A program made the position numbers and the translations under genes. DNA of 46,543 nucleotides from Limisphaerales bacterium (GTDB lineage Bacteria; Verrucomicrobiota; Verrucomicrobiia; Limisphaerales; BOG-1460). How positions within the stretch are numbered: position 1 is the stretch's first letter; every line of letters starts with the position of its first letter. The stretch covers positions 1 through 46,543 of the forward strand of contig PLQC01000154.1 of the NCBI GenBank assembly GCA_003159675.1. The letters run 5' to 3'. This document shows, piece after piece, positions 1-46,543 of this stretch. The notes under the pieces were generated by a model. That model was not told the DNA's origin. It worked only from the letters and a program-made list of their open reading frames with translations, and searched no databases.

Positions 1-1303
1 AACTCGCTTGTTTTAGGACTAGCTGAGGTGCCTGCGCCCTAAAAGAGGGCATCTGGCACAACTCTCCAAGCCTTTCAAGAAGCAACTCCTTTGGAAAGGT
101 GTCGGGGAGGTTGGGCAGTGCCATGATGCACTTCGAGATGTTTGGATACGTAAATCCAAACTCGTTTTCCAAGTCAACAAGTCGGTTCGCACAATACCTT
201 GCAATTGTATCCTGTATATGTCCCTCGCCCGCCCGCGGCTCTGGCCGAGTTTCCCTCTGTAGCATTCTGAAGAAATTGATGTAATCACGAGGGCGTTGGA
301 GAATATGGCGGGCCAAGTAATCTTCGACAGCTACTCCCTGAATTGACTCCGGCAACAGATCCCGAAGTTCCTGCACAGCGCTCTCGAGTCTCTTGGTGGG
401 GGCAACACGTCTGGCTATCAATTCGAAGAGAGAGCGACTATTCCATATTAGGTTGATTATGAGAGACTCAAGTTTGTCATATTCGATGCTTTTGGTATCA
501 ACGAGCGTGCGAAATATATTGTCTCGAAGACATATCAAGAAGCGTGTCGATTGCCCGAACTTCGCAGTAAAATCCTTCGCAACGGCCAAGAGCTCTGCAA
601 GAAAAAACAACGAAGGAGTTGAGGGATCCCAGTGTTCATCAAGCCCATCAATCACAATGAACATCCCCACCGTCGAAGGATTACTGGCTGTGAAGTGATG
701 CGCAAGCGCTTGCACGAGCGGTCCCCATGAATACGGTTCCAGCCTTTTCCTGAGATCAACCTGCGACAAGGCATCCGTCTTCTTAGATACTTCCCTTACG
801 TGCTTTGCAATGACATCTGATAAGGCATCCCCTAACGCAGAAACGTAGAAACCGCATTCACCTTGGAACCGCTCAAGTTCTCGGCGCAATTCAGGCGAAA
901 TGCCCTGAGAATTGTGGCTGCGAGCACATTCGAAAAAGTGGCGGACTATCTGGCCGAGGACTATTCCTTCCCATACCTTTCGATATATGTATTGCCAAGA
1001 TGTCCCTTTGTTTACCAAGCAGGCCAAGAGATCCCGGACCTCAACATGTCGGAAGTCTGCCGGAACGAAGCGGAGGAAGCAGCAATTAGTTTCTCCCTTG
1101 CTGGCCGTGATCTGCAGCCGTGCCGCAATTGCAGATTTGCCGGAGCCCTTTCGCCCAACTACAAACGGCATTCCAGCAGCCGACGCAATAGATTTCCAGC
1201 TTTCAGCTTCGTAAAATGATCTTTCTAGGGCGTCTGCGTCATGCTCGGCCTCCGGTTGGCCAAAATCTACCTCAGAAAGTGAAAAGGACTGCTTCATAGG
1301 CAT
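1..1303 (-). CDS. P-loop ATPase, Sll1717 family (3' end beyond window)
   Basis: Reading the minus strand from ATG 1303 (or ATG 1297) gives an uninterrupted frame of about 433 codons that leaves the window at base 1, so the C-terminus is missing. Residues 50-57 are a clean Walker A, GRKGSGKS, preceded by AAGMPFVV; residues 215-223 are a Walker B-like FIVIDGLDE. This arrangement (short N-terminus with FYEAESWKSI, then GRKGSGKSAIA) matches my memory of the Sll1717 family of stand-alone P-loop ATPases. Their biochemical role is not established; they are often in accessory or defence-rich regions. Here it is the last gene of a minus-strand accessory block that includes an XRE regulator and restriction remnants, which fits a defence or island function but does not show it. 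Confidence 0.8.
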   Translation of the reverse strand, partial: MPMKQSFSLSEVDFGQPEAEHDADALERSFYEAESWKSIASAAGMPFVVGRKGSGKSAIAARLQITASKGETNCCFLRFVPADFRHVEVRDLLACLVNKGTSWQYIYRKVWEGIVLGQIVRHFFECARSHNSQGISPELRRELERFQGECGFYVSALGDALSDVIAKHVREVSKKTDALSQVDLRKRLEPYSWGPLVQALAHHFTASNPSTVGMFIVIDGLDEHWDPSTPSLFFLAELLAVAKDFTAKFGQSTRFLICLRDNIFRTLVDTKSIEYDKLESLIINLIWNSRSLFELIARRVAPTKRLESAVQELRDLLPESIQGVAVEDYLARHILQRPRDYINFFRMLQRETRPEPRAGEGHIQDTIARYCANRLVDLENEFGFTYPNISKCIMALPNLPDTFPKELLLERLGELCQMPSFRAQAPQLVLKQAS

Positions 1304-1353
1304 TCCGATCGTAAGTCGAGATTAGTGTTTGGCGCCATGGTGTGCCGCGAGGT

Positions 1354-1611
1354 TCAACACCTCGTCCGTTTTGGGGTTCGGGCGAGAGAGAGGCGCAGCA
1401 ATTCAAACGGGTCGATGCCAACACTGATGGCGAGGACGGGAATCTCAAAATCCGAGACGCAGCGGATTTGAGCCTCAATTTTGGCAAGCGTATCCCGGCT
1501 CACGTCCCAGCCGATCAGGTTCAGTTTGGTGGCGAGTTCGGCCTGGGTGAGGCCGTTCTTCTCGCGGAGCTTGCGCACCACGGGGCCAACGATATTTCTG
1601 GGCGGTTGCAT
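1354..1611 (-). CDS. small XRE-family helix-turn-helix regulator
   Basis: This 85-residue protein is a single helix-turn-helix domain. Residues about 10-60 read VRKLREKNGLTQAELATKL followed by DVSRDTLAKIEAQIRCVSD, the usual XRE pattern with recognition helix around VSRDTLAKIE, and a final hydrophobic helix (IPVLAISVGIDPFELL). It has no effector domain, so it is probably a repressor of a small locus. It sits 50 bp upstream of the Sll1717-type ATPase in the same orientation and may control it. Similar stand-alone XRE proteins are common in verrucomicrobial accessory DNA (recalled, not searched). Confidence 0.8.
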   Translation of the reverse strand: MQPPRNIVGPVVRKLREKNGLTQAELATKLNLIGWDVSRDTLAKIEAQIRCVSDFEIPVLAISVGIDPFELLRLSLARTPKRTRC

Positions 1612-1708
1612 GTTCCGAATCCAGCACTTGACAGTGGCAGAATTTGTGGGAATCTTTGTGCTGAATTCGGCACAGAGTCGAATCCTAGAGAAAGGCGTTT
1701 TTATGTTC

Positions 1709-2014
1709 CTACGAAGACTCGGTCAAAATGACCGGCAACAGTGCATTTATGGGCACAACTGCCCGCAGATTTTTATCTTCGGCCTTTGCTTCGAGAAGGA
1801 TAAACGGGAAGCCCTTTTCATTGAGCAAGAGAAAATCGATGAAGCCTTTGGTCACTTTCTCAAAATTCTCCCCGAGGTCGTCAAGAGCTTGTTCTGTGAG
1901 GGCGACGCTGGGCTCAAGCTGGATGTTCGCCGGACCTCTCGCATCCGCAAAAAAGCGCCAGCCGGCGTTTTCGAGCAGCTTATTGATTTTGATACGGGCG
2001 GCGGCTTCTTTCAT
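1709..2014 (-). pseudogene. hsdR: hsdR fragment: N-terminus of type I restriction endonuclease subunit
   Basis: The 101 codons match the start of HsdR: KEAAARIKINKLLENAGWRF, then FIDFLLLNEKGFPFILLEAK. In intact HsdR this part carries the PD-(D/E)xK nuclease, with the E-x-K of LLEAK as part of the active site, and is followed by about 800 residues of helicase-like translocase. Here the reading frame leaves the family pattern after AEDKN and stops, so only the first tenth of the gene is left. It cannot make a working restriction subunit. The upstream dinD fragment belongs to the same decayed locus; hsdM and hsdS are not visible. Confidence 0.8.
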
Positions 2015-2026
2015 TTGCTGGAATGA

Positions 2027-2326
2027 TTAGAGATGTCTTTCTCCTGTGAAGCAACGCGATAGTGCCCAATCTTCGAGTTCACGCTGTGCACCCGAACCGA
2101 TGTCGACCATATTGCGCATTTCCGCAAAATGGTCGGCCACAGAATGGCCGCTTTTGACGCACGCCTCTTTCGCTTTCTCGATTACAGGCTGGAAGTTTCG
2201 GAAGACGGAATACTCCAAGACGCGTGCGAGGTCGCGAGCCGACCAGGATTCGTTGCCTTCCGGGCTGACGCGTTTGATGCGCTCGAACGTATTGGCGGCG
2301 GCTGGAACTGGTGGTTGATCGCTCAT
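2027..2326 (-). pseudogene. dinD: dinD fragment: N-terminus of DNA-damage-inducible protein D
   Basis: The 99-residue frame starts like DinD (BRO-N/KilA-N-like): FERIKRVSPEGNESWSARDL, RNFQPVIEKAKEAC, SGAQRELEDWALSR. In full DinD (about 275 residues) the sequence goes on with YACYLI and a long helical region. Here it breaks after ALSR and ends within 8 residues, only 12 bp before the hsdR fragment. A deletion has therefore removed the C-terminal two thirds. DinD-like genes are often embedded in type I restriction operons next to hsdR, as the order here suggests. Confidence 0.78.
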
Positions 2327-2684
2327 TTAATGCTTCCTCGGCAACGGACCGTGGCACAGATTGAAAGACAAAACCGTTTTAAGAGGTTGGACGAGGTTGG
2401 GCAATGTAAATCGTTTATTCGCGAGAATCACCAGCGAAACGTCAGGGATTCCGTGAGAGTTGGATCGTTGTAAATAAGTGTCTGTCCCAACCTTGACAGT
2501 GCAGGTTGTTTGTCTTATTCACGAAGCCGGGGTGGGAGAAGGGTGTTCGGCGGTTGCACCATTGGCAATCGTTGCCTTCTCCCTACCCCGTTTTCATTCT
2601 CGTATCATTCCATCCAAGAAAGCGCAAGTGGTAACAATTCTCGTGCGGGCAATGTTTCCCACGCGCAAGAACGGTTACTCGCCT
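2327..2684. other. gene-free stretch between dinD fragment and integrase
   Basis: I see no credible coding frame, RNA gene or repeat in this 358-bp stretch. Short frames on both strands lack family resemblance and start signals. It separates the integrase 3' end from the restriction remnants and is probably degraded island DNA. Confidence 0.5.
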
Positions 2685-3960
2685 TCAGGGGGACCCAGCC
2701 TCCGGATTCTGTTTAGAGGGAGGGGATGCAATCTGGGCGCGCAGCTTTTGCAGTTCGGCCAGAAGTTTCTCCTGTTCTCCTGCGGATAAGGTTGCGCCCT
2801 TCGTTTCAGACGCTGCCGGCGCGACAAGTTTAGCGAGCTCTGCGCTGATGTAAGCTGCGTCGTTCCCGCCGAAAACCTCGGTGTAGGTGTTCAGGATCAG
2901 TTTGCCGCCGTCGTTATGCCCCTGCCACTTGGCAATGAGCTTGATGTCAATCTTCGCCTGCCAGAGCCGCCGGATGAGATAGGCCCGGATGCTCCGTTGC
3001 GAAAAGGCCGGGTAGCCCCAGGCGCGAGCAGGCATTCTGTAACGCTTTCCGAGCGTCCTGGATGCTGAAAAGCGGGGCATCGGTGGCCGGTGGGACAGTG
3101 TGTTTTGAACGGAGCCTCTGCAGGAACGGTTGCAGGTCTGGATAGATCGGGGGGAAGAAAAGCTCCTTGGTCTTGCGACGCCGGACGCAAAGCTCCCCTT
3201 TTTCCCAATTCACATCCCCCCACTTGAGGGAGCTGACCTCGGCCTGTCCGAGACCTGCCAGCCCCATGAATTCGATGAAGTCCGCGCTCTCCTCGGCTTG
3301 GGCATTCCGCTTTTCCGCTCGAATGCTCTCAACGATGGCGTGGAACTGCTCGTCGGTCGGCACCAGTCGCTTCGGCTTCTCGGGGCGTTTCCAGCTCTTC
3401 TGGAGGCGGTAAAACGGGGATTCAGCGATGATGCGGTCGTTGACGGCCAAGTCAAAAAGCTGTTTAAGGAGCAAAGTCACACGGTCATAGGAGCTGTTCT
3501 TGAGGTTCGGCTCCTGCTTGGCGAGCCATTCGTCGATCATCGAGGGCCGGATGCGTGAGACCTGAATGTCGGTGCCATGCGCCCAATCCTCCCGGAGCAT
3601 CTTGAGAATCCAGCGCTCGGTTTTTATGGTCTTCTCCGCCTTGCCCTGGCGGGTCTTCTCAAACCTTTCAATGAGCTGGGCGAGAGTGGTCTTCTCTGCC
3701 GCCGAATCCACCTTGTCAAGATTGCCAACCCAGGTCTTGAATCGGCGCTCCCCTATTTTGCGGTCGGTGGTGTCGAGGGAGTGGTCTTTCGACTTGCCAG
3801 CGATCTTTTTACTTCCATAGTAGATGCCGTTGATCGAATGACGATAGAGCCCTGGAAAATTTGGAATCTTTCCGAGCAACTGCCGCGTGCTGCGGCGGGG
3901 TGCTTGCCTCTCGTCGGCCACTCCCAAAATATAGGGGGAACAAGACTTTCGATTTTCCAC
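2685..3960 (-). pseudogene. tyrosine recombinase / integrase, frameshifted
   Basis: Two overlapping minus-strand frames together spell one phage-type integrase of about 420 residues. The first (3960 to about 3010) has the N-terminal SAM-like DNA-binding part and the start of the catalytic domain (FMGLAGLGQAEVSSLKWGDV). The second (about 3010 to 2685) has the C-terminal motifs: FSQRSIRAYLIR (second Arg box), WQGHNDGGK (Gly-His) and ILNTYTEVF (nucleophilic Tyr). The switch lies near 3005-3016, after SRLGLP. The usual first catalytic Arg (GLR-x-x-E) is GLGQAE here, which I recall as a verrucomicrobial variant but which may also mark decay. It lies 34 bp from tRNA-Val, the typical target of such enzymes. 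A sequencing error at the shift cannot be excluded. Confidence 0.82.
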
Positions 3961-3994
3961 AGATTCATTACAACTCTCTGTGGATAAGTGGTTA

Positions 3995-4070
3995 GGGCGC
4001 TTGGCGCAGTGGTTAGCGCGTCTCGTTTACACCGAGTAGGTCGGGGGTTCGAGTCCCTCAGCGCCCACCA
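3995..4070 (+). tRNA. tRNA-Val (anticodon TAC), CCA encoded
   Basis: The acceptor stem GGGCGCT (3995-4001) pairs with AGCGCCC (4060-4066), followed by discriminator A and an encoded CCA. The D stem is GCGC/GCGC. The anticodon stem TCTCG/CGAGT (one mismatch at the outer pair) carries loop TTTACAC with anticodon TAC at 4028-4030. The T arm is GGGGG-TTCGAGT-CCCTC. All parts are intact, so the gene is probably functional. It lies between the broken integrase and the left end of the Mu-like element, 14 bp from the latter. Confidence 0.95.
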
Positions 4071-4084
4071 CTTTCATCCGTTGC

Positions 4085-4109
4085 TGAGTCTTGGCGGATA
4101 ATCTTAACG
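4085..4109 (+). repeat. left terminal inverted repeat of the Mu-like element
   Basis: TG at 4085-4086, ten variable bases, then GATAATCTTAACG at 4097-4109. The same spacing and the same 13 bases occur inverted at the right end. It is probably the outermost transposase-binding site (L1). It begins 14 bp after the CCA of tRNA-Val. Confidence 0.85.
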
Positions 4110-4448
4110 CTGATGGCGAAACAAGGCGAATCGGTCCTAATAATGCCGAATGTCAGGCACTTGCGCCTTGGAAACAGGCCAATTTTGGAGGGTGCAGTTT
4201 AACGCTGTTTTGAGGCATCACCAGTTTGATCGGCGAAGATGTCCGACCGCAAGTGGCTGCCATTTCAACATTGGACATGCAAAACCGTTAAGATTATCAA
4301 AACTCGCGGGAATGCGTGCGATTCACGCTTTTCGCCCTTTCGTGGCATGTTTTGGATACCCGGTTGAAGTTACCTACCTACTTTTTTGACCCGATTCGCT
4401 TGGCGAAATGACCCCTTTAAGCGCCCGTCGAAGACCGGTTAAGACCAC
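4110..4448. other. left-end non-coding region of the Mu-like element
   Basis: There is no convincing gene here. The stretch contains an inverted internal copy of the end core at 4286-4298 and weaker relatives: TTTAACGCTG at 4199-4208 resembles CTTAACGCTG just inside the left end, and GTTAAGACCAC near 4439-4449 resembles the inverted core. Mu and Tn7 ends also hold several transposase sites, so this is probably a transposition-end array. Confidence 0.5.
4286..4298 (-). repeat. internal copy of the transposase end core
   Basis: CGTTAAGATTATC is the exact reverse complement of the 13-bp core at the left end (4097-4109) and identical on the plus strand to the right-end core (16885-16897). It lies about 190 bp inside the left end in opposite orientation to the terminal site. 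It may be a second transposase site or an enhancer/operator-like site. Confidence 0.7.
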
Positions 4449-4481
4449 AAAAAAGCCGGCCAGTTTACAGCCTGGCCGGCT
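4449..4481 (-). terminator. Rho-independent terminator of the leftward operon
   Basis: A perfect 10-bp stem AGCCGGCCAG / CTGGCCGGCT with an 8-base loop is followed, on the minus strand, by a run of six T (4449-4454 as A on the plus strand). It lies 46 bp after the stop of the 102-residue protein and closes the leftward regulatory operon of the element. Confidence 0.9.
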
Positions 4482-4527
4482 CGGCTCATGTCTCGCGCTC
4501 ACCCGCGAGTCTCCTGAGCAAACCCGG

Positions 4528-4836
4528 TTAATTGTTCAGATGTTGTCCAGCCGGAGCGAGAATTTCTGCGAGGCTGATCGCTACGTGCCCCCCTTTCATA
4601 AATGCCTTCAGCCTCAGCCGGGCGACCGTCTTTTCCAATAGTCCGGCCGCGTCCAGCAGTTCTTCAGTGTCTAAGTCGAAAGCAGCCGTCTCGACTTCCG
4701 GGTCCTCACAGGTGGTATCGAACAGGTTCAAGGACGCTGTTCCATCCGCCCCTTTTTCCCCGCTGTGACTTTTAGGGACTTGTGCACCCTGCTTTTTCGA
4801 TGTATTTGAGTGATTGATCCGACGTTGGTTTTTCAT
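4528..4836 (-). CDS. hypothetical protein, 102 aa
   Basis: I do not recognise a family. The first 35 residues are polar and basic (KNQRRINHSNTSKKQGAQVP), the middle is acidic (TTCEDPEVETAAFDLDTEEL), and the last 40 form probable amphipathic helices (LLDAAGLLEKTVARLRLKAF). There is no signal peptide or membrane segment. It is the last gene before a strong terminator on the same strand and follows a 56-residue protein and the element's repressor, so it belongs to the regulatory operon. Its acidic/basic composition and small size would suit a DNA-mimic or accessory regulator, but that is only a guess. Confidence 0.6.
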   Translation of the reverse strand: MKNQRRINHSNTSKKQGAQVPKSHSGEKGADGTASLNLFDTTCEDPEVETAAFDLDTEELLDAAGLLEKTVARLRLKAFMKGGHVAISLAEILAPAGQHLNN

Positions 4837-4901
4837 GTGTATCGTGATTTCCTTTGTTGGGTCGCTTTGCCCTGGTCGCGCTTCTACGCGACTGGGGTCT
4901 T

Positions 4902-5072
4902 TCAGGCGGCGGCGCGCCGCATGATCTCATTTTCGAGCACGCCTTGGATGAATTCAAATGCCGTGCATCCAACCTCCGAAGCCAGGCGCCGCAGCGTCTG
5001 GACGGTTTTGGGGGAGAGTTCAACACCGCAGGTGACTTCGGGGCTGGGGTACTTCCCCTCCGTGCAAAGCAT
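4902..5072 (-). CDS. small protein, 56 aa, possible ribbon-helix-helix or antitoxin-like
   Basis: The frame from ATG 5072 to TGA 4902 encodes 56 residues. The core KTVQTLRRLASEVGCTAFEF followed by IQGVLENEIMRR looks like two helices after a short strand (EVTCGVELS), the layout of ribbon-helix-helix DNA-binding proteins. A stop codon lies just upstream in frame, so ATG 5072 is the only good start. It lies 65 bp upstream of the 102-residue gene, in the same operon. The fold assignment is tentative. Confidence 0.5.
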   Translation of the reverse strand: MLCTEGKYPSPEVTCGVELSPKTVQTLRRLASEVGCTAFEFIQGVLENEIMRRAAA

Positions 5073-5081
5073 AATTGTCTT

Positions 5082-5220
5082 TCATTCGGGTCTTTGTGCC
5101 TCGGTCGCGTTCTCGCGCGTCCGGGGCGTTTTGTTTTTCATTGTTGACGCCCGTCAGCTCGACCCAGTGAAGCATTTGAAGCGTCGTTTCACCGCCTGGC
5201 GACAGGCCCGGCGGTGTTTT
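5082..5220 (-). pseudogene. remnant of a second double-HTH regulator (C-terminal end)
   Basis: In one minus-strand frame just after the stop of the Asp/Gly-rich gene the sequence reads GGETTLQMLHWVELTGVNN and continues to a stop at 5082. This resembles the C-terminus of the element's repressor, SGETALRLARWVELQGRKS. There is no start codon, so it looks like the tail of a paralogous regulator left by duplication or recombination. The match is short and could be partly chance. Confidence 0.4.
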
Positions 5221-5511
5221 TCAGCCGTCGCCGCCGCCACTGCAGTAACCAAGGCCGCTGCCATCCCCACTGCCTTCGCCGGCGCCCTCCGAGCTGCCGT
5301 CCCCCGTCCCGTCGCCGGCCCCATTAGCTCCATCTCCGACCCCAGAACCATAGGAGTCTCCGTAAAGGTAACCTGACCCGTCCCCAAACCCCGCCCCCAG
5401 GGCATCTGCGTACGAGTCCCCGTCTCCCGTGCCGTCGGAAAAAGCCGAGCCCGCGCCCCTGCCGTCTAAAGTCACCACGCTCGCCTCCACTTCCGGGTTA
5501 AGGGATTTCAT
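5221..5511 (-). CDS. Asp/Gly/Ser-rich low-complexity protein, 96 aa
   Basis: After about 20 ordinary residues (MKSLNPEVEASVVTLDGRG) the protein is almost only G, D, S, A, with occasional Y and E: GYLYGDSYGSGVGDGANGAG and similar runs to the end. The repeat is roughly two residues long (GD/GS/GA). Its ATG overlaps the TGA of the repressor gene (ATGA at 5508-5511), which indicates translational coupling. The composition resembles calcium-binding RTX-like or disordered condensate-forming tails, but there is no GGxGxDxUx repeat, signal peptide or membrane segment. The role is unknown. GC-rich simple sequence can give chance frames; the coupling and the native-looking N-terminus argue for a real gene. 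Confidence 0.55.
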   Translation of the reverse strand: MKSLNPEVEASVVTLDGRGAGSAFSDGTGDGDSYADALGAGFGDGSGYLYGDSYGSGVGDGANGAGDGTGDGSSEGAGEGSGDGSGLGYCSGGGDG

Positions 5512-6365
5512 TTGGATTTCCGCCCCTGCAGCTCAACCCAGCGAGCCAAACGGAGCGCGGTTTCGCCAGACGGCATGTATTTGCCGGCCAGCCATTCACT
5601 GACCCGAGGTTGCGGAACGCCCAAGTCTGCAGCAAGCCGGGCCTTCATCCCGCGCGCACTGACCAAAAGGCGCACATCGGCCAGGACTTTCTGCAGCGTG
5701 ATCTTGCGCATCTCGGATTTCATATCGGCAGAACTCATACGGACTTCAGAACTATCTGTCAACAGTTCTTTTGCATCCTCGGAACTTCCGCTGTCCACCT
5801 TGGATGCATCAACAAACTCGCGTATTTTTCTTCGCTGGCTCATGTCCCGCTTCATCGCTCGAAGAAGCTGATCTATGGCTTTTTCCTCACGAAGAACCTG
5901 GGCGCGGTTCTTCGCAGTATGCTTGAGGCCTGCGAGTCTTTCTGTAGCTGCCGAAAGCGCCCCCCGCAGCTCCACCCATTGATCCCGTGCGTCCGCAACG
6001 AGCTTGTTGAAATCTTCACCGAGGGTTTCCTCAAACCACGCGCCGAACGGAAATGGACCGGGAGACACTTTGTTAAGCAGGCCAGCGACAGCAGAATCGC
6101 CATGATATTTCGGAGAGCCCACCCCTCTTGCAAGCCACAGGGGACTAACGTTGAGCATGAGGCAAAAGCGCAGAGCCACATCCGCCTTCAATGGCACCCG
6201 CGCCGCCTCAATGTTCGCGACTTGATTTCGGGTTATGCCCAAGCGCAGGCCCAGGCCCGCTTGTTCGAATCCCTCAAAACGTCGAATTGCTGCCAGGCGC
6301 CGGCAAATTTCCCTTTCGCCGGCGGGCAGCGGTTTGAACCGCGAAGATCCCAACTCGCTCTGCAC
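5508..6365 (-). CDS. element repressor-like protein with two XRE helix-turn-helix domains
   Basis: This 285-residue protein has an N-terminal XRE domain at about 22-75 (RFEGFEQAGLGLRLGITRNQ then ANIEAARVPLKADVALRFCL) and a second HTH at about 240-278 (KARLAADLGVPQPRVSEWLA then SGETALRLARWVEL). A charged helical linker joins them (about 115-210). It is divergent from the rightward operon, with about 80 bp between starts, the position of the repressor in transposable phages. It probably binds the intergenic region and holds capsid and transposition genes silent. Two DNA-binding domains in one chain could bridge two operators. Confidence 0.75.
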   Translation of the reverse strand: MQSELGSSRFKPLPAGEREICRRLAAIRRFEGFEQAGLGLRLGITRNQVANIEAARVPLKADVALRFCLMLNVSPLWLARGVGSPKYHGDSAVAGLLNKVSPGPFPFGAWFEETLGEDFNKLVADARDQWVELRGALSAATERLAGLKHTAKNRAQVLREEKAIDQLLRAMKRDMSQRRKIREFVDASKVDSGSSEDAKELLTDSSEVRMSSADMKSEMRKITLQKVLADVRLLVSARGMKARLAADLGVPQPRVSEWLAGKYMPSGETALRLARWVELQGRKSK

Positions 6366-6444
6366 GGTGAATTCTAAACAGACGCCGGGGCAAAAATAAA
6401 GCTTGCAGCGTAAATCATGGCGTGTTACAGAATGGATAGCTGTT

Positions 6445-7110
6445 ATGCCAGATTCGAAGCCAGTAATCGAAAAATCAAGGCGCGGTCGCCCGACGCGGTT
6501 CCCACAAATAGTCGCGGACGCTAGGGATCTGGCCGTGTCACGTCAGACCCTTTGGAATTTACTTTCCGGCCGGCAAAAGAACCCCAAACTGGCCTCACGC
6601 TATTTCGCCCTCAAGGCCGCACAGGAGGGCGCAAAGGACGGCGCGCACAATACGGTGGCAGCCGGCCGTGACGCAAGACAGAGGGTGTTCTGCGAAAACC
6701 AAAAGTCCGTTTTCAGGAAAGAACGCACGGCCGACCTCGCCGCGATCCAAAACCACCTGGAGGAATATCAGGCAATTTTGGAAAAGCTCGGTTTACAAAT
6801 CCTTGTGTTGCGATTCGACGGCGACGCCGCAAGTCCCGTCTGGAAAGAGCCGGCCCTGGGAGAAAGTCTCGGCGCTGAACTTGACGCCTGCGGCGCGGGA
6901 AGTTTCGACAGTTCGCACCTTGCGTTTGGCTCGTTTTTTTGCTACTTCCACGTGGCCCACCTTGCTAAAAGCCTCGGCGCGCTGAAGAATTCGCTTCAAT
7001 CGCGTGGCTTACTGGACAACGTCCGAATTTTTCACATAGAAATCGAATCAGGCTGGCGCGAATATTTTCCGGCCACCGGGCAGATCTTTTCCCCGGCCGA
7101 TTCAGACTAA
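6445..7110 (+). CDS. putative HTH DNA-binding protein, first gene of rightward operon
   Basis: The N-terminal part contains RRGRPTRFPQIVADARDLAV then SRQTLWNLLSGRQKNPKLAS, an XRE/Cro-like helix-turn-helix. The remaining 150 residues have no family I recognise; a helical stretch (AAIQNHLEEYQAILEKLGL) precedes a mixed alpha/beta region. An upstream TTG at 6403 is also in frame; I prefer ATG 6445 because GGA lies about ten bases before it. Being the first gene opposite the repressor, it is a candidate early regulator analogous in position to Ner of Mu. Confidence 0.6.
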   Translation: MPDSKPVIEKSRRGRPTRFPQIVADARDLAVSRQTLWNLLSGRQKNPKLASRYFALKAAQEGAKDGAHNTVAAGRDARQRVFCENQKSVFRKERTADLAAIQNHLEEYQAILEKLGLQILVLRFDGDAASPVWKEPALGESLGAELDACGAGSFDSSHLAFGSFFCYFHVAHLAKSLGALKNSLQSRGLLDNVRIFHIEIESGWREYFPATGQIFSPADSD

Positions 7111-7115
7111 GATTC

Positions 7116-7373
7116 ATGAGCACCTTCAATTTTGCCCAATCGCACAACCAGCCGCGAGCCCTCGTACGTGGGGACGGGTTCGCGGATTATGCCCCACAAC
7201 GCGCGCTTGAGCCCGTCCCCAGCAGCCCAACAAACCAGCTCCCGCAGGCCCATGGTCGCGCATCAGCCTCGGGAGACAATGATGCGCTCAAAAGGTTGCA
7301 GCTCAAAAACGCCCGGCGCTTTGCGCCTGGCGACACCAAACCGTTGCCTGAGCAGCGACAATTCCCCACATAA
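7116..7373 (+). CDS. hypothetical protein, 85 aa
   Basis: The frame begins 5 bases after the stop of the previous gene and ends 4 bases before the capsid start, filling the gap exactly. The protein is polar, rich in Pro, Arg, Ala and Gln (QPRALVRGDGFADYAPQRAL), with no membrane segment and no known family. Spacing is the main evidence; an alternative frame also runs open here as a 5' extension of the capsid gene. Confidence 0.4.
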   Translation: MSTFNFAQSHNQPRALVRGDGFADYAPQRALEPVPSSPTNQLPQAHGRASASGDNDALKRLQLKNARRFAPGDTKPLPEQRQFPT

Positions 7374-7377
7374 TCAA

Positions 7378-8829
7378 ATGAGATTTAAGTTTAAGTACCC
7401 GTCCCTATTGGCAACGCTGGGCAGCCTGGCGTTGGTTTTTGTTCTGTGCACACTCGGCCTTCTTTCGTTGCCGGGAGCCTTCCTGCTTCTGGCCGCCGCG
7501 CAACTGCTCGCCCTTTCCCAGCAGTCCCCTCGGCGTGGCCTTTGTCTCCTGGCTACACTCACCCAGGCTCAGGTTGAAGAGTTCGAAAATATCTGCGAGA
7601 GCCTACGGGTTCAGTTGACCGACTCAAAGGCCGACGCAACGGCCATGCGCAGGGAACTCGACGAAGTAAGAGGGAATCAGAGAAAGATGCAAAAAAACGT
7701 GGCCTTTGGCAGCGTTGGCCGCTCCGGCGTGGTTTGGATCGGAAACAAACCCTTTGTGACCGACGATTGCGCCACCGCGTTAACGAGCGTCTTTGTGCTC
7801 GAAACCGACCGGCTCGGCGATGGCGCGTTATCTAACCTGGTGAAGGATGCCAGTGCTCGCGAAGGGGTCCTAAATAAGGCAAAAACCTTCCTTGGACTGG
7901 AACAAAAGACTGCGATGACCACAACGCAAATCCCCGTCCCGACGATCTACGTGCCGCAGATCATCGAGCTGGTGTTTGCTTACGGCCAGGCCCGGCAATT
8001 CGCCACCGTGTTCCCGCTTGGAGCAGGGACCGTCAAACTGCCCATGTTGGCAGCCGGCGAAGACAACTTCGGCTACCTCGGTGCTGGAACGGCCGGCATG
8101 TCGCAGAGCGTACCGGAACGCCGGGTCACGGCAAATCTCGTCACATTTACTGCGAACAAAGCAGGTGGCATGATCAGAATACCTACGGAGCTCGAGGAAG
8201 ACACGTTCGTGCCGTTAGGTCAGTTCCTGGCGAGATACATCGCGCGCCAGCTCGCCCTCCTGGAGGACAAATCCATGTTCATGGCAGACGGAACGTCCAC
8301 CTACGCGAGTATCGTGGGCATCCAGAAGTACTGCCAGACGAACACCGCTTACCTCACGGTCCTGGGATCGACCAAGACCCATCCGAGTGACGCGGTTATC
8401 GCGGATTTCCGGTCCATCAGGCCCCTGGTGAACGCGGCGGTCCTCGCAAACATGAACATCGGCGGCAAGAGCGCCGCGGCATATTTCATGCATCCCTCGA
8501 TGGATGCGTTGCTGGTTACGTTCAACACCATCAACAATCCTCTCATCTACCAGCACCTGCCGGACGGCAGCGCGTCGCTTGACGGTTACCCGATCCACTG
8601 GATCGGTGTGAGCCAGGCCTTCTCGTCCGCTGCTGCTCCCAGCACGCCCCTGGCCTTCTTCGGAGACCTTTCCTACTGGTACCTCGGTGAGCGCGGTGCG
8701 CCGCGTGTCGAGGTGAGCAAGGAAGTGTTCTTCGCCACCGACGAACTCGCGATGCGCGCCCTTGAACGCATCGACGTCGAGGCAATGGCGGTTGACGCCA
8801 TGTCCACGCTGCAGACGGCTGCAGCCTAA
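7378..8829 (+). CDS. HK97-type phage major capsid protein with N-terminal hydrophobic segment
   Basis: From ATG 7378 the protein has 483 residues. Residues 8-46 are strongly hydrophobic (LLATLGSLALVFVLCTLGLL and LPGAFLLLAAAQLLAL), probably one or two membrane helices. Residues about 58-100 form a coiled coil (LTQAQVEEFENICESLRVQL) like the delta/scaffold domain of HK97 capsids. From about 180 on, the HK97 fold is clear: TIYVPQIIELVFAYGQARQF, ARYIARQLALLEDKSMFMAD, MHPSMDALL, FGDLSYWYLGERG and TDELAMRALERID near the end. The family forms icosahedral shells. A frame open upstream to 7132 would add 82 residues of atypical composition; I reject it. No portal or protease gene adjoins it. Confidence 0.88.
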   Translation: MRFKFKYPSLLATLGSLALVFVLCTLGLLSLPGAFLLLAAAQLLALSQQSPRRGLCLLATLTQAQVEEFENICESLRVQLTDSKADATAMRRELDEVRGNQRKMQKNVAFGSVGRSGVVWIGNKPFVTDDCATALTSVFVLETDRLGDGALSNLVKDASAREGVLNKAKTFLGLEQKTAMTTTQIPVPTIYVPQIIELVFAYGQARQFATVFPLGAGTVKLPMLAAGEDNFGYLGAGTAGMSQSVPERRVTANLVTFTANKAGGMIRIPTELEEDTFVPLGQFLARYIARQLALLEDKSMFMADGTSTYASIVGIQKYCQTNTAYLTVLGSTKTHPSDAVIADFRSIRPLVNAAVLANMNIGGKSAAAYFMHPSMDALLVTFNTINNPLIYQHLPDGSASLDGYPIHWIGVSQAFSSAAAPSTPLAFFGDLSYWYLGERGAPRVEVSKEVFFATDELAMRALERIDVEAMAVDAMSTLQTAAA

Positions 8830-8887
8830 AAGTTTCGGGAGCCTGGTTATTCCTCGCTCCCGATGTTTGAGTAATAGGTTCATATTG

Positions 8888-8923
8888 GGGGGGGCGCGGT
8901 TGGTTGCCGCGCTCCCTATTTTT
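8888..8923 (+). terminator. terminator after the capsid gene
   Basis: GGGGCGCGG (8891-8899), a 7-base loop and CCGCGCTCCC (8907-8916) form a GC stem, followed by TATTTTT (8917-8923). Another 8-bp stem TCGGGAGC / GCTCCCGA (8835-8863) lies just before it. Together they probably end or attenuate the capsid transcript and lower expression of the genes after it. Confidence 0.75.
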
Positions 8924-8928
8924 GAAAT

Positions 8929-9639
8929 ATGGGTCACGACCAAAATAATTTCGGCGACTCCAGCCAGAGCCGCACCGCAAGAGCAGGTGGGGCACCGTTG
9001 GGGAAGCCGGGCGCCAGGTTGCTAGACCCATTCCTGGCGCCTCATTTAAGGTGGCAAGCGGAACGTGCAAAAACTTTGCACAAGCTTTGTACGAGAATCG
9101 AAGCTCGCGTTGACGATGGGCAACCGCTGCTAAAAGCTGTTCGGCGGGCGACCCTACGCCGCAACGGCAAACCATATCACTGCGATCCACAACGCCGCTG
9201 GGCACTGAGCCCCACGACCCTCTATCGCCTGTGGTATTGCTGGCGTCGAGGCGGCGAGATTCCGTCAGCATTCAAGCTCCACTACGCAGGAGGCAGGAAG
9301 AAAACGCTGACACTGGCCGTCCTGAGCCGCTTCATAGAGTTCTGCTCCACGTTTCAATTTCACAGCCAGGCCAAGGCGTTCTCGGCGTTTGCAAAAGTTG
9401 AAGATAGGCACTGGCGCCACATGCGACCGGGGCGCCCATCGCTCGCGCATCGATTTTCCAATGTCCCGCGATACTTCACGGGATTGCAATTCAGAGCGCT
9501 GCAGGCGCAACTCAAAGCCATCGCTGCTCAGCAAAAGGAGCTTGGTCGCTTGCGGCTCCTTTTCTGCGCCGACCAGGCGCGCCGATTCCCGGCGCCGGCG
9601 GCGCGCCGGCGCCGAAACGGCCCCGGCTTCGACATATGA
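8929..9639 (+). CDS. hypothetical protein of the element, 236 aa, basic
   Basis: I do not recognise a named family. The centre reads RWALSPTTLYRLWYCWRRGG then EIPSAFKLHY, a helix-turn-helix-like stretch that I recall from proteins of similar verrucomicrobial elements. The C-terminus is very basic (PAARRRRNGPGF). No signal or membrane segment is present. The start ATG 8929 has a poor ribosome site and follows a terminator. Its stop overlaps the next start (ATGATAA at 9636-9642), so the two are coupled. It is probably DNA-binding; a role in transposition or regulation is a guess. Confidence 0.6.
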   Translation: MGHDQNNFGDSSQSRTARAGGAPLGKPGARLLDPFLAPHLRWQAERAKTLHKLCTRIEARVDDGQPLLKAVRRATLRRNGKPYHCDPQRRWALSPTTLYRLWYCWRRGGEIPSAFKLHYAGGRKKTLTLAVLSRFIEFCSTFQFHSQAKAFSAFAKVEDRHWRHMRPGRPSLAHRFSNVPRYFTGLQFRALQAQLKAIAAQQKELGRLRLLFCADQARRFPAPAARRRRNGPGFDI

Positions 9640-10280
9640 TAACCAGCCTACCTGAGCGAACAGGAAAACGGACCTTGCCAGTCAGCGACCGGACGATCCT
9701 GGTGTCCGTAGAATCCGTGAGGATATCATGGGGCGTTGAAGCCGAGGTAGTGCTGGCTTGGGCAGATGCCGGGATGCTGCAGTGGGTGTTCGATGTATCC
9801 AGCGCTCGGTTCCCCGCGAACAAGGACCACAATCGTGCGCTCAGATTTTGGGGCCCGGAAGTCATCGATCCACACTCTGTTGCGAAGCTCAACCTTGCGC
9901 AGGTAATTGCTTCAATCCTGCCGCCATCACGTAATTGGTTTCGTGGTGGCGAGGTAATGAGGATATTGCTCATAAGTCGGCCCCATGTGGCGGCCGTGCG
10001 CTTCGAATGCCGCGGCGTCATCGAGAAACACAGCACCCAGATCGGGCGCGATGACCTGGCTTCGTATCTTCGCCGGCGCTGGATCGGGGGCGGCGTCCCT
10101 GAAAGGGCCACTTCGCGCCAGGACGCCCCAGGACGCACTTTACCCTACAAGGCTATCCACACCCCCACCGCTGTCAAAGACCTCTCCACCGGTCCTTTAA
10201 TTCTCATTAACGGTATCGTGGCGCAGGATCAAACCCCGGTGCCCCAGAAAACCGGAAACCCAAAAACCGCCCTATCATGA
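9636..10280 (+). CDS. hypothetical protein of the element, 214 aa
   Basis: No family recognised. The chain is mixed alpha/beta: VSVESVRISWGVEAEVVLAW, FPANKDHNRALRFWGPEVID, LAQVIASILPPSRNWFRGGE, then AAVRFECRGVIEKHS. The C-terminal 60 residues are Pro/Thr-rich and probably flexible. Its ATG overlaps the stop of the preceding gene and its stop overlaps the next ATG (ATGA at 10277-10280), so it is in a tightly coupled set with the beta-rich protein and the baseplate-hub-like protein. The position between capsid and tail-like genes suggests a structural or assembly protein. Confidence 0.65.
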   Translation: MITSLPERTGKRTLPVSDRTILVSVESVRISWGVEAEVVLAWADAGMLQWVFDVSSARFPANKDHNRALRFWGPEVIDPHSVAKLNLAQVIASILPPSRNWFRGGEVMRILLISRPHVAAVRFECRGVIEKHSTQIGRDDLASYLRRRWIGGGVPERATSRQDAPGRTLPYKAIHTPTAVKDLSTGPLILINGIVAQDQTPVPQKTGNPKTALS

Positions 10281-10726
10281 GCGAAGACCGGCAATTCAAG
10301 ATTCAGATCTCCGCTGACGCAAGCTCACTTGTCTTTGAGTTTCCCGGCGCTTCGACGAGTCAGGCGGCAACAACGGGCGACTTCCGCTCTCATCAAACCG
10401 GCAACTGGAGCGCCACCGTCACCTGGGAATACTATAATGGCTCGGCGTGGGTCACACCCGCTCCGAGCGCACCCGCGGGCACTGGCACCATCACCATTCA
10501 AAGCGGACATGCTGTGACTGTGGATGGGGCCGTGAACATCTCCGGCACCCTTGTGAACTCGGGAAGCATTACCCCGGCCAGCATCCTGACCTTCACCTCG
10601 GGCGGACAATACCAGCATAACTTCACCACAACGGCGGCGCTGGATCGGAGTAGGGAATTACTGATAGGACTATTTAGCCCACAAATGCCAGCACGCGCAA
10701 AGTCACCGCGCGGAACACCTGAGTAA
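10277..10726 (+). CDS. beta-rich surface or fibre-like protein, probably truncated
   Basis: Residues about 35-120 have the strand-turn pattern of G8-like/right-handed beta-helix proteins: GNWSATVTWEYYNGSAWVTP, GTGTITIQSGHAVTVDGAVN, SGTLVNSGSITPASILTFTS, GGQYQHNFTTT. In relatives I remember, the chain continues for hundreds of residues after YQH. Here it ends about 30 residues later in an atypical basic tail (LDRSRELLIGLFSPQMPARA), while another frame just before the stop reads NASTRKVTARNT and then stops. An internal deletion or frameshift near 10635-10690 is likely. Translationally coupled to the gene before it. Confidence 0.55.
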   Translation: MSEDRQFKIQISADASSLVFEFPGASTSQAATTGDFRSHQTGNWSATVTWEYYNGSAWVTPAPSAPAGTGTITIQSGHAVTVDGAVNISGTLVNSGSITPASILTFTSGGQYQHNFTTTAALDRSRELLIGLFSPQMPARAKSPRGTPE

Positions 10727-10728
10727 TT

Positions 10729-12831
10729 ATGGCCACAAACATCTGGACACTCGCTTGCGCCGGTATCGAGAAATCCTTCGCCGATTGGGGCTTCGATCAG
10801 GATTCAGCCGACGGCATGTTCAGCAACATGCTGGTGGACGTCCTTTCGCTGTGCGTGCCCGGAGCGACCGTTCAGAGCGATCCAATCTTCGCTTTCGAGG
10901 CGCAGGTGATCGTCAGGCGCGGGCGCACTGGCAGCGGCACTTCCTACACCGGCGGGGCCATTGAGTTTCAAGGAAAACGGCTCCTCCACGTCCTGGACGG
11001 CCGGCCGGAATTCGAGGGCATTGTCTATCAGTTCGGCGGCCCATGGTATGACCTGGACCAGACTCCTTATTTGCAGGACGTCAAGGTGTATGGCGGGGAC
11101 CCGGACGCTCTCCTGGATCTGTGGCAGAGTGAGGTGATTCTGTTCTTCGACCGATCCTCGACGTGGGCGAGTTACATCAACATGACCAATGGTCAGCAAA
11201 TCACAGCCAGCCTGAACAGTCTCCTGACGCAATATGCGGCGCAGGGCCTGCCGGCGCCTTTCCAGATCGGCGAGATCGATCCCGCCGTCGCTCTTCCCAC
11301 TTACCAGGTGAAGGACATCAAATGTTCCGAGGCCATCATCCACTGCATGAGGTCCTCGCCGGACTGCAAGGTGTGGTTTGATTATACGACCACGCCGCCG
11401 ACGTTCAACGCAACGAAGCAGGGGAACTGCGTTGCGGTCTCTGTCGCCATCGGGGCCGGCACTTCCCTGGAGAGCATCAAGCTCACCCCGCGTTACGATC
11501 TACAGCCCAGCAGCGTGACACTCTTTTTCCAGCAGACCAATTCCATCAGCGGTCAAAACTGGCTCAGCACAGTGGTGCAGCAGGCCAACTCTTCCGGTTC
11601 GACCACCACTGAAAACGTCCCCACTCATCCTGCAGGCGGCCTTCGCGGAGTCGTGCAAACGATCGACATGCAGGGCATCACGGGCACGGTCGCAACCGGA
11701 GCGCTTGTTTGCGTGACGGTGGCCAATACTGTCGCATTCTGGTCCCGGTTCCTGCCGCAATGGGGCAGCCCGCGCATTCGCATTCCAGATCTAGAGCCGG
11801 GACCCAACCCTGGCGCTACGGTTGGCTTCAAAATCCTCGATGTCATGAGCGCCGTGCTTGACGACAATTCCGGCACCGTGGTGGACCTTAGCCTCTATAC
11901 CAAGGTGCTCACGGATGGGTCTTTTGCGCCCTGGATGACCCTCACGAGCGGGACGCCCGTCATTGCAGTCCGGGCGCTGGTCAAGACCCGCATTTCTTAT
12001 GATCAATCGGATGCGGACACCGGTGGACGCCTTCTTAAGCGGCAACCGTCGCAAGAGATCATGATTCGCGTCACACTCACCAGCGGCGTGACGGGCAACT
12101 ATTCGTCCTACCTGTCCGCCTTCCCCGCTGAACCCATTCCAACCGGCCTGGCGACCAACCTGTACAATGCCATGGCCACGTTGCAATACCAGGGCACCGT
12201 CAGCATCATCGAGCAAGAATGTTCCGGCAGCCTCGGCATGGGCGATGTGCTCAACCTCACCGGCGGCCGCACCGAATGGGCCACGATGAAGGCGATGATC
12301 CAGCAGGTGCACAAACTCTATGGCAAGGGCCGGACCGAAGTCACCATCGGCCCGGCCGCTCACTTGAGCGCCGCCGATCTCACCCAAATATTCCTGGTGA
12401 ACCGCTACCGCCGCAACTGGAACAATCCACTGGTCCAGTCCACAGCCCAAAACACGGCGGGCAACAACCTGGTCCTGGGCCAAAATGCCCCGAAAGAGAA
12501 TTCGACCCAGGGCCTGGGTGAACCCAGCCAGACCACCACGTCCTTCGATAACGGCGACGGCACGAGAACGATCATCCGCAAAGACGCGCAGAATCAGCAG
12601 ATCACTTTGTTCGTCGTTGACGCGAGCGGAGCTCTCGTCACATCGAAACCCAGTTTCAGCATGGCAACGGGCGACATCCCGGCGCCACCAGGGGACGGCA
12701 CCGCGCTGGCGATGAAAGCGCGCGAATATCCAATCTGCGTTATGGTCGGAAGCCCCCCCACTCCCACCACGCAATACGTCATGCTGATGGGCACGACGAC
12801 ATACCCGACCTCGGGGAATCCCTACGCATGA
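10729..12831 (+). CDS. phage tail / baseplate-hub-like structural protein, 700 aa
   Basis: The long beta-rich protein resembles phage tail-hub proteins (gpD/gp44-like) in layout: an N-terminal strand-rich part (WQSEVILFFDRSST around 130), a block with SLESIKLTPRYDLQPSSVTL near 250, GATVGFKILDVMSAVLDDNS near 370, and an Asn/Thr/Gly-rich C-terminal 150 residues. I cannot name an exact family. It starts 2 bases after the previous stop and its TGA overlaps the ATG of the transposase (12828-12831), linking structural and transposition genes in one transcript. No sheath, tube or tape-measure gene accompanies it. Confidence 0.6.
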   Translation: MATNIWTLACAGIEKSFADWGFDQDSADGMFSNMLVDVLSLCVPGATVQSDPIFAFEAQVIVRRGRTGSGTSYTGGAIEFQGKRLLHVLDGRPEFEGIVYQFGGPWYDLDQTPYLQDVKVYGGDPDALLDLWQSEVILFFDRSSTWASYINMTNGQQITASLNSLLTQYAAQGLPAPFQIGEIDPAVALPTYQVKDIKCSEAIIHCMRSSPDCKVWFDYTTTPPTFNATKQGNCVAVSVAIGAGTSLESIKLTPRYDLQPSSVTLFFQQTNSISGQNWLSTVVQQANSSGSTTTENVPTHPAGGLRGVVQTIDMQGITGTVATGALVCVTVANTVAFWSRFLPQWGSPRIRIPDLEPGPNPGATVGFKILDVMSAVLDDNSGTVVDLSLYTKVLTDGSFAPWMTLTSGTPVIAVRALVKTRISYDQSDADTGGRLLKRQPSQEIMIRVTLTSGVTGNYSSYLSAFPAEPIPTGLATNLYNAMATLQYQGTVSIIEQECSGSLGMGDVLNLTGGRTEWATMKAMIQQVHKLYGKGRTEVTIGPAAHLSAADLTQIFLVNRYRRNWNNPLVQSTAQNTAGNNLVLGQNAPKENSTQGLGEPSQTTTSFDNGDGTRTIIRKDAQNQQITLFVVDASGALVTSKPSFSMATGDIPAPPGDGTALAMKAREYPICVMVGSPPTPTTQYVMLMGTTTYPTSGNPYA

Positions 12832-15224
12832 ACCAAAACCTTTACACGACTTCGCAGATTGCCCGCACGCTTGGGATGAACCGCAGGGCGGTCCGGCGCG
12901 TGCTCGCCAATGTCCCGGCCGCCGGGAAGGTGATAGTCTCCGGATCTCCGGCCAATGCATGGACCGTCTGCGCCCTGCCGGCATCCCTGCAGGAATTGCT
13001 TGCAGCGGAAGCCAAGCGGCTCGGCTATCAGTCCGCAGAGCAACTCTTGCGCGCGCCCGCTAAACGCTGGGAATCCGCCGTCCCGTTTTCGGAAGTCGCG
13101 CAGCACTGCCTGGACAAGGCTGCAAAGCTGCAGCGCGCGCTGGCGCGAGTCTTGAGCCTTCGAAACGATCTCACGATCTCACCCGCCGAACGTGAACGGA
13201 TCGGGCTTGCCGATTACCAGACGGAATTTGGGCACGCTGTGAGCGCGCGTTACCTGCGTGAATTAGTCAAGCGCACCCTGGATCGGGACGGGGGCGCCGG
13301 CGAGCTTGGGAGACTTGATATTTACCTGGATGACAACCTGGCGCGCAAACACGCGGCCGGCCGCGGCGTTCCACTTTCGGCGAATTCGGATTTTCGAGAG
13401 CTGCAGGACGTGGTTGCCAGCTTCACGAATCCCGCCGCACCAACTCCAGGAGAAAAGCAATACCTCTGGCTGCGAGCTTTCGATCTGCGCGAAGAGCTGA
13501 CCGCAGCCGGCAGGAAGCCGAAAAAGGTCCACAACTCCCTGCTCAAGTTTTTGTGGCGTTGCGCGCCATTCCTTGCGGCCAGTCCCGACGCGCTGCGCCA
13601 GGCTTTCAATTGGAAGCACGCCCGATGGATCGCGAACGATCAAAACGCCGCCTCTCTGGTGGACGGCCGCAAAGACCACTCCGGGTTTCACCGCGCGCCG
13701 GAATTCACGGCAGCCGACCGCGATGCGCTCATTGCGCACGCGGTTCTGAACTGCGACGGCCGGGTTAGCCAGGCCTGGCGCGAACTGAGCGAGCGCGGCG
13801 CGCTCAGCGAAGCGTTGCTTGGCCACTATCTGAGCAACCCGGCTTCCAAGAGCCATTGCCCCGCGCGCATCCGCGACGCGGTCAAATATGAAGTAGCGAT
13901 GATGGAAGACATCCACCACGGCCCGCGCCAGGACAAACTGAACGGCGCGCACTTGAGCCGCGATTGGAGCAACGTTGCCTCGATGGACTGGCTTTGCGCC
14001 GACGATGCAACCCTGGAAGTATATTTCTACGCGCCGGACGGCAAGGGCTGGTTCACACTGATGCGCGGGCAATTCCTGGTGATGATCGACGTGCGCTCGC
14101 TGCGCGTGCTCGGCTTCGCTCTGCAGCCGGAACGGAACTACAACGCGCACACGATCAGGACTCTCATCACCCGCGTGTGCGATGAACACGGGTTGCCTCG
14201 GAAAGGTTTCTACTTTGAGCGCGGCATTTGGAAAAACTCACGCCTGCTCAAAGGCGACCCGCAGGCAGACCCGCTGTCGTTTGGCGAAACCGAGCTTGGC
14301 CTGCGCTCGCTTGGATTGCGGTTTGTTCACTCAAAGCTCCCGCGCTCCAAGCCCGTCGAGCGCGTCATCGGCGCCATCCAGGATTTGTGCGAGGGCGAGC
14401 CTGGCTATGTGGGACCGGATGAAATGCATGAGACGTTCGAGCGCGTGAAAAAGGCGAAGCTGCAGGTTGACGCGCGCAAGGTGCATCCCTCAGACCATTT
14501 TTACAGTCTCGACGAATGGGTGGCGCGCTTGGAGGAAGTTTGCGACCTCTACAACTCCACCGTGCAAAACGGCAAGATGACGTGCGACCTGTCCCCCGAA
14601 GCCGCCTTCGCGAAATTCACCCGCACCGCCGACCCGGTTATCAAATTGCCAGCGAGCTGCCGTTATCTGCTCGCGCACCACAAGCGCCCACTGAAAGTCA
14701 CCAGCAACGGCATCACGCTCCGCTTCGGCAAGCAGGTTTTCAACTATCGCAACGAAGAGACCGGGCGCCTGCGCGAACAGACCGTGCTCGCCTGGTTCAA
14801 TCCCGACATGCCGGAAATCCTCACTGTTACCGATATGAACCGCGAAAACGCCTTTTGCGTCGAACGCTCGCAGGACGTGCCGGCCATGGATGCGCCGGAG
14901 GAATTGCTGGGCCAGGAAATGGCGCGAATCGAAGCGCATCAATCTTACGCGCGCGTCCGCTATCGGATGCTCAAGTCGAAATTCGCAACACCGTTCCGGC
15001 GCGTTATCGCGGACGCGGCAACTGCCGAACTTGGGGCACGGATCGAGGCCGAACAGTCGCGCGTCAGCGCTGAGCGCAGCAGTCAACAGAGGCAGCAGAC
15101 AAAAGCGCGGAAGATTTCCAGCCGGCTTGGGATGATCGTTGGCGGCGGCAGGCCGCTCCGGCCTGATCAGGTGGAAGACGGCGAGTGGTTGAATTCATTC
15201 CTGAACAAAAAGGTCAAGCCATGA
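12828..15224 (+). CDS. MuA-like DDE transposase
   Basis: The 798-residue protein begins with a helix-turn-helix (TTSQIARTLGMNRRAVRRVL, residues 7-26) like the MuA/Tn7 end-binding domains. The catalytic rve/RNase-H core starts near 385: WLCADDATLEVYFY gives Asp392/393, then a strand LVMIDVRSLRVLGFAL; FYFERGIWKN places Glu464 where MuA has the second Asp; KPVERVIGAIQDL supplies Glu511. A MuA-type beta-barrel and a basic C-terminal helix (residues 730-798) follow; in MuA that tail contacts MuB. It is followed by a MuB-like ATPase with ATGA overlap. It should bind the GATAATCTTAACG end sites and join strand ends to target DNA. Position at the far right, after capsid genes, differs from Mu. Confidence 0.88.
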   Translation: MNQNLYTTSQIARTLGMNRRAVRRVLANVPAAGKVIVSGSPANAWTVCALPASLQELLAAEAKRLGYQSAEQLLRAPAKRWESAVPFSEVAQHCLDKAAKLQRALARVLSLRNDLTISPAERERIGLADYQTEFGHAVSARYLRELVKRTLDRDGGAGELGRLDIYLDDNLARKHAAGRGVPLSANSDFRELQDVVASFTNPAAPTPGEKQYLWLRAFDLREELTAAGRKPKKVHNSLLKFLWRCAPFLAASPDALRQAFNWKHARWIANDQNAASLVDGRKDHSGFHRAPEFTAADRDALIAHAVLNCDGRVSQAWRELSERGALSEALLGHYLSNPASKSHCPARIRDAVKYEVAMMEDIHHGPRQDKLNGAHLSRDWSNVASMDWLCADDATLEVYFYAPDGKGWFTLMRGQFLVMIDVRSLRVLGFALQPERNYNAHTIRTLITRVCDEHGLPRKGFYFERGIWKNSRLLKGDPQADPLSFGETELGLRSLGLRFVHSKLPRSKPVERVIGAIQDLCEGEPGYVGPDEMHETFERVKKAKLQVDARKVHPSDHFYSLDEWVARLEEVCDLYNSTVQNGKMTCDLSPEAAFAKFTRTADPVIKLPASCRYLLAHHKRPLKVTSNGITLRFGKQVFNYRNEETGRLREQTVLAWFNPDMPEILTVTDMNRENAFCVERSQDVPAMDAPEELLGQEMARIEAHQSYARVRYRMLKSKFATPFRRVIADAATAELGARIEAEQSRVSAERSSQQRQQTKARKISSRLGMIVGGGRPLRPDQVEDGEWLNSFLNKKVKP

Positions 15225-16786
15225 GCAATACCCGTATCGCGGAGTCCGGTCAGCCGTTGCGCCAAGAGCGCTGGTGTTCGAGCGAAGAGATTGAACAGGG
15301 TTTGCTGGCGAATATCGTGGCCCGGCGTTGCTCCGTACTGGACACCCCCAAAGAGCGTGAATTGATTTGGGCGCTTCAACATTTCAGTCACCAGCCTGGC
15401 GGCCTGCGGCGGGTTGCAAGTGACCTGGTCGCGATGTTCCCCGGCAGGCTCGGCACCAAATCAATGCAGCGATTCGGAATGAAGCCGGGCCGGGTCTATA
15501 ACGTCAATCAAATCAAGTTGATTCGCAAGGAACTCGGACCGGATGAACCGAGTTTGCCCTTGCGCGGTGATGTAGCCTTTGACTTTTCCGAGTTCGCGGG
15601 CAGCCGCGACACGGCGGATGATCGCCCGACTTCCTATAGGCTTGAAGACTTTTGGAATGGGGAAAAAATCACCACGGAAACGCTGCCGGGTTTTCTGGAA
15701 GAGCTTTGCCTGAACCCAGCTCTACCCGTCGCAGATTGTCATCCTTGGTTTTTCCAGGATTTGATCGCGTCTCTTTGGGAGTATCTCGACAGCCGGGCGG
15801 GGAGTCTCCATAGAACCGCCGTTGTCACGGAGATTGGGACGATCATCTATGACTCCCTGGATTACGTGGCGCAGTCCAAATGCCTTGTGCTCATCGAAGG
15901 CGCTGCCCGCACGGGCAAAACTTTTGCAGCGAAGCAGTATGTTGCTGAGCGGCCTGGCCGCGCGCGTTACGTCCAAGTCCCCTCGACAAATGACGATATT
16001 GGCTTCTTCAGGGCAATCGCGAAAGCCCTTGGGGTTTCCTGCGGCCGCTCCTGGAAAGCGGTCCAATTGCGCCAGCGAATCGAGGACGTGTTGCAGACCG
16101 GCGACTTGATCCTGGTGATGGACGAGGCCCATTTTTGCTTTCCCGTCAGTGATTGCCGGCACAGTCTGCCCGGCCGGGTCAATTGGGTGCTCACAGCGTT
16201 GGTGAACCAGGGCGTCGGAGTCGCTTTCTTTTCCACCCCGCAGTTCACCGCGTCGCAAGAGGCCGTCAAAAAACGAACGCATTGGGCCTCCGAGCAACTG
16301 ATTGGCCGCATCACTCATTACGAGCGTTTGCCGGAGATCTTGCCTAAGAAAGACTTGGCCAAGGTGGCAAGATCGCTCTTGCCTGAGGGAGACTCGGATT
16401 CAATCCAGGCGCTGGCGAAGTACGCGAACACCTCGGCAAAATATCTGGCCGGGATCGAATCAGCGGTCAGGCGGGCCAGATACCTTGCCCAGAAGGACGG
16501 CCGGGAAAAGGTTACGGCATCGGATATTCAGTGCGCGATCAGGCAGGGTGTCATCCCATCGGACACCGCCCTGGCGCAAGCTTTGGCTGAGGCCCAGGCC
16601 AAAGGGCGCGGGAAGCGGTTTAAGGGCGCGTTAACTGCCCCTCAAAGCCCGATTTCAGCCACCGAGGAAAGCGACGCGCCGGCAGCCAGCGAACCAATTT
16701 GTTCAGACCGAAATAAGCGTGGCATCCTGGATATTCGGAGCCTACTCCGTGCCCCCCAGGCCGAGCCTGAGCCAGTGACGACCTGA
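15221..16786 (+). CDS. MuB/TnsC-like AAA+ ATPase, transposition target selector
   Basis: The start at ATG 15221 overlaps the transposase stop; a frame open from 15185 is less likely. The 521-residue protein has an N-terminal helical region of about 200 residues, then an AAA+ module: Walker A GAARTGKT (227-234), Walker B LILVMDEAHF (Asp301-Glu302), and an arginine-rich sensor region (QLIGRITHYERLPEIL). A C-terminal lid helix bundle follows (AKYANTSAKYLAGIESAVRR). In Mu and Tn7 such ATPases coat DNA, choose the target and activate the transposase. The last 70 residues are polar and probably flexible. It is the last gene before the right end. Confidence 0.87.
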   Translation: MSNTRIAESGQPLRQERWCSSEEIEQGLLANIVARRCSVLDTPKERELIWALQHFSHQPGGLRRVASDLVAMFPGRLGTKSMQRFGMKPGRVYNVNQIKLIRKELGPDEPSLPLRGDVAFDFSEFAGSRDTADDRPTSYRLEDFWNGEKITTETLPGFLEELCLNPALPVADCHPWFFQDLIASLWEYLDSRAGSLHRTAVVTEIGTIIYDSLDYVAQSKCLVLIEGAARTGKTFAAKQYVAERPGRARYVQVPSTNDDIGFFRAIAKALGVSCGRSWKAVQLRQRIEDVLQTGDLILVMDEAHFCFPVSDCRHSLPGRVNWVLTALVNQGVGVAFFSTPQFTASQEAVKKRTHWASEQLIGRITHYERLPEILPKKDLAKVARSLLPEGDSDSIQALAKYANTSAKYLAGIESAVRRARYLAQKDGREKVTASDIQCAIRQGVIPSDTALAQALAEAQAKGRGKRFKGALTAPQSPISATEESDAPAASEPICSDRNKRGILDIRSLLRAPQAEPEPVTT

Positions 16787-16884
16787 CCGAAAAGCGAGCG
16801 AGTTTCGCGCACACCCGCCAAAAGGGTGCGCGATGTTTCTGTACAGGCGCTACAGGCACTTTGGAACTCGGAACTCCTTAAAAA
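16787..16884. other. right-end non-coding region of the Mu-like element
   Basis: No gene. It holds the stem CGCGCACACCC / GGGTGCGCG (16806-16832, two-base bulge), which may act as the operon terminator though no T run follows, and a tandem TACAGGCGC / TACAGGCAC at 16842-16859. Only one clear end core follows, at 16885. Confidence 0.5.
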
Positions 16885-16909
16885 CGTTAAGATTATCGGC
16901 GCGTTTACA
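16885..16909 (-). repeat. right terminal inverted repeat of the Mu-like element
   Basis: CGTTAAGATTATC (16885-16897) followed by 12 bases ending in CA at 16908-16909. Read inward on the minus strand it is TG-N10-GATAATCTTAACG, the same form and spacing as the left end. It is the probable R1 site and transposon terminus. Confidence 0.85.
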
Positions 16910-16980
16910 TTGCCAGTGATCTCGAGGAGATACATGGAGCCGGTCGTCGTCCGCGTGGCTCCGAAAAAATGAATGCGCAT
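16910..16980 (-). pseudogene. 5' fragment of MBL-fold metallo-hydrolase / RNA exonuclease gene
   Basis: From ATG 16980 the minus strand reads MRIHFFGATRTTTGSMYLLE, then ITGN, a close match to the conserved start of MBL-fold proteins of the CPSF/RNase J-like group (xHFxGAxxTVTGSxYLLE). The frame runs into the right end of the Mu-like element after 23-24 codons. The remaining 400 or so residues, with the HxHxDH metal site, are not at the other side of the element: the left flank is tRNA-Val. The gene is therefore dead, and insertion was accompanied or preceded by a rearrangement. Confidence 0.72.
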
Positions 16981-17114
16981 GGGGAAAAGGATGTGGGTGG
17001 GAAGGTGAAAGTCGAGAAGGGAGTGCGGGATGGGCACGGGGAAAGCCCCCCGTTGAGCACCCGCAAAAAACGCGATGGACAATTCATCGGAACCCGCTAC
17101 AGTGCAGTCCCATT

Positions 17115-17402
17115 ATGAAGAATAACTTAATCACGACCATCCTGACTTGGGTTCTGGCCGCGGGTTTGCTTCTGTCGATGTTTTTCTCCGTCAAATTCTT
17201 TTTCCAGACGAAGCAATTCCGCACGTGCCAGATGGAGATATCCCGATATCAAAACACGCACAACGGCCTGAACGTGCTGCTGAACGATCTCGTGGAATAC
17301 AGCAGGCGTGACAGGGGGATTGAACCCATTCTGGAATCGGTGGGGGTGCGCGTGACCAGAACGGCTCCGGGTGCGACAACAAACAAGCCTGCCGCCAAGT
17401 AA
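17115..17402 (+). CDS. small single-pass membrane protein, 95 aa
   Basis: One N-terminal membrane helix (LITTILTWVLAAGLLLSMFF, residues 5-24) is followed by a soluble part with a helical stretch (CQMEISRYQNTHNGLNVLLN) and a Pro/Thr/Ala-rich C-terminus. No named family. The next gene starts 4 bases after its stop and also encodes a one-helix membrane protein, so they form a pair, probably interacting in the membrane. The gene lies divergent to the truncated MBL gene and is the first intact host gene after the element. Confidence 0.7.
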   Translation: MKNNLITTILTWVLAAGLLLSMFFSVKFFFQTKQFRTCQMEISRYQNTHNGLNVLLNDLVEYSRRDRGIEPILESVGVRVTRTAPGATTNKPAAK

Positions 17403-17406
17403 ACTT

Positions 17407-17793
17407 ATGAGCGAACTCGAAAATAGAATGACGGATTCTTCCGAGCTGGCGGAATTGAAAGAAGTATGCGGGGAACTGCAGCGGCAGACGACCCTCCTGC
17501 TGGTGGGGTTGATCCTGTTGAGTTTTACCCTGGCGTTTTTCGTGGGTTTCCAGGTCAGGCGCACGGGCAGGGATCTGGATGCCATCCAGCCGCAGGCCAC
17601 GAAAATGATGATGGCGTCCGAGAAAGAAGAGCCGACGATCAATGCGTTCATGGCCAAAATCACCGAGTATGGCCGGTCTCATCCGGATTTTGCGCCGATC
17701 ATGGCCAAGTACCGGCTGAGCACCAACTCGGCCGCTTCCAAGTTGAACGCGGGGGCGCCGGCGGAGGCTCCGGCTTCCGATCTGAAAAAGTAG
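17407..17793 (+). CDS. single-pass membrane protein with cytoplasmic coil, 128 aa
   Basis: Start ATG 17407 (MSELENRMTDSSELAELKEV) is 4 bases after the previous stop; an upstream in-frame start at 17371 would overlap that gene. Residues 10-30 are a short coil, residues about 32-52 a membrane helix (TLLLVGLILLSFTLAFFVGF), followed by a soluble region (EEPTINAFMAKITEYGRSHP) ending in Ala/Pro-rich sequence. Unknown family. It converges with the LAB_N gene, with 6 bp between the stops. Confidence 0.7.
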   Translation: MSELENRMTDSSELAELKEVCGELQRQTTLLLVGLILLSFTLAFFVGFQVRRTGRDLDAIQPQATKMMMASEKEEPTINAFMAKITEYGRSHPDFAPIMAKYRLSTNSAASKLNAGAPAEAPASDLKK

Positions 17794-17799
17794 ATTTCC

Positions 17800-18210
17800 T
17801 CAGGCCACGCCGCGTTCCCGCCCGGGCAGCTTCGCCCCGCAGGAGGCGCAGAAGTTGGATTCGGGCGGACAGGACTTGCCGCAACCCGGGCAGTCCACGT
17901 GCGCGTCTTCATGCCGGGAGTGGATGATCAGGTTCCGGATGTACGGGATCCAGTTGAAGGCGTACGCAAAGATGAAGACCCAATCCCGGCGTTGAAGCGC
18001 GTAAATGAGGAACAGCAGCGACCCGCTCAGGCTCAGCCACCAGAATATGGTCGGCACCACCACCCGTTTCTTCTTCTCGGTGGCATACCACTGAATCAAA
18101 AACCGCAACGAGAAAGCGGCGTTGCCCAGCCACCCAATAACCACCCAAATGCTCCAGGCGACCCCGAGGAATTTGCCTCCGGGGAAGATCTGGTGCGTCA
18201 GCCAATCCAT
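17800..18210 (-). CDS. LAB_N-type membrane protein fused to a zinc ribbon, 136 aa
   Basis: Residues 15-95 match the lipid-A biosynthesis N-terminal (LAB_N) domain: WVVIGWLGNAAFSLRFLIQW, VVVPTIFWWLSLSGSLLFLI, WVFIFAYAFNWIPYIRNLI, three membrane helices as in the domain found before LpxB in some bacteria or alone. Residues about 108-130 are a zinc ribbon, CPGCGKSCPPESNFCASCG, with two CxxC pairs. LAB_N alone is thought to act in lipid A or lipid transfer metabolism; the attached zinc ribbon is unusual. It is likely an inner-membrane protein with a cytoplasmic metal-binding tail. Confidence 0.82.
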   Translation of the reverse strand: MDWLTHQIFPGGKFLGVAWSIWVVIGWLGNAAFSLRFLIQWYATEKKKRVVVPTIFWWLSLSGSLLFLIYALQRRDWVFIFAYAFNWIPYIRNLIIHSRHEDAHVDCPGCGKSCPPESNFCASCGAKLPGRERGVA

Positions 18211-18262
18211 AGCGGGCGAGCTTAATTCATCGGGCCAAAATCGAAAGCAGGAAGTGGCCGGG

Positions 18263-19582
18263 CTATTTCTGCGCCGTGCTCCCGCCGATGCCCTGCTTCA
18301 AATAGACCGCTCGCGCCGGGAACGCGAACGTGATCCCTTCGGCGTCGAAGCGCTCCTTGATTTTCAGGTTCAACTCCTGCATCCCGGCCTGCTGGGCCGC
18401 GCCATCCGTGCCCTTCCAGCAATGAACGACGAGGATGTTCAGTGAGGAATCCGTGAACTTGTTGAAGGTGACCGTCAGATCGGCCGTCATGGGGTGCCCG
18501 CGGTATGTTTCGTCCAGGATCTCGAGGGCCCGCCTCACCTTTTCCGCCGGCAGGTCATAGGTCAGCCCGATGTTCATTTCCGTCCGGATATTGGTGCGGC
18601 GGGTGACGTTCGTAATGGTGTCGTTCCCCACGGTTTTGTTCGGAATCGTCACGTGGTGCCCGTCCGGGCTCCGAACGCGGGTGCTGCGCAGTCCGATGGA
18701 CTCCACCGTTCCGGTCACTCCTTCCAGCCGGATCTCGTCCCCGATGCGGAACGGTTTGTCGATGAAAACCGCGACTGCTCCGAACAGATTTGCGAGCGTA
18801 TCCTGTGCGGCGAGGCCGATGGCGAGCGCGCCAACGGAAAGCGAAGCCAGCGCGCCGGTGATGTTGATGTGCAGGTTGGACGCCGTCACCAGGACCGCGA
18901 CGATGACCGCGAAGAGTTTCAGGCTCTTGCTGATGACGGGAAAGAGTTGATTGTCAAAGGCCCGATCGCTTCCCGCCTGGGCGCGCTCGCGCCACAGCCC
19001 CAGCGCCAGATCGATCAGTTTCAGCATCACGTAGGTCAGTGAGAAAGCCACGGTGAGGATGAAGCCCTTGGCGAGATAGGACTGCGCCGCCGTTCCCCAG
19101 TCGAAGATATCAAGGCCGACGTCGAGGAATACGACGAAGGCCACCACCTTGACCGGACCGCGCAGGAGAGGCACCAGCAATTCGTTGAGCTTCGTTCCCG
19201 TCTTCTCGGACCAGCGCTTGAGCCGGGCATTGGTCAGAAAATCCAAAAACTTGGAGACATAAAACGCCAGCAGGATGTACAGGAAGGAGGCGAGATATTT
19301 CCAGAGGGGATGGCCGAAAAGCTTGTGTTCGCGGAGAAAGGGCACCTCATCCAGCCCAAACGTGAGATAATCCTCGTGTGATTTCAACTCGACCAGGAGC
19401 GGGACCGCCTGGCCGGTCCGGTTTGAACCCGCAGCCTTGACCGTGACGCCCGCCGCCGTCGAAATCTTGGCATCGGGGGCGTTCGTGGGTGCGGGTTGGG
19501 CCGATGCCCACATCGCCCAGGCCAGCAACGCCAGCAGAATGAACGCGCTCGTGCCGAACAAGCGCTCGAACTTCAACTTCAT
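18263..19582 (-). CDS. MscS-family mechanosensitive ion channel
   Basis: Start at ATG 19582 gives MKLKFERLFGTSAFILLALL, a signal peptide with cleavage near WASAQP. Two or three further membrane helices precede the MscS core: SVGALAIGLAAQDTLANLFG is the pore-lining TM3 with its Gly/Ala pattern, followed by the beta domain (FRIGDEIRLEGVTGTVESIG, RSTRVRSPDGHHVTIPN) and the alpha/beta C-terminal domain. The protein forms a heptameric pore that opens on membrane tension to release solutes. Length 439 is typical of longer MscS relatives. An upstream ATG at 19621 is in frame but would spoil the signal peptide. Confidence 0.9.
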   Translation of the reverse strand: MKLKFERLFGTSAFILLALLAWAMWASAQPAPTNAPDAKISTAAGVTVKAAGSNRTGQAVPLLVELKSHEDYLTFGLDEVPFLREHKLFGHPLWKYLASFLYILLAFYVSKFLDFLTNARLKRWSEKTGTKLNELLVPLLRGPVKVVAFVVFLDVGLDIFDWGTAAQSYLAKGFILTVAFSLTYVMLKLIDLALGLWRERAQAGSDRAFDNQLFPVISKSLKLFAVIVAVLVTASNLHINITGALASLSVGALAIGLAAQDTLANLFGAVAVFIDKPFRIGDEIRLEGVTGTVESIGLRSTRVRSPDGHHVTIPNKTVGNDTITNVTRRTNIRTEMNIGLTYDLPAEKVRRALEILDETYRGHPMTADLTVTFNKFTDSSLNILVVHCWKGTDGAAQQAGMQELNLKIKERFDAEGITFAFPARAVYLKQGIGGSTAQK

Positions 19583-19633
19583 AGCCGGCGCGAGTATCGG
19601 CCAATCCGCCGCCGGCGACAAGATTTCAACACG

Positions 19634-20197
19634 TCACTCGTTTAGGCCCCAATGATTGTGGCTCGGCGGGTCGAACGGCTCAGTCACGCCCGCAGGGGCG
19701 ATGTTCGGCCGGTTCCGGAAGGATTGGATGATTCTCTCCGCCGGTTGCGGCATGAGCGGCAGGAAATCCATGTGGAGATGGCGGGCAAAGAGCTGCAAAC
19801 TGTCGATCGCATGCCCGCTCGAGGCGGATAACATGAACGGTTCGGCGAGGAGCAGGGCCAAAGCTCCCTCCGCCTTGGTCCTCGCCTCGCGGCATCGCTC
19901 GAACCAATTGCCGACGGCGGCCGGCAGGTCGTTGCCGTGGGCCGAGAGCAGAATGATGTCCGCGTGCGCCGCGGCTTCAACCGCTTTGCTCGCGGCGGCG
20001 GGTTCCGCCAGCTCCTTGAAATTCCAGAAACTAAAATCGAAAACCGGTTCCTCTCCAAACTGTGCCCTCAACCAGTTCGCGGTTTCCATCGCGCGACCCT
20101 GCGCCACACGGTCCTCGGACACCACGACAACCCGGCACGCACTGGCCGCCATCGCCGATGCTGCGTCGGCAGCCCTGGATGAGACAGGCTCATTCAT
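19634..20197 (-). CDS. conserved hypothetical protein, Rossmann-like
   Basis: The protein begins a beta-alpha-beta pattern at CRVVVVSEDRVAQGRAMETA, continues with FDFSFWNFKELAEPAAASKA and HADIILLSAHGNDLPAAVGN, resembling response-regulator or flavodoxin-like folds but lacking the acidic phosphorylation pocket. I recall similar proteins ending in HWGLNE in Verrucomicrobia, where they often lie beside regulators. ATG 20197 is chosen because residues before it (to 20254) look non-native. It is the last gene of the xylB-thiH-thiS side, 184 bp after thiS. Confidence 0.6.
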   Translation of the reverse strand: MNEPVSSRAADAASAMAASACRVVVVSEDRVAQGRAMETANWLRAQFGEEPVFDFSFWNFKELAEPAAASKAVEAAAHADIILLSAHGNDLPAAVGNWFERCREARTKAEGALALLLAEPFMLSASSGHAIDSLQLFARHLHMDFLPLMPQPAERIIQSFRNRPNIAPAGVTEPFDPPSHNHWGLNE

Positions 20198-20381
20198 CGT
20201 TCCAATCGCCCTTTGTTCCAGCCCCAGTCTCCTGCTCGTGCCGGGATCCGGCACGGGAAGATGATTCGGACGGCTTCACCTTCAATCCTCCGACACTAAC
20301 ATCGAACCGCAACCAAAAGTTGCCCACCGCCATTCACAGGTTATTCACCGTGACGCGGCCGTTGGGTCTGGCTGGGATGCT

Positions 20382-20597
20382 TCAGCCTCCGGCGACAATT
20401 CGGACGATTTCCAACCGGTCGCCGTCGTGCAGTTGGCGTTTGGAAAACTCGGACGGAGCCACTGCTTCGCCGTTGTGTTCCACCACCACGCTGCGGGGCA
20501 GGAGATTCTGCGCGAGCAGGAATTCCTCGATCGAACACGGCAACGGGCTCTTCACCTCGCGGCCATTTGCGGTAACGGAAGTTTCATCGGCACGCAA
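20382..20597 (-). CDS. thiS: ThiS sulfur-carrier protein
   Basis: The 71-residue beta-grasp protein has the ThiS/MoaD pattern TANGREVKSPLPCSIEEFLL, VVVEHNGEAVAPSEF, and ends HDGDRLEIVRIVAGG with the required terminal Gly-Gly, which is adenylated and then thiocarboxylated to give sulfur for the thiazole ring of thiamine. It follows thiH by 13 bp on the same strand. The expected partner thiG is not next to it. Confidence 0.9.
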   Translation of the reverse strand: MRADETSVTANGREVKSPLPCSIEEFLLAQNLLPRSVVVEHNGEAVAPSEFSKRQLHDGDRLEIVRIVAGG

Positions 20598-20610
20598 ATT
20601 CGCACCTCAT

Positions 20611-21810
20611 TCAGGCCGTCAACGCCGCATCCCAATCTTTCCACACCGGATCGTAGCCGAGACGGCGTATCAGGTCGGCCACCTCCTGCGGTGAACGTCC
20701 GTCGGCGATTTGAAACTGTTCGGTTGCGTTCAGGGGCGCGGCCGTGGTCGCCACCCATTGGCTGGAACCGGCGGCCTCGACTCTGCGGCCCCGGACGGTC
20801 TGGTGCAGGTTCTCGCGGCCGGCGCCCGTGTAACCGCCGGGTTCGGTGTGGCTGCCGGCGCTCATGAGCGTGATGCCCAGCCGGACCAACCCGTCGCGCA
20901 ATTTTGGAGGCTCGCGCGTGGACAGCACGAGTCCCACATCGGGAAACATCAGGCGGAAAGCGCAAACCAGTTGCACGAGATCGCGATCCGACATGTGCGT
21001 GAGGGGGTGGAATTCGCCCGCGCACGGTCGCAATCGGGCCAGCGAAATCGTCACGTTCGCCTTCCAGCAGTTGCGCAGCAGGTAGGCCGCATGGGCCGCG
21101 ACGCTGATGGCTTCGAATCGCCAGTCCGCGAGCCCGTAAAGCGGGCTGATCCCGAGACGCCGGAATCCCGCCGCGTAGGCGCGTTCGGGTGTGCCGAGAC
21201 GCCATTCAAAATTCCGCTTCGGACCGGCGGTGTGCATCTCCGGGTAAACCTTGCGGTCGTAGGTTTCCTGGTAAACCACCAGCCCGTCCGCTCCCGCCGC
21301 GACCAGCGGCCTGTAATCCGCCGTGTCCATCGGCCCGATCTCGAGCGAAATGCTGGGCCATTCCGGGTGCAGTGCGGCGACGCATTCCCGAAGATACCCG
21401 TTGGAAACAAACTTGGGATGCTCGCCCGCCACCAGCAGGAGGTTGCGGAATCCCTGGGCCTGGAGCGCGCGGGATTCCCGCAACACCTCGTCCACGGTCA
21501 GCGTCACCCGAAGAATCGCATTGTCGCGCGAGAAGCCGCAATACTTGCAGTTGTTGATGCACTCGTTGGAAAGATACAGCGGCGCGAACAGACGGACGAC
21601 TTTGCCGAAGCGCTGTTGGGTGAGCGTGTGCGCGCGGCAGCCCATGGATTCCAACAGTTCGCCCGCCGCCGGCGAAATCAGCGCGGCGAAATCGCCCAGG
21701 GAAACAGTCGGTTTGGCGATCGCCTCGCGCGCGGCGGCGGTATTGGCGGCGCGCGACTGTTTGACCAGCGCGTCCAGCGGCAGAGAATTGAACTCGGCGA
21801 CAAAGCTCAC
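20611..21810 (-). CDS. thiH: 2-iminoacetate synthase ThiH (radical SAM)
   Basis: The protein has the radical SAM cluster CINNCKYCGFSR (CxxxCxxC) near residue 82, preceded by FAPLYLSNE, and downstream ThiH features: YQETYDRKVYPEMHTAGPKR, FRRLGISPLYGLADWRFEAI. It cleaves tyrosine to 2-iminoacetate and p-cresol for the thiazole part of thiamine. Length 399 fits. The start is GTG 21810, overlapping the xylB stop in GTGA, so translation depends on xylB. thiS follows directly. Confidence 0.93.
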   Translation of the reverse strand: MSFVAEFNSLPLDALVKQSRAANTAAAREAIAKPTVSLGDFAALISPAAGELLESMGCRAHTLTQQRFGKVVRLFAPLYLSNECINNCKYCGFSRDNAILRVTLTVDEVLRESRALQAQGFRNLLLVAGEHPKFVSNGYLRECVAALHPEWPSISLEIGPMDTADYRPLVAAGADGLVVYQETYDRKVYPEMHTAGPKRNFEWRLGTPERAYAAGFRRLGISPLYGLADWRFEAISVAAHAAYLLRNCWKANVTISLARLRPCAGEFHPLTHMSDRDLVQLVCAFRLMFPDVGLVLSTREPPKLRDGLVRLGITLMSAGSHTEPGGYTGAGRENLHQTVRGRRVEAAGSSQWVATTAAPLNATEQFQIADGRSPQEVADLIRRLGYDPVWKDWDAALTA

Positions 21811-23393
21811 GGGTTGAACCTACCAGACCGGCCGGCAATGTCGAGCGAAGCAACGTGGCAAACGTTCTGACCCGCCAGGAATTGACGATGTTTCGAAAAG
21901 GCTCCGCGCAATGCCGTGGACAGTTCATCCTGGAGCGCCTGGAGTTCGCGATAAACCTTCGCGCTTTTCGAATCCGGGTGGGTGGTTTCCGCCGGATTGG
22001 TTTCCACAAACCGGTCCGTGATTTCCTGGATTGAAACTTTTTCGCCCTGCTCGCGCCGCCAGCACCAGAGTGCCTGCAGAGCGGCTCCGTAGGCGGCGCC
22101 TTCGCTCACTTTCAAGGTCACGACCTCCTCGTTGAAGATGTCCGCCATGATCTGCCGCCAGACCTTTGACTTCGCGCCGCCGCCGGTGGCGCGGATTTGC
22201 GCCGGTTTCACCCCCAGCGCCGCCAGCCGGCGCAAGCCATAGTTCATGCCGAGCGTCACCCCTTCCATGGCGGCGCGGGCGAAATGGCCGGCCTCGAACG
22301 TGCGCCGGTTGACGCCGAACCAGACGCCGGTGCCGTCGGGGACGTTCGGGGTGCGCTCGCCTTCGAAATACGGGAGCAGGAGAAGCCCGTTCGAGCCCGC
22401 CGGAATCCGCCCGGCCTCGCCGGCGAACTTCTCGTGCGACCACCCGAAATCCGCGCGCACCATTTCCGTTGCAACGGTCACGTTCATGGTACAAAGCAGC
22501 GGCAACCAGCGGTTGGTCGAGTCGCAGAAAGCCGCGATTTCACCCAGCGGATCGACCACCGGTTTTTCCGCGCAGGCGTAGATGGTTCCGCTCGTGCCGA
22601 AGCTGGCGGTGATTGCGCCCGCGCGCGTGTTGCCGGTTCCGATGGCGCCCATCATGTTGTCGCCGCCGCCCGCGCTCACCAGAATGCCCGGAGCCAGGTC
22701 GAGCGATTTCGCGGTGGTCGCCTGCAGGTGTCCGGCCGGTTGGTCGCTCGGGATCAGGCGAGGCAACTTGTCACCCAGGTCCGGGTCGATGGCCTCGACA
22801 ACGGCGCCCGACCATTTGCGCTTCCGCACGTCCATCAGGGCGGTGCCGCTGGCGTCGCCGTATTCCATCACCCTCTCTCCCGTGAGCCAGAAATTCAGGT
22901 AATCGTGCGGCAACAGGACCGTGGCGAGCCGTGCAAAGTGCTTCGGCTCGTGTTTTTTGAGCCAGAGGATTTTTGAGGCGGTGAACCCGGGCAACACCGC
23001 GTTGCCCAGCGTCCGGAGGGTCCTTTTAGGTCCGCCGAGTTTTTCGGTGATCTCGTCGCATTCGGCGGCGGTGGACGTGTCGCACCAGAGTTTGGCGGGG
23101 CGGATCACCTCGCCGTTTTTGTCCAGCGGGACGAACCCATGCTGTTGGGCGCTGACGCCGATGGCTTTGACTTCGGCGCCGGAGGCCTTGGCCTGGCGCA
23201 AGGCGCGGCGCATGGCGCTGGCGGTCGCTTCGCGCCAGGTGTGCGGATGCTGCTCCTTCGCGCCGGCCGGCAGGTTCGGAATCAGATCGTAGGCTTCCGC
23301 CGCCGATGCCAGGACCTTCCCGGTATTTGCGTCCACGACGAGCGCTTTCGTGGATTGCGTGCCACTGTCGATGCCAATCACCAGTGTTCTCAT
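21807..23393 (-). CDS. xylB: xylulokinase
   Basis: FGGY-family sugar kinase of 528 residues. The N-terminal phosphate-binding motif is VIGIDSGTQSTKALV; VSAQQHGFVPLD and KLWCDTSTAAEC belong to the sugar site; the C-terminal ATP domain has ITASFGTSGTIYA and ATGGGAKSKVWRQIMADIFN, followed by EGAAYGAALQA. It phosphorylates D-xylulose for entry into the pentose phosphate pathway. It is about 40 residues longer than E. coli XylB, with an unconserved C-terminal tail. It is coupled to thiH through a GTGA overlap, although the two pathways meet only through pentose phosphates. Confidence 0.92.
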   Translation of the reverse strand: MRTLVIGIDSGTQSTKALVVDANTGKVLASAAEAYDLIPNLPAGAKEQHPHTWREATASAMRRALRQAKASGAEVKAIGVSAQQHGFVPLDKNGEVIRPAKLWCDTSTAAECDEITEKLGGPKRTLRTLGNAVLPGFTASKILWLKKHEPKHFARLATVLLPHDYLNFWLTGERVMEYGDASGTALMDVRKRKWSGAVVEAIDPDLGDKLPRLIPSDQPAGHLQATTAKSLDLAPGILVSAGGGDNMMGAIGTGNTRAGAITASFGTSGTIYACAEKPVVDPLGEIAAFCDSTNRWLPLLCTMNVTVATEMVRADFGWSHEKFAGEAGRIPAGSNGLLLLPYFEGERTPNVPDGTGVWFGVNRRTFEAGHFARAAMEGVTLGMNYGLRRLAALGVKPAQIRATGGGAKSKVWRQIMADIFNEEVVTLKVSEGAAYGAALQALWCWRREQGEKVSIQEITDRFVETNPAETTHPDSKSAKVYRELQALQDELSTALRGAFSKHRQFLAGQNVCHVASLDIAGRSGRFNP

Positions 23394-23442
23394 AAGTGCA
23401 TCGCATTAAAGCCAAACTCAGAAATAGCATGGTCCATAATCA

Positions 23443-23652
23443 TTAGGAAGCATTTCCGCCGTTGCGGCCAATTTGAGGTTGAAATTCCGACAAAGGGGCG
23501 GCCCGCTTCGCAAACTTCAAGGCATCCGCATGCGTCATCCCTCGCGTGAGTTCGCGCACAATTTCGCGTGTTGTCATCCCGCTTGCCTTGGCCAGTTGAA
23601 TGGCTGCCGCGAGGTCAGTGTAACGGAGGATTTCAGTTCGACAAACGAACAC
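23443..23652 (-). CDS. small hypothetical protein, 69 aa
   Basis: The frame has a native-looking helical core: LRYTDLAAAIQLAKASGMTT then REIVRELTRGMTHADALKFA. It resembles a short DNA-binding or antitoxin-like helix bundle, but I recognise no family. It lies alone in the 416-bp gap between xylB and the PurD-like gene. The rest of that gap (23653-23808) shows no feature. Could be a chance frame. Confidence 0.35.
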   Translation of the reverse strand: MFVCRTEILRYTDLAAAIQLAKASGMTTREIVRELTRGMTHADALKFAKRAAPLSEFQPQIGRNGGNAS

Positions 23653-23808
23653 TGGCCGGCTTCAGCCCATTGGCAGAGTTCCTGTTGCCGGTTCTGATGC
23701 CAAAAGCATCTGGATTGTTAGATACGCGCTGTTGCACCACAAGCTGGAAATTATGCGCCTCGGAAACGCATTGGCTTTTCGCGGGTTTCGTGTATTTCGT
23801 GATCCCCA

Positions 23809-25113
23809 ATGCGGATGCAGACAAAAGGCAGGCCGGCACGGAAGGTGCCCGGGCGGCGGCGGGCGCCGGCGTTCATGGTGCTCGGCGTCGGTTCATTCGC
23901 GCACAGCATCGGGCAGGCTCTGAAAGACGCCGGCGCGGGTGTGGCGACGTATCTGACTCGCAACTACGGTCATTTCCCGCCTTCGCTCGTCGGGAGAACG
24001 TTTTCGTGCGAGGCGTTTCCCAGCCCGTGCCCGCTGCTCGAAGAACAGGGCATCGATTGCGTCATCCCCCAGTCGATTGACTGGGCGCAGGCGCCGTGGG
24101 CGGAGGAGTTTTTGCGGACCCGGCGGCCTATTTTCAGTCCCACGGGCGAGGCGATGAGGATCGAGCGCGAGCGGGATTTTGCGCGGCGGCTTTGCGCGGA
24201 TTTCGGGATTCCGTTTCCGCGGGCGTTCGTGGCTTCCAACCGTCTGGAGGCCGAAAAGATCCTGGCCGAACATCCGCAGCCGTTCGTCATCAAGAATCCG
24301 CTCTGCTCGCCCGTCAGTCCGGTTCACACCATTGTCTGCGAAACGGTCGAGGACACGCGCGCCTGGCTCAAGCAGGTCAATTACGCCGAGGGCGTGTTCC
24401 TGCAGAAATACCTCGGGCGCGCCGAAGCCGGACACATCGTGCTGGTGAGCGGCGGGGAGATTCATTCGCTCGTGACCAACCAGGAATACAAGCGCGCGTT
24501 CAACGGAAACATGGGGATCATCGCAGGCGCGCCGCTCGGCGGGCTCGTGGAAAGGGATCCCGGGGACAAATATGGACTGGCGCGGGAGTTGATCCATCCC
24601 CTGCTGCCGTGGCTGCGCGAGACCCGGTTCCACGGACCCCTGCAGGTCACAGCCGTCAAAAAAGACCGCCACTGGCACGTCATCGAGTACAACATTCGCA
24701 TCGGCGTCACCTCCGGTCCGATGATTTTACGGATGCTGGCGAATCCGATCGAGACGGTCCTGGCAACCGCGCGGGACAAGAAACTGGATCCACGGTTCAA
24801 GCGCCAGGTCGCGTTCGGGTGTTCGCTGACGCTGGCGGGATACGGTTATCCGTACGTCCAGGTGCGCGGGCCGCAACTGCCCCTGGAGGTTGACGGGGCG
24901 TTTGATTGCGACGTGTGGTGGAATGAGGTGGCGCGCGGCCCACAAGGCCCCCTGGTCGCCACCGGCCATCGCATCGCCGACGTGAACGCTCTGGCGGCCA
25001 CGCTGGGCGAGGCGGTCGCCCGGGCGTATGACAACATCCGCAGAATCCGCGTCCTGGGGAGCTATTACCGCACGGACGTTGGGAAAAGCCTCTGGCCGCC
25101 GGGGAAAACGTGA
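23809..25113 (+). CDS. PurD-like ATP-grasp protein (phosphoribosylamine-glycine ligase family)
   Basis: The fold order is that of PurD: an N-terminal Rossmann part (FMVLGVGSFAHSIGQALKDA), IDCVIPQSIDWAQAPWAEEF, an ATP-grasp region (RRLCADFGIPFPRAFVASNR, FVIKNPLCSPVSP, VFLQKYLGRAEAGHIVLVSG), and HWHVIEYNIRIGVTSGPMIL giving the metal-binding E-x-N. True PurD has KADGLAAGKGV where this has KNPLCSPVSP, so substrate handling differs. In PurD the product is GAR of purine synthesis; this paralogue may ligate another amine and amino acid. ATG 23809 or the Met at residue 23 (23875) could be the start. It precedes alanine racemase by 115 bp. Confidence 0.75.
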   Translation: MRMQTKGRPARKVPGRRRAPAFMVLGVGSFAHSIGQALKDAGAGVATYLTRNYGHFPPSLVGRTFSCEAFPSPCPLLEEQGIDCVIPQSIDWAQAPWAEEFLRTRRPIFSPTGEAMRIERERDFARRLCADFGIPFPRAFVASNRLEAEKILAEHPQPFVIKNPLCSPVSPVHTIVCETVEDTRAWLKQVNYAEGVFLQKYLGRAEAGHIVLVSGGEIHSLVTNQEYKRAFNGNMGIIAGAPLGGLVERDPGDKYGLARELIHPLLPWLRETRFHGPLQVTAVKKDRHWHVIEYNIRIGVTSGPMILRMLANPIETVLATARDKKLDPRFKRQVAFGCSLTLAGYGYPYVQVRGPQLPLEVDGAFDCDVWWNEVARGPQGPLVATGHRIADVNALAATLGEAVARAYDNIRRIRVLGSYYRTDVGKSLWPPGKT

Positions 25114-25228
25114 GATGTTGGATCGGTGAATCCATTGCAACGGCTCCGTTGGCGAGCGATGCAACTTTTTAACGATTTAACGCTTTAACGAATTCAGTTT
25201 TCGTGGTTAAACAGCTTGCGGCGATTTT

Positions 25229-26431
25229 ATGAATTTCGATACGAAAGTTTTTCCGTTGCGGCCGGCGTGGGTCGAGATCGACCTGGCGCGCCTGCGTCGC
25301 AACCTGCAGTTGATCCGCCGCGACCTGCCGCGCGGGGTGCGGATGATGGCCATCGTGAAGGACGAAGCTTACGGGCACGGGGCGCTGGACGTGGCGCGGA
25401 TCGCGCTCGAGGAGGGCGCCTGGGGTTTCGGCCTGAGCACGTTGGAGGAGGCAATGGCATTGCGCGAGGCGGGCATTGCCGCCCCGCTGCTATTGCTGGG
25501 CGAGCGGCAGGAGGACGAGTTGTCCTGGTGCGTCGAGCACGACCTGACGGTCTGCCTCAACGAGGCGAACACCGCGCGCGCCCTCGCCCGGGCCGCCGCC
25601 GCCCGGGGCAAACGCGTGCCGGTGCATGTCAAGATCAACACCGGCATGAGCCGTTATGGAGTGAGATGGGACGAGGCGCTCCCGCTGATCGAACAGATTT
25701 GCGAGGAGAAATTCCTTCTGCTCGATGGAGTGATGACCCATTTCGCACAGTCGGATGAAACGGACAAAACATTCGCCAATCTCCAGGTTTCCCGGTTCGA
25801 CGAAGTCTTGCGCGGCCTGGCGGAGCGCGGCATCCGGGTTAAGTACCGGCACCTGTGCAACAGCGGGGGGTTCCTGGACCTGCCGCACGCGCACCGCGAC
25901 CTGGTTCGCATTGGCATCCTGATGTACGGGATCTTCCCGTCCACCGTGTGCCGGCGCATACCCGGCATCGAACCGGTCATGTCCGTGAAGGCGCGCGTTG
26001 CTTCGATTCAGAACCTCAAGGCCGGCGAGGTGGTCGGTTACGGAATGCGCTACACCGCACCGGCGCCGCGGCGCATCGCGGTGCTGCCCATCGGTTATGG
26101 CGACGGTTTCCCGCGCGTCCGCAACCTGGGGGCGGCGCTCATTCACGGCAAGCGCGCCCCGCTCGTCGGGGGCATCGCGATGGACGCGCTCATGGTGGAC
26201 GTCACCGACATCCCCGAAGCGCAGGTGTGGGATGAAGCGGTTGTCATGGGCCGGCAGGGAGGCGAAGAGATTACGGTGCACGAGATGGCGAAGTTGAAAA
26301 ACTCGGTTTCCTACGACGTGCTGACCGGTTGGCGGCTCCGCCTTCGGCGCCAATGCGTGAATGGGGATTCCAAGCCGGTCACGGACGCAAATCCGGATGC
26401 GGGGCAGCTCGTTGAAACGGCGGCGAAGTGA
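25229..26431 (+). CDS. alr: alanine racemase
   Basis: Fold-type III PLP enzyme. The N-terminal barrel has PAWVEIDLARLRRNLQLIRR and AIVKDEAYGHGA, where Lys forms the PLP Schiff base (usual VVKADAYGHG). Further on are HVKINTGMSRYGVR, CNSGGFLDLP and GIAMDALMVDVTD; MRYTAP marks the C-terminal domain with the second-base Tyr region. It makes D-alanine for peptidoglycan. The last 30 residues are a non-conserved tail. It is downstream of the PurD-like gene and upstream of the aminoacyl-transferase, all on the plus strand. Confidence 0.92.
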   Translation: MNFDTKVFPLRPAWVEIDLARLRRNLQLIRRDLPRGVRMMAIVKDEAYGHGALDVARIALEEGAWGFGLSTLEEAMALREAGIAAPLLLLGERQEDELSWCVEHDLTVCLNEANTARALARAAAARGKRVPVHVKINTGMSRYGVRWDEALPLIEQICEEKFLLLDGVMTHFAQSDETDKTFANLQVSRFDEVLRGLAERGIRVKYRHLCNSGGFLDLPHAHRDLVRIGILMYGIFPSTVCRRIPGIEPVMSVKARVASIQNLKAGEVVGYGMRYTAPAPRRIAVLPIGYGDGFPRVRNLGAALIHGKRAPLVGGIAMDALMVDVTDIPEAQVWDEAVVMGRQGGEEITVHEMAKLKNSVSYDVLTGWRLRLRRQCVNGDSKPVTDANPDAGQLVETAAK

Positions 26432-26545
26432 CTCCAGTCCTCGTTCCATCCTCGATTCGCAGCACCGTGGCAACGTCGTGCCGTGCGCGAGCTCTGCCGG
26501 GCCACCGGTGTGACGCGTGAACGCATGTGAACGTTTCGACGAACG

Positions 26546-27349
26546 ATGAAACTGCTCTTTTCCGAACACAAGTCCGATTACGATCATTACATCTTTCCTT
26601 ACGCCATTTGGGCCGTGCCGGAATCCGGTGAGACGGCGGCGGATCTGTTCAACGCCGGCTTCCTCCCCTCCTCGCGCAATCTCGACCGGTTTTATCTCTG
26701 CCGGCATGTCCGGGTGCAACTCGGCCGGTTCAAGCCTTCCTCCGAAAACCGCCGCATTTTGCGCAAAGGCGGCGGGATTGAAGTAAAGCTCGTCGCGCGC
26801 GACCAGTTCGACTACACGCCGGGGCGCCGCCAGTTTTACAAGACCTACGCCGACATCAAATTCGGCAAGGACGTGATGCCCTACGAGCGCCTCGATCTGC
26901 TCTTCCGTTCGCCCATCATTTCACATCTCCTGGTCTTCACGGATGCGAAGAGCGGCGCCGAAGTCGGCACGGCGACGCTTTACCTGGAGGGAAAGGAACT
27001 CGCCTTCTACTACTACGCCTTCTACGATCTCAACTACTACAGCCGCAACCTGGGCATGTTCATGATGACGTCGGCCGCCGCGTTTTTCGCGGAACGGAAC
27101 TTTCGCCATCTTTATCTCGGGACCTGTTACTCGCAGAACGCGCTCTACAAAACCCAGTTCGCCGGCGCGGAATTCTTCAACGGATTCTGCTGGTCGGATG
27201 ATTTGAAGGAATTGAAATACCTGTTGCTCCGGGACAAACAGGAGACCGGCCGGCACCTGCTGGAAAGCGATGAATACCGCCAGCTTTTCCACAAGGACAA
27301 CCTGGACAAGATCGCCTCCGCGTGCGCTTTTAGGGTGAAGTTGAGCTGA
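26546..27349 (+). CDS. ATE/Bpt-type aminoacyl-tRNA-protein transferase
   Basis: The C-terminal half matches the ATE/Bpt family: YYAFYDLNYYSRNLGMFMMT, FRHLYLGTCYSQNALYKTQF and GFCWSDDLKELKYLLLRD. These enzymes move Arg or Leu from tRNA to N-termini of proteins as a degradation signal for ClpS/ClpAP. The N-terminal Cys cluster typical of ATE (CxYLP) is absent; the start is FSEHKSDYDHYIFPYAIWAV. The GNAT-like core appears intact. Length 267 fits bacterial Bpt. Whether substrate is Arg or Leu cannot be read from sequence. Confidence 0.78.
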   Translation: MKLLFSEHKSDYDHYIFPYAIWAVPESGETAADLFNAGFLPSSRNLDRFYLCRHVRVQLGRFKPSSENRRILRKGGGIEVKLVARDQFDYTPGRRQFYKTYADIKFGKDVMPYERLDLLFRSPIISHLLVFTDAKSGAEVGTATLYLEGKELAFYYYAFYDLNYYSRNLGMFMMTSAAAFFAERNFRHLYLGTCYSQNALYKTQFAGAEFFNGFCWSDDLKELKYLLLRDKQETGRHLLESDEYRQLFHKDNLDKIASACAFRVKLS

Positions 27350-27406
27350 TTCACTCATTCAACGCGGCATTCGCCTTTTCCGAATCCTGGCGTATGCTCC
27401 TCCACA

Positions 27407-28474
27407 ATGCCTGACGGTCGCACATCCTTCCCCGCCCGCGGCTCGGCGATGAACCCGCCCAACCGGTTCGAACCGGTTCATCTCGAACGCGACGCGGATT
27501 GGAATCCCGAGGAAGATCCGCTGCCTCGCACGCAGTTCCTCAAGGACAGCACCCGCACGATCATCGCCCGCAATGACAGTCCCGACATCGGATTTGAAAC
27601 GAGCGTGAATCCGTACCGGGGTTGCGAGCATGGCTGTGTTTACTGCTACGCCCGGCCGTTCCACGAGTATTTGGGCTTTTCCTCCGGCCTGGATTTCGAA
27701 ACCAAAATCATGGTGAAGGAGGACGCGCCGAAGCTCTTGCGCAACGAACTGTCGTCGCCAAAGTGGAGGCCGCAGGTCATCGCCATGAGCGGCGTGACCG
27801 ATTGCTACCAACCCGCGGAGCGAAAACTGAAGCTGACGCGCGGGTGTCTTGAAGTGCTCGCCGAGTTCCGCAATCCGGTCTCCATTATCACGAAAAACTT
27901 TCTGGTCACCCGGGACATCGATCTGCTTTCGGAACTGGCGCGCCATCGGGCGGCGGCGGTCTTCATTTCGCTCACGACGATGGACACCGAGTTGCGGAAG
28001 GTGATGGAACCGCGCACGTCCCCGCCCGCGGCGCGACTGGCCGCTGTCACCGCGCTTTCCCGGGCGGGCATTCCCGTCGGCGTGCTGCTGGCGCCCGTGA
28101 TTCCCGGGTTGACCGATCACGAGATTCCTGCGCTGGTTGAAGCGGCCGCCGGCGCCGGGGCAACGTCCGCCGCCTGCGTGGTATTGAGGTTGCCGCACGC
28201 CGTCGCCCCCTTGTTCGTGCAGTGGCTCGCAACTCATTTTCCCGACAGAAAAGAGAAGGTGCTGAACCGGCTGCGCGCCCTGCACGGCGGCAGACTTTAC
28301 GAGGCCGGATTCGGGAAGCGCATGGCGGGCGAAGGCGTTTTTGCCGAACAAATCGAGCGGATGTTTAATGTGGCCCGGCGCAAGGCGGGGATTCCCGGGC
28401 ACGGCCCGGAGTTGTCCGTCAGCTCCTTTCGACGCCCGGCGGGAGCGCAGATGGAACTGGGTTTGCCGAATTGA
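27407..28474 (+). CDS. PA0069-family radical SAM protein (spore photoproduct lyase-like)
   Basis: The radical SAM cluster is CEHGCVYCYARPFHEYLG, preceded by FETSVNPYRG, the hallmark of the PA0069/SplB-like group. Downstream are KIMVKEDAPKLLRNEL, VTDCYQPAERKLKLTRGCLE and NFLVTRDIDLLSEL, also family-typical. Members contain a [4Fe-4S] cluster and cleave SAM; the substrate is unknown, perhaps DNA or another nucleic acid lesion. Start ATG 27407; the Met at residue 15 (27449) is an alternative. Confidence 0.88.
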   Translation: MPDGRTSFPARGSAMNPPNRFEPVHLERDADWNPEEDPLPRTQFLKDSTRTIIARNDSPDIGFETSVNPYRGCEHGCVYCYARPFHEYLGFSSGLDFETKIMVKEDAPKLLRNELSSPKWRPQVIAMSGVTDCYQPAERKLKLTRGCLEVLAEFRNPVSIITKNFLVTRDIDLLSELARHRAAAVFISLTTMDTELRKVMEPRTSPPAARLAAVTALSRAGIPVGVLLAPVIPGLTDHEIPALVEAAAGAGATSAACVVLRLPHAVAPLFVQWLATHFPDRKEKVLNRLRALHGGRLYEAGFGKRMAGEGVFAEQIERMFNVARRKAGIPGHGPELSVSSFRRPAGAQMELGLPN

Positions 28475-28479
28475 GAAAT

Positions 28480-28634
28480 GGGTGGAACGGGCGACCCGCC
28501 CGTTCCGGTCGGCGACCCGCCGACCGGAAGAGAGCGACGCTCGAAGCAACTCAGGCGATAGTCCACCAACCCCGTCCACTCCCATTCCGTCCGGCGAGTC
28601 GCCGGACGGCACAGGCTGGTAGTTTGTTCCACCC
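28480..28634. repeat. MITE-like palindromic repeat, 155 bp
   Basis: The unit starts with GGGTGGAAC (28480-28488) and ends with its exact reverse complement GTTCCACCC (28626-28634). Inside are three stem-loops: GGAACGGGCG-acc-CGCCCGTTCC, GGTCGGCG-acc-CGCCGACC and CCGTCCGGCGA-gt-CGCCGGACGG. There is no coding frame. Such non-autonomous, hairpin-rich repeats with terminal inverted repeats are usually moved by a transposase encoded elsewhere. It fills the gap between the radical SAM gene and recD2. Confidence 0.75.
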
Positions 28635-28688
28635 GATCTTTCGTTGAGCGCTTGCCTGGCTTGCACTCCACGCCCAAAATGCATCGCC

Positions 28689-30872
28689 GTGCAGAACCAA
28701 CACACAACCGCGATCGCGGAAACCCTGTCCGGACTGATTGAGGATGTCGTGTTTTTCAACGAAGAGAACGGATTCGCCATCATCAAGGTCAAAGCCAGCG
28801 GACATCGCGACCCGGTCACGATCGTTGGCTCGCTTCCGTCGGTCAACCCCGGCGAATGGGTTTCCGCCCAGGGCCGATGGGTCCAGGACCGCCAGTTCGG
28901 CCGGCAATTCCGCGCCGAACTGCTCACCAGCACGCCGCCCAGCACGAGGGAAGGAATCGAAAAATACCTGGGCAGCGGCATGGTCAAAGGGATCGGCCCC
29001 ACCTACGCCAAAAAGCTCGTCGCCAAATTCGGCGAAGGCATCTTTGACATCATCGAAAACCAATCGGCCCGGCTCGAGGAAGTGGACGGCATCGGGCCGA
29101 AACGCAGACGCAAGATCAAGGACGCCTGGGCCGAGCAAAAGGTCATCCGCGAAATCATGGTGTTCCTGCACTCGAACGGCGTCAGCACCAGCCGCGCGGT
29201 GCGGATCTACAAGACCTATGGCGACGATGCCATCGAAAAAGTGCGGGCGAATCCTTACAGGCTGGCCGAAGACATCGCCGGGATCGGTTTCAAAACCGCC
29301 GATCAGATCGCTCAAAAGGTCGGCATCCCCGTCGATTCCCTCGTCCGGGCCTGTGCCGGGTTGAACCACGTGCTCCTGGAAGCCACCGGCCAGGGACACT
29401 GCGCCCTGCCGATCGGATTGCTGAAGGACGAGACGGGCAAACTCCTGCTCGTGAATGAGCAACTCATCGACACCGCATTGCAGCGCACGCTGGCGGCCGG
29501 CGATCTGGCTTTGGAAAGCATCGACGGCGAAGAACTCATTTTCCTGCCGGCGTTGAAACGGGCCGAGGAAGGCATTGCCGGGCGCATCCGAATACTGTCC
29601 GCCTCGGCGTCGAACTATCCGCCGATTGTTTTCGACAAGGCGGTCACCTGGTGCCAGGGGCGGACGGGCAAGGAATTTGCCCCCAGCCAGAGGGAAGCGT
29701 TGAAGCAGGCGTTGACCAGCCGCGTGCTGATCATCACCGGCGGGCCCGGTGTGGGCAAGACCACCCTGGTCAACGCAATCCTTCTGATTCTGCGCGCCAA
29801 GAAAGTGAACTGCGTCCTCTGCGCCCCGACCGGACGCGCCGCCAGGCGGCTTTCCGAAACGACCGGCCTCGAGGCCAAAACCATCCACCGGCTTCTGGAA
29901 GTCCAACCCGGCACCGGCCGGTTCGCGCGCAATGAATCCAACCCGGTCGATTGCGATCTGCTGGTGGTGGACGAGTGCTCCATGGTGGACGTGACGCTGA
30001 TGAACCACCTGCTGCGCGCGTTGCCCGTCCGCGCGAGCCTGCTCCTGGTCGGCGACGTGGACCAGTTGCCATCGGTCGGGCCGGGGATGGTATTGCGAAA
30101 CCTGATCGACAGCGGTGTCGTCCCCGTCGTGCGGCTGACCGAAGTGTTCCGGCAGGTTGCGCACAGCCGGATCATCACCACCGCCCATCGCGTCAATGAA
30201 GGGCGGATGCCGGAGCCCGGTGCGAAGGATGGGGATTTCTTTTTCATCGACCGCGCGGAACCGGAACAAATCGCCGAAACGCTGGTGGAGATGGTGAAGA
30301 CCCGGATCCCCGGGAAATTCCGGCTCGATCCGCTCCGCGACGTCCAGGTCTTGTGTCCGATGAACCGCGGGTCGCTGGGCATCCGCGAACTCAATGTCCG
30401 GCTGCAGGAGGAGCTGAACCCCGCGCGCGCCGGCGAACCCGTGGCCGAGAAGTTCGGATGGAAATTCCGGGTCCGGGACAAAGTGCTCCAGACCGAGAAC
30501 AACTACGGCAAGGACGTCTTCAACGGCGACATCGGACAGATCGTTACAATCGATCCGGACGAGCGGGAAGTCGCCGTCCGCTTCTATCAACGCGAGGTGA
30601 GGTACGATTACGGCGAGCTGGATGAACTGTCGCTGGCCTACGCCATCACCATCCACAAATCGCAGGGGTCGGAATTCCCGGCCGTGGTGATCCCGCTGGC
30701 GATGCAGCAATACCTCCTATTGCAGCGCAACCTGATTTACACCGCCATCACACGCGGAAAACAGTTGGTGATCGTGATCGGCCAAACCAAAGCCCTCGCC
30801 GCCGCGGTGCGCAACAACCGGACGGGCCAAAGGTTTTCAGGACTGCTGGCGCGGTTGAAATCGGCTTTATGA
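28689..30872 (+). CDS. recD2: RecD2-type 5'-3' DNA helicase
   Basis: The protein has the RecD2 layout: an N-terminal OB-like region (GLIEDVVFFNEENGFAIIKV), helix-hairpin-helix motifs (VKGIGPTYAKKLVAKFG, VDGIGPKRRRKI), then SF1B helicase motifs: I GGPGVGKTT, Ia CAPTGRAARRL, II DLLVVDECSMVD, III LVGDVDQLPSVGPG, IV RLTEVFRQ, and AYAITIHKSQGSEF plus YTAITRGKQ. It unwinds DNA 5' to 3' in repair, without RecB/RecC. I chose GTG 28689 (MQNQHTTAIAETLSGLIEDV); a TTG at 28644 would add 15 odd residues from the repeat region. Its TGA overlaps a small downstream ATG. Confidence 0.93.
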   Translation: MQNQHTTAIAETLSGLIEDVVFFNEENGFAIIKVKASGHRDPVTIVGSLPSVNPGEWVSAQGRWVQDRQFGRQFRAELLTSTPPSTREGIEKYLGSGMVKGIGPTYAKKLVAKFGEGIFDIIENQSARLEEVDGIGPKRRRKIKDAWAEQKVIREIMVFLHSNGVSTSRAVRIYKTYGDDAIEKVRANPYRLAEDIAGIGFKTADQIAQKVGIPVDSLVRACAGLNHVLLEATGQGHCALPIGLLKDETGKLLLVNEQLIDTALQRTLAAGDLALESIDGEELIFLPALKRAEEGIAGRIRILSASASNYPPIVFDKAVTWCQGRTGKEFAPSQREALKQALTSRVLIITGGPGVGKTTLVNAILLILRAKKVNCVLCAPTGRAARRLSETTGLEAKTIHRLLEVQPGTGRFARNESNPVDCDLLVVDECSMVDVTLMNHLLRALPVRASLLLVGDVDQLPSVGPGMVLRNLIDSGVVPVVRLTEVFRQVAHSRIITTAHRVNEGRMPEPGAKDGDFFFIDRAEPEQIAETLVEMVKTRIPGKFRLDPLRDVQVLCPMNRGSLGIRELNVRLQEELNPARAGEPVAEKFGWKFRVRDKVLQTENNYGKDVFNGDIGQIVTIDPDEREVAVRFYQREVRYDYGELDELSLAYAITIHKSQGSEFPAVVIPLAMQQYLLLQRNLIYTAITRGKQLVIVIGQTKALAAAVRNNRTGQRFSGLLARLKSAL

Positions 30873-30958
30873 CTGCCCGGTGTCTGCAATGCGCCAAAAC
30901 CGGGAACTGCTCCTCGACGAGCGAGGCGGAGGCGAAAAACTACATTTGCATCACCTGA
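30869..30958 (+). CDS. Cys-rich miniprotein, 29 aa, coupled to recD2
   Basis: ATG 30869 overlaps the recD2 stop (ATGA). The frame encodes MTARCLQCAKTGNC, then SSTSEAEAKNYICIT and a stop. Cys at 5, 8, 14 and 27 (CxxC plus two more) could bind one zinc ion. No family is known to me. The tight coupling and the spacing of cysteines suggest a real product, but the length is near what chance allows. Confidence 0.4.
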   Translation: MTARCLQCAKTGNCSSTSEAEAKNYICIT

Positions 30959-31011
30959 TCCACTGCGGGATGATTTGCTGCGGCGCGGCGTCACTCTCAA
31001 TACTTTAAACT

Positions 31012-32082
31012 TCAGACCTGGCCATTTCTCCGCCATTCCCTGAGTTTTGACTTCGCCAACTGGATTTGTTCCTGCGTGAAAGCAGGGTTGGCCTCGATCC
31101 GGCCAATGATTTTGGCAGCGCTCTGGAGGTTGCGGCAATAAACGCCGTGGGCTTCACCGAGTTTCAGCCACAGATCGAAACTCTCCGGCTGGTCTTTGAC
31201 CTGGCTTTCCAATATTTCGATCGCGGTGGCCAGATATCCGCTGGCCAGCAGTTCATCAACGGATGCCTTGGCCGGGTCGGCGGCTTTTTCAGGACCTTCG
31301 GAATCCCGGCAGTCGACGAGGAGCGATTCAATCCCCTCCGTCCTTTTCTCCTGGCGAGGCGCCAGACCGCTCCATTCCTGAATGGAACGGCGGGCATACT
31401 CAACGAACACAGGCGGTATGTGCGGCCGTTGCCCGAGGGTCCGAAGCAGCGCGTCGGCTTTGTCCGGGCGCCCCAGATTCTCGGCGTAATTCCGCATCAG
31501 CAGAAATGCCGCCCGCAGGTTGTCCGGCTCCTTCTGGAGGAGCGAATCGAGCTTGGCTGCCGCTTCGCCGGGGTTTCCTTGCGCCCGCAACCGTTGGGCT
31601 TCGGCGAGTGGCGGCGAAGCTTGGGCCCCGTCACCCGCAAACATCCCGCTGTAGAGCTGGAAGAGCACGGTTTCGATGGCCAGCGTGCTCGCTTCTCCGG
31701 ATTCATTGAGCTTCTTGCACCATGCAATGGCCTCGTCGTTCCGGCCCCTCTGAACCAGCTCAGCCAGTTTGTCCAGGTCGCGCTCGGTCTGTTTCGGGTC
31801 GAATTGTCTCTTGTCCTCGGAATCCACCAACCTGTGAAATCCGCGGGCGAAGAGCTCGCTGAGGCAACCGGCCCAGATCACGGCAATGAGCACGGTGACA
31901 GCGATGAAAATCCAGGGGCTGGCGAGGCCCGCCGCCATCAGCAACAGCGTTGCCCCGCAGCGAATTGTCCGCCGGCGAAAATCTGCAGTCCGATCCTGGC
32001 CCGTGACCAGGGTGTCATATCCGCTCAACCACCAGGACAGGACGGCTGTGCCCGCCAAAATGCCGATGAAAACCAGGTTCAT
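31012..32082 (-). CDS. membrane-anchored TPR-like protein, 356 aa
   Basis: Two N-terminal membrane segments (MNLVFIGILAGTAVLSWWLS and LASPWIFIAVTVLIAVIWAG) are followed by helical repeats of TPR type: RDLDKLAELVQRGRNDEAIA, EAQRLRAQGNPGEAAAKLDS, ASGYLATAIEILESQVKDQP, SFDLWLKLGEAHGVYCRN. Such proteins serve as scaffolds for complexes at the membrane. It has no catalytic domain. It lies 22 bp downstream of ilvD in the same orientation; a functional link is not evident. Confidence 0.75.
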   Translation of the reverse strand: MNLVFIGILAGTAVLSWWLSGYDTLVTGQDRTADFRRRTIRCGATLLLMAAGLASPWIFIAVTVLIAVIWAGCLSELFARGFHRLVDSEDKRQFDPKQTERDLDKLAELVQRGRNDEAIAWCKKLNESGEASTLAIETVLFQLYSGMFAGDGAQASPPLAEAQRLRAQGNPGEAAAKLDSLLQKEPDNLRAAFLLMRNYAENLGRPDKADALLRTLGQRPHIPPVFVEYARRSIQEWSGLAPRQEKRTEGIESLLVDCRDSEGPEKAADPAKASVDELLASGYLATAIEILESQVKDQPESFDLWLKLGEAHGVYCRNLQSAAKIIGRIEANPAFTQEQIQLAKSKLREWRRNGQV

Positions 32083-32104
32083 GCCATTCCCATTCAGACC
32101 AGAT

Positions 32105-33841
32105 TCACAATTTGAGACCCTGGTCTGTCACGGCGCCAAGCGACGCGGAGGTGACAGCGCTGGCGTATTTGGCCAACACGCCGCGGGTATAACGCGGCTT
32201 GGGAGCCTTCCATGACTTGCGGCGCTTTTTCAGTTCAGCAGCGGGAATGTTCAGATTGATTTGCTGTTTCTCGGCATCGATGGTGATCGGATCGCCGTCC
32301 CTCACGAGCCCAATAGGACCGCCTGTATAAGCCTCCGGCGTGATATGACCGACCACGAAGCCGTGGCTGCCGCCCGAAAACCGCCCGTCGGTGATGAGGG
32401 CCACGTGCCTGCCCAGGCCCTTGCCCATGATCGCGGAAGTGGGCGAGAGCATCTCGCGCATGCCGGGCCCGCCCTTCGGGCCTTCATAGCGGATCACAAC
32501 CACATCGCCTTTCACAATGGTGCCATCGAGGATTCTTTCCAGAGCCTGTTCTTCGGAATTGAACACGCGTGCCCGGCCGGTGAACCGCAAACCTTCCTGG
32601 CCCGTGATTTTGGCCACGGCACCCTCCGGCGCGAGATTCCCATAGAGAACAACCAGATGGCTGCTTTTCTTCAGAGGTTGATCCATGGGACGGATGATGG
32701 TTTGGCCCTTGGGATACGGGTGAACGCCGGCGAGCGTCTCCGCCATCGTTTGGCCCGTGACGGTGTGGCAATCGCCATGCAACAGACCGGCATCGAGCAG
32801 CCGCTTCATCATCGGCCGGATGCCGCCGATAGCGACGAGTTCCGACATGAAGTGCCGGCCGCTGGGTTTCAAATCGGCGAGCACGGGCACGCGTTTGCCA
32901 ATGCGGGTGAAATCGTCGAGGGAGAGTTTGACGTTGCAGGCATTGGCCATGGCCAGCAAATGCAGCACGGCGTTGGTCGAGCCGCCCAGGGCAATCACCA
33001 CGGTGATGGCATTCTCAAAGGCTTTCCGGGTCATAATGTCGAGCGGACGCAGGTTCCGCTTGAGCATCGCGACGACCGCCGCTCCGGCGCGGCGGCAGTC
33101 GTCCTGCTTGGCTTCGGAGATCGCGTTTTGCGCGGAGCTGTTGGGCAGGCTCATGCCGAGGGCTTCGATGGCGCTGGCCATCGTGTTCGCCGTGTACATG
33201 CCCCCGCAGGAACCCGGTCCCGGAATCGCGCAGGATTCGATGGCCTGGAATTCCCGGTCTTCGATGCGCCGGTTCGCGCGCGCGCCAACGGCCTCGAATA
33301 CAGAGACGATGTCGAGGTTCCGATTATCCCCTGTGATGCAGCCGGGCAAAATTGTTCCGCCATAAACGAAGACGGCAGGGCGATTCAGCCGGGCCATGGC
33401 GATGAGCGCGCCGGGCATGTTTTTGTCGCAACCCCCAATGGCGACGAACCCATCCATGCCCTGGCAGCCAACCACGGTTTCGATGGAATCGGCGATGACT
33501 TCGCGCGACACCAGCGAGTATTTCATGCCTTCACTGCCCATGGAAATGCCATCGGAGACGGTGATGGTGTTGAAGATGATGGCTTTTCCGCCCGCGGCAT
33601 TGGCGCCAGCCTCGGCTTCGCGCGCGAGTTGATCGATGTGCATGTTGCAGGGCGTGACCCTGCTCCAGGTGGAGGCGATGCCCACGATGGGTTTGGAGAA
33701 ATCTTCCGGTTTGAATCCGACCGGGTAAAGCATGGCCCGGCTGGGCGCGCGCTCGGGACCATCGAGGACCCTGGCCGAAAACGGGCGCGGCGAAAGCGCA
33801 TACGGACTGCCGCGGCGTGTTGTCTTCCTGGTGGCTTTCAT
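32105..33841 (-). CDS. ilvD: dihydroxy-acid dehydratase
   Basis: From ATG 33841 ([20 protein letters not shown]) the protein has 578 residues. Conserved blocks: [40 protein letters not shown] and [20 protein letters not shown] with the Fe-S cysteines, and [19 protein letters not shown] near the C-terminus. It dehydrates 2,3-dihydroxy-acids to 2-keto acids in valine and isoleucine synthesis. An upstream in-frame ATG at 33892 would add 17 residues without family match. ilvC, ilvB and leu genes are not close by. Confidence 0.95.
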
Positions 33842-33925
33842 ACGGGAGAATTGCACGTCGGACTCGGAGTGGCAAGTCGAGTGGTCTACCAAGGGTGGAT
33901 CGCCTCATGAAACGAATTGAGAAGT

Positions 33926-33943
33926 CCTTGACGCGGGTCAAGG
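33926..33943. promoter_or_regulatory. FNR/DNR-type operator upstream of the DUF2249 operon
   Basis: CCTTGACGCGGGTCAAGG is a perfect 18-bp palindrome of the form TTGAC-N4-GTCAA, the recognition pattern of the FNR/DNR/NNR family. It lies 178 bp upstream of the first gene of the nitrogen-oxide cluster, between it and ilvD, and could also act on ilvD. The regulator encoded at 36797 is the likely binder. Confidence 0.65.
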
Positions 33944-34120
33944 CGTGCAGTGTGGCGGACCGTTAACCTGCACGCATGACTGAAATGCCATTGATGGATT
34001 CCGGGCGCGGGAAAATCCTGTCACGGCCGGCCGAAACCCGGTTTGCGCCTGTTTCAATCCCCGCGAGCTGTGGTTCGAATGAAAATCCCATGGGCCGCTG
34101 AGCATTAAACTTTCCGTCTC

Positions 34121-34642
34121 ATGCAACACAAGACCATCACCCTGGACGTGCGGGACGACCTGCGCAACGGACGCGAGCCGTTCTCAAGAATCATGAGCGC
34201 GGCGGCGGCATTGAGCGCCAATGAGGAATTGTTGGTGATCGCGCCGTTCGAACCGGTGCCGTTGTTTCGCATCATGGAAAAGCATGGCTTCCAACACTCG
34301 ACGCGGCCGGCCGAATCCGGCGATTGGGAGGTGCGCTTCACGCGCCGGCCCGAGGCGCAGCCGGCCGGCTCCGCGCCGGCGGCGGCTTCCGACGGTCCGT
34401 GCGGTTGTTCCGCGGTCAGTCCGGCAGGGATCGTGGAAGTGGACGCGCGCGGGCTCGAACCACCGCAACCGATGGTCAAGATCCTTGAAACAACGGCCGC
34501 ATTGCCCGCCGGCGTGGAGTTGCGCGCGCGTACCGACCGCCGGCCAATGCATCTGTATCCGCATCTCGAAGAGCGCGGCTTCACCGCCCAAACCGAGGAG
34601 CAATCCGATGGCAGTTTCCTTACCCATATCCGCCGTGGCTGA
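34121..34642 (+). CDS. tandem DUF2249 protein, 173 aa
   Basis: Two DUF2249 domains occupy residues 3-72 and 104-171: each has a strand VDVRD or VDARGLEPPQPMVKILE, then NEELLVIAPFEPVPLFRIME or AGVELRARTDRRPMHLYPHL and a final GF. The linker has a CGC motif (SDGPCGCSAV). DUF2249 is common in nitrite/nitric oxide gene clusters; its role is unknown, perhaps redox or metal handling. It overlaps the next gene by 35 bases. Confidence 0.8.
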   Translation: MQHKTITLDVRDDLRNGREPFSRIMSAAAALSANEELLVIAPFEPVPLFRIMEKHGFQHSTRPAESGDWEVRFTRRPEAQPAGSAPAAASDGPCGCSAVSPAGIVEVDARGLEPPQPMVKILETTAALPAGVELRARTDRRPMHLYPHLEERGFTAQTEEQSDGSFLTHIRRG

Positions 34643-36050
34643 TCCGTCCCCCGCACGACCGGTTGCCGCCGCCCCGGCACCGGGCGCAAATGCGCCGTCG
34701 GTGACATTGCCGCTGGCGTTTGTGCTGGTCGGCTTGGCGGCATTGCTGGCCGGCATGGGCTGGCTCGTGGTGCGTCCGGGCATCCTCGCCGCGTATCACT
34801 ACAACCAGTATGTCATTGCCGCGACCCACTTGTTCGTGCTGGGCTGGATTTGCTCCGTGGTGATGGGCGCGATGTATCAACTCGTGCCGGTGGCGTTGGA
34901 AACCAAACTTTACAGCCAACGGCTGGCGCGCTGGCAGTTCGCATTTCACGTCGCCGGCTTTACCGGCATGGTCTGGATGTTCCGCAAATGGAACATGGAA
35001 GAGGTCGCCCACTTCGGTTCGGCGTTCGCCTTCGGCGTGGTTTTGTTCGTCTATAACCTGGCCCGAACATTGCGGCGCGTGCCCCGCTGGAACGTCACCG
35101 CCGCGGCGGTCGCGTCGGCGCTGGCCTGGCTTTCGCTCGCGATCATCGCCGGCCTGTCCCTGGCCGCGGCCAAATGCACCTACGATGGCGTTTCGGAATC
35201 CTCGGCGGTCGGCCCGATACTGCACGTTTTTAAATCCGTGGCGGGATTCGTGGCGCGGTTCGACGCCATCAGCGCCATGCACGCGCACGCGCATCTGGGC
35301 GGCGTGGGCTGCTTCACCATGCTCATCGTGGGGGTTTCCTACAAACTCATCCCGATGTTCACTTTGAGCGAAGTGCAAAGTCATCGCCGCGCGGCGTGGA
35401 GCGTCGCCTTGTTGAACCTTGGACTCGCGGGTTCGTTCGTGACCATTTTGCTGCGCAGTCGGTGGAAACCGGCTTTTGCGCTGGTCATCGTCGCGGCACT
35501 GGCGGTTTATGGCTGGGAGATCGTCGCCATTCTGCGCGCGCGGAAACGCCGCGCGCTGGATTGGGGAATCAAATATTTCCTTACGGCCGTCGCGATGCTC
35601 CTGCCTGTGTCTGCATTGGCCATTGTGTTGAGCTGGCCCCGCCTGCCATTGAATGCATTCACCGGACAACTGGAGAACGCCTACGGTTTTCTGGGGCTGC
35701 TGGGTGTCGTGACTTTTGCCATCATGGGAATGCTCTACAAGATCGTTCCTTTTCTCGTCTGGTTCGGTTGTTACAGCCGGCAAATCGGCCGCGTCCGGGT
35801 GCCGGCGCTGGCGGATTTGTATTCGGCGCGATTGCAGGCGGCGGGTTACTGGGCGTTTCTGGCGGGTCTCGCCGTGGCGTGCGCGGGAATTGTCACTTCG
35901 AGCGAAGCCGGTGTGCGATGGGGCTGCGGGTTGCTGGCCCTGAGCACGCTGACGCTCGCGGTCAACGTCGGCTCGATGCTCTCGCATTTCTCCAGGCCCC
36001 GGCTCAAGCCGCTCACCTTTCAATCCTCAACCGTCCTGAAAACCGCATGA
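34608..36050 (+). CDS. polytopic membrane protein, haem-copper-oxidase/NnrS-like, 480 aa
   Basis: I start at ATG 34608 (MAVSLPISAVADPS); the frame is open further upstream but that part is unlike a protein. About 12 membrane helices are visible. Three similar segments recur: HLFVLGWICSVVMGAMYQLV (from residue 74), HAHLGGVGCFTMLIVGVSYK, and YGFLGLLGVVTFAIMGMLYK, each with LG-x7-GxxY-x-(L/I)VP. The histidines (AATHLF, SAMHAHAHLG) sit as haem ligands do in haem-copper-oxidase subunit I or NnrS. It may bind haem b and copper or NO. Exact family not known to me. It overlaps the DUF2249 gene upstream and the DUF59 gene downstream (ATGA). Confidence 0.7.
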   Translation: MAVSLPISAVADPSPARPVAAAPAPGANAPSVTLPLAFVLVGLAALLAGMGWLVVRPGILAAYHYNQYVIAATHLFVLGWICSVVMGAMYQLVPVALETKLYSQRLARWQFAFHVAGFTGMVWMFRKWNMEEVAHFGSAFAFGVVLFVYNLARTLRRVPRWNVTAAAVASALAWLSLAIIAGLSLAAAKCTYDGVSESSAVGPILHVFKSVAGFVARFDAISAMHAHAHLGGVGCFTMLIVGVSYKLIPMFTLSEVQSHRRAAWSVALLNLGLAGSFVTILLRSRWKPAFALVIVAALAVYGWEIVAILRARKRRALDWGIKYFLTAVAMLLPVSALAIVLSWPRLPLNAFTGQLENAYGFLGLLGVVTFAIMGMLYKIVPFLVWFGCYSRQIGRVRVPALADLYSARLQAAGYWAFLAGLAVACAGIVTSSEAGVRWGCGLLALSTLTLAVNVGSMLSHFSRPRLKPLTFQSSTVLKTA

Positions 36051-36364
36051 ACACAACTGAACTGGACGAAGCCGCCGTCCTGGAAGCCTTGCGCCAGGTG
36101 ATGGACCCGGAACTCGGCTGCAACATCGTGGACCTGGGCCTGCTTTATAGCGTCGCCATCACCGGCTCGAAGGTGACCGTGATGATGACGCTGACCACTC
36201 CCGGCTGCCCGATGCACGAGAGCATCAGTTGGGGCGTGAAGAATGCCCTGCTGGGCCTTGAACACGTCGAGGACGTCGAGGTCGGGCTGGTCTGGGATCC
36301 GCCGTGGAACCCAGCCATGATGACGGAATCCGGCCGCAAGGCGACCGGCGTGGGAAGTTTTTAA
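36047..36364 (+). CDS. DUF59/MIP18-family protein (metal-sulfur cluster assembly)
   Basis: The ATG overlaps the previous stop in ATGA. The protein matches the DUF59/PaaD/SufT group: VLEALRQVMDPELGCNIVDL, GLLYSVAITGSKVTVMMTLT, TTPGCPMHESISWGVKNALL, then VEVGLVWDPPWNPAMM. The conserved Cys in TTPGCPM is present. These small proteins help mature Fe-S proteins. In denitrification clusters such a protein stands near nirK/nor genes and may help assemble metal centres of the products. Confidence 0.88.
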   Translation: MNTTELDEAAVLEALRQVMDPELGCNIVDLGLLYSVAITGSKVTVMMTLTTPGCPMHESISWGVKNALLGLEHVEDVEVGLVWDPPWNPAMMTESGRKATGVGSF

Positions 36365-36398
36365 CCTGAACACAAATCCATCAACCCTGAAGACAACA

Positions 36399-36695
36399 AT
36401 GCAAACCGAAAACCTGATTGGCCCGGAAAAGGTCATGGACGTACGCCCGATTCCCTGTTCCGTGAAACACGGCCTCATCATCCAGGCCTGGCTGGAATTG
36501 CCGGTCAACGACCATTTCATTCTGTTGAACGACCACGATCCTGTGCCGCTCTACTACCAGTTTTCCGCGCAATGGCCCGGGACGTTCACCTGGGAGCATC
36601 TGGCGAAGGGGCCGGAAGAATTCCGCGTGAAAATCACGAAGCTGAAACCAACCGCCGTACCCGACAGCACGCCCAGTTGCTGCGCCGGGCATTGA
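36399..36695 (+). CDS. DUF2249 protein with C-terminal CC motif, 98 aa
   Basis: One DUF2249 domain: VMDVRPIPCSVKHGLIIQAW, LELPVNDHFILLNDHDPVPL, YYQFSAQWPGTFTWEHLAKG. The tail ends SCCAGH, with two adjacent cysteines and a histidine that might bind metal. It is the last gene of the plus-strand operon before the Crp/Fnr regulator. A role in nitrogen-oxide metabolism is inferred only from the neighbourhood. Confidence 0.82.
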   Translation: MQTENLIGPEKVMDVRPIPCSVKHGLIIQAWLELPVNDHFILLNDHDPVPLYYQFSAQWPGTFTWEHLAKGPEEFRVKITKLKPTAVPDSTPSCCAGH

Positions 36696-36796
36696 CGAAC
36701 ACCACGGATCAAGGTGTTGTTTACGTGCAGGGCAAGGACGATTTGACAGGACTGGATGGTTTACTTTTGGCGTGAAACTGATTGAATCATCCTGCC

Positions 36797-37516
36797 ATGT
36801 CCGGTGCGCTGGCTGAATTCAAAACAATCGGGATCGCCAATACGCTGCGAAGTTGCCAGCTCTTTGCCGGCCTGCCCCCGCAGGACCTCGAGAACATTGC
36901 GGCAGTCACGGTGATCAAGTCTCTGGAGAAGGGTGATTACCTCTTTCATGAAGGGGATTCCGCCAGCGGCTTTTACATCATTCAACGCGGTTCCGTGAAC
37001 GTCCATCGCGTCACCGCGGCGGGCAAGGAACAGATCATTCACATCTTCCGCACCGGCGAATCGTTCGCCGAAGTGGCGCTGGCCACGGAAAAGGGTTATC
37101 CCGCCGACGCCCGCGCGCTGGAGCCGACCCAGGTGCTGCTCGTGCAAAAGAGTGGAATTCTGGCATTGCTCCGGCGGCAGCCGGAACTCGCGTTGCGCAT
37201 GCTCGGCTCGATGAGCAGCCATTTGCGGGTGCTTGTGGGTCAGCTCGAAGACTTGACGCTCAAGGACGTCGAGACCCGCCTCGCCAACTGGCTGGTCAAA
37301 CGCTGCCCGAATCCGGGAAGCGAACAACCCGCGCGCATCGAACTCACCATGACCAAGCGCATGCTCGCGGCGGAGTTGGGCACCGTCAGCGAAACCTTTT
37401 CCCGCACGCTCGCAATATTTCGCGAACAAAAACTTCTCACGGTCAAAGGCAAAACCATCGTCGTTCTGTCGCCGGCAAAGTTGAACGCCCTCCTGCGGCG
37501 GAATCTCGGAGAATAG
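36797..37516 (+). CDS. Crp/Fnr-family transcription regulator
   Basis: Residues about 15-125 form the cNMP-binding-like beta barrel (KSLEKGDYLFHEGDSASGFY, GSVNVHRVTAAGKEQIIHIF, GESFAEVALATEKGY), followed by the dimer helix and a winged HTH (LTMTKRMLAAELGTVSETFS, RTLAIFREQKLLTVKGKTIV). The N-terminal Cys cluster of classic FNR is absent (only Cys in RSCQLF), which suits the DNR/NNR type that senses NO through haem. The recognition helix TVSETFSR fits TTGAC-type boxes. TTG 36782 is possible, but ATG 36797 is preferred. It is surrounded by nitrite reduction genes. Confidence 0.85.
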   Translation: MSGALAEFKTIGIANTLRSCQLFAGLPPQDLENIAAVTVIKSLEKGDYLFHEGDSASGFYIIQRGSVNVHRVTAAGKEQIIHIFRTGESFAEVALATEKGYPADARALEPTQVLLVQKSGILALLRRQPELALRMLGSMSSHLRVLVGQLEDLTLKDVETRLANWLVKRCPNPGSEQPARIELTMTKRMLAAELGTVSETFSRTLAIFREQKLLTVKGKTIVVLSPAKLNALLRRNLGE

Positions 37517-37615
37517 ACGTTTTGGGAAACGGTGGCGTCGAACCGGATCCCTCTTCAAGGGTTCTGGGATTTTGAATTCCCATATTGCGGATGCTCCAAT
37601 GGTTGAAGTGGTGGT

Positions 37616-37969
37616 TCAGGGGCGGATCATGGTCAGGATCATCTTGAAGCGCCTGGTTGCTTTCAGTGCGTGAGGCTGCCGGGCGGGCAGCAGGATCAAT
37701 TCACCTCCTTTGACACGATGCGGTTTGCCGGAAAGGGTGATGTCCACCTCGCCTTCCAGCACTTGAACCAGCGCGTTGAAAGGCGAAGTGTGCTCGCTTA
37801 AAGCTTCTCCCTCGTCAAAAGCAAAGAACACCACCCTGCCATTCGCGCCTTTCAGAATCTCCCTGCTGACAATGGAGCCGCTTTGATAATCCACCAACGC
37901 CGCCGCATCGGCCGTTTGACCGGGCTGAAATTTGATCTCCTTCGAACTCTTATCCTGTTGCATGGTCAT
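37616..37969 (-). CDS. small cupin-domain protein, 117 aa
   Basis: A single cupin barrel: motif 1 SEHTSPFNALVQVLEGEVDI and motif 2 KGGELILLPARQPHALKATR. The usual metal ligands H-x-H of motif 1 are reduced to one His (SEHTSP), with Glu and a His in motif 2. Such proteins near NO regulators may act as sensors or isomerases, unknown. It is divergent from nirK; the shared 221-bp region holds an FNR-type box (38125-38138), so both genes could be controlled together. Confidence 0.82.
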   Translation of the reverse strand: MTMQQDKSSKEIKFQPGQTADAAALVDYQSGSIVSREILKGANGRVVFFAFDEGEALSEHTSPFNALVQVLEGEVDITLSGKPHRVKGGELILLPARQPHALKATRRFKMILTMIRP

Positions 37970-38124
37970 GTCCTTTCTTTGCAGTGGTGATTGTGTGTTG
38001 GGAACATAGTCGGGCCATGGGCTCCCGGCGGATTCCGGTTTTAACCTTTTGCCCCCGCCTGTTCCCGGTGTCGTGTGAGAGCGAATTCACATTCAAACGT
38101 TACTCGCCTGCGAGTGCAATTTCT

Positions 38125-38138
38125 TTGACCTGAATCAA
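38125..38138. promoter_or_regulatory. FNR/DNR-type box upstream of nirK
   Basis: TTGACCTGAATCAA is a near-palindrome of the FNR/DNR consensus TTGAt-N4-ATCAA. It lies 53 bp upstream of the nirK start, the usual range for activation at about -41. The cupin gene reads away on the other side. Confidence 0.7.
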
Positions 38139-38190
38139 ACCATTCCTCAACGCGTGGGACTATTCTGAGGTCAAACCGAAAATCCATGTT

Positions 38191-39198
38191 ATGAAAACGA
38201 TGCCGATCCTGCTCATTTTAACGGGAACCCTGACCGCCCTGCCGGGCGCGAACGCGGGCCTGCCTCACGTGAAGGCCGAACTCACTTACGCCCCGAACGT
38301 GCCCCCAGCCATCACGCGGCACGAACCCGCCATCGTGGAGGTGGATCTGACCGCAACCCATAAGATGATGCCGCTGGCGTCGTCCGCCGACTATCCTTTC
38401 TGGACTTTCAACGGCCACGTGCCGGGGCCTTTCATCCGCGCCCGGATCGGCGACTGGCTTCAGGTGCACATCTCCAACACCGACACCAGCGGCATGCCGC
38501 ACAACGTGGACTTTCATGCCGCGACCGGACCCGGCGGCGGAGCGATGCTCTTGACGGTGGCGCCGGGCCAGGAACACACGGCCTGGCTGCGGCTCCGTGA
38601 ACCCGGGTTGTTCATTTACCATTGCGCGGTGCCGCCCATGATCGATCACATCGCCAACGGCATGTATGGGCTGATCCTGGTCGAGCCGACGAACGGATTG
38701 CCGCACGCGGATCGCGAATTTTATGTCATGCAAAGCGAGTTTTACACGAAAGACAATCCAACCGGCGCACGAATGCTTGAATACTCGCACGAACGCGCCC
38801 TGGACGAGCACCCGAGCTTCGTCGTGTTTAACGGCCAATCGGGTTCGATGCTGGTCATGGATGCGCTGCACGCCAACACCGGCGAACGCGTCCGGATCTT
38901 TTTCGGCAACGCCGGGCCGAATTTGATTTCGTCGTTCCACATCATCGGAACGGTGATGGAGGCTGTGTACCGCGACGGCGGCGTGGCCGATCCGCCCGCG
39001 CATGGTTTGCAGACCACACTGGTAACTCCGGGCGCGGCCGCGATTGTGGAATTCACGCCTCTCGTGCCGGGCATGTACACCTTCCTGGATCATGCGGCCG
39101 CCCACTCGGAGAAGGGGGCGATGGGAGAAATCCAGGTGAGCGGACCGGCCCGGGCCGACCTCTACCGCTCCGACCAGGACGGCCCGCCCACACAGTGA
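38191..39198 (+). CDS. nirK: copper-containing nitrite reductase NirK
   Basis: Periplasmic enzyme reducing nitrite to NO. A signal peptide (MKTMPILLILTGTLTALPGA, cleavage near ANAG) precedes two cupredoxin domains. Type 1 copper ligands: His in SGMPHNVDF, Cys in FIYHCAVPP, His in MIDHIANGM and the following Met. Type 2 ligands: His in VDFHAATG, His beside the Cys (YHC), and His in SSFHIIG or the C-terminal LDHAAAHSEKGAMG. The active-site Asp/His pair (VDFHAA, FHIIG) is intact. Length 335 is normal. An FNR-type box precedes it; electron donor and NO reductase are not in the window. Confidence 0.93.
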   Translation: MKTMPILLILTGTLTALPGANAGLPHVKAELTYAPNVPPAITRHEPAIVEVDLTATHKMMPLASSADYPFWTFNGHVPGPFIRARIGDWLQVHISNTDTSGMPHNVDFHAATGPGGGAMLLTVAPGQEHTAWLRLREPGLFIYHCAVPPMIDHIANGMYGLILVEPTNGLPHADREFYVMQSEFYTKDNPTGARMLEYSHERALDEHPSFVVFNGQSGSMLVMDALHANTGERVRIFFGNAGPNLISSFHIIGTVMEAVYRDGGVADPPAHGLQTTLVTPGAAAIVEFTPLVPGMYTFLDHAAAHSEKGAMGEIQVSGPARADLYRSDQDGPPTQ

Positions 39199-39202
39199 GA
39201 TA

Positions 39203-39585
39203 ACCCTGGTCACTCTCCAGCAACCTTAAAGGCGACTGCAACTGCTCCGGCCGCGCCCTCGGACCTGTTCCGCTGTTTACCATTAGGATTGAACAGTTCC
39301 CCAGCACGGTCCCGCCACTTTTGATCCGTCGCACAGCGGAGTGTCTTTTTGAGACTTTGGGGCGCAACCTTGACGACGCGGAGGCCGCGCTGAGAAGCCG
39401 CGAGTTCGATGATCGCCTCTCCCTTGATCGCTTCAAGACAAGAACCAAACCGACCAGACGAACATTTCAACAGCGCAATGACGGAACCGGCGCCCTTGCC
39501 GTGGCGATCGAAAACGGTGATGAGACTTTGCAGCAGTTCGGTCAGATCGTCCCCGGAGCGGACTTGAAACGGAATCGGTCTGATG
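39203..39585. repeat. 383-bp duplicated segment, copy A
   Basis: From ACCCTGGTCACTCTCCAGC to CGGAATCGGTCTGATG this stretch is repeated at 45851-46233 with the same length, no insertions and only scattered base changes. It covers most of a DUF3010-like gene. Outside these borders the two sites do not match. The copies are direct repeats 6.6 kb apart and could recombine to delete what lies between. Confidence 0.9.
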
Positions 39586-39602
39586 CTTCCATCTAAAGCC
39601 AA
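39210..39602 (-). pseudogene. truncated DUF3010-like gene, copy A
   Basis: The 130-residue frame matches copy B (45858-46316) from IRPIPFQVRSGDDLTELLQS to the end (AVAVAFKVAGE), but the first 27 codons of copy B are missing and replaced by MALDGS. The lost part holds the N-terminal strand with the first acidic/nucleotide-contact region (FGVNATRSAVVIAETKG). The body looks like the RuvC/RNase-H-like fold of DUF3010 (KCSSGRFGSCLEAIKGEAII). Probably inactive. Confidence 0.7.
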
Positions 39603-39686
39603 GAAATTCCCGTATACCTTCCCGTAAAACCGCCAGCAAAAGGAATTGGCCGCCGGAGTGACAAATTCCTGTCATCCCCCCTGCGT

Positions 39687-40913
39687 TCAGGCCGCGGCCG
39701 CGCGACCGGCGATGAAACCCGTCGTCCACGCCGCCTGGAAATTAAACCCGCCCGTCAGACCGTCGATGTCCAGCAGTTCCCCCGCGAAGAACAATCCCGG
39801 ACACACGCGGCTTTCCATCGTCTTGAAATTCACCTCGGCCAGCCGCACCCCGCCGCATGTCACGAACTCATCCTTGTTCAAACTCTTGCCCGTCACCGGA
39901 AACTCCGAGCGCGTTAGTTGTTGCGCGAGCGCGTGGGCCTGAGTCCGGGTGAGCGACGCCCAGCGCGTGTCGCGCGGAATGCCCGCGGCCAGAACGATCC
40001 GTTCCCACAACCGCGCCGACAACGGCGCGAGCGGCAGGTTCACAATCAACCGGGCCGGATGCGAACGGCGGCGCGCATTCAGTTCGCGCGACATTTGTTC
40101 CGCGTTCAACGCGGGCAGCCAGTTCACCCGCAACAGGAACCGGTAATTCAAATCGTGCAACGCCCGCGCGCCCCAGGCCGACAGCCGCAACACCGCCGGT
40201 CCACTCAAACCCCCATGGGTCACCAGCAACGGCCCGCGTTCGCGCAACCGAGCCCCGGGCACGGACATCTCGGCCAGTTCGACCGATACGCCGGCGAGCG
40301 CATGCAGCCAGGGTGATTCGATCTGAAACGTGAACAGCGACGGGACGGGCGGCTCAAGCGAATGACCGAGGGAAACCGCCAGTTGTCCCGCGGCGGCAGC
40401 TCGGCAACCGCCCGTTGCCAGCAGCAGTCGATCGCAGAAAAGCTTCCCGCCAGGGGAGGATTCCCGGACTTCAAAACCGTCGGCGACTCTGGCCACGGAT
40501 TCCACGCCGCCATTCAAGCGCAATACCACACCCGCCGCCCGCGCGGCATGGATCAGGCAATCCAGGATCGTTTGCGACGAGTTGGAAACGGGAAACATGC
40601 GGCCGTCGCCCTCCGTCTTCAGCCGGACGCCGCGCGACTCGAACCACGCCACGGTGTCGCGCGCGGAGAATTTCAGAAATGGTGCGAGCAGCGCCTTGTC
40701 TCCGCGCGGATAACGAGTGGCGAATTCGCCGGGATCGAAGCACGCATGCGTGACATTGCAGCGGCCGCCGCCGGAAATGCGCACCTTGTCCAGAAACCGC
40801 GAGCCGCGTTCGAGCACGGTGACCTCCGCGGCCGGGGATGATTCCGCGCAGGCGATCGCAGCGAAGAATCCCGCCGCGCCGCCGCCGACCACGATCACCT
40901 TTCGCGAACCCAT
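39687..40913 (-). CDS. BaiN/HI0933-family FAD-dependent oxidoreductase
   Basis: From ATG 40913 the protein begins with an FAD Rossmann motif, VIVVGGGAAGFFAAIACAES, then FLDKVRISGGGRCNVTHACF, the signature of the HI0933/BaiN flavoprotein family. Later blocks: THGGLSGPAVLRLSAWGARA and the C-terminal LFFAGELLDIDGLTGGFNFQ then AWTTGFIAGRAAA. The substrate is unknown for most members. The frame is open to 41000, but MGSRKVI is the natural start. It is divergent from rsmH with 79 bp between the starts. Confidence 0.9.
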   Translation of the reverse strand: MGSRKVIVVGGGAAGFFAAIACAESSPAAEVTVLERGSRFLDKVRISGGGRCNVTHACFDPGEFATRYPRGDKALLAPFLKFSARDTVAWFESRGVRLKTEGDGRMFPVSNSSQTILDCLIHAARAAGVVLRLNGGVESVARVADGFEVRESSPGGKLFCDRLLLATGGCRAAAAGQLAVSLGHSLEPPVPSLFTFQIESPWLHALAGVSVELAEMSVPGARLRERGPLLVTHGGLSGPAVLRLSAWGARALHDLNYRFLLRVNWLPALNAEQMSRELNARRRSHPARLIVNLPLAPLSARLWERIVLAAGIPRDTRWASLTRTQAHALAQQLTRSEFPVTGKSLNKDEFVTCGGVRLAEVNFKTMESRVCPGLFFAGELLDIDGLTGGFNFQAAWTTGFIAGRAAAA

Positions 40914-40992
40914 CGGCGCAGCATCGCAAAATCCCTTCGGCCTGGCGAAACTTTCTCGCCGCGTCCGCTCCGTTCGGGCAAGCTGCCTTCGC

Positions 40993-42072
40993 ATGGCCAA
41001 TGACTCCGTCCCTGCTCCGGCGCCCCACCGGCGTCGCCCGCGTTACTCCGGCAGCTATCCGCGCCGGTTCGAGGAGAAATACAAGGAGCACGACCCGGAG
41101 CGTCATGCCGAAACCGTCGCCCGGGTGCTCGCCTCCGGCAAGACGCCCGCCGGCACACATCGCCCCATTATGGTCCGGGAAGTCCTCGAAGTGCTGGCAC
41201 CCCGACCGGGTGAACTCGCGGTGGACGCCACGCTGGGTCATGGCGGCCATGCACAGGAGATTTTGCCCCGACTGCAACCGGGCGGGCATCTCGTCGGCCT
41301 CGATGCCGATCCGATCGAATTGCCGAAGACCGAGGCCAGATTGCGCGCGTTGGGTTTCGGTCCGGAGATGTTTACCGCGCGCCGCAGCAATTTTGCCGGG
41401 TTGCCACAGGTTCTCGCGGCTGTGAATGCTTCCGGAAAACGCGAGCCCGGCGCTCCGCAGAACATTCCTGGTGCGGATCTGATCCTGGCTGACCTGGGCG
41501 TTTCCTCCATGCAGATCGACGATCCGGCACGCGGCTTTTCCGTGAAGCTCGAAGGTCCGCTCGATATGCGCATGAATCCGGAGCGCGGCCAGCCCGCCTC
41601 CGCGCTGCTGGAACGATTGAAACCGGAAGCGCTCGCCGCCGTGCTGGCCGAGAATGCCGACGAAGCGGACGCGGCGCTGCTGGCGCGGGCTCTGGCCGGC
41701 AAAACGTTTGCGACCACCACTGAGCTCGCCCGCGCCGTTCGCGCCGCGCTGCCGTGGTTGCGGAAGGACGGCGCCGATCTGGCCGTGCGACGCGTGTTCC
41801 AGGCGCTGCGCATTGCGGTGAACGACGAGTTTTCCGCGCTGGAAACCTTCTTGCGCCATCTGCCGGCGTGCCTGAAACCCGGCGGACGCGCGGCGATTCT
41901 CACGTTTCATTCCGGAGAGGATCGTCGCGTGAAGACAGCCTTTGCCGCCGGTTTCCGCGAGGGGTTTTACAGCGACATTGCCCACGAGGTGATTCGTCCC
42001 GCCGCCGAGGAACGCCATTCCAACCCGCGCTCCGCGCCCGCCAAACTGCGTTGGGCGCGCCGTGTCGCGTGA
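40993..42072 (+). CDS. rsmH: 16S rRNA (cytosine1402-N4)-methyltransferase RsmH
   Basis: SAM-binding motif VDATLGHGGHAQEIL, then HLVGLDADPIEL; catalytic region LILADLGVSSMQIDDPARGF, GPLDMRMNP, and C-terminal RVFQALRIAVNDEFSALETF, ILTFHSGEDRRVK, HSNPRSAPAKLRWARR. It methylates N4 of C1402 in 16S rRNA. Length 359; the N-terminal 50 residues (PHRRRPRYSGSYPRRFEEKY) are a basic, less conserved extension. The usual mra/ftsL cluster does not follow; here the gene stands alone. Confidence 0.94.
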   Translation: MANDSVPAPAPHRRRPRYSGSYPRRFEEKYKEHDPERHAETVARVLASGKTPAGTHRPIMVREVLEVLAPRPGELAVDATLGHGGHAQEILPRLQPGGHLVGLDADPIELPKTEARLRALGFGPEMFTARRSNFAGLPQVLAAVNASGKREPGAPQNIPGADLILADLGVSSMQIDDPARGFSVKLEGPLDMRMNPERGQPASALLERLKPEALAAVLAENADEADAALLARALAGKTFATTTELARAVRAALPWLRKDGADLAVRRVFQALRIAVNDEFSALETFLRHLPACLKPGGRAAILTFHSGEDRRVKTAFAAGFREGFYSDIAHEVIRPAAEERHSNPRSAPAKLRWARRVA

Positions 42073-42238
42073 AAAGGCAGGGCGTGTCGCGGCGGCAGGG
42101 CCACCTTATTGTTTGCAGCAACGTAATGATGGTATGCGTCCATCATTTACATTGACCGCCCTGACGAGCACGATAGATATCCCTTCGGAGAAACTAACAT
42201 GCCGCAGGTGAATCAACCCGCAGAAGAAAGTCAAAATT

Positions 42239-42364
42239 ATGGGCGATAGATCCCCGAAGTCGAATCAGAAGAAATCCTCACAGAAGCAGGTCAAGGCCAG
42301 CAGCGCCGACCTGAAGAAGAAAAAGGCCGTCGCCGACAAACAGTCCGCCGAGAAGAAAAAGTAA
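42239..42364 (+). CDS. Lys-rich miniprotein, 41 aa
   Basis: ATG 42239 has AGAAGAAAG just upstream. The product MGDRSPKSNQKKSSQKQVKA, then SSADLKKKKAVADKQSAEKK, is a highly basic, probably disordered peptide. I recall near-identical short proteins (MGDRSPKS...) in many bacteria, especially Verrucomicrobia and Planctomycetes, all of unknown function. A strong terminator follows at once, so the gene is an independent unit. A 16-codon frame at 42199-42249 with a good ribosome site overlaps its start and might be a leader. Confidence 0.75.
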   Translation: MGDRSPKSNQKKSSQKQVKASSADLKKKKAVADKQSAEKKK

Positions 42365-42378
42365 CCAGCCGCTGATTG

Positions 42379-42420
42379 CTGTCTCTCCTGATGTGAAAAA
42401 CAGGAGAGACAGTTTCTTTT
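42379..42420 (+). terminator. Rho-independent terminator after Lys-rich miniprotein
   Basis: Perfect 12-bp stem CTGTCTCTCCTG / CAGGAGAGACAG with a 10-base loop, followed by TTTCTTTT. It lies 14 bp after the miniprotein stop. On the other strand the loop-side A run (GTGAAAAA) does not give a good terminator, so it acts rightward. Confidence 0.92.
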
Positions 42421-42594
42421 CACCATTTCGCCCGCGTTCGTGAGTCTGTGGATTGCGAGCGGCCTGTATGTCTTCGCCGCCCTCCTGTGGCTCGTGCCCG
42501 ACCGCCGCATCGAGCATGTTCTGATGAAGCGGCAACGTGCCGCGACGGGCGCGAGCACGGGGGTCAAGCCGGGGCTCAGGCCATGCCGAGCACG

Positions 42595-43488
42595 TCAACG
42601 CGCGGATTTTCCAAACCTCGCGGAGACCGTTTTCAGGAACTCGGTCGCCGCGCGGGCGGGCGGACGTTGCCGGGGCCAGACCGCGACGATCTTTCGCTGC
42701 GGCCGCGGGTTCTGCAACGAACGGTACTCCGGCAGATCGTCGCGTTTCGATTGCGTGGCCATCGCCGGAACAAATGAAACGCCCAATCCGGCGCGCACGA
42801 GGGATTGAATGGTCTCCAACTGAGTGCTGCGAAAACTGATGTTGGCCCGCAGATCGCGGCGGGTGCAAAATTGCAGCACCTGATCGCCGAGACAATGCCC
42901 CTCCTTCATCACGATGAACCGCTCCTTCTCCAGATCGGCAACGCAGACCGTCCGCTTCCGCGTGAGTGGATGTCCCGGGGGCAGTGCCAGCAGCAGTTCC
43001 TCCGCGAACAATTCCCGCACCTCCAGGCGCGGGTCCTGAATCGGCTGGCTCGCCAGGGCGAAATCAATTTCATAAGCGAGCAGCAGCTTGATCAAATGCG
43101 CGGTGGTGTCCTCCTGAATGATAACCTCCACGCCGGGAAAGTTCTCCGTAAACCCGGACATCACCCCCGGCAGCAGGTAGGGCGCGATGGTCGGCAACAC
43201 GCCGATCGCGACCGTTCCGCTCAGAAGATCCGTCGCATCCTTCGCCTCGCGTCTGGCGGCGTCCACTTCTTCGAGCACCCTCACGGCATGGCGCAAAAAG
43301 GCCTCGCCCTGCGGCGTGGGCTTTGCCTCGCGTTTCATCCGGTCAAAGAGCCGCCCGCCCAGTTCAGCCTCCAGTTTCTGAATCTGCTGGCTGAGGGAAG
43401 GCTGTGAGACATGGCACTGCTCGGCGGCGCGCGAGAAATTTCCCGTCCGCGCCACGGCCACCACGTACCGAAGCTGATGCATTTCCAT
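42595..43488 (-). CDS. oxyR: OxyR-type LysR regulator, hydrogen peroxide sensor
   Basis: N-terminal winged HTH (QLRYVVAVARTGNFSRAAEQ, CHVSQPSLSQQIQKLEAELG) and a substrate domain with the OxyR redox pair: EGHCLGDQVLQFC gives Cys199 and Cys208, the same numbers as in E. coli. Peroxide forms the disulfide and turns the protein into an activator. Length 297. It is divergent from katA, with 90 bp between starts, and the operator overlaps its own start codon, implying autoregulation. Confidence 0.93.
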   Translation of the reverse strand: MEMHQLRYVVAVARTGNFSRAAEQCHVSQPSLSQQIQKLEAELGGRLFDRMKREAKPTPQGEAFLRHAVRVLEEVDAARREAKDATDLLSGTVAIGVLPTIAPYLLPGVMSGFTENFPGVEVIIQEDTTAHLIKLLLAYEIDFALASQPIQDPRLEVRELFAEELLLALPPGHPLTRKRTVCVADLEKERFIVMKEGHCLGDQVLQFCTRRDLRANISFRSTQLETIQSLVRAGLGVSFVPAMATQSKRDDLPEYRSLQNPRPQRKIVAVWPRQRPPARAATEFLKTVSARFGKSAR

Positions 43489-43503
43489 AGGCAGTGCCTA
43501 TGG
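43485..43503. promoter_or_regulatory. OxyR-type operator in the oxyR-katA intergenic region
   Basis: CCATAGGCAGTGCCTATGG is a perfect 19-bp palindrome containing ATAG-N7-CTAT, the half-site pattern of OxyR. It covers the oxyR start codon (43486-43488) and lies 76 bp before the katA start, so OxyR bound here could block its own gene and activate katA. Confidence 0.8.
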
Positions 43504-43578
43504 TAACTACAGGAAACAAGTATTTCAACAATGACCTTGCCGAGGGTTAGAGTTGGGAATCAAATACGATTTGGATTT

Positions 43579-45081
43579 ATGAGCAACAACAGCAAAGCAC
43601 CTCAATTGACGACTTCGGCCGGGAATCCCGTCGCCGACAACCAGAACTCCATCACCGCCGGCCCGCGCGGCCCGCTGTTGATGCAGGATTATCAACTGCT
43701 CGAAAAGCTCGCGCACCAGAACCGCGAGCGCATTCCCGAGCGCACCGTCCACGCCAAAGGCACGGCGGCTTACGGCACATTGACCATCACGCACGACATC
43801 ACGAAATACACGAAGGCCGGCGTGTTCGCCACAATCGGCAAGCAAACCGAAGCCCTCCTCCGTTTCTCCACCGTGGCCGGCGAGCGCGGCGCGGCGGACG
43901 CCGAGCGCGACGTGCGCGGCTTCGCGTTGAAGTTCTACACCGATGAAGGCAACTGGGACATGGTCGGCAACAATACTCCGGTGTTCTTCGTTCGCGATCC
44001 TTACAAGTTCCCCGATTTCATTCATACGCAGAAGCGCCATCCAAAAACCAATCTCCGCAGCCAAACGGCCATGTGGGATTTTTGGTCGCTGTCACCGGAG
44101 TCGCTGCACCAGGTCACGATTCTTATGTCCGACCGCGGGCTGCCCCGCAGCTTGCGCCACGTCAATGGCTATGGCAGCCACACCTACAGTTTCATCAATG
44201 CGCGGAACGAACGCTTCTGGGTAAAGTTCCATTTCAAAACCAAACAAGGCATTCAGTGCATGACGAATGCCGAAGCGGACGTCATCATTGCGAAGGATCG
44301 CGAGAGCTCGCAACGCGACTTGTTCGAAGCCATCGAACGCGGCGAGTTTCCCAAATGGCGCTTCTGCGTGCAAATCATGCCGGAGAAAGACGCCGAGACG
44401 TATCGTTGGAATCCGTTCGACCTCACGAAAGTCTGGCCGCACAAAGATTACCCGCTGATTGACGTCGGCGAGTTGGAATTGAACCGCAACCCGGAAAATT
44501 ATTTCGCCGAGGTGGAGCAATCCGCCTTCAGCCCGTCGAATATTGTTCCCGGCATCGGCTTCTCGCCGGACAAAATGTTGCAGGCGCGCATCTTTTCCTA
44601 CGCCGATGCGCACCGTTACCGCATCGGGACGCATTACGAGATGCTGCCGGTCAACCGCCCTAAAGTCGCCGTGAATAATTATCACGCTGACGGCCCGATG
44701 CGCTTTGAAGCGCCCAAAGGCACGAACGCTTTTTATGAGCCAAACAGCTTCGGCGGCCCCGTGGAAAACCACCGTTTCGCCGAGCCGCCGTTGAAGATTT
44801 CCGGCGATGCCGACCGCTACAATCACCGCGACGGCAATGACGATTATACGCAGCCGGGCGACCTTTTCCGGTTGATGTCTCCCGCACAAAAGCAACAGCT
44901 CTTCAGCAATACCGCCGGGGCCATGAACGGCGTGCCGGAAGAAATCGTGCGTCGTCAGCTTGGGCACTTCCATAAGGCGGACCCGGCCTATGCCGCAGGC
45001 GTGGCGAAAGCGCTCAATATCGAGTACGGCGCTCCCCATGCTCCCGAATCAGCGCCGACAATGGCCGGGGGCGTCCGGTAA
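43579..45081 (+). CDS. katA: monofunctional haem catalase
   Basis: Start ATG 43579 ([15 protein letters not shown]). Catalase motifs: [13 protein letters not shown] region with distal His, [12 protein letters not shown] with Asn, [15 protein letters not shown], and the proximal haem Tyr in [20 protein letters not shown]. Length 500, a clade-3-like small subunit without the C-terminal flavodoxin-like domain. It breaks hydrogen peroxide into water and oxygen. Peroxide induction by OxyR is indicated by the operator upstream; the ankyrin gene after it is probably co-transcribed. Confidence 0.95.
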
Positions 45082-45104
45082 GGAATTGCGCGCGCCAACC
45101 GGTA

Positions 45105-45126
45105 GGGCCGCGCTGCTGCGCGGCCC
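45105..45126. repeat. REP-like hairpin between katA and ankyrin gene
   Basis: GGGCCGCGC / GCGCGGCCC, a perfect 9-bp stem with TGCT loop, 23 bp after the katA stop, without a T run. It may stabilise the katA message or be a copy of a dispersed palindrome; a related hairpin GCGGCT-tctg-AGCCGC lies at 46526-46541. Confidence 0.6.
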
Positions 45127-45142
45127 TCCCCAGATATAATTG

Positions 45143-45691
45143 ATGCAAACTGCAGTCACCGAAGCGGAAGAAAAAAGATACGCCGAGTTGCAGGTGCTGG
45201 CGCTTGATTGCGCCCGCTCGGGCGAAACGGAATTGCTCGCCACAATGATCCAGCACGGCTTGCCGGCAAATCTTGCGGACGCCAAGGGCAATTCCCTGCT
45301 CATGCTGGCGAGTTACAACGGCCATCTCGATACCACGCGGATGCTCCTGGAAAATGGCGCAGACGTGGATCGTCGCAGTGATCGCGGGCAGACGCCGCTG
45401 GGCGGCGTGGCGTTCAAGGGTTATGAGGAAATTGTCGCGCTGCTGCTCCATTACGGCGCGGACATTGATGCCGACAACGGCGGCGGCATGACGCCGCTCA
45501 TGTTCGCCGCGATGTTTGGCCGCGTCAAAGTCGTCGCGCAGTTGCAGGCGTACGGTGCATCACTCCAACGCCGCAACCGCCTCGGCATTTCCGCCAACCT
45601 CATGGTCCGCCTTTCCCTGTGGATGACCCGCCTGTTTCACCGCAGACGACCTCGACCCGGTAAATCCGTTCCAGAACCGGGACTTTTATGA
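45143..45691 (+). CDS. ankyrin-repeat protein, probable catalase partner
   Basis: Four ankyrin repeats are visible: ETELLATMIQHGLPANLADA, GNSLLMLASYNGHLDTTRML, GQTPLGGVAFKGYEEIVALL, and MTPLMFAAMFGRVKVVAQLQ, followed by a basic C-terminal tail (FHRRRPRPGK). No signal peptide. Similar ankyrin genes follow catalase genes in several bacteria (AnkB with KatB in Pseudomonas, recalled), where they support catalase function, perhaps as haem or stability factors. ATG 45143 lies 61 bp after katA, with a hairpin between. Confidence 0.88.
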   Translation: MQTAVTEAEEKRYAELQVLALDCARSGETELLATMIQHGLPANLADAKGNSLLMLASYNGHLDTTRMLLENGADVDRRSDRGQTPLGGVAFKGYEEIVALLLHYGADIDADNGGGMTPLMFAAMFGRVKVVAQLQAYGASLQRRNRLGISANLMVRLSLWMTRLFHRRRPRPGKSVPEPGLL

Positions 45692-45850
45692 AAAACCAAC
45701 TCCCCTCACTCAGCACCCCCGGCGCCTGGCAGCTCATTAATAAATCAGGAGACGACGTGAGGAGTCTCTAAATAAATCTGTGTTTCTGAAGAAATTTGAG
45801 CCTCGTTACCTCGGCTCCTACAAAAAATGGATATTTTAAACGCGCTATTG

Positions 45851-46233
45851 ACCCTGGTCACTCTCCAGCAACCTTAAAGGCGACGGCAACCGCTCCGGCC
45901 GCGCCGTGTGACCAGTACCGATGTTTACCGTCGGGATTGAACAGTTCCCCGGCACGGTCCCGCCACTTTTGATCCGTCGCACAGCCGAGGGTCTTTTTGA
46001 GACTTTGCGGCGCAACCTTGACGACGCGGAGGCCGCGCTGAGAAGCCGCGAGTTCGATCATCGCCTCTCCCTTGATCGCTTCAAGACAAGAACCAAACCG
46101 ACCAGACGAGCATTTCAATAGTGCAATGACGGAACCTGCGCCCTTGCCCTTGCGATCGAAAAGGGTGATGAGACTTTGCAGCAGTTCGGCCAGATCGTCC
46201 CCGAAGCGGACTTGAAACGGAATCGGTCTGATG
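45851..46233. repeat. 383-bp duplicated segment, copy B
   Basis: The second copy of the segment at 39203-39585, same orientation, no gaps, few substitutions. It is part of the longer gene at 45858-46316, so copy B is probably the parent and copy A the truncated duplicate. Confidence 0.9.
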
Positions 46234-46316
46234 GCCGTGATGACGAACTTGTCGCCCGCACCCTTGGTCTCAGCAATAACGACTGCGGACCGGGTGGCGT
46301 TTACCCCGAATATCAT
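45858..46316 (-). CDS. DUF3010-like protein, copy B (intact)
   Basis: The 152-residue protein starts MIFGVNATRSAVVIAETKGA, a first strand with the GVNATR turn typical of actin/RNase-H-like folds, continues IRPIPFQVRFGDDLAELLQS, GSVIALLKCSSGRFGSCLEA, GLRVVKVAPQSLKKTLGCAT. The shape matches DUF3010 as I remember it, a RuvC-like family of unknown activity. The other copy at 39210-39602 lacks the start. The start ATG 46316 is supported by the intact N-terminal strand. Confidence 0.72.
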   Translation of the reverse strand: MIFGVNATRSAVVIAETKGAGDKFVITAIRPIPFQVRFGDDLAELLQSLITLFDRKGKGAGSVIALLKCSSGRFGSCLEAIKGEAMIELAASQRGLRVVKVAPQSLKKTLGCATDQKWRDRAGELFNPDGKHRYWSHGAAGAVAVAFKVAGE

Positions 46317-46543
46317 GCGGGCATAATCTCAGAGGAGACGTCGAGGGTAAAGCGTCGCGTGGGCCAATGGGCGCCACAGTCGGGATTTCCTTCGCGCGTT
46401 CCAATGGTGGCCGTCCGCAAGGACTGAGGTGCTCCCCACTGTCGAGACAGTTTTTGGGGTGATTTAAGAGTGTGAAAATTGTGATCCGCCCACGGTGCTA
46501 TTAGCGGAGATAAACGAGCAGGGGGGCGGCTTCTGAGCCGCAG
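46317..46543. other. end of window, no gene seen
   Basis: No frame with family resemblance. A hairpin GCGGCT-tctg-AGCCGC lies at 46526-46541, of the REP kind. Confidence 0.5.

Follow-up and report, generated by a model that had tools for sequence, protein, structure and literature searches.

The window examined here, a stretch of 46,543 nucleotides from a member of the Limisphaerales, contains a complete element of 12,825 bp with TG...CA ends that belongs to an undescribed family of Mu-type transposons found mostly in Verrucomicrobiota. The clearest new property of this family is its homing to tRNA genes. Comparison of its members strongly suggests that a MuA-type transposase (TnpA) and a MuB-type ATPase (TnpB) place the element at a constant distance downstream of tRNA or tmRNA genes and leave the RNA gene intact, that it is governed by a repressor and a divergent operon, and that the slot between repressor and transposase holds genes for conflict with phages, in most cases one or a few siphophage head or tail genes that selection maintains. 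We tentatively read the element as a satellite-like phage parasite, a possible though not yet probable interpretation, in which its virion proteins would join the assembly of an infecting siphophage and the element would be packaged and transferred.

Ends, genomic setting and genes of the element

The window makes up one entire contig of a 4.1-Mb assembly with 182 contigs. The element is present there once, and a search with the end motif (two mismatches allowed) revealed neither a second copy nor a segmented phage in this genome. The window has exactly three copies of this motif, GATAATCTTAACG, as compared to 0.35 copies expected even with two mismatches. An earlier, sequence-only reading of this DNA had described a complete element with TG-N10-GATAATCTTAACG ends and this holds, with the motif at both ends and TTGC on either flank (Table 1). 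To that description we add the duplication of 4 bp, the tRNA-Val gene at a distance of 14 bp and the homing to tRNA genes. The inverted third copy is likely a second transposase-binding site, and the three copies are arranged as would be expected for such sites. No close relative that could show the empty target site was found; in order-level relatives the genes of the right flank are kept, but the tRNA gene is not beside them.

Table 1. Features of the element and its target site (positions in the window)
Feature	Position	Strand	Evidence or remark
tRNA-Val (tac)	3995..4070	+	target gene, intact; element starts 14 bp past its 3' end
Target-site duplication TTGC, left copy	4081..4084	.	
Left end, TG-N10-GATAATCTTAACG	4085..4109	+	motif 12 bp inward of TG at 4085
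End motif copy 2, inverted	4286..4298	-	within left end
Small ORF in repressor operon, 102 aa	4528..4836	-	no Pfam or PHROG family above cut-off
Repressor, two HTH regions, 285 aa	5508..6365	-	Pfam HTH_3 7.7e-13; PHROG transcriptional repressor 4.7e-14
ORF with Ner-like HTH at its start	6403..7110	+	HTH seen by eye, no family confirmation; divergent from repressor
HK97-type major capsid protein, 483 aa, N-terminal hydrophobic region	7378..8829	+	Pfam, PHROG, siphophage homologues
HTH-like accessory protein	8929..9639	+	homologues in G372, G248 and the L043/G167 cluster; no family match
ORF, 214 aa	9636..10280	+	ATGA overlap on both sides; no family match
ORF, 149 aa	10277..10726	+	upstream ATGA overlap; no family match
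Tail-tip/hub-type protein, 700 aa	10729..12831	+	position of homologues in siphophage contigs
TnpA, MuA-type transposase, 798 aa	12828..15224	+	profile, AlphaFold model, alignment
TnpB, MuB-type AAA ATPase	15221..16786	+	N-terminal extension of about 190 aa (MSNTR...QERWCSS)
Right end, TG-N10-GATAATCTTAACG on minus strand	16885..16909	-	motif 12 bp inward of CA at 16909
Target-site duplication TTGC, right copy	16910..16913	.	

The layout of open reading frames bears out the proposed single repressor operon on the minus strand, divergent from one long rightward operon. The gene order is repressor, Ner-like ORF, capsid gene, three small ORFs, hub-type gene, tnpA and tnpB, and the five gene boundaries from 8929 on consist of four ATGA overlaps, including that of the hub stop with the TnpA start, and one near contact. 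The HTH-like accessory protein recurs close to TnpA in several elements. The claim of an HK97-type capsid gene is borne out by matches to Pfam Phage_capsid (4.6e-27) and to the PHROG major head protein (1.1e-22); its start is likely at 7378 rather than at 7132, where the longest ORF begins. The hub-like gene is a mixed case. Neither profile nor structure backs the assignment: the protein has no profile match, an AlphaFold model from two sequences only reached a pLDDT of 29 and was left unused, and a five-sequence hub profile yielded nothing significant in PDB or PHROGs. Its homologues in siphophage contigs (L138, L143, L150), however, lie directly 3' of tape-measure or tape-measure-like genes, and this position supports a tail-tip or hub type. 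As had been noticed from the sequence, no terminase, portal, protease, tail tube, sheath or lysis protein is found among the ten largest element proteins by Pfam and PHROG, and the same databases gave no tyrosine or serine integrase and no satellite replication genes among them.

On the other side of the tRNA-Val gene, a tyrosine-integrase-like gene at 2685-3960 (minus strand) is split into the overlapping frames 2947-3960 and 2685-3080, and its end lies 35 bp away from the tRNA gene, on the 5' side of the latter; it is probably a broken integrase from another island. A second, different island is present in the same genome (G000:C22, about 34100-42032; L160 and L161) and comprises an integrase at a tRNA-like sequence, an HTH protein, a primase-like protein, a coiled-coil protein and a large terminase (PHROG 2, 1.2e-12). 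This island resembles a PICI-type satellite and could be a terminase source for the element.

TnpA and TnpB are relatives of MuA and MuB

TnpA has no significant Pfam match. A profile of 32 TnpA sequences nevertheless found the MuA core in PDB (7.5e-6), and the first structural match of the AlphaFold model (pLDDT 84) was the Mu transpososome (1.2e-13), in agreement with the MuA-like protein seen before. Residues D392, E464 and E511 are invariant across the 32 sequences. D392 aligns to the first catalytic aspartate of MuA in the profile-PDB alignment, and from its position in the motif E464 would stand in for the second catalytic aspartate of DDE enzymes. TnpB matches the PHROG DNA transposition protein (5.7e-16) and is closest in PDB to MuB (4e-9, as compared to 6.9e-5 for TnsC), as the sequence-only reading had it. 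No TniQ match indicating a TnsD/TniQ protein was obtained with Pfam among ten window proteins.

A family of small elements

TnpA relatives were found at about 30 loci in Verrucomicrobiota, all of them in small elements with varied cargo and none in a full phage. The earlier reading had considered that relatives might always sit in full phages of 30-40 kb, and none of those found does. At the level of the phylum, searches recovered TnpA in 11 of 388 genomes, at that of the class in 22 of 384 and at that of the order in 22 of 196, and a six-sequence profile found 16 loci in GTDB contigs. No full phage with a TnpA of this family was found in the genome searches, the INPHARED phage records or IMG/VR, where the scans used short patterns that distant relatives can escape. 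Siphophage contigs with a capsid or hub homologue likewise had no TnpA or TnpB in the stretch examined. L012 is the only TnpA contig in IMG/VR and shows full identity with L050 across 6.5 kb. Such cases bear on annotation, since a capsid gene together with a Mu-type transposase can make a contig pass for a phage.

Elements with both ends resolved measure 7-16 kb (7,250-15,603 bp; Table 2) and have target duplications of 4 bp, with one of 5 bp in G403. Small size and gene order recur although the transposases are only 25-53% identical. All named host records are Verrucomicrobiota or Kiritimatiellota with the sole exception of L057, where a repressor accompanies a truncated TnpA relative (31%); its assembly is labelled Gammaproteobacteria, which reflects either a wider host range or misbinning. 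In the literature searched, which covered few subscription journals and not bioRxiv, we found neither a Mu-type transposon that homes to tRNA genes nor a Mu-type satellite with tape-measure genes.

Table 2. Length, target and cargo of family members
Element	Length (bp)	RNA gene (proximal end)	Cargo
Window	12,825	Val (left)	capsid, hub-type
L043	12,184	no tRNA; no RNA gene by Rfam	tape measure alone
L048		Leu (left)	capsid, tape measure
L050			portal, protease, capsid; tape measure on other strand, left of repressor
L051	12,953	Ser (left)	capsid, tape measure
L052		Leu (left)	minimal: almost nothing besides TnpA and TnpB
L054	7,250	no tRNA; no RNA gene by Rfam	
L055		Leu (right)	
L056		Arg (left)	GajA/GajB (Gabija), IetA/IetS (IetAS), 1074-9333
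G013		Leu (left)	minimal: almost nothing besides TnpA and TnpB
G056		tmRNA (left)	
G119		no tRNA	Mu-type portal, tape measure
G167	15,110	Arg (left)	tape measure alone
G248		no tRNA	
G372			tape-measure-like protein, hub
G376	10,985	no tRNA; no RNA gene by Rfam	Mu-type portal
G403	10,179	Gly (left)	
G446	~11.5 kb	Val (left)	Mu-type protease, tape measure
G499		no tRNA	capsid, tape measure
G520		Val (left)	
G600		no tRNA	tape measure alone
G682	15,502	Val (left)	tape measure alone
G711	8,529	Gly (right)	
G714			Mu-type protease, tape measure
G718	15,603	no tRNA	capsid, tape measure
G724a	~12.8 kb	Arg (left)	capsid, tape measure
G724b		no tRNA	Mu-type protease, tape measure
G726		Val (left)	portal, protease, capsid; tape measure on other strand, left of repressor

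Homing to tRNA and tmRNA genes

In 16 elements one end lies 13-16 bp past the 3' end of an RNA gene (15 tRNA genes and one tmRNA gene), with the left end proximal in 14 and the right end in two. The distance from the element end to the T-loop sequence TTCRA is 36-39 bp, mostly 37, and is alike in tRNAs and tmRNA. By arithmetic, about 50 tRNA genes per 4 Mb give a probability of about 1/20,000 that a position falls into such a 4-bp zone by chance. The spacing is backed by matched ends and duplications of 4-5 bp in the window, L051, G167, G682, G403 and G711, and is less independent in G446, L048, L052, G013, G056, L056, L055, G520, G724a and G726 because the tRNA helped to locate the end. For L050, a left end at position 411 was rejected: 28 bp to its right there is a right end resembling the consensus, and the left end seems to have been rearranged, which is why this element was left out of the spacing counts. 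At nine elements no tRNA gene was found (Table 2).

All tRNA-flanked elements carry the N-terminal TnpB motif MSxTR...QERYxSS, with the region interrupted by NN in L055, as do two of the nine elements without a tRNA gene; the association has a Fisher p of 4e-4 when L055 is counted as lacking the motif, L050 as tRNA-flanked and kinship is ignored. The element of G403, which lies at a tRNA gene, combines a TnpA from a clade otherwise without tRNA targets with a motif-bearing TnpB. Together with the motif association, this combination points to TnpB as the probable target selector. The two minimal elements at tRNA genes, L052 and G013, hold little beyond TnpA and TnpB. In G696 and G650, two congeners of G726, the orthologous tRNA-Val sites are without an element end, and the right flank of the G726 element lies off its contig. 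At L201 (G650:C192, about 1430-1470) we observed a family-type left end, TGTGCCTTGGCGGATAAGTTGTCC, about 15 bp past a tRNA-Leu gene that is orthologous to the site used in G696; no TnpA was found in the G650 genome, and the end belongs to either a remnant or a TnpA-less element.

Cargo, selection and origin of the virion genes

The slot between repressor and transposase mostly contains one or a few virion genes in varying sets (Table 2), and their position in the operon appears to be of the early type. In L056, two complete defence systems fill the slot from the left end, behind tRNA-Arg, up to TnpA. Head and tail-core genes recur, while integrase, replication and lysis genes were not noticed as cargo. 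The tape measures of G446, G714 and G724b were called by homology to siphophage tail genes, PHROG giving no significant match; for G499 and G372 the call relies on weak matches and the character of the sequence. No terminase or small terminase was found in the elements checked, the terminases of three siphophages with hub homologues had no match in the element loci, and an unsystematic search noted no recognised packaging site. The reading frames of tape measure and TnpA overlap in G718 and G682, in the same ATGA manner as hub and TnpA in the window.

Several further loci deserve mention. In L123 (G446, 13380-18903) TnpA and TnpB are separated by a tape-measure-like gene. The IMG/VR contig L113 (8150 bp) has a repressor, small genes, tape measure and capsid in the order of the element family, and its capsid is 56% identical to that of the window; the contig stops short of any transposase. 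A RadC-like JAB-domain gene lies near the repressor in both sister elements (L050:4291-4947 and L120:8217-8858).

L050 and G726 are sister elements of one genus at different tRNA genes. In this single pair, which does not include the window's own genes, dN/dS is 0.19 for the portal, 0.20 for the protease, 0.23 for the capsid, 0.28 for the tape measure and 0.31 for TnpA, values indicating that all four virion genes are under purifying selection there. TnpA is 86% identical between the two and TnpB only 34%, which indicates that modules recombine. The window capsid, N-terminal hydrophobic region included, shares 51-59% identity with siphophage capsids and 33-38% with those of other elements, suggesting separate acquisitions from phages. 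With a capsid from siphophages unrelated to Mu, the element is best seen as a transposon that gained phage genes and not as a shrunken Mu. The element in the window has about one third of the length of the siphophage contigs with homologous genes (34-42 kb), a ratio also shown by SaPI or P4 to their helpers. No prophage sharing the window capsid was found in the same genome.

Possible roles of the virion genes

The sequence-only reading had offered three explanations: a phage-derived transposon with another use for its shell, a satellite and an internally deleted prophage. Deletion from a full-size Mu-like phage would account for the joint presence of MuA- and MuB-type proteins, repressor and virion genes. 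We reject it, and consider it very improbable, since small size is a family trait and the capsid is unrelated to Mu. Mu measures 37 kb; no full phage with TnpA was found (the short IMG/VR patterns may miss distant relatives), size and gene order persist at 25-53% transposase identity, the virion genes of the window are of non-Mu siphophage type and are sited, unlike in Mu, between repressor and transposase, and dN/dS in L050/G726 is 0.19-0.28. The part of the first explanation that stands is a transposon with phage genes. A domesticated shell or compartment, to which a capsid gene without portal or terminase might point, is the least probable reading of all: a shell standing on its own is unlikely given that the majority of relatives have no capsid gene, many of them having tape measure, portal or protease instead, and no cargo-loading enzyme was seen. 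That an ordinary transposon merely picked up neutral passengers from prophages is improbable as well. Cargo is swapped among elements and L052 and G013 carry almost only TnpA and TnpB, as such an origin would have it, but purifying selection in the one pair tested, frames overlapping TnpA and the recurrent restriction to head and tail-core genes speak against neutrality.

A satellite or other phage-related use remains the best of the original readings, since the virion genes are under purifying selection in a sister pair and are swapped among elements. If the element is such a parasite, siphophage infection or prophage induction would lift the repressor, virion proteins would be made early from the same operon as the transposase and would enter assembly together with the phage's own, the phage terminase would package the element DNA, and in a new cell the element would home to a tRNA gene; it would work in the way of a phage satellite but move by DDE transposition. 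In favour of this are the small elements with two ends, the lack of full phages with TnpA, virion cargo under purifying selection, overlapping frames, the defence cargo of L056, the one-third phage length and the tRNA homing. Against it stand the lack of a terminase or recognised packaging site in the elements checked, the incomplete and variable virion set, two minimal elements without any virion gene, the absence of a same-genome prophage with a shared capsid, and the fact that the data also fit pure interference. Under interference, the virion proteins would be competing subunits that spoil siphophage assembly and do not move the element. Such an anti-phage function, which we judge rather unlikely, fits Gabija and IetAS in the L056 slot, the early place of the virion genes in the operon and the frequent presence of a single essential head and/or tail gene, which could poison a virion but would not suffice to build one; moreover, satellites and prophages are known to block the assembly of tails (PMC11364771). 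However, the genes look full length and conserved as normal structural genes, whereas truncation is common among poisons, the blockers in the literature are dedicated inhibitors and not virion subunits, and transfer between cells is left unexplained. Hijacking and interference would share most predictions up to the content of the particles. More doubtful than the satellite reading as such is the wider proposal of a new satellite class, in which TnpA and TnpB alone would home to the T-loop end of tRNA or tmRNA genes, the TnpB N-terminus would be the selector and interchangeable genes would remodel or hijack siphophage virions.

These elements raise the question how a MuA/MuB-type machine without TnsD picks a defined target, for which G403 points to TnpB, and why mobile elements retain lone virion genes. 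Swapped, selected head and tail genes and defence systems in one slot link satellites, transposons and anti-phage defence, and tRNA homing may serve to direct DNA insertion to a safe site.

Comparison with known systems

By its machinery the element is a relative of Mu, but it is without the defining features of a Mu-like phage. TnpA fold and TnpB are nearest to MuA and MuB, and TG...CA ends with repeated inverted binding sites, a divergent repressor and a Ner-like operon start are shared. In contrast to Mu, family members of 7-16 kb have no packaging, tail tube or lysis genes, and the complete late operon of a Mu-like phage (~37 kb) is absent from the 12,825-bp element. Their virion genes derive from other phages and lie between repressor and transposase, with the transposase genes at the right end; they home to tRNA genes, whereas target choice of Mu is near-random, duplicate 4 bp instead of 5 bp, and have D-E-E in place of D-D-E at the active site.

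With phage satellites (PICIs, capsid-forming PICIs, P4, PICMIs) the family shares a size of 10-15 kb, a repressor-controlled operon, some virion genes and, in one member, defence cargo; the satellite trait of virion genes kept by selection is present in L050/G726 (dN/dS 0.19-0.28; one pair, not the window). It differs in using DDE transposition and not a tyrosine integrase, in the absence of visible primase or terminase genes, in its tape-measure and hub genes and in its incomplete and swapped head genes. Like this family, tycheposons are mobile, occur at tRNA genes and can include a few virion genes; they use tyrosine recombinases, unlike the MuA/MuB-type transposition with target duplications described here.

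With Tn7-like transposons and CASTs, which home to tRNA genes through TnsD (PMC10293859), the family has in common a DDE transposase with an AAA regulator and orientation-biased insertion downstream of tRNA genes, its own homing being site-specific and biased 14 to 2 towards left-proximal elements. It is set apart by a TnpB nearest to MuB and not TnsC, no TnsD/TniQ or Cas genes having been found. CyCAST inserts 30-33 nt behind tRNA-Leu (PMC10293859), whereas members of this family insert about 14 bp behind many different tRNA genes and a tmRNA gene.

Follow-up and report, generated by a model that had tools for sequence, protein, structure and literature searches.

Mu-type transposases are the textbook case of near-random insertion, and the target duplication left by bacteriophage Mu is 5 bp. 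To our knowledge, targeted insertion in the Mu-type superfamily has so far been tied to TniQ/TnsD proteins or to CRISPR guides. Among CAST I-B2/I-D systems, homing to tRNA genes is the work of TnsD, and one of them, CyCAST, inserts 30-33 nt downstream of tRNA-Leu (PMC10293859); V-K CASTs carry tRNA spacers (PMC11406308). Judged by analogy of behaviour, these two groups, the first with its tRNA-homing TnsD, appear to be the closest described systems to the elements reported here, of which no published account was found in a literature search restricted to open-licence papers.

The window (the whole stretch of 46,543 nucleotides analyzed, contig PLQC01000154.1 of a Limisphaerales bacterium) contains an element of 12,825 bp at 4085-16909, interpreted as a DNA transposon of the Mu/Tn7 superfamily that would depend on the transposase TnpA and the ATPase TnpB under the control of a phage-type repressor (Table 1). 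Very probably it is one of a family of elements for which tRNA genes, and now and then tmRNA, are the homing target, with insertion 14 bp past the CCA. This reading rests on the ends, the genes, the fixed distance at many tRNAs in either orientation, the 4-bp duplications and the uninterrupted sites of one member, all taken from sequence; no transposition was observed. The insertion site, repeated in relatives, is the more important point, over the borders themselves.

Table 1. Features of the window element and its immediate flanks.
Feature	Coordinates	Strand	Remarks
tRNA-Val (tac), encoded CCA, target gene	3995..4070	+	ARAGORN; Rfam RF00005
14-bp spacer, CCA to element	4071..4084	+	Equal length in relatives
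Candidate 4-bp target duplication TTGC, left copy	4081..4084	.	Other members have 4-bp duplications; may be coincidental here
Left end: TGAGTCTTGGCG + core copy L1 (4097-4109)	4085..4109	+	
Degenerate second site L2 (AGTTTAACGCTG), about 95-100 bp inside L1	4196..4207	+	L2 of relatives at about +103
Third core site L3, inverted	4286..4298	-	Inverted L3 of relatives about 190-230 bp inside L1
Small ORF	4528..4836	-	Weak excisionase-like match only, E 0.012, below cut-off
Phage-type repressor	5508..6365	-	HTH_3; phrog_4; divergent from other genes; conserved in family
Unknown ORF	6403..7110	+	Short homologue at same place in L151; small regulator inferred
HK97-fold major capsid protein	7132..8829	+	PF05065 E 4.6e-27; phrog_10
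Accessory protein	8929..9639	+	Conserved in 9 family members
Unknown ORF	9636..10280	+	Weak relatives in L151 and L029
Unknown ORF	10277..10726	+	Very weak tail-tip-like match, E 0.047
700-aa protein	10729..12831	+	Tail-like by appearance only; relative precedes TnpA in L167, E 4.4e-49
TnpA, MuA/TnsB-type transposase	12828..15224	+	Apparent triad D393, E464, E511
TnpB, MuB/TnsC-type AAA+ ATPase	15185..16786	+	About 190-aa N-terminal extension
Right end: core copy R1 (16885-16897) + terminal CA, TGTAAACGCGCC read inward	16885..16909	-	
TTGC, right copy	16910..16913	.	
About 24 first codons of MBL-fold (CPSF73-like) gene, flank not element	16910..16980	-	Cut exactly at element

Borders and end architecture

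The initial annotation had described a 13-bp core occurring three times, at the left end, inverted at the right end and once more inverted at 4286. A search for GATAATCTTAACG returned exact copies at the same three positions (L1, R1 and L3 in Table 1) and no others in the window, even with 2 mismatches allowed; no other exact copy was found in the rest of the genome. Shuffled sequences contained 0.35 +/- 0.58 copies and none of 100 shuffles reached three, and the core is the only 13-mer with at least three copies in the window, a low-complexity CCGCCG word aside. A fourth, degenerate copy constitutes L2; neither this site nor the adjoining tRNA figured in the initial annotation. The dinucleotides TG (4085-4086) and CA (16908-16909) each lie 12 bases outside the nearest core copy, in agreement with the distance that had been proposed for both termini.

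This spacing had also been taken to pinpoint the element to the base. The borders stand, on independent evidence; equal TG spacing alone is weak evidence and could not have fixed the exact base. An MBL-fold gene is found intact in related genomes of the same order; its protein starts MRIHFFGATRTTTGSMYLLEINGK, and the reading in the window runs to ...LLEITG, ending exactly where the element starts, homology stopping at 16910. As far as this comparison can tell, the right border is fixed within a base or so and the motif is not needed for it. The end of MBL homology, the 14-bp distance to the tRNA, the flanking TTGC copies and the same end pattern in relatives together support 4085 and 16909 as the true ends. 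In relatives the pattern recurs with TGAG at the left, TGTA at the right and two copies of the core, the outer one direct and the inner one inverted.

The rest of the MBL-fold gene was not found in the assembly, so that the right flank has probably been rearranged, for example by an adjacent deletion. Since this flank is a gene stump, the agreement of the two TTGC copies in the window could be coincidence, the odds of which are 1 in 256 for any specified four bases. An empty site for the window element itself was looked for and not found.

Relatives share the plan of the ends, with differing core sequences. Their left end has a terminal site, often with a second direct site about 103 bp inside (L2 in L069, L070, L071 and L073), and an inverted L3 further in, at about 190-230 bp except in L027, where it is nearer; their right end has one site. 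From this arrangement, which relatives repeat, the copy at 4286 is classed as L3, an inner transposase-type site. The left end starts TGAG or TGAA and the right end TGTA in several members; in L155, TT replaces TG at both ends. Both L155 ends (L155:4936 and 18809) begin TTTAAAG, with 26 identical terminal bases. The core is inferred to be the binding site of the element's own transposase. With three sites at the left (L1, L2 and inverted L3) and one at the right, the layout is the one generally seen at Mu/TnsB-type ends.

Insertion at a fixed distance from tRNA and tmRNA genes

Exactly 14 bp separate the CCA of a tRNA-Val gene from the left end of the window element. The 3' ends of tRNAs were first noticed beside three left ends, after which ARAGORN was run on all loci and the distances measured; a further set of full-length members was fetched and examined once the tRNA rule had been stated. 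Fourteen loci, all from Verrucomicrobiota and the window included, have an end exactly 14 bp past the 3' end of a tRNA or, in one case, a tmRNA. The genes are tRNA-Val (window, L027, L029, L150/L087, L163), tRNA-Leu (L069, L070 with CTT in place of CCA, L092, L158), tRNA-Gly (L076, L160), tRNA-Arg (L154, L155) and the tmRNA gene of L165 (L165:7995-8345). Both ends were mapped in eight of the fourteen (window, L027, L076, L154, L155, L158, L160, L163). Only one was identified in the remaining six (L029, L069, L070, L092, L150, L165), partly by a TG search, which is biased towards a fit. Either end can face the tRNA, the right one doing so in L160 and L092. The chance that one end falls at the exact tRNA distance is of the order of 1 in 100,000, an estimate of our own that assumes roughly 50 tRNA genes in about 4 Mb.

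Seven further members are near misses at 10-16 bp (L067 and L023 at 15, L152 at 13, L079 at about 13-15, L071 and L033 at 16, L090 at 10-12), and nine have no tRNA or tmRNA in the flank examined (L073, L077, L082, L084, L089, L159, L161, L162, L167). A search for other structured RNAs beside tRNA-less members found only the tmRNA of L165. Either the tRNA habit is not universal or these nine members sit at other sites. At 18 distant Mu-type transposase loci there was no tRNA at the corresponding place. In the TnpA tree, every uncut member of the broad group that includes the window element (13 in all) adjoins a tRNA; support for this group is only moderate (81/93), and tRNA adjacency occurs outside it too. 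Close sisters are found at different tRNAs (L154/L155, L069/L070, L090/L150), and therefore the target is tRNA genes in general.

Duplications of 4 bp flank the window element (TTGC), L027 (CGTT), L079 (ATTT), L154 (TCTA), L155 (TTGC), L158 (CCGT) and L160 (GGGT). That of L076 is 5 bp (CTAAC), that of L163 at most 3, and L152, L067, L073 and L090 lack one. Uninterrupted sites are available for one member only, L154: two sibling genomes (G832 and G363) carry at the same tRNA-Arg the CCA, 14 bp and TTTCCGT, and at this site L154 reads CCA, 14 bp, element, TCTA and TTTCCGT. The point of strand transfer would be fixed, 14 bp beyond the CCA, and the stagger between the strands would in most cases be 4 bp.

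On the outer side of the window's tRNA-Val lies an adjoining ORF (2947-3960, minus strand) with weak tyrosine-recombinase likeness, a 31% relative of which is found beside the tRNA-Arg target of the L079 element.

Transposase and ATPase

No Pfam transposase match was obtained for TnpA. Its AlphaFold model (mean pLDDT 72.7) found the Mu transpososome 4fcy as best Foldseek match (E 9e-14), with TnsB and IstA next, and hhalign aligned TnpA with MuA over the catalytic core with a probability of 97. On the strength of these matches, TnpA meets what is expected of a divergent RNase H-fold DDE transposase of the MuA/TnsB kind. The whole-TnpA profile was unusable for scanning the collection, there being no conserved stretch, and the narrower profile A3 was used.

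Residues D393 and E511 align to catalytic positions 1 and 3. At position 2, where MuA has Asp, the close relatives and many of the distant ones align with Glu (E464 in the window protein, motif E-x-G); a set of distant Mu-type hits keeps DNG there. The aligned triad thus appears acidic but non-canonical, and a working D-E-E site is an inference, catalysis being untested. TnpB matches phrog_296 (E 5.7e-16), has TnsC and MuB as best fold matches, and qualifies as a MuB/TnsC-type AAA+ partner.

Gene content and virion cargo

From left to right, the window element carries the repressor gene (minus strand), an unknown ORF, the capsid gene, the accessory protein gene, two unknown ORFs, the 700-aa protein gene, TnpA and TnpB. 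The true start of the capsid gene is probably nearer 7378. The capsid is at most 59% identical to those of tailed-phage contigs in IMG/VR. Such contigs were considered as family members and set aside; their annotation shows no TnpA or TnpB, so they are, to the extent that they were read, ordinary tailed-phage contigs. The L025 relative of the 8929-9639 protein matches the N-terminal region of the Mu-type transposase family phrog_310. For the 700-aa protein there were no family matches, and no viral relative was found.

Virion genes between the repressor and TnpA differ from member to member. Capsid genes are present in the window, L023, L033, L084, L090, L150, L152 and L154, portal genes in L073, L158 and L010 (a near-identical viral-contig copy of L090), and tape-measure-like genes in L027, L077, L079, L151 and L158. 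A protease is encoded in L067 and L161; for L090 and L150 it is inferred from where the gene lies and how long it is. L071 has a 765-aa phage protein of unknown function. None of the members examined has a full phage gene set. Upstream of the portal gene, L090:4291-4947 and L150:8217-8858 match the phage 'DNA repair protein' family phrog_10276. L033 contains two capsid genes and a broken TnpA.

Several family members with different virion genes coexist in genomes G077 (L027, L033, L034), G849 (L152, L161), G729 and G813. A 'segmented phage', in which several elements of one genome such as G077 or G849 share out the virion genes, was considered. The virion genes are interpreted here as cargo, which might help the elements to spread in phage particles or to interfere with phages, neither of which has been shown. 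Portal, protease and capsid form an own set of HK97 head genes in L090 and L150. In this respect such members resemble the cf-PICIs, capsid-carrying phage satellites that are likewise small elements with HK97 head genes of their own; unlike the present family with its DDE transposase, cf-PICIs use an integrase.

Discussion

Repressor, A/B-type proteins and virion genes occurring together would also be expected of a remnant of a full-size Mu-like transposable prophage in which deletion kept the ends, the repressor, A, B and a few structural genes, the tRNA being incidental; the variation of virion genes between members is what random deletions would leave. Bacteriophage Mu is indeed alike in transposase fold, overall plan, MuB-like ATPase, TG/CA termini, a divergent repressor (c in Mu) near the left end and several transposase-type sites at that end. 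However, no full-size version was found: IMG/VR yielded a single relative, of 6.6 kb, and a search of 50,697 phage records gave no match. All members with both ends mapped measure 8.5-15.5 kb, and the virion genes mostly look full-length. TnpA-TnpB lie at the far (right) end, and not next to the repressor as in Mu, and the exact 14-bp tRNA spacing recurs. The family further departs from Mu in its size (about 9-15 kb, with only few virion genes), its homing to tRNA genes, the Glu at the second catalytic position and the length of the ATPase (312 aa in MuB, about 530 aa in TnpB with its N-terminal extension). Neither the complete head, tail, packaging and lysis modules of a Mu-like phage (only a capsid and a possible tail protein within 12.8 kb) nor its 5-bp duplication and near-random targets (here mostly 4 bp, and tRNA/tmRNA + 14 bp) are met, and we regard this origin as unlikely.

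Still less probable is a Tn7-like element homing by TniQ/TnsD or a CRISPR-type guide, although known Tn7-like elements use tRNA genes in just this way, as CAST I-B2/I-D and V-K do (PMC10293859; PMC11406308). CyCAST shares the TnsB/TnsC-type core and fixed-distance insertion downstream of tRNA genes, and the type V-K ShCAST shares the TnsB/TnsC fold matches and tRNA genes as attachment sites. The selector of a Tn7-like element is missing, with no TniQ/TnsD match in the scanned ORFs of the window element and the 8.8-kb L163 element (small unscanned ORFs and remote folds are not excluded). So are the Cas effector and guide array of a CAST: no Cas match was obtained in the scanned ORFs and no array-like repeats were seen. 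TnsA and Cas12k were likewise not found. The longest stretch that an element shares with its own tRNA measures 8-12 nt, and other elements match that tRNA at least as well, which leaves an element-encoded guide or homing spacer to the tRNA unsupported. Moreover, insertion is at 14 bp and not 30-33 nt, the duplication is 4 bp and not 5, several tRNAs and a tmRNA are used, and the elements have a phage repressor and virion genes. An ordinary integrase-type island at the tRNA 3' end, placed by ORF 2947-3960, can be given almost no credence. A weak Phage_integrase match does adjoin the tRNA, as does a relative of the ORF in L079, but insertion falls outside the tRNA and at a constant distance from it, the ends are transposase-type with short target duplications, and the tRNA end is not copied on the far side.

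For the preferred reading, a transposon family homing to tRNA genes, the T-arm/acceptor half of the gene is inferred to be what is recognised; it is the likely signal because tmRNA shares only that half with tRNA. As neither a TniQ/TnsD nor a guide RNA was found, recognition is provisionally assigned to TnpB, with its long N-terminus, or to some other protein of the element. The TnpB extension is the first candidate reader, yet only as a guess because tRNA-less members have it too; between TnpB and TnpA, the 8929-9639 protein or a host factor, nothing in evidence favours one. We read the targeting route as matching no known system, with the mode of homing unexplained. The fuller proposal can be advanced only tentatively and may well fail: MuA/MuB-type machinery alone, without TniQ/TnsD or guide, would read the T-arm/acceptor half and strike 14 bp downstream, the elements would be transposon-based capsid satellites spreading sets of virion genes, and the active site would be D-E-E.

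A family that homes to many different tRNA genes, with nothing apparent for the task beyond MuA/MuB-type proteins, would represent a novel way of inserting at safe sites and might yield a compact tool for insertion at sites common to every bacterium. The conserved Glu at catalytic position 2 raises the question of whether a D-E-E active site functions, and the portal, protease, capsid or tape-measure genes carried by member after member raise that of a capsid-based parasitism between transposons and phages.

Follow-up and report, generated by a model that had tools for sequence, protein, structure and literature searches.

The window analysed here, a stretch of 46,543 nucleotides, carries a cassette of genes around a membrane protein with the fold of haem-copper oxidase (HCO) subunit I, followed by a gene for copper nitrite reductase. 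Its features, with the evidence for each in brackets, are as follows.

33928..33941, + strand: FNR/DNR/HcpR-type palindrome TTGACGCGGGTCAA upstream of the cassette (motif search)
34121..34642, + strand: DUF2249 plus TusA-like protein (PF10006, 116.5 bits; PF01206, 31.8 bits)
34608..36050, + strand: 12-TM HCO-fold protein, 480 aa (Pfam COX1, AlphaFold2, alignments)
36047..36364, + strand: Fe-S cluster assembly factor, PaaD/SufT-like (PF01883, 58.7 bits)
36399..36695, + strand: short DUF2249 protein (Pfam, 77.4 bits)
36782..37516, + strand: Crp/Fnr family regulator (PF00027, PF13545)
37616..37969, - strand: cupin (PF07883, 36.9 bits)
38125..38138, + strand: FNR/DNR/HcpR-type palindrome TTGACCTGAATCAA between the cupin gene and nirK (motif search)
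38191..39198, + strand: copper nitrite reductase NirK (TIGR02376, 296.5 bits against a cut-off of 296.3)

The DUF2249-TusA-like gene overlaps the start of the HCO-fold gene by 35 bases, the ATG of the Fe-S factor gene overlaps the HCO-fold stop codon, and NirK is encoded 2.1 kb downstream of the HCO-fold gene. TusA proteins possess a catalytic Cys-Pro, and given that the TusA-like half of the first product reads DARGLEPPQP at this position, it is probably not a sulfurtransferase. Near the cluster, the window also encodes a large, HPII-like catalase (43531-45081, + strand; 467.5 bits, below the curated cut-off).

The HCO-fold gene is an open frame of 480 codons from the ATG at 34608, itself enclosed by a longer open frame from 34284. 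Given that a start near 34608 is kept across homologues, the shorter frame, as proposed in a preliminary description of this DNA, is real. The same description noted three LG-x7-GxxY-x-(L/I)VP repeats in the product. As written, this motif matches only twice (residues 78 and 365); the relaxed form (L/V)G-x7-GxxY-x-(L/I)(V/I)P does match three times (residues 78, 233, and 365), well beyond chance, with a total of four matches over 200,000 shuffles of the protein. Each of the three four-helix units has one copy on its second helix (II, VI, and X, respectively). One of the two histidine segments described, HAHAHLGG, is present within MHAHAHLGG, while the other, given as SHLFVLGW, actually reads ATHLFVLGW.

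The proposed likeness to HCO subunit I is borne out by both domain and fold comparisons. A Pfam scan at E up to 1 returned COX1 (46.3 bits, cut-off 34.8) and nothing besides. The AlphaFold2 model, computed from a 40-row alignment (A1) of the window protein and 39 of its 48 relatives, comprises 12 long helices with a mean pLDDT of 88.8 and a pTM of 0.87; truncated, frameshifted, or near-copy sequences were left out of A1 (L020, L023, L024, L031, L034, L043, L045, L049, and L052). When the model was searched with Foldseek, the best 50 rows were all HCO or nitric oxide (NO) reductase (NOR) catalytic subunits, and VIA-align superposed it at full length on CcoN (8smr_E; Z 35.0, rmsd 3.0 A over 395 residues, model residues 28-465) and on NorB (4xyd_A; Z 33.0 over 379 residues, model residues 28-460). 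A sequence-only search of the PDB with the single protein as query gave no match, and a search with the A1 profile retrieved CcoN chains only, mostly with unit 1 aligned on helix X. Computation, with a predicted model at its centre, thus shows a full-length, 12-helix, three-unit HCO subunit I fold.

The histidine ligands of this fold are largely absent. In comparison sets drawn from related genomes, all six HCO histidines are kept, in CcoN (16/16; 16 of 20 fetched loci), NOR (9/9; 9 of 10), and COX1 (29 or 30 of 30, depending on the position). The HCO-fold family does not hold this set of one histidine in helix II, one in helix VI, and a pair each in helices VII and X: helix VII has none of its pair, and none of the 40 rows of A1 has a histidine at either helix X position, these being mostly Y/L/F and F/Y/V. 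H74 in helix II (codon at 34827) is found in 39/39 rows with a letter there, the 40th being truncated, and H227 in helix VI (codon at 35286) in 40/40, with H229 in 28/40 and H225 in 24/40. A further alignment, of 13 divergent members, brings in sequences from Thermus, two haloarchaea, and three rhizobia as well as a verrucomicrobial paralogue, and no histidines other than H74 and H227 are invariant in it. The absence of both the helix VII pair and the helix X HxH excludes an FeB/CuB site of known kind; with two invariant histidines, the family could hold at most one bis-His haem and no binuclear centre of known type. From this conservation we infer that H74 and H227 would hold a single low-spin haem b.

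Among characterized systems, CcoN of cbb3 oxidases is the top fold match, and the best sequence match of unit 1 is the helix X region of CcoN; however, the six CcoN histidines are down to two in the HCO-fold family, and no CcoO or CcoP gene adjoins. NorB and qNOR share the fold, a profile-profile match over 332 columns, and some clusters, with NorB genes themselves adjoining the HCO-fold gene in some genomes, but the family lacks the helix VII pair and the helix X HGH. Pfam likewise gives no cNOR/qNOR assignment for the protein, showing COX1 only and no PF22085. NnrS is another member of the HCO superfamily, with 12 TM helices and two invariant histidines (9/9 NnrS sequences aligned), and the protein had been likened to it. 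As an identity this did not hold, as PF05940 gives no match to the protein at E up to 1 and the NnrS histidines lie in units 1 and 3, rather than in units 1 and 2 as in the HCO-fold family; membership of NnrS was therefore rejected. The neighbouring genes of the two families also differ, while rhizobial clusters contain both. According to passages of PMC1274295, NnrS belongs to NO/denitrification regulons.

The fold family itself fits a wider group. Pei et al. (Protein Sci, 2014) reportedly defined HCOH proteins with three four-helix units, two conserved histidines, and a genomic link to denitrification, and with its 12 TM helices, three units, and two conserved histidines the HCO-fold family matches that definition. 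It would thus fit a known kind of NnrS-like HCO homologue, with the histidine pair placed unlike that of NnrS. We found no description of the protein in the portions covered of the literature on DUF2249, NO, and denitrification regulation, a scope outside which Pei 2014 falls, and nothing on DUF2249 in connection with Verrucomicrobia and nitrite reductase.

The placement of the two histidines raises the question of where a haem would sit. Distances were measured back from the final Pro of the repeat motif, or the residue equivalent to it, by eye on printed sequences, with the columns of A1 counted computationally. In the HCO-fold family, the histidines lie 20 residues before Pro94 in unit 1 and 22 before Pro249 in unit 2. 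In CcoN, the ligand distances are 22 in unit 1, 20 in unit 2, and both 22 and 20 in unit 3; NnrS has 22 for its unit 1 histidine and 20 for the one in unit 3, i.e., the ordinary low-spin pair. The family therefore shows the spacing of a low-spin pair shifted by one unit, a 20/22 rule that is approximate for unit 1, given that the helix II histidine lies at 21 in NOR and at 23 in COX1. The low-spin haem site of HCOs is formed between units 3 and 1, and the pore between units 1 and 2 is not known to hold a cofactor in oxidases or NO reductases. Going by the aligned sequences, the haem site may thus lie between units 1 and 2, or the chain may be circularly permuted, with the haem in the usual low-spin site.

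Comparisons of single units and of whole profiles disagree on a permutation. Unit 1 of the family best matches unit 3 of CcoN and COX. In a 3x3 unit matrix, however, most units score best against the third unit of HCOs, so that the matrix does not decide the matter. Against CcoN, local alignment of the rotated profile covered 312 columns with a score of 65.8, versus 61 columns and 51.4 unrotated, while the remaining rotation reached a tied score over 165 columns and came out highest in global alignment. The natural order was preferred against NOR (332 columns, 73.7), the outcome against COX was mixed, and no match to NnrS was found with any rotation. If the haem does sit between units 1 and 2, the protein would illustrate how cofactors can be positioned within the three-fold oxidase fold.

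The cassette also occurs in many other genomes. We surveyed the neighbours of the HCO-fold gene at 49 loci (the window and 48 relatives), with the counts being lower bounds due to contig ends and with the DUF2249-TusA and Fe-S factor genes of the window counted from the Pfam scan. A DUF2249(-TusA) gene flanks it at no fewer than 44/49 loci, the short DUF2249 gene at 31/49 or more, and the Fe-S assembly factor at 29/49 or more; Crp/Fnr and cupin genes were each found at at least 24/49 and NirK at at least 9/49. Eight of the loci outside Verrucomicrobia encode a COX1-like protein of a single unit with 4 TM helices, and six encode a hemerythrin. The former, ~150 aa with four helices, adjoins the HCO-fold gene in Ignavibacteria, where it has an AHTHL motif, and in Thermus, and represents a single-unit HCO homologue (L034, L035, L038-L043; L150, 6530-6961). 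In Thermus, the order is nar, two DUF2249 genes, a 144-aa COX1-like protein, protoglobin, the HCO-fold gene, and the Fe-S factor, and in the haloarchaea Haloprofundus and Halobellus the HCO-fold gene adjoins nirK and DUF2249.

These Thermus and haloarchaeal loci, together with three of rhizobia, are the six annotated plasmid loci examined out of 117 records with a match. On R. etli p42f, the nor genes are followed by hemN, DUF2249, the HCO-fold gene, DUF2249/TusA, the Fe-S factor, NnrS, nirK, SUMF1, Crp, and NnrU, and S. meliloti pSymA and Shinella have a similar arrangement; in the nir-nor clusters of p42f and pSymA the HCO-fold gene is annotated as a hypothetical protein, as it also is beside nirK in haloarchaea and nar in Thermus. 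In genome G111, a paralogue sharing 33% identity with the window protein comes after norC-like, norB, and DUF2249 genes, and in genome G046 a qNOR gene begins just past the Crp gene of the cassette. That bacteria and archaea share the cassette points to a general, so far unassigned function in living with NO, and its presence in laboratory rhizobia makes direct testing possible. As a separate observation, putative SUMF1-type and SCO-type genes come after nirK in verrucomicrobial clusters (L010, L012, L017, L027, L029, L030, L088, L090, and L091), the SUMF1 neighbour of nirK being common to these clusters and to rhizobia.

Regulatory sites were sought with the pattern TTGAY-N4-RTCAA, an FNR/DNR/HcpR-type palindrome whose consensus forms are given in passages of PMC1274295. 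The window contains two, before the cassette and before nirK, versus 0.17 expected, and these are two of the 19 in the whole genome. Across Verrucomicrobia, 21/26 loci have a site within 1300 bases upstream, versus 0.12 expected from shuffles, although some loci share an isolate record (e.g., four from SJ485) and are thus not independent. The upstream site occurs in just 3/19 loci outside Verrucomicrobia. One of 27 verrucomicrobial loci (L026) and 2 of 21 others were set aside, having under 500 bases upstream. None of the six annotated plasmid loci has a site near the HCO-fold gene.

Co-occurrence was assessed across the order Limisphaerales with 116 genomes, the own family of the window genome being represented by one of them. 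The HCO-fold gene was found in 22, NirK in 23, NOR in 10, and NnrS in 28. NirK-positive here means about 140 bits or more, which retains 23 of the 30 genomes matching at E up to 1e-10 and leaves out one carrier of the HCO-fold gene (G005, 132.7 bits). The HCO-fold gene occurs together with NirK in 10 genomes versus 4.4 expected (p 0.002) and with NOR in 7 versus 1.9 expected (p 0.0003), both uncorrected for kinship, and with NnrS in 5 versus 5.3 expected. Among NirK genomes, NnrS is present in 3/10 with the HCO-fold gene and 10/13 without it (p 0.04, likewise uncorrected). NirK and NnrS are themselves associated in the order, with 13 genomes having both versus 5.6 expected (p 0.0002, also uncorrected); most of these lack the HCO-fold gene. 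Neither NirK nor NOR was found in 9/22 carriers in the order, and in carriers outside Verrucomicrobia (genomes of 18 of the 21 loci) NorB matched in 3/18 and NirK in 1/18, with NirS outside the search; the role of the protein may thus be wider than denitrification.

Gene order in many clades, the regulatory site, and the co-occurrence with NirK and NOR together uphold the suggested link to NO and denitrification. The further suggestion of a novel NO-reductase-like enzyme fails, given the missing binuclear-centre ligands, the presence of the gene in 7/10 NOR genomes of the order, and its place in rhizobial nor clusters, and it was rejected as the main reading. As NOR coexists with the HCO-fold gene above chance, the protein looks like an accessory and not a substitute, and since rhizobia hold NOR, NnrS, and the HCO-fold gene together, it is not simply a replacement for NnrS either. 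On balance, we lean toward an accessory membrane protein of denitrification or nitrosative stress, with the fold of HCO subunit I and without a binuclear centre. It probably helps cells cope with NO rather than reducing NO itself, so that NO handling in the wider sense is the preferred reading, and it is best read as a putative single-haem, NnrS-like accessory of NO metabolism that would work with DUF2249 and Fe-S factors. The haem may bind NO or pass electrons to the soluble DUF2249/TusA partners at the membrane. With the Fe-S factor, the protein might protect or repair Fe-S enzymes exposed to NO from NirK or from elsewhere, and it could act like NnrS, conferring NO tolerance without NO reduction through a haem held by a different pair of units.

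An unlikely alternative is a sensor or relay, in which the protein would sense NO, nitrate, or redox state via its haem and signal through the DUF2249 proteins to Crp/Fnr. DUF2249 is the most constant neighbour (at least 44/49), a Crp gene is linked at 24/49 or more, and in Thermus the HCO-fold gene lies downstream of two DUF2249 genes after nar. Thermus DUF2249 proteins DrpA and DrpB are described in passages of PMC7694296 and PMC6282519 as nitrate-responsive regulators, DrpB being cytoplasmic but membrane-attached; those passages, however, make no mention of the HCO-fold protein. Crp was also not found at half of the loci, and the Fe-S assembly factor and the betaproteobacterial hemerythrin suit repair better than sensing.

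We give rather little credence to a compound proposal in which the haem occupies the third pore, that of units 1 and 2, either through a shift of the haem by a third of a turn or through circular permutation of the chain, and the protein acts with its DUF2249 partners as an NO sink in NirK organisms without NO reductase. A new kind of NO-consuming enzyme, reducing or oxidising NO at a single haem and replacing NOR in NirK organisms, seems more doubtful still. The genome of the window, in an assembly that is 96.7% complete, encodes NirK, and the search for norB and qnor proposed in the preliminary description detected neither PF22085 nor, with a NorB query, NorB; NnrS and the flavodiiron ODP domain were likewise not detected. 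Six genomes of the order survey have the gene and NirK without NOR. However, the helix VII pair and helix X HxH are missing, the gene is enriched rather than depleted in NOR genomes and sits in nor clusters, and at 96.7% completeness a NOR gene may be missing from the assembly. Equally improbable is an electron-transfer subunit or quinol-linked cytochrome b that would feed NirK or another reductase with no role in NO itself: in oxidases, electrons enter this fold at a low-spin, bis-His haem, and NirK or nar lies beside the gene in several clades, but the genes that recur next to it encode DUF2249 proteins and Fe-S factors, with no constant cytochrome c or cupredoxin among them.

The COX1 family in the window genome comprises an aa3-type oxidase, a divergent CcoN-like gene, and the HCO-fold gene only. 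The CcoN-like gene (contig C42; L002, 1411-2865, + strand) encodes a 484-aa protein that, compared with CcoN, has D at the helix VI CuB histidine, lacks the helix VII HH, and does not keep one of the two helix X histidines, and is by these substitutions a putative cbb3 relative without an active site. It lies beside a cytochrome c gene (CcoO-like), and another of its neighbours is presumably ActF-like.
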